From: Gammaproteobacteria bacterium
GTDB taxonomy: Bacteria; Pseudomonadota; Gammaproteobacteria; GCA-001735895
Assembly (NCBI GenBank): GCA_024763505.1
Contig: JANTFI010000005.1
Span: 1-48,156 of the forward strand
Length of the DNA: 48,156 nt
Direction of reading: 5' to 3'
Below the pieces are notes generated by a model. That model had not been told where the DNA came from. It searched no databases and saw only the letters and a program-made list of their open reading frames with translations. The position numbers and the translations under genes are program-made. The stretch's first letter is position 1; every line of letters starts with the position of its first letter. Shown here in pieces: positions 1 through 48,156 of this stretch.

Positions 1-729
1 GAAAACATCAAGATCGTCATGGTCGAAACCACCCATCCCGGCAATATCGGCGCGGCCGCGCGGGCGATGAAAAATATGTGCCTGTCGCAGCTGGTGCTGG
101 TCAACCCGCAATGCCCGATCGGGCAGATCGCGTATTCGCGTGGCTCCGGAGCCAACGATATTCTCGACCAGCACATCCGCGTCGAAACCCTGCCGCAAGC
201 CGTCGCCGATTGCCAGGTTGTGATCGGCACCAGCGCGCGTATGCGTTCACTTGCCTGGCCGGAATTGTCGCCCGAAATGCTAGCGCAAAAGATTGCCGGC
301 ATGGGCGAGGATGAAAGAGCCGCCATCGTGTTCGGACGAGAACATTCGGGCTTGACCAATGATGAATTGCAGCATTGCCATTACACCGTCACCATCCCCA
401 CCAATGCCGATTTCAGTTCGCTGAATGTCGCTTCGGCGATTCAAGTGATCAGTTATGAAATCTACAAGCGATTTCAGCATCTACCACAGCAAGCGCCAAG
501 CGAAAAAAAGGAAGATGCCGAAGCGGCAGCCGATAGCGCCGAGATGGAAGGTTATTTCTCGCATCTTGAACAGGTCATGGTCGCAACCGGTTTTCTCGAC
601 CCGGACAACCCGCGTCAACTGATGAAGCGGTTGCGCCGGCTGTATCAACGCGCCGAACCGAGCAAGAATGAAGTGAATATCTTGCGCGGCATTTTGAGCG
701 CGGTAGAAAAATACAAAAAGGAAACGTAA
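1..729 (+). CDS. trmJ: tRNA Cm32/Um32 methyltransferase TrmJ, 5' end missing
   Basis: SPOUT-class methyltransferase that adds a 2'-O-methyl group to residue 32 of the tRNA anticodon loop, using S-adenosylmethionine. The reading frame is open from base 1, and the codons before the first ATG (base 19) encode ENIKIV, which matches the usual N-terminus of the family, so the true start lies upstream of the window. Three SPOUT motifs are visible: HPGNIGAAARAMKN near the start, the glycine-rich IVFGREHSGLTNDE in the middle (knot loop and cofactor site), and IPTNADFSSLNVASAIQV. The C-terminal tail (SHLEQVM...LMKRLRRLYQRAEP) is the dimer and tRNA-contact extension typical of TrmJ rather than TrmL. Length is close to the E. 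coli protein (about 246 residues). It converges on the cyclase gene, with 37 bp between the two stops. Confidence 0.93.
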   Translation, partial: ENIKIVMVETTHPGNIGAAARAMKNMCLSQLVLVNPQCPIGQIAYSRGSGANDILDQHIRVETLPQAVADCQVVIGTSARMRSLAWPELSPEMLAQKIAGMGEDERAAIVFGREHSGLTNDELQHCHYTVTIPTNADFSSLNVASAIQVISYEIYKRFQHLPQQAPSEKKEDAEAAADSAEMEGYFSHLEQVMVATGFLDPDNPRQLMKRLRRLYQRAEPSKNEVNILRGILSAVEKYKKET

Positions 730-766
730 CGGTCAGATGATTACCGAGTCGTTATCAGAAACCGGA

Positions 767-3700
767 TTAATCCGTGTCTGACTGCTCACTGGCTTGCAGG
801 ATCGCCCGGTTGTGCGGTACCTGATTTAAAAAGGCATGGCGCAGCTGGTTGTCGGTTATTTTGTCGGCGCGCTGTTGCAACAGCTGTCGGGTTTGTTGCA
901 GAAAAGGCCCGGCTCGGGCATCGCCTGCCTGTTGCAATACCTGATAGACCGTCAAACGAATCAGTATCGGTTCTTCAGTGCCATCGAGGCTACCGCCTTG
1001 TTGTAAGAAATCGAGTACTTTTACAACTTGAATGTGGGCCTCGGTGAGGTTTCCCTGTTGCAGCGATAGCCGTGCCAGTGCTGCGAAAACTTCCATCGCC
1101 AGGTGTTCACCCGAATTGGCTTCGAACAGCTCAATAGCTTGCTGCAGAGCCTCGTGCGCGGCTTCAAACTCTCCGGTTTCTGTCAGAGCCTGACCCAGCT
1201 GCAAATGGGTAGCGGCCTGCAAGTCACGAAACTCGCCCTGTATCGCAATTTTCAGCGCCTGCTGTGCCAGCTCGATTGCATTTGGAAAACGCTGTTTGAG
1301 ATTGGCTATGATCGCCAGGTTGAGCTGTACCACGCATTCTCCGATACTGTAACCTATGCTGCGCGCGATACTGATCGATTGTTCGAAACAGGCTTCGGCT
1401 CTGTCATAGTCGCCGATACGCAGGTAATTATCGCCCAAAGTATTGTAGGCATTGGATTCTCCTACCTTGTCCTGCAGGTTGAGCACAATGTCGAGGTATT
1501 TCCTGTCGAGTTGAAAACATTGAGCCAAATCACCGCTTTCCGCGCAAAGTGCGGCCAGATTGGTGATGAGGCGGCCTTCAATTTGAGGGTTGGATGCAAG
1601 ACGCGCCAACGTCAGCCCATTTTCGGCGGCTTGCCGGGCATCGGGGAAGTTACCCATCCGGCGCAAACACATGGCTTGAATTTCTTTGGCTTGCGCCGCG
1701 ATGTCTGACTGTTGACAAGCCTGTGCGCGTTGAAACGCACGAATGGCAGATTGCTCCGCTTGCTGGTAGTCACCCGCATCGCAAATGGCACTTGCTCGCC
1801 TCAGTATGGCTTCTGCAATGCGAGGCTCATCCGCTAATTGCTGGGCGGTTTCCAACAGCGCATCGAGGTCGGCTTCATGTGCTTTACGGTCATGCTGTAG
1901 CGAGAGAATCTTTTCGCGTGCTTCGAGCAGGGACCAGCGTAATTTGAGGTCTGCAGGGGTTAGATGAGGTAGCGCGCGTTGAACATAATTGAGCGTTGCA
2001 TCGCCACTGTGACGTGCGGCGGCTTGCTGGGCAGCCTGAGCATAAAACTCGACGGCTCTGGCCCAGTTGTTGGCACATTCATAGTGGTAGGCAGTTATCC
2101 CCGGAAAATCACTTCCACGCTTGTTGGCCAGGCTTTCATACCAGCCGGCGACGGCCGCATGAAAATTCTCTCGATGTGTTTTGAGCAGGCTCAGATAAGT
2201 GACCTTATGCAGAATATGATGCTGAAAACTGTATTTTTGTGCGCCTTCAAATCGACTGCCGGGTTGTTGAATGATCAATTCGCGCTGAACCAGTTCGGGT
2301 AGATATTTCAGGCTGTCAGGTTCGATTGTGGCCAGTGTATTGTCCCAGAACATGAAACCGATGACCGAGGCCAACTGCAACGTCGCGCGCTGCTGCGCAT
2401 TGAGGGCATCCAGTCTGGCCTGCAAAACGCCAGTGAGTGAGTCCGGCACCTGAATATTATCCAGTTTTTGCGGTACCAGACGCCATTGCTCGATATCGCT
2501 GATGATGGCACCATCGTCGATCATCATCTTGACCAGTTCTTCCATGTAAAAAGGGTTACCATCTGCCGAATCGGTAACGAGTTTCAATAAGTCGGATGGA
2601 ATCATATCCAGTCGCTGCAGCAATGTTGTCGCCAGTTGCTGGCTATGTTGATGGTTCAACGCCTGCAGGTCGATGCGTAAGGTATTCTGGCAGACAGGCC
2701 AGGCTGGACGATGCCGATAGAGTTCAGGCCGGGCCAGTGCCAGCAGCAGCATCGGGATATCGTTGTTGGCTTTTAGCAGGTAATCCAGAAAATTCAGCGA
2801 GTCGGTGTCGGCCCAGTGCAAGTCGTCCACGATCAATAATATGGGGTCTCCGCTTCGGTACAGCCTGCGCAGCACTTCGGCAGCGCAATGCAGTCCTCGG
2901 CGGCGAATTTTTTGCGGGTCATCGAGAAGCGCTGCCAGTTTTGGATTATGACTGAAATCCAGCCCGATCAATTGCCCGAGCATTTCTACCGAAAGCATTT
3001 CTTCGGTGCTGAACAGGGGTTGCAGCCTTGAGCAAAACTGTTCGCGTGTATGCCGGATGTCATCTCCTTCCGATAGTTGTAGACGCCAGGCCAGAATATT
3101 GTACAACAGGCCGTAGGGTTGCTGGCGAGCTGTCGGTTGGGAACGACCTTTAAACAGGTAATAACTGTACGGTTGCGTATCGGCCCAGTTTTCAAATTCA
3201 TACAGCAAGCGTGATTTTCCGATGCCGGCTTCAGCAACAATGGTCACGACACGGGGGGCAGGCGGGACCGTGTCGTCGAACAATGCCTGAAATTGCTGCT
3301 GCAAATGCCCAAGCTCAACCTGACGGCCGATCATTTGCGTTTCAACCCCGTCAATGCCGCGCTGAAGATTGTGAAAAGCGCGCGGCTTGGCGGAGTGGAC
3401 CAGATAGGTTTTGAGTGGCTCATCCAGCCCTTTGATGTCAATGGGGGGCTGTTCGGTGACATCGAAAATGCCACGGACATGACGAAAGCAATAGTGGCTG
3501 ATGCGCAAGCCACCGGGCGGCGCTTGCTGCTCCATGCGCGCGGCAATATGAACCGTCAGGCCGCGGATACTGTTATCGGCATCGACTCCGCCGCCAATCA
3601 ATACGCGGCCGGTGTTGATGCCGACCCGCAAATCAAATCCTTCCAGTCCAAATCGATGCAAAACATCGTCAGCGATTTGCCTGGAAGCTTCAAGACAGGC

Positions 3701-4090
3701 GAGCCCGGCTCGCACAGCGTTTTCCGGGTCTTCTTCATACGCATCGTCGGCACCGAAGGCGGCGAGCAGACTGTCGCCGGCATATTGCAGTACACGGCCA
3801 TGAAACCGGTCGATGATATCGCTCAGTTGCTTCAGAGCGCCATCCAGAATGCTTTGTGTTTCTTCCGGGTCAAGCTGACGCGCCATTTGTGTGGATCCGA
3901 CAATATCGGCAAACAGAACACTGACCTGTTTCAATCGTTGTTCGGCAAAATCGGCCCATCCCTGTGACCTGAACGCGTCAAGCTGAGCCTGCAACGGCGC
4001 AATGGCCAGGTTAACGACGTCATCGCCAAGCAGTTCGCGCTGATTATTCAGTGCAGCAATGGCGGATATCAAATCCTGCTGGCTACTCAT
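767..4090 (-). CDS. Class III adenylate/guanylate cyclase fused to an AAA-type ATPase and TPR repeats
   Basis: A 1107-residue cytoplasmic signalling protein. Residues about 50-235 form a class III cyclase domain. Metal-binding Asp62 lies in LFADIVGST and Asp106 in YAGDSLLAAFG; Arg185 in VHIAARMEQ is the usual transition-state arginine. Two positions are unusual: Gln102 where adenylate cyclases often have a base-selecting Lys, and His181 where Asn is usual. From memory this Q/H pair is seen in other cyclase-ATPase-TPR proteins, so activity is plausible but substrate (ATP or GTP) is open. Residues about 252-600 are an ATPase module (Walker A EAGIGKSR at 287-294, Walker B ILLIVDDLHWAD). The rest is alpha-helical TPR-type repeat. 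No membrane segment. Its ATG overlaps the TGA of the upstream RND gene (ATGA), so the two are translationally coupled. A cyclase coupled to a transporter with a cyclic-nucleotide-binding domain suggests it makes that transporter's ligand. Confidence 0.88.
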   Translation of the reverse strand: MSSQQDLISAIAALNNQRELLGDDVVNLAIAPLQAQLDAFRSQGWADFAEQRLKQVSVLFADIVGSTQMARQLDPEETQSILDGALKQLSDIIDRFHGRVLQYAGDSLLAAFGADDAYEEDPENAVRAGLACLEASRQIADDVLHRFGLEGFDLRVGINTGRVLIGGGVDADNSIRGLTVHIAARMEQQAPPGGLRISHYCFRHVRGIFDVTEQPPIDIKGLDEPLKTYLVHSAKPRAFHNLQRGIDGVETQMIGRQVELGHLQQQFQALFDDTVPPAPRVVTIVAEAGIGKSRLLYEFENWADTQPYSYYLFKGRSQPTARQQPYGLLYNILAWRLQLSEGDDIRHTREQFCSRLQPLFSTEEMLSVEMLGQLIGLDFSHNPKLAALLDDPQKIRRRGLHCAAEVLRRLYRSGDPILLIVDDLHWADTDSLNFLDYLLKANNDIPMLLLALARPELYRHRPAWPVCQNTLRIDLQALNHQHSQQLATTLLQRLDMIPSDLLKLVTDSADGNPFYMEELVKMMIDDGAIISDIEQWRLVPQKLDNIQVPDSLTGVLQARLDALNAQQRATLQLASVIGFMFWDNTLATIEPDSLKYLPELVQRELIIQQPGSRFEGAQKYSFQHHILHKVTYLSLLKTHRENFHAAVAGWYESLANKRGSDFPGITAYHYECANNWARAVEFYAQAAQQAAARHSGDATLNYVQRALPHLTPADLKLRWSLLEAREKILSLQHDRKAHEADLDALLETAQQLADEPRIAEAILRRASAICDAGDYQQAEQSAIRAFQRAQACQQSDIAAQAKEIQAMCLRRMGNFPDARQAAENGLTLARLASNPQIEGRLITNLAALCAESGDLAQCFQLDRKYLDIVLNLQDKVGESNAYNTLGDNYLRIGDYDRAEACFEQSISIARSIGYSIGECVVQLNLAIIANLKQRFPNAIELAQQALKIAIQGEFRDLQAATHLQLGQALTETGEFEAAHEALQQAIELFEANSGEHLAMEVFAALARLSLQQGNLTEAHIQVVKVLDFLQQGGSLDGTEEPILIRLTVYQVLQQAGDARAGPFLQQTRQLLQQRADKITDNQLRHAFLNQVPHNRAILQASEQSDTD

Positions 4091-6903
4091 GGCTTTGCGG
4101 GTGAGTGTAGAGATGAATCAAACGATGGATTTTTTTCGTCGGGTAATGCTGACGGTTGAGCCTTGCCGTTGAATTTTTCGATCAAACCATTGCGTTCTGC
4201 CTGACGCTGAGCCTGCACCCGGTTCAAATTGAGAAAAATTCGCGCTGCGATGGATGGGTAAGCACGGCACAGACGTTCCTTATCTTCATCATCGAAACGC
4301 AGCAGGCGGGTTTCACTCACTGTATCGACACTGGCAGAGCGGCGCTGGCCGAAATAGCCGATTTCACCCACCACATCGCCCCGTTGCATGCGTGCCAGTT
4401 CGATGTGGTCATCACCAATATCCTTGAATACGGTGACTTCACCATCGATGATGACATAAATATCACCCGATTCATCCCCTTCGGTGATCAGCCGTGTGCC
4501 CGACGGTAAGGTATGCAGGTTCGCCATCAGTGCGAAGATGCGCGACTGGCGATCGCTCAGGCCACGAAACAGTGGAATGGTTTTTTGCACTTGCGCGCCG
4601 AGGTTGAGGCGCAAGGTATCCCACAAGGTAACGATGCGCAGGCCACTCATGAAGGCAGGCGTCACGAAGATATCCACTAGCCAGGTGCAGAATAATGTCA
4701 ATGCAGCGAGCCAGCCGAACAGTGCCTGCGAACTTAAATCGCCACTGAGCATGGTCAGGAATCCGGCGATCAGAATGGTTTTGGTGACGGTGACCGGGCG
4801 CAACACGGATTGCAGCGCCCGCTGGGCCGCGATGGTTTCGGATCCGGAACGCTTGGCCGCGCTGGCAAAGCGTGACAGATAATGAATGGTGTCATCAATG
4901 GCCAACCCCAGCACCAGAGTTTCGACCAGCACCGAGGTCGGGTTGAGCGAAACGCCGAGTAACCCCAACATGCCGAAATACAGCGCTGTCTGCAGTGCGG
5001 TCGGCAAGGTGGCAAGCAAGCCGATTTTAAATGACAGGAATTGCAGCGACAGGCACAGATAGATCAGCAACAGTGCCAGTGCCACGCTCATCAATTGGCC
5101 AGAGGTAGCCTTGCGCACCGATTCGGTCATGATTACTGCTCCGCCACCCAGATGGATTTCAAGGCCGCCAGGCAACTGTTTCAGACGTAGTTGCAAACGA
5201 TCGAGAAATGGTGCAATGCGGGCGGTGTCATCCACTCGCAGGCGAATCTGGATCAAGCTGGCCGAACGGTCGATATTAACCACACTGCGTTGCCATTCGC
5301 CATCTCCGACAAACAGCATCTGGCGGATCGCATCACGTGAGGCGGGAATAGCGAAACTCGCTTCTGCCGCAAGATAGCGATTGAGCAACTTGACATGGTC
5401 TGCCAGCCCAAGCACCGAACCAACTTCAGGTTGCTGGCTGACCCATTTTTCGAGCTGGTCGAGTTGCTGCAGGATATTGGGGTCGGTAAAGACATCCTCG
5501 GCACCCCCCTCAAAGGCCAGATAAACCGGGTTGACGCCACCCATTTTCTGGTTGATGGCCGCATGATCGATACGAATTCTCGAGTTTTCCGGGAATAGTC
5601 CAATCAGTTGTTCGCCGATCCGAATCTGCGCGGCATACAGTAAAGACCCTGCGAAAACAATCAGGGCGACCCACAGTATCTGTTTGCGATGCTGCTGGTC
5701 AAATTTGCTGAGAGTGTCGATGGCTTGATCGAGCATGGCTTCGCCGGCCAGCGGCTGATCGCGCCGCCGAGGTTTGCAAAAATACAGCAGAGAGGGTACC
5801 AGCAACAAGGTCAGCAGCATCAGGAAGAGGGTTCCCAGTGCTGAAAAAGCCGCAAACTCAATCATCGAGCGCTGTTCGTTCAAGGTCAACGCAAGCAGAC
5901 CGGCAATGGTCGCCAGCCCGGTCACCATCACCGGTATCGAGGTTTCCTGCAGCAGGCTGGCGATGTGCTTTTGCGCTGACAGGGCCGGTTCACGCCGATG
6001 TATTTGCTCGTATTCGGAAATCACATGAGCGCAATATGCCAGCCCCATGGTGATTATGAACGGTGGGGTCAGGGCAGTCACCAGATTGATCGGAATTGCG
6101 GCGACACTGAAACTGGCAAGTACCCAAAGCATCGCCACACAAATGGTCAGTAATGGAATTAGGACTGCGCGCAGACTGCGAAAAACCAGCGCGAGCAAGA
6201 CCGCAATCACCAGCATGATGGCCGGGATCATGGTTTTCATCTGGGAAGTCAGAGTATGGCTTATTTCACTGCGAATCAATGGTGCACCGGTGACATGGAT
6301 GCGTACACCCGGCCCAGCCTGTCGGTCGGCGGTTTGGCGAATCCGGCGAGCCAGATCACTGTGCAGAATTTCCAGCTCATCGCTGGACGCCGGGTGAACC
6401 AGAACCACGGCGGCGCTGCCATCACGCGATACCAGTTGCCCGGCGATCAAGGGATTGTCCAGCGTGCTGTGCCTGAGTTCCCGGGCGATCTGCGGATCTT
6501 GCAGACTGGTCGGGGTCAGAGGTGAATAGTTGAGATCGTTGCGTTCGATGCGCGGTAATCGGGTCAGGGTCAGTGAATCCACTGATTTGACCCCGTCGAG
6601 CTGTTGCAAATCGTGCGACAGGCGATCCAGCCGTTGCAGGTTTTTCGGCAGAAAAACATCATCCACCTGCATCATCACCATGACCGGTTCCCGGTTGCCA
6701 AACCGCAGCCGAACCAGGCTATCGAATTTACGTTCCTGCGGGGTCAGAATCGAGATGGCATCGAGCGAAGGGTCGATCGACAGGCGTAGTCTGGCGTTTT
6801 GAAAATCAAATAATTGTAGCAGAGCCAATAGCGACAGAATCAAGGTGGCCATCAGCACAGCGATGCTGTGCTCAGCGATCCAGCGATGAAACCGGTTTGG
6901 CAC
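4087..6903 (-). CDS. RND/MMPL-family exporter with C-terminal cyclic-nucleotide-binding domain
   Basis: A 938-residue inner-membrane protein of the COG1033-like RND/MMPL type: one N-terminal membrane helix (residues about 12-33), a periplasmic domain, five helices, then the same layout again, about twelve helices in all. The second half has AIDDTIHYLSRF, the usual acidic motif of these permeases; the matching site in the first half reads GLAYCAHVISEY and lacks the Asp. After the last helix comes a cytoplasmic CNB domain (about residues 785-900) starting FRGLSDRQSRIF. Its phosphate-binding cassette reads VGEIGYFGQRRSASV, keeping the Glu and Arg that contact cyclic-nucleotide ribose and phosphate in CRP- and PKA-type domains. 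MMPL exporters move lipids or hydrophobic molecules across the inner membrane. The gene follows the LolA-like gene by 20 bp and overlaps the cyclase start by 4 bp. Substrate unknown; regulation by cNMP is inferred from the domain and the neighbour. Confidence 0.87.
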   Translation of the reverse strand: MPNRFHRWIAEHSIAVLMATLILSLLALLQLFDFQNARLRLSIDPSLDAISILTPQERKFDSLVRLRFGNREPVMVMMQVDDVFLPKNLQRLDRLSHDLQQLDGVKSVDSLTLTRLPRIERNDLNYSPLTPTSLQDPQIARELRHSTLDNPLIAGQLVSRDGSAAVVLVHPASSDELEILHSDLARRIRQTADRQAGPGVRIHVTGAPLIRSEISHTLTSQMKTMIPAIMLVIAVLLALVFRSLRAVLIPLLTICVAMLWVLASFSVAAIPINLVTALTPPFIITMGLAYCAHVISEYEQIHRREPALSAQKHIASLLQETSIPVMVTGLATIAGLLALTLNEQRSMIEFAAFSALGTLFLMLLTLLLVPSLLYFCKPRRRDQPLAGEAMLDQAIDTLSKFDQQHRKQILWVALIVFAGSLLYAAQIRIGEQLIGLFPENSRIRIDHAAINQKMGGVNPVYLAFEGGAEDVFTDPNILQQLDQLEKWVSQQPEVGSVLGLADHVKLLNRYLAAEASFAIPASRDAIRQMLFVGDGEWQRSVVNIDRSASLIQIRLRVDDTARIAPFLDRLQLRLKQLPGGLEIHLGGGAVIMTESVRKATSGQLMSVALALLLIYLCLSLQFLSFKIGLLATLPTALQTALYFGMLGLLGVSLNPTSVLVETLVLGLAIDDTIHYLSRFASAAKRSGSETIAAQRALQSVLRPVTVTKTILIAGFLTMLSGDLSSQALFGWLAALTLFCTWLVDIFVTPAFMSGLRIVTLWDTLRLNLGAQVQKTIPLFRGLSDRQSRIFALMANLHTLPSGTRLITEGDESGDIYVIIDGEVTVFKDIGDDHIELARMQRGDVVGEIGYFGQRRSASVDTVSETRLLRFDDEDKERLCRAYPSIAARIFLNLNRVQAQRQAERNGLIEKFNGKAQPSALPDEKNPSFDSSLHSPAKP

Positions 6904-6923
6904 TTCGACCTCCTGTCGGCAGG

Positions 6924-7733
6924 TTACTCCTGCTCGATATAAAAACCTTCCGGAGTAAACAGGGATTCAGGCAGCCGCTCATTGATGAAGATATCGCTCA
7001 ACCATAGATCGGTGCGCGTACCGGCCCGTAGATCGGACATTCGATAGCCCTGAATCAACCACCACGGATCGATTTCAAGCAGGGTCGAGATATCGGCCTT
7101 GAGCACTTTGCTCAGGGTATCATCGGCCGTGAAAAGTTCTGACTTGAGTAGCAGACAGCTTTGCTGATCGATATAACTGCGCACTTTTCGGTAAAAATGA
7201 CCGGTTCCGCTGTGGCTGGTTTCGATCAGATAGGCTGGCCGGCCTTCGATGGTCTCGTCGGGCAGACGTTTGACGACACCTTCGATCATCAACCCCTGTA
7301 ATTGCTTGATGTCAGCAATACTGAAATCGCTGCCCCATAATTTTTGACTGTCTTCTCCGCCTTGTAGCGTGCGCACCTTGCGTAATGCGGGCAGGTACAA
7401 ATACAGTTTTTCGCTGTCAAGATTCTTCACCACCAGATATGAGGTACCGCGCAGGGCTTTCGGTTCCTGTACCTGTAACGTGATGCGAATGACATCCGAA
7501 GTCTTGGATGGCTTCCAGAAAGCCTTGAACTGGATGGTTTTGGATTTGCCTTCCTTATCAGTCGATTTGATCTGGAAATCGCGTACCGCACCGCGTTCAA
7601 ACACATTGACCCGCATGCATTGTGCAATTTCCTGAATGCTTTTGTCAGCGTTGGAATCTGCCAGCGCAATTCCAGCATTGAAAAACAGACCTAGGCTGAA
7701 AAGGGTCGGGAGTAATCGGTAGTAAGGCTTCAC
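6924..7733 (-). CDS. Outer-membrane lipoprotein-sorting (LolA-like) periplasmic protein
   Basis: A 269-residue secreted protein with an N-terminal signal peptide (basic start, hydrophobic core, predicted cut after ALA at residue 25). The mature part has the pattern of the LolA/LolB-like beta-sheet proteins annotated as outer membrane lipoprotein-sorting protein: SYLVVKNLDSEKLYLYLPALRKVRTL, then SDFSIADI, and a C-terminal LPESLFTPEGFY. In other genomes such proteins stand next to MMPL/RND exporters and are thought to carry a hydrophobic cargo through the periplasm. Here the exporter gene follows by 20 bp. It has no lipobox cysteine after the signal. First gene of the minus-strand operon; a 17-bp palindrome lies about 40 bp upstream. 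Function is inferred from fold and context. Confidence 0.8.
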   Translation of the reverse strand: MKPYYRLLPTLFSLGLFFNAGIALADSNADKSIQEIAQCMRVNVFERGAVRDFQIKSTDKEGKSKTIQFKAFWKPSKTSDVIRITLQVQEPKALRGTSYLVVKNLDSEKLYLYLPALRKVRTLQGGEDSQKLWGSDFSIADIKQLQGLMIEGVVKRLPDETIEGRPAYLIETSHSGTGHFYRKVRSYIDQQSCLLLKSELFTADDTLSKVLKADISTLLEIDPWWLIQGYRMSDLRAGTRTDLWLSDIFINERLPESLFTPEGFYIEQE

Positions 7734-7772
7734 TGTGCGTCCTCTGTGAATGGATGAGTTTTATTCTGATCT

Positions 7773-7789
7773 CGAAATACGATATTTCG
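7773..7789. promoter_or_regulatory. 17-bp palindrome upstream of the LolA-like/RND/cyclase operon
   Basis: CGAAATA-CGA-TATTTCG is a perfect 7-bp inverted repeat with a 3-nt centre, 40 bp before the ATG at 7733. It is not followed by a T-run in either direction, so it reads better as an operator for a dimeric regulator than as a terminator. The rest of the 190-bp gap (7734-7923) shows no gene. Confidence 0.35.
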
Positions 7790-7923
7790 TTATTATTCTT
7801 ACGCCGGCCTGACCGGGTGTTTAATCAAGGTGCAGCTAAGCGTCTGGCACCTCTGGTAACGTGCATGTTAATACAAAATTGATTGCAAAGCGAAACTGTT
7901 TGGACGTGTACGAATCAGGCAGG

Positions 7924-8586
7924 TTATCGGTTGTGCAGGTAACGACGGTCATCAAAAGTGGCGATCCACTGTGGTTTGTAGATGACAAAAACAGAGATGA
8001 CGCCACCGGTTATAAAGGCTTCCGGATACATGATCGGAATGAAAATCAGGATGTATTGATCCAGCGTTTCTTCAATCAACTGATTGTCCAGATGTTTGAG
8101 AATTTCATAGGAAATCAATCCGCTAGTCAAAATCGACAAACCGGCTGCCAGAAAAGCGCAGACAAAGATATAAATAAAATAATTGGCAGGTAAATAGCGT
8201 TCATTAAAACGCCAGATGAGGTAAGTAACAGTGACCGGCACGACGCCGGTAATCAGGCCGTTCATGGCAAAAGCAGCGAAATCGGCATCCGTACTGATAG
8301 TCATACCGAGCAATATCAGTGCATTGGCCAGTAAGGCTACTTGCCAGCGGAACATCAGGGTCAGAATACTGCTGCCGAGTAAATGAATCGCCAGCCCGTC
8401 ATCGACATTGACTTTCAATTGCCAGAACAGGAAAACCACCGCACAAGCCGCAAACAGGATATTACTGGAATCCTTTTGCAGCAGAATCTGCCATGGCGCA
8501 CGATACAGTGCCCACAGCAAAACAGGCCAGTACAGCGACTGCGTCCAGAGCCACAAGCCGGGTAAATGTATTGAATGGAGATCCAC
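7924..8586 (-). CDS. Predicted membrane protein, CbiM/ECF-permease-like (COG3235 type)
   Basis: A 220-residue, strongly hydrophobic protein with about six membrane segments. The pattern (N-terminal MDLHSIHLPG, then VDDGLAIHLLGSSILTLMF, then GLITGVVPVTVTYLIW, and a late GGVISVFVIYKPQWIATF) resembles the predicted membrane proteins annotated as energy-coupling-factor ABC transporter permease and distantly related to the cobalt/nickel permease CbiM. No ABC ATPase, T-component or metal-centre maturation gene lies near it, so it stands alone here. It shares its upstream region, with two FNR-like boxes, with the divergent ppdK. Assignment is by recalled sequence pattern; the transported substrate is unknown. 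Confidence 0.55.
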   Translation of the reverse strand: MDLHSIHLPGLWLWTQSLYWPVLLWALYRAPWQILLQKDSSNILFAACAVVFLFWQLKVNVDDGLAIHLLGSSILTLMFRWQVALLANALILLGMTISTDADFAAFAMNGLITGVVPVTVTYLIWRFNERYLPANYFIYIFVCAFLAAGLSILTSGLISYEILKHLDNQLIEETLDQYILIFIPIMYPEAFITGGVISVFVIYKPQWIATFDDRRYLHNR

Positions 8587-8647
8587 AGAATCGACAAATA
8601 AAAACAGAGCGGAACAGAGGCTACTAGCTTAACCCCGGCTTTGGGAT

Positions 8648-8661
8648 TGATTTACATCATC
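8648..8661. promoter_or_regulatory. FNR-like box, upstream copy
   Basis: TTGATTTACATCAT matches the FNR/Anr consensus TTGAT-N4-ATCAA at nine of ten fixed positions. Its centre is 59 bp from that of the perfect downstream box. It lies between the divergent CbiM-like gene and ppdK and could serve either. Confidence 0.5.
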
Positions 8662-8706
8662 CTGATCCGGTTTTTGTCGCAGTAAAGGCGAATTTTCAGC
8701 TTTCAT

Positions 8707-8755
8707 TTGATGTGAATCAACACCTGGCCTAGCAGATTTCAGGATACTGTAAAAA
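8707..8755 (+). promoter_or_regulatory. FNR-dependent class II promoter of ppdK
   Basis: TTGATGTGAATCAA at 8707-8720 is a perfect FNR/Anr box. A -10-like hexamer GATACT lies at 8743-8748, which sets the transcript start near 8755. The box centre (8713.5) then falls at -41.5, exactly the position used by FNR at class II promoters, and no -35 hexamer is needed. The ATG of ppdK is 33 bp further on, preceded by a GGGAG ribosome-binding site. The binding protein could be FNR, Anr or a Dnr-type relative; none is encoded in this window. Confidence 0.72.
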
Positions 8756-8787
8756 ATTCAACGGTAACTAATCGGGAGAGACCACCA

Positions 8788-11553
8788 ATGAGCCAGCAAT
8801 TCGTTTATACCTTTGAGCAGGGAGATGGCAAAAACAAGATGCTGCTCGGCGGCAAAGGAGCCAACCTGTGTGAAATGACACAAATCGGTCTCAATGTACC
8901 GCCCGGTTTTGTGATCACTACAGAAGCCTGTCTGGCACATTTGCAAGACAAGGAAAACCTGCCCGAAGGATTGATGGATCAGGTGCGCGACAACATGGCC
9001 GAGTTGGAAAAGAAAACCGGCAAAACCTTTGGTGGACGCGAAAAACCTCTGCTGGTATCAGTGCGCTCCGGCTCAGCGATGTCGATGCCAGGCATGATGG
9101 ATACCATTCTCAATCTCGGCCTCAATAGTGAAACCATTTTGGGCTTGATCGAACAAAGTGGTAACGAACGCTTCGGCTGGGATTCTTATCGTCGTTTTAT
9201 TCAACTGTTCGGCAAAGTGGCACTGGGTATTGCCGATGAAGAATTTGATGAAGAATTCGATCAGATCAAGCGTGATGTCGGTGTCACTACCGATCTGGCG
9301 CTCAGTGCCGAAGATTTGCAACGCGCCACCGAGCGCTTCCTCGAAGTAGTCAAGCGCGTGACCGGGCTACCATTTCCGGAAGATCCGATGGTTCAGCTGG
9401 AAATCGCCATCAAGGCTGTGTTCAATTCATGGGATGGCAAGCGCGCGGTCGATTACCGGCGCGAATTCAATATCACCCCGGACATGGCTAATGGTACCGC
9501 AGTGAATATCTGCACCATGGTATTTGGTAACCTCGGAAATGATTCCGCCACCGGTGTTGCGTTTACGCGTTATCCCGACACCGGCGCCAACGAGCTGTTT
9601 GGTGAGTATCTGGTCAATGCGCAGGGCGAAGATGTGGTGGCCGGCATTCGCACACCCAAGCCGATCGATGCCATGCTGGATGAAATGCCGGCGTTGTACA
9701 AACAACTCAAGCAATTGCGTGACAAGTTGGAAGGGCATTATCACGAAGTGCAGGATTTCGAATTCACCATCGAAAAAGGACAGCTCTACTGCCTGCAAAC
9801 GCGCAACGGCAAGATGAACGCGGTGGCGATGGTGCGCACCTCGGTGGATATGGTGCGCGAAGCCCTGATCGACAAGAAACAGGCGTTGATGCGCATCCAA
9901 CCCGATTTGCTCGAACAATTATTGTTTCCGCGTCTCGACAGCAACACGCGCCGCGTGCCGGTAGCGCGCGGGTTGCCGGCTTCACCGGGCGCTGCGGTCG
10001 GGCATGCTGTGTTCGATGCCGATCGCGCCGAAGAACTCGGGCGTAAGGGCGAGCGCGTAATTTTGCTGCGTGAAGAAACCAAGCCGGAAGATATCCACGG
10101 CTTTTTTGCTTCTCAAGGTATACTTACCGCACGCGGTGGTAAAACCTCGCACGCTGCTGTGGTTGCACGCGGCATGGGTAAACCCTGTGTCGCCGGGGCC
10201 GAAGGCATTCATGTCGATGTCGCGCTTCGCGTTGCTACCGTCGGTCAAAACACCATTGCCGAGGGCGATTTGATCACCATAGATGGCACCACCGGTGACG
10301 TCTATCTGGGTGAAGTCGAGATGATCGAAGCCGAGTTTTCTTCCGAACTGGATGTACTGCTGCAATGGGCCGATGAGCGCGCTCGGCTGGCTGTGATGGC
10401 CAATGCAGACACGCCGCAGGCAGCCAAACAGGCGCTCAAATACGGCGCTATGGGCATCGGCCTGTGCCGCACCGAACGTATGTTTAATGCCAAGGATCGC
10501 TTGCCGATCGTAATCGATATGATCGTGGCCGAAACTCCGGAGAAACGTCAGGAAGCGCTCGATCAGTTACTGCCGATCCAGCGTGAAGATTTCAAGGCGA
10601 TCCTGAAAATCATGACCCCCAAGCCGGTAACGATTCGTCTGCTCGACCCTCCGATCCATGAATTTCTGCCTTCCGAAAACCAACTGGTTGAAGAATTAAC
10701 GCAATTGCAACAATTACGCGATACCGTACAGGGTATGGGCGTGCTGACCGATGCGGTGGAACAGATTTACCGCAACGCCAGTGATGGAGAACCCAAACGC
10801 GTGCGTTATCTGGCCGATTCGCATCTGGTGGAAGAAGTGATCCAGAAGAAAACCAAAATCTTGCGCATGGTGCGCAACCTGTTTGAAACCAATCCGATGC
10901 TCGGTCACCGCGGCGTACGTCTGGGTATTACCTTTCCGGAAATTTACAAGATGCAGATTCAAGCCGTGCTCGAAGCGGCGGCCGAATGCACCAAGGAAGG
11001 TGACCGCGTGTGTCCCGAAATCATGGTACCGCAAGTATGTACGCTGGAAGAGCTCAACCGTGTCAAAATCTATGTCGATGAAATCCATCAGGAGGTTGAG
11101 CAGCGTTACGGCATTCAGGTCGATTTCAAATTTGGTTCGATGATCGAAGTTGTGCGCGCCTGTATGCGCGCCGACCGGTTGGCAGAAGAAGCCGAATTCT
11201 TTTCCTTTGGCACCAATGATTTATCACAGGCAACATTTTCTTTTTCTCGCGAAGATGCCGAAAACAAGTTTCTGCCGATGTATCACGAAAAGAAAATTCT
11301 GCAAGACAACCCTTTCGAAGTGCTTGATGTCAAAGGTGTTGGCAAGTTGATGGAACTGGCGATAAACTGGGGGCGGCAAACCCGACCCGACATGCGTATG
11401 GGCATCTGCGGCGAGCATGGAGGGCATCCACAATCGATTCATTTTTTCCATTGCATCGGGCTGACCTATGTGTCGTGTTCCGGTCCGCGCATACCCTCCG
11501 CGCGGCTGGCTGCGGCACAGGCAGCCCTGATGGAAGCGGAAAAATTCATGTAA
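8788..11553 (+). CDS. ppdK: Pyruvate, phosphate dikinase
   Basis: Interconverts pyruvate, ATP and phosphate with phosphoenolpyruvate, AMP and pyrophosphate; cytoplasmic. At 921 residues it is slightly longer than the usual 870-880. The N-terminal nucleotide-binding domain contains RSGSAMSMPGMMDTILNLG. The swivelling phosphohistidine domain has GGKTSHAAVVARGMGKPCVAG with the catalytic His at residue 455, the number known for the Clostridium enzyme. The C-terminal PEP/pyruvate barrel has MGICGEHGG with the catalytic Cys at 874. Late in the barrel SCSGPRIP replaces the more usual SCSPxRxP. The enzyme can run toward pyruvate, giving a pyrophosphate-based glycolysis that saves ATP without oxygen, or toward PEP for carbon fixation; the FNR-type promoter supports an anaerobic role. 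A small SAP-domain gene follows after 26 bp. Confidence 0.96.
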   Translation: MSQQFVYTFEQGDGKNKMLLGGKGANLCEMTQIGLNVPPGFVITTEACLAHLQDKENLPEGLMDQVRDNMAELEKKTGKTFGGREKPLLVSVRSGSAMSMPGMMDTILNLGLNSETILGLIEQSGNERFGWDSYRRFIQLFGKVALGIADEEFDEEFDQIKRDVGVTTDLALSAEDLQRATERFLEVVKRVTGLPFPEDPMVQLEIAIKAVFNSWDGKRAVDYRREFNITPDMANGTAVNICTMVFGNLGNDSATGVAFTRYPDTGANELFGEYLVNAQGEDVVAGIRTPKPIDAMLDEMPALYKQLKQLRDKLEGHYHEVQDFEFTIEKGQLYCLQTRNGKMNAVAMVRTSVDMVREALIDKKQALMRIQPDLLEQLLFPRLDSNTRRVPVARGLPASPGAAVGHAVFDADRAEELGRKGERVILLREETKPEDIHGFFASQGILTARGGKTSHAAVVARGMGKPCVAGAEGIHVDVALRVATVGQNTIAEGDLITIDGTTGDVYLGEVEMIEAEFSSELDVLLQWADERARLAVMANADTPQAAKQALKYGAMGIGLCRTERMFNAKDRLPIVIDMIVAETPEKRQEALDQLLPIQREDFKAILKIMTPKPVTIRLLDPPIHEFLPSENQLVEELTQLQQLRDTVQGMGVLTDAVEQIYRNASDGEPKRVRYLADSHLVEEVIQKKTKILRMVRNLFETNPMLGHRGVRLGITFPEIYKMQIQAVLEAAAECTKEGDRVCPEIMVPQVCTLEELNRVKIYVDEIHQEVEQRYGIQVDFKFGSMIEVVRACMRADRLAEEAEFFSFGTNDLSQATFSFSREDAENKFLPMYHEKKILQDNPFEVLDVKGVGKLMELAINWGRQTRPDMRMGICGEHGGHPQSIHFFHCIGLTYVSCSGPRIPSARLAAAQAALMEAEKFM

Positions 11554-11579
11554 TAATTTTTTTAGCACAGGTAACGATT

Positions 11580-11780
11580 ATGAAAATGCAGGAAATCAGG
11601 GAAATCGCCAAACCTCTTGGCATTAAGACATCACGATTGAGCAAGATCAATCTGGTGCGAGCAATTCAATTGGCTGAAGGTAATTTTGCCTGCTTCGCCA
11701 CTGCGACTGCAGGCGAATGTGACCAGCTCGATTGTATCTGGCGCGGTGATTGTCTGCCACTGTCGAAAAAAGCGGCCTAG
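11580..11780 (+). CDS. Small SAP-domain protein with four conserved-looking cysteines
   Basis: A 66-residue protein. Residues 1-32 (MKMQEIREIAKPLGIK...INLVRAIQLAEG) form a SAP/Rho-N-like helix-extended-helix motif, which binds nucleic acid in other proteins. The second half has cysteines at 38, 47, 52 and 58 (CFATATAGECDQLDCIWRGDC), a possible metal or Fe-S site. The ATG at 11580 is preceded by an AGG-type site; a longer reading frame from 11451 is a shadow of ppdK and was not used. It lies 26 bp after ppdK and is likely co-transcribed. From memory, similar small SAP proteins occur widely in gammaproteobacteria; their role is not known to me. Confidence 0.75.
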   Translation: MKMQEIREIAKPLGIKTSRLSKINLVRAIQLAEGNFACFATATAGECDQLDCIWRGDCLPLSKKAA

Positions 11781-11882
11781 AAGCGGTAGTATTGCCTGTC
11801 AAGGTGCCAGAGGATGCGAACAAACATGCAATTCTCTGGCGGTTTTGGACAGTCATTATAAACTGACAAGACGGGTTTCAGA

Positions 11883-13337
11883 TCAACTGTTATCCGCGAT
11901 GGCCAACCGATACAACTCAATGTACTTCGCTGCACTGGCTTGCCAAGAGCGGTCCGGAGTCATGGCGTTGATTTGCAATTGTTTCCATCTCGGCTTGTCG
12001 CTGAAATCATCCAGCGCTCGCTGAATTGAGTGCAGCAACGCATCGGGCTTGTTTTCCGGAAGTTGATAGCCATTGGCGATGTGCTGTTCGAAATTTTCCT
12101 GATTGGCGTCTACCACACTGTCTGCCAGCCCGCCGACTTTGCTGGCAATCGGCAGGGTGCCATAGCGCAGGCTATATAACTGATTCAGCCCGCAGGGTTC
12201 AAACAAAGAGGGCATCAGATACAGGTCGGCAGAGGCCTCAATTTGATGCGACAGGCACTCATCATAACCGATGATCACCTTCAGGTTTTTCGGGTAACGT
12301 CTGGCCCATTCCTGCAGCGAGTCTTCGAAAGCCTTTTCCCCACTGCCGAGTACAACCAATTGCAACGGAAACTGCAACAGTTTTTGCATGGCTTCGAGAA
12401 GAATCGGCAAGCCTTTCTGTTCGACCAGACGGCTGATCATGCCGAGCATCGGAATCTGTCGATCGACGGGCAATTCAAGCTTTTTCTGCAACGTCTTTTT
12501 ATTGATCGATTTATCCTTGAGTGAATCAATATCATACTTTTTTGCCAGATAACGGTCAGTCGCAGGGTTCCACTCATCGGTGTTGATGCCATTGAGAATG
12601 CCAGACAGGCGACTGGCGCGATGGCGGAGTAATCCATCCAGCCCGTAACCGAATTCGGCTTGCTGGATTTCCCGGGCATAAGTCGGGCTAACCGTATTCA
12701 GTCGATCGGCAAATACCAGCCCGCCCTTGATGAAGGAAAACAGGCCGTGAAATTCGAGGCCGTGCATGCCCCACAGGCCGCCGGGTAATCCGAGCTCGAA
12801 GAAAACCCGGTCGTCGAACAAGCCCTGATAGGCGAGATTATGAATGGTGAAGAGGGTCGCCGGTCGTTGCAAAAATGTGTCCAGCAACGCGGGCACCAGA
12901 GCCGTTTGCCAGTCATTGCAATGCACCAGTCCTGGTTGCCAGTCGAGTCCGACGCGGTTCAGTGCAATATCGACGGCAACCTGGCAAAACAGTGCGAAAC
13001 GCAAGGCATTGTCCTGCCAGGGTTGACCATTGGTATCGAGATAAGGATTGCCGGGTCGACCGAACAGAGCCGGGCAATGCACCAGCAGTGTTTTCAGATC
13101 ATGGCCGGGCAGTGTGGTTTGCAGGATATCGATATCGTGATCGTAATGACGTGTGGAGGCTACCACCTGATAGTCGTCCAATTGTTCCAGCACACTTTGA
13201 TAGGCCGGTAGCAAAAGACGAATGTCGATGCCTGCTTGCTTCAGTGCCAGTGGCAGACTGCCGGCGACATCGGCCAACCCTCCGGTTTTTACTAATGGGT
13301 AGGCTTCACTACTGATGAAAAGAACTGGCTGTTTCAT
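11883..13337 (-). CDS. glgA: Glycogen synthase (ADP-glucose type)
   Basis: Transfers glucose from ADP-glucose to the non-reducing end of an alpha-1,4-glucan; cytoplasmic GT5 family, two Rossmann-like domains. The N-terminal KTGGLADV (Lys17) is the ADP-glucose-binding signature. The C-terminal lobe has [14 protein letters not shown] and [22 protein letters not shown], with the Glu of the EPCGL motif. The start at 13337 gives 484 residues, close to the usual 477. It fits both the family N-terminus and a 4-nt ATGA overlap with the stop of glgB. A longer frame to 13409 would run into glgB and is rejected. Second gene of the glgB-glgA operon. Confidence 0.96.
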
Positions 13338-15535
13338 GATTTTTTCTTTAATACGATGCCGCCTAGTGGTGGCAGTGTCAATGTCAGCGAGTGTGGCCGG
13401 TTCATCCATGGTCGGTTGTCGGTGGCAATATGTATGCCGTTGCTGATGTTGCTACCACCGTAATAAGCCGAGTCGGAATTGAGGATTTCCTGATATTCAC
13501 CAGCGTCAGGTACTCCGATGCGATAGGGCTCGCGCACCACCGGGGTAAAGTTGAGCACGATGATCAGGGTTTGCCGTGCGCCATCCGGGCTGATGTCGTG
13601 GCGCAGGTAAGATAAAACCGATTGGTCGGTATCGTTGCAATCCAGCCATTCAAACCCCTGGGGTTCAAAATCATGCCGATGCAATGCGGCTTCGCAGCGG
13701 TGCAGTCGGTTCAGGTCGCGGACCAATGTTTTGACTCCATCATGGGGTGGATATTGCAGAGACAACCAGTCCAGTGCCCGGTCATGATCCCATTCATTGC
13801 GCTGGCCGAATTCACTGCCCATGAAAATCAGTTTTTTGCCCGGATAAGTGAACTGGTAGGTGTACAGCAGGCGCAGGTTGGCGAATTGTTGCCATTCGTC
13901 TCCCGGCATCTTATGCAGCATCGATGATTTGCCATGGACCACTTCGTCGTGTGAAAACGGTAATACAAAATTCTCGCTGAACAGATACAGCAAGCCGAAA
14001 GTCAACTGGTTGTGGTGATAATGCCGGTGCACCGGGTCTCTGGTCAGATAATCGAGAGTATCGTGCATCCAGCCCATGTTCCATTTCATCGAAAAGCCCA
14101 GACCGCCGATATCGACAGGCCGGGTGACTTGCGGCCATGAGGTCGATTCTTCGGCTATTACGACACAGCCAGGGTGTTCCGCATGCACAACGCGGTTGAG
14201 TTCGCGCAAAAATTCGATCGCCTCAAGATTTTCATTGCCGCCGTGAATATTCGGCACCCAGTCACCTTGTTCGCGTGAATAATCCAGATACAGCATCGAG
14301 GCAACGGCATCGACCCGCAAACCGTCCAGATGGTATTCCTCGAGCCAGAACAGGGCGCTTGCCAGCAGAAAATTTTTGACTTCGTTACGTCCGTAATTGT
14401 AGATCAGCGTACCCCAGTCGCGGTGCTCGCCCTTGCGCGGGTCTTCATGTTCGTACAAGGCACTGCCATCGAAGCGGGCCAAGCCATGCGCGTCGCGCGG
14501 AAAATGTGCCGGCACCCAGTCGAGAAGGATTCCAATGCCCTGCCGGTGCAGATAATCGACGAAATAATGAAAATCATCGGCATTGCCAAAACGTGCAGTC
14601 GGGGCAAAATAGCCAGTGGTCTGGTAACCCCAGGAGGCATCCAGCGGGTGTTCGGTGATCGGCAACAGTTCGATGTGGGTAAATCCCAGCTCGTTCACAT
14701 AGTCGGCCAGACGGTGAGCCAGTTCACGATAATTGAGAAATCCACCCTGCTCGTCGCGTTGCCAGGAACCCAGATGGACTTCATAGATCGACATTGGTTG
14801 ATGCAGCCAGTCTCGAGTTTTGCGGCCTTGTTGCCAGTCTTCGTCTTGCCACGGGTAGCGGCTTTCATTTCGCAGCCTAGATGCGGTGTGCGGGCGGATT
14901 TCGAACTGCTGGCCGTAAGGGTCGGTTTTTTGTAGTACCTGGCCAGTGTGGGTATTACGGATTTCAAACTTGTACAGGCAATTGCGGTCGATGCCGGGGA
15001 TAAAAATTTCCCATACGCCGCTGCTGCCGCGGCTTCGCATCGGGTGGACACGGCCGTCCCAGTCATTAAAATCGCCTATAACACTGACCCGGCTGGCATT
15101 GGGTGCCCAGCAAGCAAACAGTACGCCATCGATGTCTTCGACCTGATGGCGATGCGCGCCGAGAATTCGGTAGATATGCCAGTGGCGGCCCTGCGCGAAC
15201 AGGTGCAGGTCAAATTCGGCGATCTGCGGGGCAAAGCAGTACGGGTCATAAAAACTGATGGTTTGATGCTGGCTGTCGACTTTCTGCAAAAGATAGGGGC
15301 AACTGATATCATCGTCCATGCCGTTCCACTCGAACAGATCGGTATTTTCCAAGCGGGTGAATTTCGCGCCCGAGGGCATCAGTTTGAGTGACTGGGTGTG
15401 CGGAGAAAAAACCACGATGCGTCTCTGCTTGCCATCCTGGTGCAAGCCCAGCACAGAAAAGGGGTCATGATGAGTCGCTGACAAAATTTTCAATTGACCC
15501 TCGTTCATTGTTGGCGGTTTGGCAAGCTTGGTCAT
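13334..15535 (-). CDS. glgB: 1,4-alpha-glucan branching enzyme
   Basis: Makes alpha-1,6 branches in glycogen by cutting and moving alpha-1,4 chains. At 733 residues it matches the GH13 glycogen-branching enzyme of E. coli (728). It has an extra N-terminal beta-sandwich, a second CBM48 domain ([20 protein letters not shown]), and the catalytic barrel with [14 protein letters not shown] (nucleophile Asp), [12 protein letters not shown] (acid/base Glu) and [12 protein letters not shown] (third acid). An AAGGA ribosome-binding site lies 9 nt before the ATG at 15535. It is the first gene of a two-gene unit with glgA and diverges from glgC across a 349-bp region with FNR-like boxes. Confidence 0.97.
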
Positions 15536-15884
15536 CGATAGGATTCCTTAAACGGTCAGAATTGATACAGGTCAACCCGGCAGATTGATATAGCTCAATC
15601 TTTACATATTTCTGCAGGCCGACATAGCCACTATAGTGATATGCTGGGCTGAAATAAATGACTTATATCCTTCCTCGCTTGATTCGCCACTAGCGGTTCG
15701 GTTCAACCGGCGATAAACTTCAGCAACGGGTGATTGGCAGGATAATATTGCGGCATTATTACGGTGTATCGGTTGCCGATGCATGGGCTCACCGGCAGGA
15801 AGAGAAACTTGCAGGTTTGCACGGCCAGACTGCCACCGTCGCTGGCCGGTTATCGATTTCAATCTCAAATTTGAAGGATGCTTT
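15536..15884. other. Divergent control region between glgB and glgC
   Basis: This 349-bp gap holds no gene. Beside glgB are two FNR-like boxes (separate entries). Further on, 15629-15638 is a perfect 10-bp palindrome CACTATAGTG that contains TATAGT, a possible -10 for glgC. Close to glgC, CGGCCAG (15822-15828) and CTGGCCG (15842-15848) form a 7-bp stem with a 13-nt loop in the presumed leader. GGA motifs occur at about 15797 and in the glgC ribosome-binding site, as in leaders bound by CsrA elsewhere; CsrA control here is only a guess. Confidence 0.5.
15562..15598. promoter_or_regulatory. Two tandem FNR/Dnr-like boxes upstream of glgB and glgC
   Basis: TTGATACAGGTCAA (15562-15575) and TTGATATAGCTCAA (15585-15598) each match TTGAT-N4-ATCAA at nine of ten fixed positions and keep the full TTGA...TCAA core. 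Centres are 23 bp apart, close to two helical turns, so two dimers could sit on the same face. They lie 27 and 50 bp before the glgB ATG and about 290-310 bp before glgC. Whether they activate or repress, and which gene, cannot be read from the sequence. Relatives of FNR such as Dnr/NNR accept GTCAA half-sites. Confidence 0.55.
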
Positions 15885-17156
15885 ATGACTTCACAATGTT
15901 CGTTACGTTTTGTCAGCCGTCTCACTCGCGACACATTGGCGCTGATCATGGCCGGAGGGAGAGGATCCCGCCTCAAGCAATTAACCGAGTGGCGGGCCAA
16001 GCCGGCGGTACCGTTTGGTGGTAAATTTCGCATCATCGATTTCCCGCTCTCCAACTGTGTCAACTCGGGTATTCGGCGCATCGGTGTAATCACCCAGTAC
16101 AAGGCGCATTCACTGATTACTCACACCCAGAAAGGCTGGAGTCACTTGCGTGGCGAATTTGGCGAATTTGTCGAATTATGGCCGGCACAGCAACGAGTGG
16201 ATGAAAAATCCTGGTATGCCGGTACAGCAGATTCAATTTTCCAGAATCTCGATTTGATCAACATGCATGACCCGAAATATGTATTGATTCTGGCGGGCGA
16301 CCATATTTATAAAATGGACTATGGCGCTATGATCGCAACTCATGTCGAAACCCGGGCGGATATCACGGTCGGTTGCATTCAGGTGCCACTGCAGGATGCC
16401 CGTGGCTATGGTGTGATGGAAGCAGAAGAGAATAATCGCATCCGCAGTTTTGCTGAAAAACCACAAGACCCCAAGCCGATGCCGGGCAGCGACTCGGAAG
16501 CATTGTGCTCGATGGGTATTTATATCTTCAACAAGGATTTCCTGTTCGAGCAACTCAAACGCGATCACGACAATCCTGGTTCATCGCGTGATTTTGGCAA
16601 GGATGTCATCCCCGCGGCAATTGATGAATATCAGGTTTACGCCTATCCGTTTCGGGATGTGCAAAGCGGCAAGCAATCCTACTGGCGGGATGTCGGGACG
16701 GTCGACGCTTACTGGAAAGCCAACCTGGAATTGATCGGGGTCACCCCTGACCTGAATCTGTACGACAACGAATGGCCGATCTGGACTTTTCAGGAACAGT
16801 TACCACCCGCAAAATTTATTTTCGATGATGATAAACGGCGCGGCATGGCGGTGGATTCGATGGTCTCCGGCGGTTGTATTATCTCCGGGTCACTGGTGCG
16901 ACATTCGTTATTGTTTTCCAACGTCTGCATCGATGATTTTTCACATATCGAAAACACGGTGGTGTTGCCGGATGTCATTATCGGTAAACATTGCACGATC
17001 AAAAATGCCATTATTGATAAGGGTTGCCTTATTCCTGACGGAACGAAAATCGGTGTCGACAAAACAGCCGATCGCCAGCGCTTTCATGTCTCGGAGGGCG
17101 GGGTCACACTGGTTACACCCGAAATGATGGGACAGGAATTTCATAATGTCAGCTAA
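15885..17156 (+). CDS. glgC: Glucose-1-phosphate adenylyltransferase
   Basis: Makes ADP-glucose from glucose-1-phosphate and ATP, the committed step of bacterial glycogen synthesis. The nucleotidyltransferase domain starts [31 protein letters not shown], with the GGRGxRL loop and the substrate lysine; [11 protein letters not shown] and SFAEKPQDP follow. The C-terminal part is a left-handed beta-helix ([23 protein letters not shown]) involved in allostery and assembly. The start at 15885 has a GAAGGA site 7 nt upstream and gives 423 residues, near the 431 of E. coli; an upstream ATG at 15783 adds an unrelated 34 residues and is rejected. Its end overlaps the GH57 start by 11 nt, and malQ overlaps in turn, so the three form one operon. 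Confidence 0.97.
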
Positions 17157-18852
17157 GAGCCCCGTTGCACCGATCAATGTTGTACTGTACTGGCACATGC
17201 ATCAGCCTGAATACCGCGATTTACGCAGCGGCGAATACAGTCTGCCGTGGACGTATCTGCACGCGATCAAGGATTATGTCGATATGGTTGCTCACATCGA
17301 AAACGAACCGAAGGCTCGTGCGGTGGTCAATTTCGCACCAGTATTGCTGGAACAGATCGAGGACTATGCCGAGCAGCTCGAGGGTTATCTGAAACACGGC
17401 TCGGCCCTGCGTGATCCATTGTTGCGCGCGCTGGCGGATCCTGTCATCAGCAAGAATCAGCAAACGCGACTGACGTTGTTATCCGATTGCCTGCGCGCCA
17501 ATGAAAACCGGCTGATCGAGCGTTTCGATGAATATCGGCAACTGGCTGAAATCGCAAGATCGATTCAGGACAACCCGACGAGTGTCGCTTATTACGACGA
17601 ACAGTTTTTTGCCGACCTGCTGGTGTGGTATCACCTTGCATGGCTGGCAGAAACCGAGCGGCGCAAAAACAAACGCATCCAGTTGCTGATGAAAAAAGGT
17701 TGCCTGTTCTCGGTCCATGATCGCCGTTTTCTGGTGGAAATTATCCATGAAATGATCGTGCCGCTACTCGGGCGCTATCAAAAGCTGGCGCAGCAGGGTC
17801 GAATTGAACTTTCGATGACGCCTTATGCGCATCCTATCATGCCCTTACTGATCGATTTCAAGTCGGCACGCGAAGCAATGCCGGATGTGGAGTTGCCACA
17901 GGCGCCGGTCTACCCGCAGGGCGAACAACGCAGTTTATGGCATATCGTTCGCGGCTTGCAGGTTTTTCAGCGCGTATTCGGATTTACTCCTCAGGGTTGC
18001 TGGCCCTCTGAAGGCAGCGTCAGCGAAGAGGTGGTCGAATTATTGTCTGAGCAGGGCTTTAACTGGCTTGCCAGCGGCGAAACGGTTCTGCGTCATTCGC
18101 TGGCAGCTTCAGGCCTTGGCACCGATCAATGTATTCACACTGCTTATCAACTAGGCGAAAACCGGCCTGCCTGCTTTTTTCGCGATGACGGCTTGTCTGA
18201 TCTGATCGGTTTCGAATATGCCAACTGGCATGCCGATGATGCCGTAGCCAATCTGATCAGTAAAATCGAAAACATAGCCGATGCTTGTGCCGATCATCCG
18301 CAAGCGATTGTGTCGATCATCATGGATGGGGAAAACGCCTGGGAATATTACCCGGAAAATGCTTTTTATTTCCTGTCTGCGTTGTACAAGAAACTGGCCG
18401 CACATGAACGTATTCGATTGACTACCTACAGTGATTATCTGCAGCAACAACCACCGCGGCAGAATTTGAGCAAACTGGTGGCCGGAAGCTGGGTCTATGG
18501 CACTTTTTCAACCTGGATTGGCGACAAGGACAAGAACCGAGCCTGGGACATGCTGGTCGAAGCGCGTCAGGTGTACGATGAAGTGCTGGCACAAAACAAG
18601 CTCAGTGAAACTGAATTACAGCGCGCCGAACGGCAACTGGCGATCTGCGAAGGCTCGGACTGGTTCTGGTGGTTTGGTGACTATAATCCGGCCGATTCGG
18701 TGCAGGCCTTTGATGAAAAGTACCGGTTACATCTGTGCAACCTGTACAGCATCCTCGGGCGGGAACCGCCGGAATACCTGTCGCATGCCTTTTCTCAAGG
18801 CAGTGGTTCACCAGCCCGGGGTGGGGTGATGTTGCCGGGTAAACAGCTTTGA
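17146..18852 (+). CDS. Glycoside hydrolase family 57 alpha-glucan enzyme
   Basis: A 568-residue cytoplasmic GH57 protein of the alpha-amylase/alpha-mannosidase-like group (COG1449). The first family motif WHMHQP is at residues 16-21, [12 protein letters not shown] carries the likely nucleophile Glu region, and [15 protein letters not shown] holds the acid/base Asp. There is no signal peptide, so it acts on internal glucan. Members act as amylases, 4-alpha-glucanotransferases or branching enzymes, and the sequence alone does not decide. Placement inside a glgC-GH57-malQ operon, overlapping both neighbours, points to glycogen remodelling. In Nitrosomonas-like and sulfur-oxidising bacteria similar GH57 genes also sit with glg genes (from memory). 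Confidence 0.9.
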
Positions 18853-20336
18853 GTCAGATAGCATTTCTTGACCACCGGCGTGCCGGAGTATTGCTGCATC
18901 CGACCTCACTGCCCGGTGAATATGGCACCGGCGACATCGGTGCCGAGGCGTATCATTTTATCGATTTTATGGTAGCCAGCGGGCTATCGGTTTGGCAAAT
19001 GTTGCCGCTCGGGCCGACTCATAATGATGGTTCGCCGTACCAATGCCTGTCGGTTCATGCCAGTAATACGCAGTTGATCGATCTGGACTGGCTTGAACGT
19101 CAGGGCTGGCTGAAAATTTCGAAAATCGAAGCAGACCGGCAATCAACGGATTTTCGGGAACAGTGTCTCAGGCAAGCTTTTTCGGGTTTTCAAAAACAGG
19201 CGCAAAGCGACTGGCACAATCGTTTGCAACAGTGGGCCAACGAACAGTCATACTGGCTCGATGATTATGCCTTGTTTATGGCAATCAAGCAGGCACGGCA
19301 AGATGCCACCTGGAATGACTGGCCGGCACCGCTACGCCAACGCGAAGCCGGTGCGCTGGTTGCAGCCCGTCGTAAATACCGCGCTCAGATGGATTTTATT
19401 GTGTTCGGGCAATTTGTATTTCATACCCAGTGGCATGCGTTGCGTGAATATGCTCGAGCACGAAGTATATTGCTGTTTGGCGATATGCCTTTCTATGTCG
19501 CATACGACAGTGCCGATGTGTGGGCGCAACGTGAGCATTTTCTGATCGATCGGGATGGGCATTGCAGTCAGGTTGCCGGAGTGCCACCGGATGCCTTTTC
19601 CGAGCAGGGCCAACGCTGGGGTAATCCACTGTATGATTGGTCCCATCATCAACAGTCCGGTTTTCGCTGGTGGCAACAGCGCTTCGCCAGCCAGCTCGAA
19701 TACTTCGACCTGATCCGCATCGACCATTTTCGCGGACTCGAAGCCTGCTGGCATATCGACGCTGATGAGCCAACCGCGATCCATGGCCACTGGGTGAACA
19801 GCCCGGGTCAAGAACTGTTGCAATCATTGACCGATGCATTTGGTCCATTACCGTTGGTGGCGGAAGACCTTGGCTTGATCACGAACTCAGTGATCGATTT
19901 GCGTGAGCAATTCCACTTGCCTGGCATGAAAGTTTTACAATTCGCTTTTGATGGTGATGCGCGCAATCTGTATTTGCCACATAACCACCAGCGCAACGGG
20001 GTGGTTTATACCGGTACTCATGACAACAACACTACACTGGGATGGTATCGGCAACTAGATCCCGATTCTCGTCGTTTTCTGCACCATTATCTGGGGGTAA
20101 GCGAAAGTACAGAACTGGATATGCCATGGGTGATGAACCGGCTGGCGCTGTGCTCGGTGGCTGAGCTGGCGGTCCTGCCGATGCAGGATATCCTCAGTCT
20201 CGATGCCCACAGTCGGATGAATGTGCCCGGAACCACGGAAGGTAATTGGCAGTGGCGCTTCGAATGGTCGCAATTATGGCCGCAACTGGCTGCTGATTTG
20301 CGCCAATTGTCGGGCTTGTATCAGCGCCTGATATGA
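18849..20336 (+). CDS. malQ: 4-alpha-glucanotransferase (amylomaltase)
   Basis: Disproportionates alpha-1,4-glucans by moving maltodextrin segments; GH77 family, 495 residues, close to the usual 500. Motifs: AGVLLHPTSLPGEYGTGDIG at the N-terminus, LFGDMPFYVAYDSADVW, IRIDHFRGLEACW (nucleophile Asp), PLVAEDLG (acid/base Glu) and GTHDNNTTLGWY (third acid). The best start is a TTG at 18849 that overlaps the GH57 stop TGA by 4 nt; no ATG lies near the family N-terminus. The start suggests coupled, low-level translation. In this context it recycles short chains left by phosphorylase. It converges on the hydrolase gene with 14 bp between stops. Confidence 0.95.
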   Translation: MSQIAFLDHRRAGVLLHPTSLPGEYGTGDIGAEAYHFIDFMVASGLSVWQMLPLGPTHNDGSPYQCLSVHASNTQLIDLDWLERQGWLKISKIEADRQSTDFREQCLRQAFSGFQKQAQSDWHNRLQQWANEQSYWLDDYALFMAIKQARQDATWNDWPAPLRQREAGALVAARRKYRAQMDFIVFGQFVFHTQWHALREYARARSILLFGDMPFYVAYDSADVWAQREHFLIDRDGHCSQVAGVPPDAFSEQGQRWGNPLYDWSHHQQSGFRWWQQRFASQLEYFDLIRIDHFRGLEACWHIDADEPTAIHGHWVNSPGQELLQSLTDAFGPLPLVAEDLGLITNSVIDLREQFHLPGMKVLQFAFDGDARNLYLPHNHQRNGVVYTGTHDNNTTLGWYRQLDPDSRRFLHHYLGVSESTELDMPWVMNRLALCSVAELAVLPMQDILSLDAHSRMNVPGTTEGNWQWRFEWSQLWPQLAADLRQLSGLYQRLI

Positions 20337-20350
20337 ACTCAGGGCAATCT

Positions 20351-21253
20351 CTATGGGTTGTTATTGATGTCTTTTAGAATGATATTGGAGTAATTGATGG
20401 TGGTATCTTCGTAATTGAGGTGCGATTTCAATTCCTGCCAGACCGATTCCGAATTGATGATGCGGCTGTGACCCCAGCCCTTGGGGGTTATCAATTTAGT
20501 CATAGGGAAACGTTTGCAAAAGCGAACCGAGTCTGCGACCGGTGATTCGTCATCGTTCTCGTCATGAGCAATGACTGTGACATCGCTGTATTTTTCCAGT
20601 CTGCGGCTCAATTCCAGTGCAGCATATTGTTTCGGATACTCAGCGATAAACCTGGCCGCATATTTTTTCAGGATATCCGGATGCAAATTTAATTGCCCGA
20701 GCTTGCGTAGAAAAAACAACTTGTAATTGAAAATCGGCGCGATCAGAAAGATTGGCAAGCCCTCGATCAGGGTGGGTCTGGCATTACAGATTATGAGACT
20801 ACCGACATCATGCCCTACTACTGAGGCGATGCCTTCAGGATGATTTTTTTTGATCGATTGAATGATAAAATTGCTCGTCGATATCAATTGTTGCAGAGAC
20901 GCCTGCTTGTTTTCGCTGCGCTCATGGCCGAGATGATCAAATGCCAGCGCGCTAAATCCGCATTCATTCAATCCCCTCATCAATGGAAAAAACTGGTAGG
21001 CACCCCCTCCCCAACCGTGAATGAAAATCACCATTGGTCCTTTGCCGACCTGGTAGGCATTGATTTTTCCTTCGGGCGTTTTGAGCGTGCGCTGTTTAAA
21101 CCGTTTGGGTAAATTGATGTCGCGGGGTTTTTTGGTGTTATGCCAGAAAAGCTGGGAGCTAATCTTTTTTTCTGCCCAACTCGGCATCAGGCGGTTCCAG
21201 ACCAGGCTCAGCTTGCTGAGAAACGATACTTTTCCGGTTTTGATGGATGTCAT
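20351..21253 (-). CDS. Alpha/beta-hydrolase-fold protein with Asp at the nucleophile position
   Basis: A 300-residue protein with an alpha/beta hydrolase core: oxyanion region VIFIHGWGGGAYQ, nucleophile elbow VVGHDVGSLI (Asp149 where lipases and esterases have Ser), an acidic stretch AHDENDDE near residue 230 and His262 in PKGWGHSRI. An Asp nucleophile is the mark of haloalkane dehalogenases and epoxide hydrolases (GHDWG), so an ester bond-forming mechanism of that kind is possible, but the rest does not clearly match either group. No signal peptide; the N-terminal 60 residues are basic. It stands alone between malQ and a non-coding region, and its function is unknown. The fold assignment is firm; the substrate is not. 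Confidence 0.8.
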   Translation of the reverse strand: MTSIKTGKVSFLSKLSLVWNRLMPSWAEKKISSQLFWHNTKKPRDINLPKRFKQRTLKTPEGKINAYQVGKGPMVIFIHGWGGGAYQFFPLMRGLNECGFSALAFDHLGHERSENKQASLQQLISTSNFIIQSIKKNHPEGIASVVGHDVGSLIICNARPTLIEGLPIFLIAPIFNYKLFFLRKLGQLNLHPDILKKYAARFIAEYPKQYAALELSRRLEKYSDVTVIAHDENDDESPVADSVRFCKRFPMTKLITPKGWGHSRIINSESVWQELKSHLNYEDTTINYSNIILKDINNNP

Positions 21254-21519
21254 GGTTTGAACAATTCCCTGTCTGTCAAACGAAAGGGGCGCGATGCCTT
21301 TTTAAAACGCCCCAGTTTACTGCAATTTTCCAGTGAAAAGCATAAAACCGACAAGCGTTCTAACAGGATAGCGGTCTGTTAATACCGAATATTTTGACTC
21401 AACTCGTAATGATGGTTCACATCCTGATTTCGAGATTAAATCGTGAAATAATTGATTACCTTGCTGTTTCTTCCTTTAGTTATTGTTTCCTGCGCTTAAG
21501 TAATAGATTTGAGCGGGCA

Positions 21520-21845
21520 GGCCAAGGTAGATCCGATTGGCCGCAAAGACTAGAAACTGCAGTGCTAAAAAAAATACGAAAACAAGCGAAAGGTAAAAAA
21601 AGAAACGAAAGGATACGCCGGATAAAGTGAAAAGCGGGGTTCAGCGGGTATCCGGCAGGAAAAACCTGTTCAGGAATAGCACCAGCGGAATAAGACAATG
21701 TTAACAGGTCGGCCTTATAAACGAGGATGTTGCTCGTAATAAACCTGGAATAATGATCGGGCCGGGCAAGCTGTGGGTCAGCAAGAGCGAGCAGGTACCA
21801 AAAGCACTGGAGAAAGGTTCTGACAGGGCCCGGAAACGTGAACGC
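21520..21845. ncRNA. Candidate structured RNA or element (nested stems)
   Basis: Successive stems, all perfect: GGCCAA 21520-21525 with TTGGCC 21537-21542; GGATAC 21611-21616 with GTATCC 21648-21653; ACCTGTT 21664-21670 with AACAGGT 21703-21709; ACGAG 21721-21725 with CTCGT 21733-21737; CCGGGC 21762-21767 with GCCCGG 21838-21843, which encloses GTCAG 21777-21781 with CTGAC 21830-21834. The nesting of the last two is more than a run of chance hairpins would suggest. It does not match RNase P, tmRNA, SRP, 6S or a group II intron domain V by eye. The strand is undecided. It could also be a remnant of a small mobile element. Confidence 0.28.
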
Positions 21846-21946
21846 AGAATACCGTAGTGGAAATTCTGGCAAGTGCTGAATTTCATTAGCCAAACTGATA
21901 ATGACTGCGATCACGGCAACTGGCTAAACATCCAATCGCCGTTTCA

Positions 21947-22015
21947 GGGCTGACCCGGGTTTTCCGGCCGCCGAATCAAATATCTAAACAATCTCGACCG
22001 CGGGTGTGTCAGCCC
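21947..22015. repeat. Inverted repeat GGGCTGAC / GTCAGCCC downstream of glgP
   Basis: A perfect 8-bp inverted repeat: GGGCTGAC at 21947-21954 and GTCAGCCC at 22008-22015, separated by 53 bp that include GC-rich self-complementary stretches (CCGGCCG, CCGCGG). It begins 22 bp after the glgP stop. No T-run follows, so it is at best a weak terminator; it could be the end structure of a small element. Confidence 0.4.
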
Positions 22016-22037
22016 AATATTTACAACCGTCTCAGTG

Positions 22038-24599
22038 TTACAGCCAAACCAGATAGCCGACTTCAAGCGGGTGTGTCAGCAATTCGTGATAGGGGTAAAT
22101 TCTGATTTTATAGAAATTCACGCCCGAATTGACCGGTTCAAGATCGAGCGAAAAAATATGGCTGTCATCTTCCTGCCCCTGATATTGCAGCACCAGACTT
22201 TTCGGTTTTTTGAAGATGGTGGCATCACTGTTGTGACGACAACTGTCGATCACACACTCGACGCGCACATCGTCGGCTGACAAACCATTCAGGTAAGCCT
22301 TGATACGAATCGGCAGGGTTTCGCCATGCATAATACTCATGTTGCAGTCATCGGCCCGCTGAATGCTGATATTTTGCCATTGCTGGTGAATCTTGGCCTT
22401 CCATCGGGCCAATTCGATTGCCGGTGCCGAGTCATTTTGCTTCATCCTTTTGTATTGCCGGGTCGCGGGTGTATACAGATTCTTGACATAATCCATCACC
22501 ATGCGCGAGGCATTGAAACGCGGGATGCAGGATTTCATCGATTCCTTGGACAGCCTTACCCAATCCTTCGAGTAGCCCTGGATACCGCGATTGTAAAAGG
22601 TCGGGATGATTTCATGCTCAAGAATATCCAGCATGTCACCGGCTTCTTCGTCATCACGAATTTGCGGTGGAGTGTCGGGCGAGTGGGGGATGATGCCCCA
22701 GCCATTATGGCCATTGAAGCCCTCACCCCACCAGCCATCGAGCACACTCAGATTTACGACACCGTTCATCGCTGCTTTCTGGCCCGATGTGCCGCTGGCC
22801 TCGAGTGGATACTCCGGATTATTGACCCAGACATCGACACCGGCGACCAGACTCCGTGCCATTGCCATGTTATAGCCCTCGAGAATTACGACCTTGCCAA
22901 GAAACTCCTGACGTTGTGAAAACTCGTGGATGTTTCGAATCAAGTCCTGACCGGGACCATCTTTCGGATGTGCCTTGCCGGCGAATATCAATAGTACCGG
23001 ACGATCCGGGATGTTGAGCAGTCGTGCCAGCCGTTCGGGGTCACGAAACAGTAACGTTGCCCTTTTATAAGTGGCGAAACGACGGGCAAAACCGAGCACC
23101 AGAATATCGGTTTCCGGCTCGATCATTTGACGGGTCATGCGCCGGGACAAGGTATCATTGCTATGGTTACGATGGCAGCGCTGTATGGTGCGTCGACGAG
23201 TGGCAACCAGCATCTGGCTTTTCAGTTCCTGACGCAGGCTCCAGAAACGGTGGTCAGGAATCTCGTCGATGCATTTCCAGTAGTCGACATCAAGCAATTT
23301 GTTGCGCCACTCGCGAAATCGCATGTCAAACAGATTAAGCCAGTCACGCGCCAGAAAGGTCGGAGCATGTACACCGTTGGTGACATAGGTAATGGCGTTT
23401 TCCTCGACCGGTATCTGTGGCCAGACGTAAGATTCCATTTCTGCCGCTACTCCTCCGTGGATACGGCTTACGCCATTGTGAAAGCGTGAACCGCGCAATG
23501 CGAAGGCAGTCATGTTGAAGCTGCCCGGCGCAGTGGGTGATTCGCCGTAAGCCATAAAGTCTTCCCACTCCAGATCAAGCCGCTTGCAGCAATTGTGAAA
23601 GTATTCGACCATTAATTGTTGAGGGAAAATATCATGTCCGGCGGGTACCGGGGTGTGAGTAGTAAAAACTGTACCGGCTGCGACTTGCTCCAGTGCTGAA
23701 CGAAAATCGAAATTTTCATTGGTCACTTCACGACAGCGTTCGATGATCGAAAAGGCGGCGTGTCCTTCGTTTATATGCCAGGTCGTGGGTTTCAAGCCCA
23801 GTTCGCGAATCAATCGCACGCCTCCAATACCGAGAACGATCTCCTGCTCGATGCGGGTTTTTTTATCTCCACCGTACAGACGGAAGGTGATTTCGCGGTC
23901 TTGATCGCTATTGCCTTCCACATTACTGTCGAGGAAATACATCTGGGTATGCCCAGCCTTGGCGTGCCAGGCTCTCAATTGCACTTCGCGACCCGCTATC
24001 TCGACCATGATGATGAGTTTTTCGCCATTACTGTCACGCACCGGGCTGATTGGTAACTCACTGAAATGGGCGGTGTTATAGGTGGCGATCTGATTGCCAT
24101 GCGCATCGATTTGCTGGTTGAAGTACCCCTGTCTATACAGCAGACCCACCGCAACGAAGGGAACGCCGAGGTCGCTGATCGCCTTGCAGTGGTCACCTGC
24201 AAGTATGCCCAGACCACCGGAATAGATCGGAAAGCTTTCATGTAAGCCGAATTCGGCGCAAAAATAGGCAATCAGGTCGTTATGGATATCGAGATATTCA
24301 TCGATTTCATGGTGGGTATTTTTATCCAGATATGAGTTGAACGATGACAATACCCGCGAATATTCTTCCATGAAGATATTGTCTTCGACAGCTTGATCGA
24401 GCAGATCTTGGGAAACACGACGTAAAAATAATTTGGGGTTGTGGTCACATTGTTCCCACAACTCGGGGTCCAGCCGGTAAAACAAGCTGCGTGCATTTCG
24501 ATCCCAGCTGTATAACAGGTTGTCTGACAGTTCCAGCAGTCCGCTTAACGCCTGTGGAATTCGTGGACGAACTTCAATCTGATAAATGGTTTCTGACAT
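22038..24599 (-). CDS. glgP: Alpha-glucan (glycogen) phosphorylase
   Basis: Releases glucose-1-phosphate from the ends of glycogen with inorganic phosphate, using pyridoxal phosphate. At 853 residues it belongs to the bacterial/archaeal alpha-glucan phosphorylase group rather than the shorter E. coli MalP/GlgP type. It opens with the family's N-terminal segment (LLELSDNLLYSWDRNARSLF). FPIYSGGLGILAGDHCKAISDLG and the substrate loop WHINEGHAAF follow, and the cofactor lysine is Lys608 in EASGTSGQKAAMNGVVNLS. It lies 119 bp after pgm on the same strand, so the product glucose-1-phosphate and its mutase are made together. Confidence 0.95.
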   Translation of the reverse strand: MSETIYQIEVRPRIPQALSGLLELSDNLLYSWDRNARSLFYRLDPELWEQCDHNPKLFLRRVSQDLLDQAVEDNIFMEEYSRVLSSFNSYLDKNTHHEIDEYLDIHNDLIAYFCAEFGLHESFPIYSGGLGILAGDHCKAISDLGVPFVAVGLLYRQGYFNQQIDAHGNQIATYNTAHFSELPISPVRDSNGEKLIIMVEIAGREVQLRAWHAKAGHTQMYFLDSNVEGNSDQDREITFRLYGGDKKTRIEQEIVLGIGGVRLIRELGLKPTTWHINEGHAAFSIIERCREVTNENFDFRSALEQVAAGTVFTTHTPVPAGHDIFPQQLMVEYFHNCCKRLDLEWEDFMAYGESPTAPGSFNMTAFALRGSRFHNGVSRIHGGVAAEMESYVWPQIPVEENAITYVTNGVHAPTFLARDWLNLFDMRFREWRNKLLDVDYWKCIDEIPDHRFWSLRQELKSQMLVATRRRTIQRCHRNHSNDTLSRRMTRQMIEPETDILVLGFARRFATYKRATLLFRDPERLARLLNIPDRPVLLIFAGKAHPKDGPGQDLIRNIHEFSQRQEFLGKVVILEGYNMAMARSLVAGVDVWVNNPEYPLEASGTSGQKAAMNGVVNLSVLDGWWGEGFNGHNGWGIIPHSPDTPPQIRDDEEAGDMLDILEHEIIPTFYNRGIQGYSKDWVRLSKESMKSCIPRFNASRMVMDYVKNLYTPATRQYKRMKQNDSAPAIELARWKAKIHQQWQNISIQRADDCNMSIMHGETLPIRIKAYLNGLSADDVRVECVIDSCRHNSDATIFKKPKSLVLQYQGQEDDSHIFSLDLEPVNSGVNFYKIRIYPYHELLTHPLEVGYLVWL

Positions 24600-24718
24600 A
24601 ATGTCGTTCCGTTTTGAGTAAATGGTTGCTGTCTTGTTCCAGACCGCTGGCGAGTACTCGCATTCTACCTGGCCGGGAGTTTGCCGGGTTTCGGCTGTTC
24701 ATTCAAAAAACTCTTGCT

Positions 24719-26362
<1,644 letters not shown>

Positions 26363-26374
26363 TCAAATAAAAAA

Positions 26375-26403
26375 ATCATATTCTGTCATCTTCTGCCTGT
26401 AAA
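26375..26403 (-). promoter_or_regulatory. Sigma70-type promoter of pgm-glgP
   Basis: On the minus strand TTTACA (26398-26403) and TATGAT (26375-26380) are separated by 17 bp. The predicted start near 26368 leaves an 18-nt leader before the pgm ATG at 26350. A 17-bp palindrome lies further upstream at 26428-26444. Confidence 0.55.
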
Positions 26404-26427
26404 TGATTTAAGACAATAAATTAGAAA

Positions 26428-26444
26428 TCTGAATTTTATTCAGA
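26428..26444. promoter_or_regulatory. Palindrome upstream of pgm
   Basis: TCTGAAT-TTT-ATTCAGA, a perfect 7-bp inverted repeat with a 3-nt centre, centred about 68 bp before the predicted pgm transcript start. The position suits an activator site. No known regulator motif was recognised. Confidence 0.3.
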
Positions 26445-26684
26445 ATCGTCTATCATTATTCGGCGGGAAAATTTGGAATTGAACCTGAATTGTCGTACTT
26501 TGGCGTTGTTTACGGATTTCAGGCGTTGCCAGAAACTTTGTAACGCTAACTACTTGACCGGACAGACAATGGAAAAACCTGATTTTATTTTTCGCTGATC
26601 AGGCAAGAGCTCACTGACCGGCTGAATGGAAGATGGGGTGCTTTGACAAGGGGTCTGGGCGGATTTGAGCGGGGGTAATAAAAG

Positions 26685-26775
26685 CTCCGGGCTCCGGTTC
26701 GATGGTGCATTGATAATTATAACTACTGATCCTGTTTCTAACCGACAGAAACTCCGGGCTGCAAGGGTTTCTGTC
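26685..26775 (+). promoter_or_regulatory. Leader hairpin and direct repeat in front of rpfG
   Basis: GACAGAAAC (26744-26752) and GTTTCTGTC (26767-26775) form a perfect 9-bp stem with a 14-nt loop, ending 35 bp before the rpfG ATG. The 9-mer CTCCGGGCT occurs twice, at 26685-26693 and 26752-26760, the second copy lying partly in the loop. There is no T-run after the stem, so it is not a simple terminator. A binding site, a translation-control hairpin or a riboswitch part are all possible. Confidence 0.4.
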
Positions 26776-26810
26776 CAATTGATAGCATCAGTCCAGAGAG
26801 GCTGAATACC

Positions 26811-27932
26811 ATGAATACACTGAAAAAAAGCCGTGGTTCCGGTTCCAATATCGAGCCATACGAAAATGCCCGTCGTCTCAATGTGACTCGACGCAAACGA
26901 CATGTCTTGATCGTTGATGATGAATCAACCGGGCGGGTTATTTTGCAAAAGGTGGTTGAAAATATAGCCAGTGATCTGGTCGTGACTGGATTTGACCATG
27001 CTGGTAGTGCACTGGAATGGATGCAAACCCATCAGGCTGATCTGATTATCAGTGACTATCGTATGCCCGATATCAACGGTGTTGAATTCATCCGTAAAAT
27101 CAGGCAAAAGCCGGGCTATGAAAGTGTGCCGGTTATGATGATCACGGTTGTCAGCGAGAAATCGGTTCGCTATGAAGCATTGGAAGCAGGAGCAACGGCA
27201 TTTCTGACCCGTCCGATTGATCAGATCGAATGCCGCACCAGCTGTCGTAACCTGCTGAAAATACAGGAACAACAATCAATTATTCAGGACAAGGCAGACT
27301 GGCTGGCGAGACAGGTTGAAGTGGCCACCATGCAAATCACTTCGCGTGAGCGTGAAACCCTGTTGCGGCTGGGCCGGGCCGGTGAATATCGTGATGAAGA
27401 TACCGGTAACCATGTAATCCGTATGGCACGTTATGCCCGGGTGATAGCCGAAGAACTCGGCTTGAGTGAAGAAGAGTGCAGTGACATCGAGTTTGCGGCA
27501 CCGATGCATGATATCGGTAAGATTGGCGTTCCGGATCGGGTTTTACTCAAACCCGGTTCTTTTGAGGATCAGGAGTGGGAAGCGATGAAGCAGCATACCG
27601 TAATGGGCTACGATATTTTGTCGGAAAGCCAGTCGCGTTATATCCAGATGGGCGCTGTAATTGCGCTGAATCATCATGAAAAGTTTGATGGTAGTGGATA
27701 TCCTTCTGGTCTTTCGGGTCAAGATATACCGCTGGTGGCCCGGATCGTTGCGGTCGCGGATGTATTCGATGCTCTGGTTTCGGAACGACCTTATAAAAAG
27801 CGATGGCCTCAGCAGCAGGCACTGGATTATATTCGGCAGCAATCCGGCTCTCACTTTGATCCGCAGTGTGTTGATGCATTTTTTCAGCGGCTGAAAGACA
27901 TCGAATTCATCCAGCAAGATTTGAGCGATTAA
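26811..27932 (+). CDS. rpfG: Response regulator with HD-GYP c-di-GMP phosphodiesterase domain (RpfG-like)
   Basis: A 373-residue cytoplasmic protein. Residues about 30-155 are a receiver domain (HVLIVDDES, phospho-acceptor Asp82 in LIISDYRMPD). The C-terminal half is an HD-GYP domain with the metal pair His233-Asp234 in MHDIGKIGVPD, HHEKFDGSGYPSGL containing Gly296-Tyr-Pro, and the late VADVFDALVSERPYK. All residues needed to open and hydrolyse c-di-GMP are present. It is followed 52 bp later by the hybrid kinase rpfC, and rpfF converges on the pair, the same arrangement as in Xanthomonas. It is therefore the likely output of DSF sensing: phosphorylated RpfG lowers c-di-GMP. Confidence 0.9.
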   Translation: MNTLKKSRGSGSNIEPYENARRLNVTRRKRHVLIVDDESTGRVILQKVVENIASDLVVTGFDHAGSALEWMQTHQADLIISDYRMPDINGVEFIRKIRQKPGYESVPVMMITVVSEKSVRYEALEAGATAFLTRPIDQIECRTSCRNLLKIQEQQSIIQDKADWLARQVEVATMQITSRERETLLRLGRAGEYRDEDTGNHVIRMARYARVIAEELGLSEEECSDIEFAAPMHDIGKIGVPDRVLLKPGSFEDQEWEAMKQHTVMGYDILSESQSRYIQMGAVIALNHHEKFDGSGYPSGLSGQDIPLVARIVAVADVFDALVSERPYKKRWPQQQALDYIRQQSGSHFDPQCVDAFFQRLKDIEFIQQDLSD

Positions 27933-27984
27933 TCACCAACTAACCAACATCATTTTGGCTGGCCAACAAGGATAGAAATCATTG

Positions 27985-30552
27985 ATGCCTGTTTCCGACT
28001 TACTCACAACCCTGAAAATACTCGGTAGGCGGTTGAAAAAAACCGGTGATACCGAACCCGAGCAGGCAATCAATTTGCGTTTGGTCATCGGGGTTTTGCT
28101 GGTCCTTTATTTTAGTTTCCCCTGGGCGCGTGACAGCAGTTTCGAACATACGTTTTTTTCACTACCGAGTTTGATTGCGCTGGGCTATTACGGGACGGCT
28201 TTACTGATAGCTTTAGCCATTATCATCCATCCCCGGCCATCCCCGGCAAGGCGTATTGCAGGTATAATCATCGATCTTGGAGCGCTGTCGGCGGTCATGC
28301 TGCTGGCCGGTGAATACAGTATCCCGCTGTTTGTGCTGTACCTGTGGGTTGTTCTGGGAAATGGTTTTCGTTACGGCACTCGCTATCTATATATCTCCGA
28401 AGCGATTGCTCTGTGCGGATTCATACCGGCCGTTTATTTCGGGACCTACTGGCATCAGAATCCCTCGATCACTTTCAGTCTGTTGATGATTTTGCTGGTC
28501 TTGCCGCTATATTCGGCATTTTTGTTGAACAAACTGCACGAAGCGATGGATTCTGCCCGGCAGGCCAATGCAGCGAAGTCACAGTTTTTAGCCAATATGT
28601 CCCACGAATTGCGCACTCCGCTTAACGGTGTAATCGGAATGGGAGAATTGCTGCGAGAAACCGATCTCAGCTTTGAGCAAAACGAATTGGTGAAGAGTAT
28701 GCATTCATCCGCCAACACTTTGCTGGAACTGATCGAAAATATACTGGATATATCCAAAATTGAAGCAGGCAAACTGACCGTTTCACATGAGCCTTTTGAT
28801 CTTTATGAGTTGGTCAATTCAGTTCGATATATGTTGGCACCGGGCGGAGAAAGCAAAGGACTGATGGTAAGCTGCAATATTGACCCGGACACGCCGTTTT
28901 CGGTTAAGGGGGATCCACCACATATTCGTCAGGTGCTGATCAACCTGATGTCCAATGCAATCAAATTTACCGATCAGGGCTCGGTAAGCCTGAATGTTTA
29001 CCAGCGCAGTGGCAGCATTCTGCATCCGAAGATCCGCTTTGAAGTGAGCGACACCGGTATAGGGATTTCCGATCAGGATCAACATCGAATTTTTGAGGAT
29101 TTCACCCAGGCCGATAATGGGATTGCCCGTAATTATGGCGGCACTGGTCTGGGTACCACCATCTCGCGAGATCTGGTTGACTTAATGGGGGGAGACATGG
29201 GACTCGAGAGTGAGTCGGGGCAGGGGTCTACCTTCTGGTTCGAGTTGACGCTGGAAACCCAACCGCAAGATCAGGTCGAGTTATCACAATACCGGGTTTT
29301 ACTACTGGCTTCGGAAGCTACAGCCGCTAGCGTGAGGCCCGCACTGAAGAGTTGGTCAGTTGATTTTAACTGGGTTCGATCGGAGGCCAGGGCACTCTCT
29401 ACGGTATTGTCCGCGGCCGAACAAAACAGCCATTATGAAGTCATCATCGTGGATCAATCATCGTTAAAGGATGTCAATCCGGTGCAGTTTGCCCAGATGC
29501 TTCGTGTAGAAGCAGGATTAGATCATTTGGCTATGGTTCTATTGAATTCATCCGACTCGATGGTCGAAGCCAATATCGTCAACCAGTATTACGTTTCAAC
29601 CCTGCAGGAGCCGGCAGACAAACGTCTTCTTTTCAACGCTATTCATGCCGCGCATAGCGCGCAATTTCATGATGAAAAAATAGTCACGCTGGCAGAGTTC
29701 TACGCCCGGCAGGGCGAGGTTCGTTCGTTGAATGTTCTGGTAGCGGAAGACAATCAGGTCAATCAGCAAGTATTACAGGGAATACTGGAGCATGCCGGTC
29801 ATCAGGTGATGATCGCCGATAGCGGTGAAACTGTTCTGGACCGGTTGGCTGATGGATTGGACACATTTGACCTACTGGTGCTGGATATGAATATGCCAAA
29901 AAAATCCGGCATCGAAGTGATCAAGGCGCTGCGATTTATGGAAGGGGAGAAACATTTGCCGGTGATTATGCTGACAGCGGATGCAACTCCACAAGCGCGA
30001 GAAAACTGTCTCAATGCCGGTGCTAACAGCTTTTTGACCAAGCCGGTCGATGCGCGAGTTTTACTGGAAAAAATTGCGATTTTGACTCGCAAGAACCGAC
30101 CGCGGGCCGCTTCTGGACATCATGCTTACCAACCGCATGCACGACTTCACAAACTGGCGAATGCAGAATTTGATAGCTCCGACTGGATCGATGAATATGT
30201 GCTGCAGGAATTATCAGCGCTGGGCGGAGGTATTGCTTTCATCAAAAGCCTGGTCGATGGTTTTGAACTGGACGGGCAAAAACACTTGCAAGCAATCCAC
30301 ATGCATCAGGATGATGACTACCCGGCTTATCGAGAGAGTATTCACGCGCTTAAAGGTTCCGCAACCGAACTGGGTGCGTTGCAGTTGGTCGATATCTGCC
30401 TCAAGGCCGAAAAGTTAAAACCCGCCGATATTGACAGTTCGCGAATGCGGCAAACCAATCACGAAGTAGAGAAAACCTTTTCCCGGACGGTGTCCGAATT
30501 ACGACGCTTGATCGAAGCCAAATTAAACCAGATTTCTCACAAAAAAGATTAA
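27985..30552 (+). CDS. rpfC: Hybrid sensor histidine kinase RpfC (DSF receptor type)
   Basis: An 855-residue membrane kinase. About five N-terminal membrane segments (residues 25-180) include [12 protein letters not shown], as in the input region of Xanthomonas RpfC. The kinase core has the phospho-acceptor His207 in [12 protein letters not shown] and complete N and G boxes ([27 protein letters not shown]). A receiver domain carries Asp634 in [13 protein letters not shown], and a C-terminal HPt domain has His787 in [12 protein letters not shown]. The ATG at 27985 was taken; a TTG three bases upstream at 27982 is also possible, as AAGGA lies 9 nt before it and 12 nt before the ATG. It likely detects the fatty-acid signal made by RpfF and passes phosphate to RpfG. 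Confidence 0.88.
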
Positions 30553-30680
30553 AGCAAAAATTCATCCCGGTATTTCTTAAGCAGGGAGGCGTTTCTGAAC
30601 CAAGTCTTTATCGGTTTCTCGAATGTTTTTTGTACCCTGGTCTTGTAGTGTGTCATGCGTTGTGTCGCGCTAGTTGTCTT

Positions 30681-31550
30681 TTATGCTTTCAATCGCTTGT
30701 TTTGGCGGTTCACCAACCGCTGCATCATACGAATATCTCGTTCAGTCAGGTTTAGTGCGGCATCGGCCCAGACATTCGCGATGCGGGTTAATTCCTGATA
30801 GCTGATGTTGTTGCAGATATCCTTGACCTGACGCATGGCTCGGTAACTGTTGCTCGCACGGTTGGCAGTTTCAATATATTGGTATACCGCCAGTTCACCT
30901 TCTTCAGGCTCGGCCAGGATATCGACCACGCCCATCTGTTGTAATTCTTCTGCCTTATATATTTTTCCGCTGAGAATCATTTGTTCCGCCCTGGCAGGGC
31001 CCACCTTGCGTGACAGCAAAGAAAACGCCCCCATCCCTGGAAACAGGTTGAACAAGACCTCGGGCAATCCCATTTTCACCCCTCGCTCGGCGATGATGAT
31101 GTTACTGGATAACGCAGCTTCGAAACCGCCTCCAAGAGCATCTCCCTGTATCAGGGAAATCGTGGTCAGATCGGTATTATAGTGGTGCATATTCTGATAA
31201 AGAATATCGATACAGTGAATGGCGTACCCGAGTAATTGATCCCGGTTACGTTGGTGAATCAATCGGGTAAACAGATCCAGATCACCTCCCAGATTGAAAA
31301 TACCGGGTACTTCGGAGCCAACCACCAGGTAGTCGTATTGTTTGCCCCCGCTTGATTTCATCTCGGATTTTACCTGATTCAGGTAATCGGACAGATTCTC
31401 AAGCAAAGTAGGCGTAAAACACGGACGCGGCCGGGCTTTCATCAAGAACCAGCCGACCTTGAATTTTTCGTCATAATATGTGTTCAGTTGTGCGAAATTG
31501 CCTTGCTCATTGACTTGTTCATCCTTGTTAATAAAAGCAATATTATTCAT
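30681..31550 (-). CDS. rpfF: DSF synthase (enoyl-CoA hydratase/isomerase family, RpfF)
   Basis: Crotonase-fold enzyme that makes cis-2-unsaturated fatty acids (diffusible signal factors) from acyl-ACP by dehydration and thioester cleavage. Both catalytic acids of RpfF are present with the same spacing as Glu141/Glu161 of Xanthomonas: Glu144 in GDALGGGFEAALSS and Glu164 in GLPEVLFNLFPGMG. The oxyanion-hole segment VFNLGGDL-like FNLGGDLDLF is also there. The ATG at 31550 has an AGGAG site 8 nt upstream and yields 289 residues, the exact length of Xanthomonas RpfF; a longer frame to 31577 is rejected. The gene converges on rpfC. Ordinary enoyl-CoA hydratases lack the GLPEVLF...PGMGA signature, so the call is firm. 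Confidence 0.92.
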   Translation of the reverse strand: MNNIAFINKDEQVNEQGNFAQLNTYYDEKFKVGWFLMKARPRPCFTPTLLENLSDYLNQVKSEMKSSGGKQYDYLVVGSEVPGIFNLGGDLDLFTRLIHQRNRDQLLGYAIHCIDILYQNMHHYNTDLTTISLIQGDALGGGFEAALSSNIIIAERGVKMGLPEVLFNLFPGMGAFSLLSRKVGPARAEQMILSGKIYKAEELQQMGVVDILAEPEEGELAVYQYIETANRASNSYRAMRQVKDICNNISYQELTRIANVWADAALNLTERDIRMMQRLVNRQNKRLKA

Positions 31551-31871
31551 TGTGACTGCTCCTGTAGACAGAGACACCGGTTAAAAAACGGAATTTGTAG
31601 CGTCTCCGAAGTAATTGAATCGAGACCGTCGGACAAGTTACAAATTTCGAAGTGAAAGCTTTCGCGGCACTCTAGAGTGAGTGTTGCACGTTAAGCCCGA
31701 ATATTTAAAAGCAAGCAGCGTGCCAAGTCGTTTTACAACCTGATAATTTCGAATTATCGGTAAATAAAGTCATTTTTTTGCTACTTTTGCTGTCCATAAA
31801 TCGACTAACTTGTTGTGTTGACAATTTTTTGACACTTGATATCCCGGAGGTGAAAATCGGAAAATGATCAT
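31551..31871. other. 321-bp divergent region between rpfF and thpR
   Basis: AT-rich, no gene. GATAATT (31742-31748) and AATTATC (31752-31758) form a perfect palindrome with a 3-nt centre. Two copies of TTGACA, 11 bp apart (31818-31823 and 31829-31834), lie before thpR. GAGAC/GTCTC (31571-31575, 31602-31606) could pair near the rpfF start. A GGAGG (31846-31850) stands 13 nt before an ATG at 31864 that opens only a five-codon frame overlapping the thpR start. Confidence 0.45.
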
Positions 31872-32405
31872 ATGGATTTGAAACAGCGATTATTTTTGGC
31901 TTTGTGGCCGGATGAAAAGACCCGTCAGAATCTGTATGTGGCGTATCAATCAACATTAGCCGGTTCATTTGAAGAAGCAGAACGCCCTCTTGGGCCAGCC
32001 TCTTATCACTTGACCTTGCATTATCTGGGGCAAACCGGTCCCGACCAAAAGGCTTGTTATATCGAACAGGCGAAACGATTGAGTTTTACCCCTTTCTCGA
32101 TGCAAATCGATACAGTCGGGCAATTCAGCCGGGCGGCGGTTAGCTGGCTGGCCCCTGGCAAAATACCGGGCGAACTACTGCAATTACATGATGACCTGCG
32201 GCGAAATCTCGCGGATTGTGGGTTTAAAGCCGAGTACAGACCATTTAAACCGCACATCACGATGGCACGAAAATTTAAGCTGCCGATACAAGAGCAGAAA
32301 ATTACACCACTGTGCTGGGATGTGGACCGATTCGTGCTGGTGCTATCGGCGCCTTCAACGCAGGGCGTGCGCTATCGAGTCATCGAGACATTTCCGGCTT
32401 GTTAG
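31872..32405 (+). CDS. thpR: RNA 2',3'-cyclic phosphodiesterase / 2'-5' RNA ligase
   Basis: A 177-residue two-lobed 2H-phosphoesterase. The two catalytic HxTx motifs are HLTL (about residue 46, in SYHLTLHYLG) and HITM (about residue 127, in FKPHITMARK). Length and the N-terminal RLFLALWPDEKTR match the ThpR/LigT family. It hydrolyses 2',3'-cyclic phosphate ends of RNA and can join 2'-5' ends in vitro; the physiological role is unclear in most bacteria. The start at 31872 is the only in-frame ATG after a stop, although the strongest ribosome-binding site (GGAGG) is 21 nt away and better placed for a five-codon frame beginning at 31864. Confidence 0.9.
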   Translation: MDLKQRLFLALWPDEKTRQNLYVAYQSTLAGSFEEAERPLGPASYHLTLHYLGQTGPDQKACYIEQAKRLSFTPFSMQIDTVGQFSRAAVSWLAPGKIPGELLQLHDDLRRNLADCGFKAEYRPFKPHITMARKFKLPIQEQKITPLCWDVDRFVLVLSAPSTQGVRYRVIETFPAC

Positions 32406-32430
32406 CCACCCTTGAATACCGGATAATGAT

Positions 32431-32449
32431 CTGAATTAACCTGAATTAA
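32431..32449 (+). promoter_or_regulatory. Direct repeat CTGAATTAA upstream of the thioredoxin-fold gene
   Basis: CTGAATTAA occurs at 32431-32439 and again at 32441-32449, exactly 10 bp apart (one helical turn), 39 bp before the ATG at 32488. Such spacing is common for response-regulator half-sites. Confidence 0.3.
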
Positions 32450-32487
32450 TCGGGTCAAAACAATGTACCTGAACCAGAGGGTTTTCC

Positions 32488-33555
32488 ATGTCGATGATTG
32501 TGCGTAGCAGTTTCAAGCTTCTGATATTTTTTTCATTCTCGTTGGTATTTTCACCTTTTGCACTGGCGTCCGAAAAGCAGGGGCGTTATCTCGGCGCGCA
32601 AACCTCGGAAATACCTGGCTGGTTCAAGGAGAGCTTTCTCGAGTTCGAGGAAGATGTCCGAGAGGCAGCCAGTCAGGGTAAACGGGTGATGCTGTATTTT
32701 CATCAAGAGGGTTGCCCGTATTGCGCACGTCTGGTCGAAGAAAATTTCACCCAACCCGAGATTGTCGAATATGTAAAAAACAAATTCGATGGCATCGCGA
32801 TCAATATGTGGGGCGATCGTGAAGTTATTTCCGTAGGTGGCAAGTCTTTTACCGAAAAAACCTTTTCAGAAGCGCTCAAGGTGCAATATACGCCCACCAT
32901 ATTATTTCTGAATGAACAGGGTAAAGTGATTCTGCGGCTTAATGGTTATTATTCACCGGAAAAATTCAAACAGGCTTTGCACTTTGCCGGTGACAAGATG
33001 GAGAAAAAGATGGCCTACAGCGAATTCATGCTGGTGCAGAAAAGCGACAAGAGTGGTCGCTTGATTGATGAGGATTTCTTTGTCCGGAGTAACGACCTGT
33101 CATCTCTGATAGGGCCGGGAAAACCAATGCTGGCCGTCTATTTCGAATCGCCATCCTGTGAAGACTGCGAAACGCTGCATCAAAAGGTACTGACCGATCC
33201 GGCCACCCGCGAGCTGGTGAAAAAAATGAACAATGTCCAACTGAATGTGTATTCCGATGAACCGATCGTGGGCGTCGATGGCAAGCCAGTCAGCGCCGCT
33301 GCGCTGGCCCGACAACTCGACATCGGATATACCCCGAGTGTGGTTTTTTATGATTCACAGGGTCGGGAAGTACATCGGGTAGAAGGCTTTCTGAAAACCT
33401 TTCACTTTCAATCGGCGTTTGCCTATGTGCTCGAAAAGGCTTACCTCACACAACCCAGTTTTCAACGCTACCTGAGTTCGCGTGGCGAACAATTGCGCGA
33501 GCAGGGCTATGATACCGATATTTGGGGATATGAATCGGCGTATCCGGCTCGTTAA
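32488..33555 (+). CDS. Periplasmic protein with two thioredoxin-fold domains (SoxW-like)
   Basis: A 355-residue exported protein. The signal peptide ends in FALA at residue 27. The first thioredoxin domain (about 45-155) has the redox motif Cys76-Pro-Tyr-Cys79 in HQEGCPYC and the cis-proline strand QYTPTILFLN. The second (about 195-320) has Cys224-Glu-Asp-Cys227 in SPSCEDCETL and GYTPSVVFYD. The two halves align along their whole length and look like an internal duplication, with the second active site changed from CPYC to CEDC. In sulfur oxidisers SoxW-type thioredoxins keep the Sox carrier reduced; no sox gene is nearby, so cytochrome or general disulfide roles are equally open. An AGAGGG site precedes the ATG. 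Confidence 0.83.
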   Translation: MSMIVRSSFKLLIFFSFSLVFSPFALASEKQGRYLGAQTSEIPGWFKESFLEFEEDVREAASQGKRVMLYFHQEGCPYCARLVEENFTQPEIVEYVKNKFDGIAINMWGDREVISVGGKSFTEKTFSEALKVQYTPTILFLNEQGKVILRLNGYYSPEKFKQALHFAGDKMEKKMAYSEFMLVQKSDKSGRLIDEDFFVRSNDLSSLIGPGKPMLAVYFESPSCEDCETLHQKVLTDPATRELVKKMNNVQLNVYSDEPIVGVDGKPVSAAALARQLDIGYTPSVVFYDSQGREVHRVEGFLKTFHFQSAFAYVLEKAYLTQPSFQRYLSSRGEQLREQGYDTDIWGYESAYPAR

Positions 33556-33736
33556 GTGTTTACCAGGAAGCGGGGTTAAATTTTCCGGAAAAAACCGGTG
33601 GTCTTTCTATACTTGAACACAACACGGAACTTTATTCCGTATCTGGCAAGACTTGTGCCGCGCTGCGACCCAAAACTGACGTCGAAATAGTTCGGCCTTG
33701 TCTGTACGACAATAACAATGAGGCCATCAGAATTTC

Positions 33737-34339
33737 ATGTCTCAACATTCGGCGTATTTCAATCATACCTCGGGTCGCAAAATGCTGCTCGAGGTTACCC
33801 AGCTTGCGCTGGCTGAATCTGCCAATCTGATCGCACTACAAACGGAGCGGGATATCCAGTTCCGAGTCTCTGCGATGACAGTAAAAAAACAGCAATCCAT
33901 CCAGCAGGTTCTCTCGGCGCAGGATCACCAAGTCTTGATCATTCATCAGTCGATTCAATCGAAATGCTCTGGCAGCTTGCTGTTCATGCTACAAGAAACT
34001 TCAGCCCGACAATTGCTGGCGCATTTGTGCCATGACGCCGGTTCAATTCATGAATTGAGCGAGCTGGATGAAGAGGCGCTGGTCGAGGTGAGTAATATCC
34101 TGGTTAATCATTGTCTCAGCCATTATGTACAGGTTCTGGACGTAAATATTTCGACAGCCGTACCGAAATTGTTGCACTATCTGCCGGCGCAGCCGCTACC
34201 CGAGGCACTTGCCGATTTGCCTGAATCCAGCTTGTTTTCCGTTGAACTTGACATAAATCTAGGCAACCTGACCCAGCAAGCGGTTATGCTTTGGCTGGGT
34301 CATTTTGACCAGTTTGACATCTTGCACCCGGCTGACTGA
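33737..34339 (+). CDS. CheC/CheX-family CheY-P phosphatase-like protein
   Basis: A 200-residue soluble protein. It contains one complete CheC/CheX/FliY phosphatase signature: Glu117, Asn120 and, after exactly 22 residues, Pro143 (EVSN ... STAVP). Classical CheC has two such motifs; here only one is seen, in the second half of the protein. The fourth position before the Glu is Glu instead of Asp or Ser. Activity on CheY-phosphate or on another receiver is therefore likely. It stands 12-24 bp before the PAS-GGDEF-EAL gene and may be co-transcribed with it; its targets could include the receivers of RpfC, RpfG or CheV in this window. The upstream gap holds an ACGGAA/TTCCGT hairpin (33624-33640). 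Confidence 0.75.
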   Translation: MSQHSAYFNHTSGRKMLLEVTQLALAESANLIALQTERDIQFRVSAMTVKKQQSIQQVLSAQDHQVLIIHQSIQSKCSGSLLFMLQETSARQLLAHLCHDAGSIHELSELDEEALVEVSNILVNHCLSHYVQVLDVNISTAVPKLLHYLPAQPLPEALADLPESSLFSVELDINLGNLTQQAVMLWLGHFDQFDILHPAD

Positions 34340-34362
34340 CCCCGACCAGATTGCGAATATCC

Positions 34363-36882
34363 ATGCCATTTTCCTGCACTGCCGAACCCATGATTTCTGA
34401 TGCCGGTCTGCTTGATGCGATCGATAACGGTTTTTTTATGCTCAACCACAAAGGCGAAATCGTGGTCTGGAATCGCTGGATGGAGCAACACAGCTTTATC
34501 GGTCGTGAACAGGCGCTTTATCAGCCGGTTTCTGTGTTGTTCAGCGATATGAGTTCTCGCCTGCAACAGGCGATCAGCGATGTCTTGTCGATGCAGTTGA
34601 GTTCGGTTATATCTGTCCGGCTCGGGATGGCACAGCTGCCGTTGTATCGTTCGCGACAAGCCTGCCAACTGGATCACCGACTTTCGCAGTCGTTCAACCT
34701 GATGCCTGTTCAATATCGAAACCAGAATGGCTGTCTGGTTCAAATCACTGATGCCGAACTGCGAGAGCGATTCGAGGTATCCTTGAAAAGGACGGCGCTC
34801 GAAATCGACACCGTGGTCAGCCTCGCCCGTGAACAGGAGTACCAGTTACAAACCATTCTTGATAATACGCTGGATGCAATCGTGATACTCAATCGGCTCG
34901 GACGGATCAGCGGATTTTATCGCTCGGCCCAAAAAATGTTCGGATACAGTGAATTTGATTTACTGGGCAAGCCGGTTTCTGTACTGTTTCCATCGCCCTA
35001 CAACCGACGCTTCGATATGGCTATCGAGAAAAGTCAGGATGACCAGACTTTCAATTTGTTCGAACAGGCTAAATCACTGAAGAAGAGTGGTGAAATCTTT
35101 CATGCCGATATTGCCATCAACAGTATCTTTGAAGGCAAGGAAATGCAATTTATCATCACCATCAAGGATATTACCGAGCGACAGATTGCTCAGGAAGCCT
35201 TGTACCGGGAAAAAGAACAGGCACAGGTCACCCTCAGCAGTATTGCCGATGGTGTGATCACCACCGACATCATCGGACAGATCAACTTCGTGAACCCGGC
35301 GGCTCTCAAGCTGACCGGTTACCAGCAAGATGAATTGCTTCATAAGCGGCTGGACCGTGTGATTACCATCCAGTCGGAAAGAAGCCAGTTGCCGGTCTTT
35401 GAATGTATTGAGCATAGCCAACAGATCGACTCGATTTCGGGAGATGTGTTGATCGCCAAAAATGGCCGGCATATCGTCATCCACCAAGTGGCTTCGCCGA
35501 TTCATAATCAGGTTGGCGACACGGTCGGTGCGGTACTAATATTTCGCGATGTCAGCAAATCGCACCGTCTGGCCAGCCGCTTGTCCTGGCAAGCCAGCCA
35601 TGATGAATTGACGCAACTGTATAACCGGCGTGAATTTGAGCGCCAGTTGGAAACGATCATCGATGCGGCACGCAACGAGCAGTCCGAACATTGCCTGTGC
35701 TTCATGGATCTGGATAAATTCAAGGTGGTGAATGATACCTGTGGCCACGCAGCCGGCGATGAATTGTTGCGCCAATTAGCGGATATCTTCCGCCTCAAGG
35801 TACGCGGTGCTGACTTGCTGGCGCGTATGGGTGGCGATGAATTTGCTATCATATTGAATCAGTGTGGCATCGCGCCTGCCGTCAATATTGCGGAAGATAT
35901 CCGCAGTGCCATCGAGGACTTTCGCTTTGGCTGGGGAGAGCAATCCTTTCAGGTCGGGGTCAGTATCGGGCTGGTCTTGATCGATGTAGACAGCCCGGAT
36001 GCCGAAGAGGTTTTCAAGGCGGGTGATTCAGCCTGTTATGCTGCCAAGGAAGCAGGGCGCAACCGGGTCCATGTCTATAGCCCGGATGACACCGAAATTT
36101 CACTGCGCCAGGGCGAGTCGCAATGGATGGTTCGAATCCAGAAAGCCCTTGATGACAACCGGTTCCAGTTGCATTACCAGCCGATCATCTCAACCGATCA
36201 GTCTGCTCTGGACTTGCATTACGAAATTCTGCTTCGCATGGTTTCCGAGCAAGGTGAGTTAATTCCACCCGGTGCTTTCATGTCTGCCGCCGAGCGCTAC
36301 CAGATGATGTCGAAGATCGATATCTGGGTGATTGAAAACCTGTTCCAGTGGCTCTCGATTCATCGTTTAGGGCAGGGGCAGGTGGAAGATATTTTTGCTA
36401 TCAATCTGTCCGGGCAATCCCTGGCGGATGAATCCCTGTTGTATCGGGTTCGCCAGTTGTTTGATCATTATTCGATCCCTGCACACAGCATTAGTTTCGA
36501 GATAACCGAGACTGCAGCAATCAGCAATCTGTCACAAGCCCAGTTATTTATTCGTGAATTGAAGCAACTCGGTTGTAAATTCGCGCTCGATGACTTTGGC
36601 AGCGGGCTGAGTTCTTTTGCCTATCTGAAATCCCTGCCGGTAGATTACCTGAAGATCGACGGCGCGTTTGTACGTGATATGGTGAATGACCCGATCGACC
36701 GCGCCATGGTTGAATCGATCCATAATATTGGCAATGTACTGCAATTGAAAACAATTGCTGAATTCGTCGAAAATGATGAAATCCTGCAAGCACTGCGAGT
36801 GGTCGGGGTAGATTTTGCACAGGGCTATGGTATAGCTCGACCGAAACAGTTACCGGAAGACGGTTCCCGTCTGTACCCCTGA
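34363..36882 (+). CDS. PAS-PAS-PAS-GGDEF-EAL c-di-GMP turnover protein
   Basis: An 839-residue cytoplasmic protein. Three PAS domains occupy about residues 10-415 (AIDNGFFMLNHKGEIVVWN, ILDNTLDAIVILNRLG and SSIADGVITTDIIGQINFVNPAA). A diguanylate cyclase domain has an intact GGDEF at 490-494 (ARMGGDEFAIIL). The phosphodiesterase domain has EIL at 621-623 in place of EAL, but keeps NLSGQSL, FEITETA, DDFGSGLSSF, LKIDGAFV and the final QGYG, so it can be active. No inhibitory-site RxxD is obvious. The start is unsure: ATG 34363 was used, TTG 34351 and ATG 34390 are alternatives, none with a good ribosome-binding site. Lies between the CheC-like gene and flagellar genes. Confidence 0.88.
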   Translation: MPFSCTAEPMISDAGLLDAIDNGFFMLNHKGEIVVWNRWMEQHSFIGREQALYQPVSVLFSDMSSRLQQAISDVLSMQLSSVISVRLGMAQLPLYRSRQACQLDHRLSQSFNLMPVQYRNQNGCLVQITDAELRERFEVSLKRTALEIDTVVSLAREQEYQLQTILDNTLDAIVILNRLGRISGFYRSAQKMFGYSEFDLLGKPVSVLFPSPYNRRFDMAIEKSQDDQTFNLFEQAKSLKKSGEIFHADIAINSIFEGKEMQFIITIKDITERQIAQEALYREKEQAQVTLSSIADGVITTDIIGQINFVNPAALKLTGYQQDELLHKRLDRVITIQSERSQLPVFECIEHSQQIDSISGDVLIAKNGRHIVIHQVASPIHNQVGDTVGAVLIFRDVSKSHRLASRLSWQASHDELTQLYNRREFERQLETIIDAARNEQSEHCLCFMDLDKFKVVNDTCGHAAGDELLRQLADIFRLKVRGADLLARMGGDEFAIILNQCGIAPAVNIAEDIRSAIEDFRFGWGEQSFQVGVSIGLVLIDVDSPDAEEVFKAGDSACYAAKEAGRNRVHVYSPDDTEISLRQGESQWMVRIQKALDDNRFQLHYQPIISTDQSALDLHYEILLRMVSEQGELIPPGAFMSAAERYQMMSKIDIWVIENLFQWLSIHRLGQGQVEDIFAINLSGQSLADESLLYRVRQLFDHYSIPAHSISFEITETAAISNLSQAQLFIRELKQLGCKFALDDFGSGLSSFAYLKSLPVDYLKIDGAFVRDMVNDPIDRAMVESIHNIGNVLQLKTIAEFVENDEILQALRVVGVDFAQGYGIARPKQLPEDGSRLYP

Positions 36883-36890
36883 ACTGGGGT

Positions 36891-37421
36891 TCAGGCTTGC
36901 GCCAGAGAGCGCCGGTTATCACTGCCTGCGCGTTCTGTATTACCGCTTTTGGTATAGCTGGCCGGGCTCGAGTCTGGAGAATGCCCTGACAGGATCCGGA
37001 TGGACTGGGTCACTCGCTGCTGACTTTTTTGCAACAGTAAAGAATTGACAAACAAGGCGTGTTGCAATTTTTTCAATTCCCGATTGAGTTGGCCAGCCAG
37101 TTTTTGCATGTCTTCGTTTTGCGGACAATGTTCGAGAAACGTTTCGAGTCCTTGCGCCGATTCATCGAACCCGGCGGCTTGCAAAAGCTGCACCTGCTGG
37201 AGTCGGGTCTGCTCGATTTCGCTGGCTTCTTCGGGTACCTTGTTCAATAACTGCTCGAGAGCCGATTGGTCATTACTGGATATAGCCTGTTTGATTTGCC
37301 CGAGATAGTTTCGGTAGGCGTTAACTTGTCGAATCTGGATTTCGAGCAAGGTTTGCATCGCCTGTTGGTCGCGGTCATCGATCATCGGAGTTTGCATGTG
37401 GAGAGAAGCAGGCTGTGTCAT
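36891..37421 (-). CDS. flgN: Flagellar export chaperone FlgN
   Basis: A 176-residue, mostly helical protein with long Leu/Gln-rich segments (ALEQLLNKVPEEASEIEQTRLQQVQLLQ and ELKKLQHALFVNSLLLQKSQQRV). FlgN holds the hook-filament junction proteins FlgK and FlgL for export. Identification rests on the pattern and on its place directly after flgM (42 bp), the normal flgM-flgN order. A TGAGGA motif lies 12 nt before the ATG at 37421. It converges on the GGDEF-EAL gene with 8 bp between stops. Confidence 0.85.
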   Translation of the reverse strand: MTQPASLHMQTPMIDDRDQQAMQTLLEIQIRQVNAYRNYLGQIKQAISSNDQSALEQLLNKVPEEASEIEQTRLQQVQLLQAAGFDESAQGLETFLEHCPQNEDMQKLAGQLNRELKKLQHALFVNSLLLQKSQQRVTQSIRILSGHSPDSSPASYTKSGNTERAGSDNRRSLAQA

Positions 37422-37463
37422 GTGCGTAAGTATCCTCAGGGTTACCTTGTGGTCTAGACCTGA

Positions 37464-37763
37464 TCAGGGTAACAGTTTCTCGATTTCTGCAAATTTGCTG
37501 GCAATCACTTGCGGGTCTGCCTGATATTCGCCCTTGGCCAGAGCTGCCTTGATTTGATCTACCCGGCCCTGATTGACTTCCGGCACTTGCTCGACTTGTT
37601 CAAGCAGCCGCTCCGAAGAAAGGTCGACTACGGTTGAAGCTGGTGCCTTACTGGCAGATTCGGTTGCGCCTCCGGTTTTTCGGGAACCGCCTTCCGGCGC
37701 CGTTGGTTGAGTCCCCGAATTCGGCAGTTTTACGCGGTTATTGGTGTTGATTGCATCAGTCAT
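37464..37763 (-). CDS. flgM: Anti-sigma-28 factor FlgM
   Basis: A 99-residue protein with a disordered, Ser/Thr/Gly-rich N-terminal half and the helical sigma28-binding C-terminus (VPEVNQGRVDQIKAALAKGEYQADPQVIASKFAEIEKLLP). FlgM holds FliA inactive until the hook is complete and is then exported. Its gene has a sigma28-type promoter of its own, which gives the usual feedback. flgN follows in the same unit. Confidence 0.94.
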   Translation of the reverse strand: MTDAINTNNRVKLPNSGTQPTAPEGGSRKTGGATESASKAPASTVVDLSSERLLEQVEQVPEVNQGRVDQIKAALAKGEYQADPQVIASKFAEIEKLLP

Positions 37764-37794
37764 TGGTTTCTCCAGAATCTTCTACCCGATTTGG

Positions 37795-37821
37795 ATATCG
37801 GCCAGCCTCGATAAAAGTTTA
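37795..37821 (-). promoter_or_regulatory. Sigma28 (FliA) promoter of flgM-flgN
   Basis: On the minus strand TAAACTTT (37814-37821), 11 bp, GCCGATAT (37795-37802). This matches TAAAGTTT-N11-GCCGATAA with one change in each half. It lies 32 bp before the flgM ATG. Confidence 0.75.
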
Positions 37822-37844
37822 GTCTTTTTTACCATACTGCGAAA

Positions 37845-38540
37845 TTAAAAACGAACCCGTACTTCACCGGGTCCGCTCACCGTCGCCTGAATGATTTTTT
37901 GCGATTGCAGGTTTTTCACCTTGATCACTTGCCCGAGGCTGGCCGACTGCAATGCCTTGCCACTGGATTTGATCTGTAAACCTTTGATATCCAGCAGGAT
38001 ATTGACACTCTGCCCGGAGTGCACCAGTTTTTTTTCGGCCAGATTGGCCGGGGTTAATACACGGCCTGCCGGCAGGTTGCGTCGGGCTTGCAGACGCTCG
38101 AGCGAATCTTTTGCTGTGAAGTAACCCTGGCGTAATCCGGTCACGCGGGTCTTACGAAAACCGATGTCGCGGGTTGAAATCGATTGTCCGCGCAGCAACG
38201 GGGTGCGGGTAAAGGCGGCATCGTCATACAGGTCGATGCGCACGGGCACATGAAGTTTCCAGGAAACCGGCGCGCGGCACTGAATTTTCAGCGAAGTATT
38301 TCCGCTGGTACGGTCGGCATGGGTAAAACGGATATCCAGCGCTTCCTTGCAGGGTTTCAAACGCAGACGCGAATCCATCTCAGCGATCTCGAAACTGACC
38401 GGGTAGGGAGTCTGGTATGGGTACGAAACGATAAATTCTTCCGCTTGCAAGCTTACCGATGTGAGGCTTTGGCTGGTTTGCGCTGCAGACACGTTAAAGC
38501 CCGCCAGAAGCATCAATAGGGTCACGAGTTTTACCAACAT
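37845..38540 (-). CDS. flgA: Flagellar P-ring assembly chaperone FlgA
   Basis: Periplasmic protein that helps FlgI form the P-ring. The C-terminal SAF/FlgA-type domain is clear (TRDIGFRKTRVTGLRQGYFTAKDSL ... RRNLPAGRVLTPANLAEKKLVHSGQSVNI ... GKALQSASLGQVIKVKNLQSQKIIQATV). The start at 38540 puts a signal peptide (MLVKLVTLLMLLAGFNVSA) at the N-terminus and gives 231 residues; the longer frame to 38594 adds a polar stretch before it and is less likely. No strong ribosome-binding site precedes either start. It lies upstream of flgM on the same strand; cheV diverges from it. Confidence 0.9.
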   Translation of the reverse strand: MLVKLVTLLMLLAGFNVSAAQTSQSLTSVSLQAEEFIVSYPYQTPYPVSFEIAEMDSRLRLKPCKEALDIRFTHADRTSGNTSLKIQCRAPVSWKLHVPVRIDLYDDAAFTRTPLLRGQSISTRDIGFRKTRVTGLRQGYFTAKDSLERLQARRNLPAGRVLTPANLAEKKLVHSGQSVNILLDIKGLQIKSSGKALQSASLGQVIKVKNLQSQKIIQATVSGPGEVRVRF

Positions 38541-38707
38541 TCGTCTATACTCATAGTCATCCTGTAGTCGAGCTGCAAGCTCAAGGGCTTCCAACCGCTA
38601 CGGCGGTGGTGTCAAAAATCCAGCAGGTTTGCGACGTTTGACAGATCATGGATTGAAATAAGCAAGTTTAATGCCATAAACAGGCTGAATTCCTTTCTGA
38701 TTCGACC

Positions 38708-38734
38708 TAAAGAAAATGGTAAATGAGTCGATAA
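38708..38734 (+). promoter_or_regulatory. Sigma28 (FliA) promoter of cheV
   Basis: TAAAGAAA (38708-38715), 11 bp, GTCGATAA (38727-38734), matching TAAAGTTT-N11-GCCGATAA with only one change in the -10 half. It is 57 bp before the chosen cheV ATG. Confidence 0.75.
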
Positions 38735-38791
38735 AATCAATCAGTGGGCGGTTCGATGGGGAACCCGCTCCAAATCAAAGAGGTTTTTTTC

Positions 38792-39721
38792 ATGTCAGGT
38801 GTCATGGCAAGTGTCGATCAGCGCACTCAACTGGCTGGTCGGAATCGGCTTGAATTATTGATGTTCCGCCTTAACGGATCGCAGTTGTACGGTATCAATG
38901 TTTTCAAGGTACGAGAAGTGTTGCAGTGCCCGCCCCTTTCCAATGTTCCGCAATCCCATCCGGTGGTGCGCGGAATTTCCAATATACGCGGTAATACCAT
39001 CAGCATTATGGATCTGAGTATGGCGATTGGTGGGCCACCGGTTGCGGATGTGGAAAACGCATTTATTATCATTTCGGAATACAACCGCAGCGTGCAAGGG
39101 TTTCTGGTCAATGAAGTCGATCGCATTGTCAATCTGAACTGGAAAGATATGCTGCCGCCGCCTGCCGGGACCGCCGGTTCGAGTTATCTGACGGCGGTTA
39201 CCTATGTCAATGATCAAATGGTCGAAGTCATTGATGTGGAAAGGGTTTTGTCAGAAGTGGTGGGCGCCAAGGAGCATGTTTCCCAGGATGTGTTGGATAA
39301 TGTCGATCACGACCGGGATCAACAAAAAAACTTGATATTGGTTTCCGATGATTCAATGGTTGCGCGTAAACAGGTTTGCAAAACGATTGAAAATGAAATG
39401 AACATGGAAACCATCACTACCAAGGACGGGAAGGAAGCGATAGACCTGCTGAAAGGTTGGGCCGATGACGGCGATGAACGACTGGAACGTCTGGCGATGG
39501 TGATATCCGATATCGAAATGCCGGAAATGGATGGATACACCTTCACCACCGAAGTGCGTTCCGATGAGCGTCTGAAGCACTTGTATATTATTTTGCATAC
39601 CTCGATGAGCGGTGTTTTCAATCAGACCATGGTCGATCGGGTGGGGGCAGATAAATTTATCGCCAAATTCGAACCCGATATTCTGGCTCAGGCGGTGATC
39701 GACGCGCTGAAGACCGTGTAA
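38792..39721 (+). CDS. cheV: Chemotaxis coupling protein CheV
   Basis: A 309-residue protein with an N-terminal CheW-like coupling domain (LELLMFRLNGSQLYGINVFKVREVL ... VVRGISNIRGNTISIMDLSMAIGG) and a C-terminal receiver domain (phospho-acceptor Asp in MVISDIEMPEMDGYTF, Lys in DKFIAKFEPD). It links receptors to CheA and is tuned by phosphorylation. The start at 38792 has AAAGAGG 8 nt upstream; an earlier ATG at 38744 adds residues unlike the family. CheV is typically found next to flgA/flgM/flgB in gammaproteobacteria, as here. Confidence 0.94.
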   Translation: MSGVMASVDQRTQLAGRNRLELLMFRLNGSQLYGINVFKVREVLQCPPLSNVPQSHPVVRGISNIRGNTISIMDLSMAIGGPPVADVENAFIIISEYNRSVQGFLVNEVDRIVNLNWKDMLPPPAGTAGSSYLTAVTYVNDQMVEVIDVERVLSEVVGAKEHVSQDVLDNVDHDRDQQKNLILVSDDSMVARKQVCKTIENEMNMETITTKDGKEAIDLLKGWADDGDERLERLAMVISDIEMPEMDGYTFTTEVRSDERLKHLYIILHTSMSGVFNQTMVDRVGADKFIAKFEPDILAQAVIDALKTV

Positions 39722-39742
39722 GGCCGGTTATCGCAGCCAACC

Positions 39743-39777
39743 AGGTGGCAAGGGGATGCCTGAACAGGTTGCCACCT
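39743..39777 (+). terminator. Hairpin after cheV, possible terminator
   Basis: AGGTGGCAA (39743-39751) and TTGCCACCT (39769-39777) pair over 9 bp with a 17-nt loop, 22 bp after the cheV stop. Only a loose T-rich stretch follows about 15 nt later, so termination may be partial or Rho-assisted. Confidence 0.45.
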
Positions 39778-39847
39778 TGCCGCTTGCACCCACTTATTCT
39801 TTTGTCTTATATCCGTAACTTGTTGTTATTCAAGAAAAATACCTGAT

Positions 39848-39863
39848 TGGCACTTTCCCTGCT
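39848..39863 (+). promoter_or_regulatory. Sigma54 promoter of the flgB operon
   Basis: TGGCACTTTCCCTGCT has GG (39849-39850) and GC (39861-39862) exactly 10 bp apart, as in the -24/-12 consensus TGGCAC-N5-TTGCA. The start site would be near 39874, 29 bp before the flgB ATG. Control of middle flagellar genes by RpoN with an FleQ/FlrC-type activator is standard in many gammaproteobacteria. Confidence 0.75.
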
Positions 39864-39902
39864 GTAGCTTTGGCAAGTTTAAGATTTGTCAGGTGACAAC
39901 CG

Positions 39903-40301
39903 ATGTCGGTAATCGAAAGAGCCTTTTCCATACACGATGATGCGTTGCTGTTGCGCTCCCGCCGCAGCAGCGTGCTGGCTGCCAATATCGCCAATGCCGA
40001 TACACCGGGTTACAAGGCGCGTGACATGGATTTCTCAGCGATGCTTAAAAAGGTCCAGAGCGGACAAACCGGCGGCGTCAAGCTGGCTCGTACGGATTCT
40101 CGCCATCTGGCCAGGCAGCAACTTGCCGCTGACCCGGACATTCAATTCCGCATTCCACTCAACCCAGCGCTGGATGGCAATACGGTCGATATCCAGACCG
40201 AACAGGCCCGTTTTTCTCAAAATTCGGTGCAATATCAAACCAGCCTGACTTTCCTCAGCAGCAAGATCAATGGATTGCGGCTCGCAATCAAGGGGCAATA
40301 A
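39903..40301 (+). CDS. flgB: Flagellar basal-body rod protein FlgB
   Basis: A 132-residue rod subunit. The N-terminal helix with LAANIANADTPGYKARDMDF is the family signature; the C-terminal helix (SQNSVQYQTSLTFLSSKINGLRLAIKGQ) completes the coiled-coil pair. It is exported by the flagellar type III system without a cleaved signal. First gene of flgBCDEF behind the sigma54 promoter; flgC starts 2 bp after its stop. Confidence 0.96.
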   Translation: MSVIERAFSIHDDALLLRSRRSSVLAANIANADTPGYKARDMDFSAMLKKVQSGQTGGVKLARTDSRHLARQQLAADPDIQFRIPLNPALDGNTVDIQTEQARFSQNSVQYQTSLTFLSSKINGLRLAIKGQ

Positions 40302-40303
40302 TC

Positions 40304-40714
40304 ATGGGCTTACTGGCTAATTTTCAGATTTCCGGCAGTGCCTTGAGTGCCCAGTCCCTGCGTCTGAACACGACCGCAAGCAATATGGCCAATGCGAATA
40401 CGGTGGCCGGATCCGAGCAGGAAGCCTACCGCGCCCGCGAAACCGTGTTCCAGAGTTATCTGCTCGACAAGGCGCGTCCGGCTGAAGCGGGGGTACGCAT
40501 GCTGGCTGTTGTACACAGTGATGCACCGGTAGAACGCAAATATGACCCGGATAATCCGCTGGCCAACGAGCAAGGCTATGTGTTTGCCAGTAACGTCAAC
40601 AGCGTCGAGGAAATGGTCAATATGTTATCCTCATCGCGTTCCTATCAAAATAACGTTGAAGTCCTCAACACCTCGAAGGACTTGATGATCCGCACGCTTT
40701 CGCTGGGTCAGTAA
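40304..40714 (+). CDS. flgC: Flagellar basal-body rod protein FlgC
   Basis: A 136-residue rod subunit with the N-terminal FQISGSALSAQSLRLNTTASNMANANTVAG and the C-terminal NSVEEMVNMLSSSRSYQNNVEVLNTSKDLMIRTLSLGQ typical of FlgC. An AGGGG ribosome-binding site lies in the end of flgB. Forms the proximal rod with FlgB, FlgF and FliE. Confidence 0.96.
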   Translation: MGLLANFQISGSALSAQSLRLNTTASNMANANTVAGSEQEAYRARETVFQSYLLDKARPAEAGVRMLAVVHSDAPVERKYDPDNPLANEQGYVFASNVNSVEEMVNMLSSSRSYQNNVEVLNTSKDLMIRTLSLGQ

Positions 40715-40741
40715 CGATGTTGACGGTGCCGGAGAAATGTC

Positions 40742-41419
40742 ATGAGTGAAATCGATAGCAAGCAAATCTACGCCGATCTGGGTCTGAACAAGACCCAGCC
40801 AAAGAATGATGAAGGCAAGAATGAACTGGGTCAGGCCGAGTTTCTCGAACTGATGACGGCACAGCTTCGCTTTCAGGACCCGCTCAAGCCGATGGAAAAC
40901 GGTGACTTTATCGCCCAGATGGCGCAATTCGGTACCGTCAGCGGCATCGGCGATCTGAACAAGACCTTTTCCGATATGAGTGCTTCGTTCCAGTCCAATC
41001 AGGCTTTGCAAGCTTCCACCATGGTCGGACGCAATGTGCTGGTGCCGGGCGATCGGGTGCAACTGGAAGCGGACAAGGGATTGCAGATGGCGGTCGATTT
41101 GAAGACACCAGCCAGTCGCGTGCTGGTCAATATCACGGATGCCAGCGGCCAGTTGGTGCATCGTATCGATCTGGGGCGGCAGCCTGCCGGCATGATTGAC
41201 ATCGACTGGAATGGCCTTAATCGTGATGGTAACCGGCTGGCACCGGGTCGTTATCAAATTGCAGCCGAGGTCGAGCAGGGTGACCAGGTTTCGGCTGGCG
41301 ATACGCTGATTGCCGCGCAGGTCGAGTCCGTCACGCTTGGCAGTGCCGGTCAGGACTTAACACTCACCGTTTCGGGCCTGGGGGATATCAATATGAGCCA
41401 GATCCGGAAAATCATGTAA
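40742..41419 (+). CDS. flgD: Flagellar hook-assembly scaffold protein FlgD
   Basis: A 225-residue hook cap. The N-terminal part has EFLELMTAQLRFQDPLKPMENGDFIAQMAQF, the family signature; the C-terminal part is the FlgD Ig-like/tudor region (GDRVQLEADKG ... GQLVHRIDLGRQPAGMIDIDWNGLNRDGN). It caps the growing hook while FlgE subunits are added. It lies 27 bp after flgC and 64 bp before flgE. Confidence 0.95.
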   Translation: MSEIDSKQIYADLGLNKTQPKNDEGKNELGQAEFLELMTAQLRFQDPLKPMENGDFIAQMAQFGTVSGIGDLNKTFSDMSASFQSNQALQASTMVGRNVLVPGDRVQLEADKGLQMAVDLKTPASRVLVNITDASGQLVHRIDLGRQPAGMIDIDWNGLNRDGNRLAPGRYQIAAEVEQGDQVSAGDTLIAAQVESVTLGSAGQDLTLTVSGLGDINMSQIRKIM

Positions 41420-41483
41420 ACACCGACCAACGCTTAATCGTTCAGGGTTACCTGACTACACGTTATCACAAGAGGAACTGATT

Positions 41484-42788
41484 ATGTCTTTCAACACTGC
41501 CCTTAGTGGCCTGCAGGCTGCTTCTATCGACCTGAGTACTACCAGTAACAATATCGCCAATGTGGCGACCACCGGCTTCAAATATTCGCGTGCCGAGTTT
41601 GGTGATATCTTTGCGGTGTCGCCTTTTGGAAACTCTCCGACCGCAGTCGGAAATGGTGTGCAGGTCGATAATGTCAGCCAGCAATTTTCACAAGGCAATC
41701 TGCGCTTTACCGATGCCAGTCTCGATATGGCGATCAGCGGGCAAGGTTATTTTGTGGTCAGTCAGGACCCCAATGCAACGAATCTGGTGTATTCGCGCGC
41801 CGGTGAATTCCGTGTCAATTCGGAAGGTTATATCGTCAATAACGATAGCCAGTATCTACAAACCTTTCCTGTCGACCAAAATGGGAATGTGACTTCCACC
41901 AGCCTCAACACCACGGTTCCACTGCAATTACCGGCATCCACCGGGGCGCCTCAATCGACCACCGAAATCGAAATCGGCGTTAATCTTTCGGCTAGTTCAA
42001 TTACGCTCGATCCGACTTTGTTCGATCCGGCGCAAAGCACGACTTACACCAATTCAACGTCTTCCACGGTGTATGACTCGCTCGGTGAGTCGCATGTCAT
42101 GACCTATTATTTTGTCAAGGATCAGGCCGCTGCCAACCAGTGGCAGGTTTTTACCTATCTGGATGGCAATCCGGTCGATGTCGCGGGCGGAAACTCGATT
42201 ACCCATCCCAATGGAACGCCTCCGGTGCCGACCGCGCAACTGGCTGCCCAGCTTAATTTCCAGGCGGATGGTACTTTTTCCAGCTCGACGCCAGATCCGC
42301 TGGTCAGCGCTTCGATTCCGTTGTCCAACGGCGCCAACAATCTGTTGATCACGCATGACTTTGCCAACAATACCACGACCCAGTACTCGGCCAATTTCTC
42401 GGTCAATACGCTCAACCCGAATGGCTTTGCAACCGGGCGGTTGACCGGACTGGATGTCTCGGAAGAAGGCCTGGTGCGCTCGACTTACACCAATGGTGTA
42501 TCGATTCCGCTGGGCAAGATCGCACTGGCCGATTTCCCCAACAGCCAGGGTCTGGCCAATGTCGGTAGTGCGGCCTGGACCGAAACCATTGATTCCGGCC
42601 CGGTCACCACCGGCGAAGCGGGCAGCGGCCGTTTCGGGTTGATCCAGTCCGGTGCGCTGGAAGCCTCAAATGTCGATTTGACCCAGCAACTGGTCAACCT
42701 GATTACCGCGCAGCGTAATTTTCAGGCCAACGCGCGCTCGATCGAGACCGCCAATACGCTGACCCAGACCATCATTCAGATTCGTTAG
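41484..42788 (+). CDS. flgE: Flagellar hook protein FlgE
   Basis: A 434-residue hook subunit. N-terminal MSFNTALSGLQAASIDLSTTSNNIANVATTGFKYSRAEFGD and C-terminal LEASNVDLTQQLVNLITAQRNFQANARSIETANTLTQTIIQIR are the paired helices of the axial-protein family; the middle is the hook-surface domain. Export needs no cleaved signal. An AGAGGA ribosome-binding site precedes the ATG. Confidence 0.96.
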   Translation: MSFNTALSGLQAASIDLSTTSNNIANVATTGFKYSRAEFGDIFAVSPFGNSPTAVGNGVQVDNVSQQFSQGNLRFTDASLDMAISGQGYFVVSQDPNATNLVYSRAGEFRVNSEGYIVNNDSQYLQTFPVDQNGNVTSTSLNTTVPLQLPASTGAPQSTTEIEIGVNLSASSITLDPTLFDPAQSTTYTNSTSSTVYDSLGESHVMTYYFVKDQAAANQWQVFTYLDGNPVDVAGGNSITHPNGTPPVPTAQLAAQLNFQADGTFSSSTPDPLVSASIPLSNGANNLLITHDFANNTTTQYSANFSVNTLNPNGFATGRLTGLDVSEEGLVRSTYTNGVSIPLGKIALADFPNSQGLANVGSAAWTETIDSGPVTTGEAGSGRFGLIQSGALEASNVDLTQQLVNLITAQRNFQANARSIETANTLTQTIIQIR

Positions 42789-42810
42789 GGTTCAACACAG
42801 GTAAGCGGAC

Positions 42811-43551
42811 ATGGATCGATTTCTCTACATTGCAATGAATGGTGCCAGTAATGCACTGCGCGCCCAGCAAACCAACGCCAACAATCTGTCCAACGTCAAC
42901 ACGGTCGGGTTCAAGGCTCAGATGGATCGCTTTCAGTCGCAGCCGGTGTATGGTCCGGGGCATGCCACCCGCGCCTATGCCAGCAACCGTCAAACCGGCG
43001 ATGATTTCAAGCATGGTCCGGTGATGACCACGGGCCGAGAACTGGATGTCGCGATTAATGGCGATGGCTGGTTTGCCATTCAGGCCAATGATGGAAGCAC
43101 GGCGTATTCCCGGCGTGGCGATTTTCGCACCGACCCGACCGGTTTGTTGCTCAATGGCGCCAATCAGATCGTGCAGGGCGAGGGCGGGCCGATCACGATT
43201 CCCGATTTCGAAAGCCTGGTGATCGGCCGTGATGGCACCATCAGTATCCGTGCCAAGGGACAGGCGGCCAATACGCTGGTGGTGGTGGATCGAATCAAAA
43301 TGGTTAAACCGAATGCAGCCGATTTGCAACGCGGAGAAGATGGCCTGTTCCGAATGCGCGACGGCAATGAAGCCCCACTCGATGCCAGCGTGACCCTGAC
43401 CAATGGCGCGCTCGAAGCCAGTAATGTGAATACCGTAGATGCAATGGTTAAGATGATGGAATACGCGCGCTTTTACGAAACTCAGGTCAAACTGATGAAA
43501 GTAGCGGAAGACAATGATGCTTCCAGCGCGCGATTGATGAGAATGAGTTAA
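42811..43551 (+). CDS. flgF: Flagellar basal-body rod protein FlgF
   Basis: A 246-residue rod protein beginning MDRFLYIAMNGASNALRAQQTNANNLSNVNTVGFKAQ, with the central DVAINGDGWFAIQANDGSTAYSRRGDFRTDPTG and C-terminal GALEASNVNTVDAMVKMMEYARFYETQVKLMK. FlgF rather than FlgG by its start and by length (FlgG about 260). It is the last gene of the cluster: the next genes expected (flgG to flgL) are missing and a terminator follows. Confidence 0.94.
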   Translation: MDRFLYIAMNGASNALRAQQTNANNLSNVNTVGFKAQMDRFQSQPVYGPGHATRAYASNRQTGDDFKHGPVMTTGRELDVAINGDGWFAIQANDGSTAYSRRGDFRTDPTGLLLNGANQIVQGEGGPITIPDFESLVIGRDGTISIRAKGQAANTLVVVDRIKMVKPNAADLQRGEDGLFRMRDGNEAPLDASVTLTNGALEASNVNTVDAMVKMMEYARFYETQVKLMKVAEDNDASSARLMRMS

Positions 43552-43579
43552 TTCAGTCGTTCGTAACCGGGTTCCTTCA

Positions 43580-43650
43580 GACCGGGAGGGTAGCAACACA
43601 TGATTTGGCACGGGCGTACTGGATCAGCCGCTGACTTCCCGGTCTTTTTT
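43580..43650 (+). terminator. Terminator after flgF
   Basis: GACCGGGA (43580-43587) and TCCCGGTC (43637-43644) pair over 8 bp and are followed at once by six T. The 49-nt loop can hold a small inner stem (TCAG/CTGA). It ends the flgBCDEF unit. The rest of the gap to 43931 is AT-rich with no gene seen. Confidence 0.65.
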
Positions 43651-43931
43651 ATTCTTGAATTGCTGGCACTCGATAATATCCAGACATCTCGACCACTTTT
43701 GGCATTATCAGATTCTCCTTTAGTTTTACATGACTGCCAGCATTGTCGTTGATTCAGATCCGGTCTTTAATTAGAGAAATTCTAAGTCTCTAGTTTTCTA
43801 CAGCCTAAAAAACCCCTGCATCCACAGATCCCGTTATGTAAATTTACCAGAGTTATGCTACCGGTGGATTACCCGCCCGGCATTGCAGAAATTGCAAGCC
43901 GGCACTGAATTTCAGAATCAAAGAAAATATT

Positions 43932-44744
43932 TCAGAAAACCGAAGCGCTTAACTCGTTGACGGCGGCCAGCATTTCGCTGTCATCGGTCAGCGCCTGGGC
44001 TATGCCGCTGGCACAGGCGCTGACCGGATCGACGCCGCTGTTGATTAATTTTCCGGCATGCACCAGCAAGCGCGTGCTGGCACCTTCGTCCAGCCCGCTG
44101 CCTTTCAAGTTGCGGGTGAGGCGGGCAAATTTGACCAGTTGGCGAGCGACATCGCTGTCCAGCCCGGCTTCGGTCTCGACGATTTTCTGCTCGATTTCCG
44201 CGTCTGGATAATCGAACTCCAGTGAGATAAAACGCTGTCGGGTACTCTGTTTCAAATCCTTCAATACTGATTGATAGCCGGGGTTATAGGAAATTGCCAT
44301 ACAAAATTCATCCGGCGCTTCGATCAGTTCACCCAGTTTTTCCATCGGCAATACTCGCCGGTCGTCTGCCAGCGGGTGGATCACCACGGTGGTGTCGCTG
44401 CGCGCTTCGACGATTTCATCGAGATAACAGATGGCCCCGGCACGCACCGCGGCGGCCAGCGGGCCATCGACCCACACGGTCTGGTTATCGGTAATCAAAT
44501 AGCGCCCGATCAAATCCGATGCGGTCAAGTCATCGTGGCAGGAAACCGTGATCAGCGGCCGTTTCAAACGCCAGGCCATGTGTTCCATGAAACGCGTTTT
44601 GCCGCAGCCGGTCGGTCCCTTCAGTGATACGCCGAGTTTGTTTCGATAAGCCGCTTCGAAGATTTCGATCTCATTGGCGACCGGTTCGTAGTACGGCTCT
44701 TCGGTGATGATGTTTTCGCTCGGTTTCAGGGTTTTGGCCTGCAT
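43932..44744 (-). CDS. cbbQ: CbbQ/NirQ/NorQ/GpvN-family MoxR ATPase
   Basis: A 270-residue AAA+ protein of the MoxR group. Walker A is GPTGCGKT (residues 43-50) within [21 protein letters not shown], a stretch typical of CbbQ; Walker B is [14 protein letters not shown], and [21 protein letters not shown] holds the sensor/arginine-finger region. CbbQ with CbbO restores inhibited RuBisCO; close relatives (NorQ, NirQ) assist nitric oxide reductase. No cbbL, cbbM, cbbO or norB/D is adjacent here, so the partner is unsure. The start at 44744 gives the usual family length (about 267-270); the frame to 44783 adds 13 residues and is less likely. It diverges from the Uma2 gene. Confidence 0.82.
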
Positions 44745-44890
44745 CTGGTTTCTCTTGAGTTTCGTGGGGGGTAGACGGTACAAATTTCCTGCAGTGCTTG
44801 CAAGCGGGCAGGGTGGATGAATGTTCGGGCAGTTTATTGTTATACTGATTCCGTGAAATCTAAATCACGACTATCAGCAAGGTTAAACCC

Positions 44891-45427
44891 ATGAGCGATC
44901 TGGCGTACAGCGAAAAATATACCCGCAAGGATCACCGGCAGTGGTCCGGGGATTGGGAATTGATCCACGGCGATGCCTATGCCATGTCGCCATCGCCGGC
45001 ATTTATCCACCAGTACATCAGTTTGAGAATTGCGCGCCAACTCGACGAACAACTTGAACATTTTCCACAGTGCCACGCGGTCATTGAAACCGATGTCACA
45101 CTGTCGGAAGACACAGTGGTGCGCCCCGACAGCATGGTTATCTGCTACGAGCCAGACGAAGTTCTCAACCGCGCGCCCGAGCTGGTCTTCGAAGTGGTTT
45201 CGCCAACCTCCGCGCGGCGCGATGAAATTCTCAAATTCGACCTTTATCAGACCGAAGGGGTGAAGTATTACGCGATCGTGTATCCGGACAGCCACAAGGC
45301 CAAACTGTTTGAGCTGGTAGAAGGAAAGTATCGCAAGATCGCTGATTTCTCTGATGAAACAGTGAAGTTCGGCTTATCGGCCTGCACCCTGTCATTTGAC
45401 TTCAGTTTCATCTGGCGCAGGAAGTAA
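44891..45427 (+). CDS. Uma2-family PD-(D/E)XK nuclease-fold protein
   Basis: A 178-residue protein of the Uma2 (DUF820) family. The restriction-endonuclease-like core is clear: the Asp of RPDSMVICY, and PELVFEVVSPTSARRDEILKFDLYQTEGVKYYAIVYP with the EVVSP strand and later Lys. The putative active residues are present. Uma2 genes are scattered through cyanobacteria and other groups, often near mobile or regulatory genes, with no clear function. It stands alone, with an AAGG site before the ATG. Confidence 0.85.
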   Translation: MSDLAYSEKYTRKDHRQWSGDWELIHGDAYAMSPSPAFIHQYISLRIARQLDEQLEHFPQCHAVIETDVTLSEDTVVRPDSMVICYEPDEVLNRAPELVFEVVSPTSARRDEILKFDLYQTEGVKYYAIVYPDSHKAKLFELVEGKYRKIADFSDETVKFGLSACTLSFDFSFIWRRK

Positions 45428-45818
45428 ATGCGGGATGACCAATCGCGGTCTATCAAGTGAGCTCTGATCAAACCGTCTGCCGTTGGCTGAAACGGTCGAA
45501 CGCTTCTAGCATGATTGGTTCGGTAAACCATGAATCGCCTGCCTCCCTCTATCCCGTAAGTGATAGATTGCCTTCCCCGGTTGTGACCGGATTATGCGCA
45601 ATTCTTGAAAAGTCTTCCAAATCAAGAGTTTGCAATTGAAAGACTAGTATTGAGCTGAACTGGTATCAAAACTATTTATACGCAATAGATATTTTTATTA
45701 ACACATAAAAAATGGTAACTGGAACTCAACGGTTATTCAGCGTATCTTTCGCAGGATTTAATTTTAAGTGGCTCATTGCGAGCCCGAAACGACTGGCGAT
45801 CCTGCCGGAGGATGCACT
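45428..45818. other. 391-bp region upstream of qmoA
   Basis: No gene was found. AGTCTT (45611-45616) and AAGACT (45640-45645) form a 6-bp stem with a 23-nt loop. The stretch 45665-45715 is strongly AT-rich and is the likely promoter of the qmo operon, but no consensus -35/-10 pair or FNR box was identified. Confidence 0.45.
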
Positions 45819-47111
45819 ATGACTGATGTGGTAGCTACCAACCAGACGATACTCGTGGTTGGCGCAGGTATCAGCGGAATTACCGCGGCTGTGGAAGCAG
45901 CTGAAACCGGTAAGAGCGTGGTACTTGTCGAGAAACGCCCGTATATGGGCGGTCGAATTTCCCAGCTTTATAAATACTTTCCGAAGCTTTGTTTTCCGAC
46001 CTGTGGTCTGGAGATCAACCAGCGCCGCCTCAGTGCCCAGCCCGGTATCACCGTATTGACCATGGCAGAAGTTACCAACGTGACGGGTACGGAAGGCGAT
46101 TACACCGCCAGCGTGAAAATCTCTCCTCGTTACGTCAATGAAAACTGCACCTCTTGCGGCGCTTGCTCGGATGCGGTTGAAACCGAGTTTGATAACGAAC
46201 ATAACTACGGTCTTAACAAACGCAAGGGTGCCTACCTGCCTTACAACATGGCCAAGCCATCACGCTATGTAATTGACCCGCGCATTATTGGCACTGACGA
46301 TGCCGAAAAAGCCAAGGCAGCCTGTAAATACGATGCGATCGATCTCGACATGCAGGAAGAAACCATCGATTTCAAAGCCGGTGCCATTATCTGGGCGACT
46401 GGCTGGCAGCCTTACGATGCCAACAAGATTCAGCCTTATGGCTATGATCGGTACAAGAATGTCATCACCAGCGTCGAATTCGAACGCATGATGGACAAGC
46501 TGGGTCCCACCGGCGGCAAGATTCTGCGTCCATCCGATGGCAAGGAAGCGAAAGATATCGCTTTCATCCAGTGTGCCGGTTCACGTGATCGTAATCACCT
46601 CAAGCATTGTTCACGCATCTGCTGCATGGCTTCGCTCAAGCAAAGCACCTATATCACCGAGCAATACGGTACCGATGATGAAGAGGCCAAAGGCACCATT
46701 TATTACATCGATATCCGCTCGATCGATCGTTTTGAAGACTTCTATCAAAAGGTTCAGGACGATCCGAAGATTTCCTTCATCAAATCCAAAGTGGCCAACA
46801 TCATTCAGGACAAGGAAGAAAATCCGGTCCTCAAGGGCGTGGACACCGAAGGCTATCATCGCTACGAAAACAAGCACGATCTGGTGGTGCTGGCGATTGG
46901 TATGGAACCGAGTGTCAACAAAGACACCTTCCCGGTCGAAGTGGTGGTCAATGAACATGGCTTCATCGAAGCTGACGAATCCAATGGCGGTATCTTTGCA
47001 GCCGGTTGCGCCTCGGACGCACTGGATGTAAACCGCGCAGTACAAAGTGCAACAGCAGCTGCGCTCAGAGCGATTCAGGTTGTCAACAAAGCAGCTGGAG
47101 CGGAGGCATAA
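45819..47111 (+). CDS. qmoA: Quinone-interacting membrane-bound oxidoreductase subunit QmoA
   Basis: A 430-residue HdrA-like flavoprotein. FAD-binding GxGxxG lies at residues 15-20 (LVVGAGISGITAA). KYFPKLCFPTCGLEINQRR and NCTSCGACSDAVETEF are the cysteine-bearing segments of QmoA; GSRDRNHLKHCSRICCMASLKQ is the CCG-like C-rich segment. QmoABC passes electrons between the quinone pool and APS reductase (AprAB); in sulfur oxidisers it accepts electrons from APS formation. The ATG at 45819 has a GGAGG site 8 nt upstream; the open frame begins earlier at 45768 but adds 17 unrelated residues. qmoB starts 1 bp after the stop. Confidence 0.93.
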   Translation: MTDVVATNQTILVVGAGISGITAAVEAAETGKSVVLVEKRPYMGGRISQLYKYFPKLCFPTCGLEINQRRLSAQPGITVLTMAEVTNVTGTEGDYTASVKISPRYVNENCTSCGACSDAVETEFDNEHNYGLNKRKGAYLPYNMAKPSRYVIDPRIIGTDDAEKAKAACKYDAIDLDMQEETIDFKAGAIIWATGWQPYDANKIQPYGYDRYKNVITSVEFERMMDKLGPTGGKILRPSDGKEAKDIAFIQCAGSRDRNHLKHCSRICCMASLKQSTYITEQYGTDDEEAKGTIYYIDIRSIDRFEDFYQKVQDDPKISFIKSKVANIIQDKEENPVLKGVDTEGYHRYENKHDLVVLAIGMEPSVNKDTFPVEVVVNEHGFIEADESNGGIFAAGCASDALDVNRAVQSATAAALRAIQVVNKAAGAEA

Positions 47112-47112
47112 A

Positions 47113-48156
47113 ATGGCAGATGAAATGAAAATAGGTGCTTATGTTTGCAGTGGTTGCGGCATTGGCGACCGGCTGGATGTCAGCCAACTCGAAATGACAG
47201 CGACCCGCGACGGCAAGGCCAAATTCTGTAAATCCCACGAATTCCTATGCTCCAAGGCCGGCGTGGAAATGATCCAGAAAGACATCGATGATGGCGAAGC
47301 CAATCACATCGTGATCGGCGCCTGTTCACGTCGCGCCAAGATCGAAGCCTTCCGTTTCGATAATGTGACCCTGTCTCGTGCCAATCTGCGTGAAGGCGTG
47401 ATCTGGATTCGTCCGGACAACGACGAAGCGCAGGAAACCACGCAGGAAATGGCGGACGATTACATCCGCATGGCTTGTGCCGAATCCAAGCATATGCGAA
47501 TTCCGCATGCTTCCGGTGAGCAGGAACTGAATAAAGACGTACTGGTCGTCGGTGGTGGTATTACCGGCATGACTTCGGCTCTGGAAACCGCCAAGGCCGG
47601 TTACCACGTCGAACTGGTCGAGAAATCCGGCGCGCTGGGCGGCTGGATGTCGGAATTACACAAGTGTTTGCCGACTCGTTCACCGTATGCCGAGCCGCAG
47701 GAAACCGGCATCGATGCCCTCATCGAAGAGGTGACCAACCACGATAACATCAAGGTTTATCTGAATTCCACCATCGCCAAAACCGAAGGCGCGCCGGGTC
47801 GTTTCAAGGTCGAGATTGCAACCGAGTCCGGCACCAGCAACGAAGTCGAGGTCGGTGCGATTGTGCAGGCTACCGGATACAAGGTTTATGATCCTTCTGT
47901 GTTACCGGAATTCGCTTACGAAAAAAGTGCCGACATCATCACCAACATGGAAATGGAAGCACTGGCCAGGGCCGCAGAAGGCGGACATCCGATCAAGCGT
48001 CCTTCTGACGGTAAAGAAGTTCAGTCAGTGATCTTCATCCAGAACGTCGGGCAGAATTCCACCGAAGAAAACCATCTGCCGTACCACTCCGGTATCGGCG
48101 ATATGGTGTCAATCAAGCAATCGCTGTATTTCAAGCATCACAACGGTGATGACTGT
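47113..48156 (+). CDS. qmoB: Quinone-interacting membrane-bound oxidoreductase subunit QmoB, 3' end missing
   Basis: The frame stays open to the last base, giving 348 residues of a protein that is normally about 750. It starts MADEMKIGAYVCSGCGIGDRLDV, the family's N-terminus with CxGCG-type cysteines, and has a second flavin-binding fold VLVVGGGITGMTSALETAKAGYHVELVEKSGALGGW followed by SELHKCLPTRSPY and IFIQNVGQ. A GGAGG site lies at 47102-47106, inside the end of qmoA. With qmoA it forms the soluble part of the complex; qmoC and probably aprBA would lie beyond the window. Confidence 0.92.
   Translation, partial: MADEMKIGAYVCSGCGIGDRLDVSQLEMTATRDGKAKFCKSHEFLCSKAGVEMIQKDIDDGEANHIVIGACSRRAKIEAFRFDNVTLSRANLREGVIWIRPDNDEAQETTQEMADDYIRMACAESKHMRIPHASGEQELNKDVLVVGGGITGMTSALETAKAGYHVELVEKSGALGGWMSELHKCLPTRSPYAEPQETGIDALIEEVTNHDNIKVYLNSTIAKTEGAPGRFKVEIATESGTSNEVEVGAIVQATGYKVYDPSVLPEFAYEKSADIITNMEMEALARAAEGGHPIKRPSDGKEVQSVIFIQNVGQNSTEENHLPYHSGIGDMVSIKQSLYFKHHNGDDC

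Follow-up and report, generated by a model that had tools for sequence, protein, structure and literature searches.

A possible cyclic-nucleotide-gated lipid exporter with a LolA-like carrier and, in some lineages, an adjoining STAND-sensor cyclase

Gene order and features of the locus

The window, the whole analysed stretch of 48,156 nucleotides, contains three minus-strand open reading frames at 767-4090, 4087-6903 and 6924-7733. A lolA-like gene is followed after 20 bp by a gene for an MMPL exporter that ends in a cyclic-nucleotide-binding (CNB) domain, and this second gene overlaps that of a nucleotide cyclase by 4 bp (ATGA), the cyclase start lying inside the exporter stop. Three minus-strand genes at spacings of 20 and -4 bp had been described in an earlier note on this DNA, in exact agreement with the ORF coordinates, and the domain assignments made there (cyclase with ATPase/TPR module, MMPL-CNB exporter and LolA-like protein) correspond to Pfam matches above curated cut-offs and are also recovered with NCBIfam. 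The features are as follows.

6924..7733, minus strand: LolA-like periplasmic protein (PF17131, Sec signal peptide-like N-terminus, nearest solved structures)
4087..6903, minus strand: MMPL/HAE3-type RND exporter with C-terminal CNB domain, 938 aa (Pfam, AlphaFold2)
4891..4896, minus strand: Asp670-Asp671 in TM10 of the exporter, invariant, with a putative proton-relay role taken from the RND family
4189..4596, minus strand: CNB domain, residues 770-905 of the exporter (Pfam, AlphaFold2, PDB matches)
4333..4368, minus strand: phosphate-binding cassette GEIGYFGQRRSA with E847 and R855, one residue below canonical length (cassette alignment)
767..4090, minus strand: class III nucleotide cyclase-STAND ATPase-TPR protein, 1107 aa, signal peptide not apparent (Pfam)
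3395..3943, minus strand: cyclase domain with D62 and D106 (metal), Q102 and S174 (purine), H181 and R185 (transition state) (residue comparison)
2111..3358, minus strand: STAND ATPase with Walker A AEAGIGKS (286-293) and Walker B LLIVDDLHWAD (418-428) (Pfam, translation)
887..1933, minus strand: TPR region, likely the sensor or partner-binding part (Pfam)

No riboswitch or other Rfam RNA was found in the window, promoter and terminator scans of the window were uninformative, and the operon contains no cargo gene. A CbiM-like gene upstream (7924-8586) was considered as a further member of the system and set aside, given a 190-bp gap and no noted recurrence in the neighbourhoods of relatives. 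Elsewhere in the window, a glycogen/alpha-glucan cluster (11883-26350), comprising glgA, glgB and genes for a GlgC-type nucleotidyl transferase, GH57 and GH77 proteins, a phosphorylase and a phosphoglucomutase, adjoins the locus with no visible link to it, and a PAS-GGDEF-EAL protein, a c-di-GMP enzyme, is encoded at 34351-36882.

The exporter-carrier pair and its relatives

The lolA-like gene starts with GTG, preceded by an AGGA Shine-Dalgarno-like sequence, and its product matches PF17131 LolA_like at 7e-31, above the curated cut-off. An N-terminal signal-like sequence in the translation is consistent with periplasmic export, and among solved structures its nearest relatives are 9tp6, 3bk5 and 4z48, of which two bear the name outer membrane lipoprotein-sorting protein. 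The exporter matches Pfam MMPL in two stretches (6e-32, above the curated cut-off) and has the two MMPL repeats, 12 TM helices and two periplasmic loops that define the MMPL/HAE3 family. In an AlphaFold2 model (pLDDT 84.5), it adopts an RND body of the MmpL/HpnN/NPC1 type, nearest to the lipid exporters MmpL4/5/3, HpnN and NPC1, and the CNB domain follows the last membrane helix, a position that would place it in the cytoplasm. The acidic pair D670/D671 in TM10, as expected of a proton relay, is invariant across 34 divergent sequences, suggesting that the pump is probably active; TM4 has Y290/H293 where Asp is expected.

The carrier and exporter genes travel together over a wide taxonomic range. 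About 30 fused MMPL-CNB matches came from a class-wide sample of 369 genomes. When about 85,000 species genomes were scanned, 51 loci of the window's type emerged, spread over Gammaproteobacteria, Myxococcota/Deltaproteobacteria and Candidatus Binatia. Within clade 1, that of the window exporter, 38 of 53 non-redundant loci have a lolA-like gene no more than two genes from mmpl-CNB, in nearly every case just upstream and in the same orientation. Judged from these genomes, the pair is an old, widespread module and the conserved core of the system, which upholds the earlier proposal of exporter and periplasmic carrier as a unit. Two genomes of the same genus (G001 and G005) carry exporter orthologues with a lolA-like gene immediately upstream, at identities to the window protein of 61-62% in G001 and of 54% and 70% for the two fragments of a split copy in G005. 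An apparent frameshift, either genuine or an assembly error, breaks this G005 copy (L034, 8031-10765) into two ORFs.

Other MMPL-CNB families occupy different settings. The members of a second clade sit in pqiA-pqiB-pqiC-lolA-like operons, pqiABC being a putative phospholipid transport system (PMC10897342). The order pqiA-pqiB(MCE)-pqiC-lolA-like-MMPL-CNB is seen in many Gammaproteobacteria and in another class of the phylum (L104, L106, L109, L110, L113, L115, L204-L208, L210, L216 and L218), a set in which the Pfam check covers L104 and L110 and the five genes are not all readable in every locus. These exporters are possibly cyclic-nucleotide-gated RND pumps tied to Pqi lipid transport. A solitary paralogue, in which MMPL-CNB is followed by a GGDEF-family domain, occurs in the same genus and the same family (G000:C52 (L031), L037-L040 and L043-L046); the domain matches PF00990 at 5.5e-14 in L044, and its GGDEF signature looks degenerate. 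A subgroup of lolA-mmplCNB loci (L132, L137, L140-L142, L144 and L147) often includes genes for an approximately 890-aa HEAT-repeat membrane protein and an approximately 150-aa stand-alone CNB-like protein, and has no cyclase-STAND gene.

On the basis of fold similarity and of the pqiABC context of the sister clade, the cargo of the window exporter would be a lipid. The pump could instead serve efflux of drugs or hydrophobic toxins, with the LolA-like protein as adaptor. The HAE3 pump AmeD works with a DUF1329/LolA-superfamily protein in monoterpene tolerance (PMC6394551), and among subfamily models the window exporter fits TIGR00921 HAE3 best, though with a score below its cut-off. Cargo is not readable from sequence, but a lipid is favoured by both the MmpL/HpnN/NPC1-like fold and the pqiABC linkage of the sister MMPL-CNBs, and we consider efflux very unlikely.

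The CNB domain, the cyclase and their linkage

The receptor end of the exporter is well defined as a CNB domain. It matches cNMP_binding at 1.2e-14 over residues 798-881, above the curated cut-off, and AlphaFold2 predicts a CNB fold (pLDDT 86) whose best PDB matches are CRP/CNB domains, with the beta-roll and the cassette Glu and Arg of that family. The Glu (E847) is kept in 51 of 53 clade-1 sequences and the Arg (R855) in 52 of 53, and mean column identity is 60% in CNB columns vs 52% over the whole exporter; on these alignments, the pocket is under strong constraint. The earlier statement that the domain keeps its Glu and Arg is correct as to the residues but overlooked their spacing, which is 8 rather than the canonical 9 or the 10 of CRP. 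Measured against CRP-, PKA-, PKG- and SthK-type domains and other MMPL-CNB clades, the cassette is one residue shorter in all 53 clade-1 sequences except the divergent L163, and this consistency across the alignment identifies the shortening as a clade trait, not damage. Residues 848-851 have pLDDT below 50, the cassette being the least confident ordered part of the full-length model. By analogy with a Xanthomonas cGMP receptor, an 8-residue spacing may be compatible with ligand binding: binding by that CNB domain requires E90 and H98, also 8 apart (PMC3770947), a comparison drawn from residue numbers and not from an alignment with the window domain.

The cyclase protein matches Guanylate_cyc (7.6e-22), AAA_16 (5.2e-14) and TPR_12 (1.9e-24), all above curated cut-offs. 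D62, D106 and R185 provide the two metal-binding Asp and the transition-state Arg of a class III cyclase, whereas Q102, S174 and H181 replace the purine-specifying Lys and Asp(Thr) and the transition-state Asn; the corresponding residues of canonical adenylate cyclases are Lys, Thr/Asp and Asn. Within the cyclase-STAND family, Gln often occupies the Lys position, and changes at the Asn position are likewise common and extend to linked homologues. From this residue pattern, catalytic activity is plausible. A cytoplasmic location is expected for both the cyclase and the CNB domain.

The same features bear on whether the CNB domain might be a structural or protein-docking element that has lost nucleotide binding, beside a cyclase that is maybe a scaffold of weak or no activity. 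A cassette one residue short throughout clade 1, low model confidence at that cassette and atypical cyclase residues all fit such a role. It is nonetheless decidedly unlikely, as near-invariance of Glu and Arg in very divergent sequences is hard to explain without ligand binding, the cyclase keeps its metal Asp and Arg, and the unaligned Xanthomonas domain binds cGMP by way of two residues that are also 8 apart (PMC3770947).

Linkage of the cyclase to the pair is recurrent and uneven. A cyclase-STAND-TPR gene lies directly beside the pair in five loci, upstream of lolA in L124, L149, L156 and L108 and downstream in the window. In L149 (2362-9043, Salinisphaerales), lolA-like and mmpl-CNB are immediately preceded by two such genes in tandem, and in L128 the TPR tail of a protein of this kind is found three ORFs upstream, where the contig ends. 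In the exporter tree, the linked loci and L128 all fall within a single subclade of 13 members (support 99). Genomes with a linked cyclase hold one or two such genes each, all of them linked in the genomes of L149 and L156, and the observed adjacency in 5 of 10 readable subclade genomes compares with 0.015 expected by chance (Poisson 7e-12), an approximate estimate because the subclade was picked after the tree had been seen and the genomes are related, some of them incomplete. L111 and L162 were noted and left out of this estimate. L127, with a divergent cyclase, was discounted as a linked case, about 30 such genes being present in its genome, and a join of contigs L198 and L138 that would give G405 a linked cyclase was rejected, the cyclase ORF stopping before its contig end and the edge gene of L138 having no similarity to cyclases. 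No cyclase-STAND gene was found at gene offsets 4-6 from the pair.

Most clade-1 loci have no adjacent cyclase, and none adjoins lolA-mmplCNB in G001 and G005, the closest orthologues, or in G365. The G001 genome encodes a cyclase orthologue on another contig (55% identity over the full length); no orthologue of the window cyclase was found in G005 or G365. In the cyclase tree, the window enzyme pairs firmly only with this G001 orthologue, while those of L124, L149, L156 and L108 fall in a separate clade that includes two further genes not shown to be linked, and forcing the window cyclase together with the other linked cyclases is mildly rejected (AU test, p 0.035). This placement on different branches suggests that the cyclase-STAND-TPR type was probably recruited more than once, the simplest reading of the trees being repeated recruitment with loss or separation in near relatives. 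The earlier description of a self-contained unit must, therefore, be narrowed: the cyclase is not a fixed part, being unlinked in G001 and absent from G005, although its adjacency is far above chance and extends to several lineages. Lack of conservation outside close relatives had been named as evidence against that unit, and the pattern found is the reverse, with linkage absent in close relatives and recurring in distant ones. The tie between cyclase and pair is most simply read as functional but not obligatory.

A looser relationship would have the CNB domain reading the general cAMP/cGMP pool, with the neighbouring cyclase mobile, independently acting and co-transcribed but not dedicated to the exporter. 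The majority of clade-1 loci without an adjacent cyclase, the unlinked orthologue kept by G001 and the other class III cyclase domains held by genomes without a linked cyclase are all consistent with this arrangement. It is less easily reconciled with adjacency in half of the readable subclade genomes, far above chance and involving different cyclase branches, and we consider it somewhat unlikely.

Proposed mechanism and comparison with known systems

In the preferred reading, a proton-driven MMPL/HAE3 exporter would draw a lipid-like, hydrophobic cargo from the inner membrane and hand it to the LolA-like periplasmic carrier for passage towards the outer membrane. On the cytoplasmic side, the CNB domain at the exporter's end would bind a cyclic mononucleotide and switch the pump on or off; in the window's genome, the signal would be supplied by the presumably co-transcribed cyclase of class III, with its STAND ATPase/TPR part sensing a cytoplasmic cue. 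We infer the lipid cargo, the gating, the co-transcription and the feeding of this CNB domain by this cyclase. Cyclic-nucleotide gating of a lipid exporter, with a co-transcribed source in some lineages, is favoured with a confidence that stops slightly short of even. Several observations speak against it: the near orthologues in G001, G005 and G365 lack an adjacent cyclase, the cassette is short and of low pLDDT, the cyclase residues are atypical, and no gene for a cargo accompanies the three. More tentative is the broader proposal of a class of envelope lipid exporters gated directly through a shortened cassette, to which a STAND-sensor cyclase has been independently added as a private source in several lineages.

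The exporter shares its fold and likely lipid export with MmpL3/4/5 and the hopanoid exporter HpnN, at low sequence identity. These proteins are not known to have a CNB domain or a LolA-like partner, unlike the window system. AmeABCD of Castellaniella and the MMPL-LolA-like TOL_3187 of Thalassolituus combine the same broad RND subfamily with a LolA-superfamily periplasmic protein, but the accessible portions of both reports mention neither a CNB domain nor a cyclase, and Ame includes an outer-membrane DUF1302 protein that the window locus lacks (PMC6394551, PMC6304351). The sister MMPL-CNB and LolA-like genes lie in operons with pqiABC, whereas the window locus has no MCE/Pqi genes (PMC10897342). 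CNB domains are also carried by the membrane transport proteins SthK, MloK1 and MFS-CNBD fusions (the last in PMC10710835), which are ion channels or MFS proteins rather than RND pumps; the SthK and MloK1 cassettes are of canonical length. A parallel in regulation is XC_0250/XC_0249 of Xanthomonas, where a class III cyclase with TPRs, its product proven to be cGMP, adjoins the gene of its own CNB effector; that effector, however, is no transporter but a diguanylate cyclase, and the accessible part of the account describes no STAND ATPase (PMC3770947).

HAE3-LolA pairs, MFS-CNBD fusions and cyclase/CNB-effector pairs have each been described (PMC6394551, PMC6304351, PMC10710835, PMC3770947), and CNB-gated channels are known from solved structures. 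No MMPL-CNB or cyclase-RND system was found in the literature searched, a body of work that excludes most subscription papers, nor was the combination of these parts in one RND operon. If the proposed mechanism is correct, direct second-messenger control of an RND lipid exporter would represent a new way of regulating lipid traffic to the outer membrane, and cytoplasmic STAND/TPR sensing would be linked to envelope composition. Given how widespread the MMPL-CNB family is, such a result would bear on many genomes.
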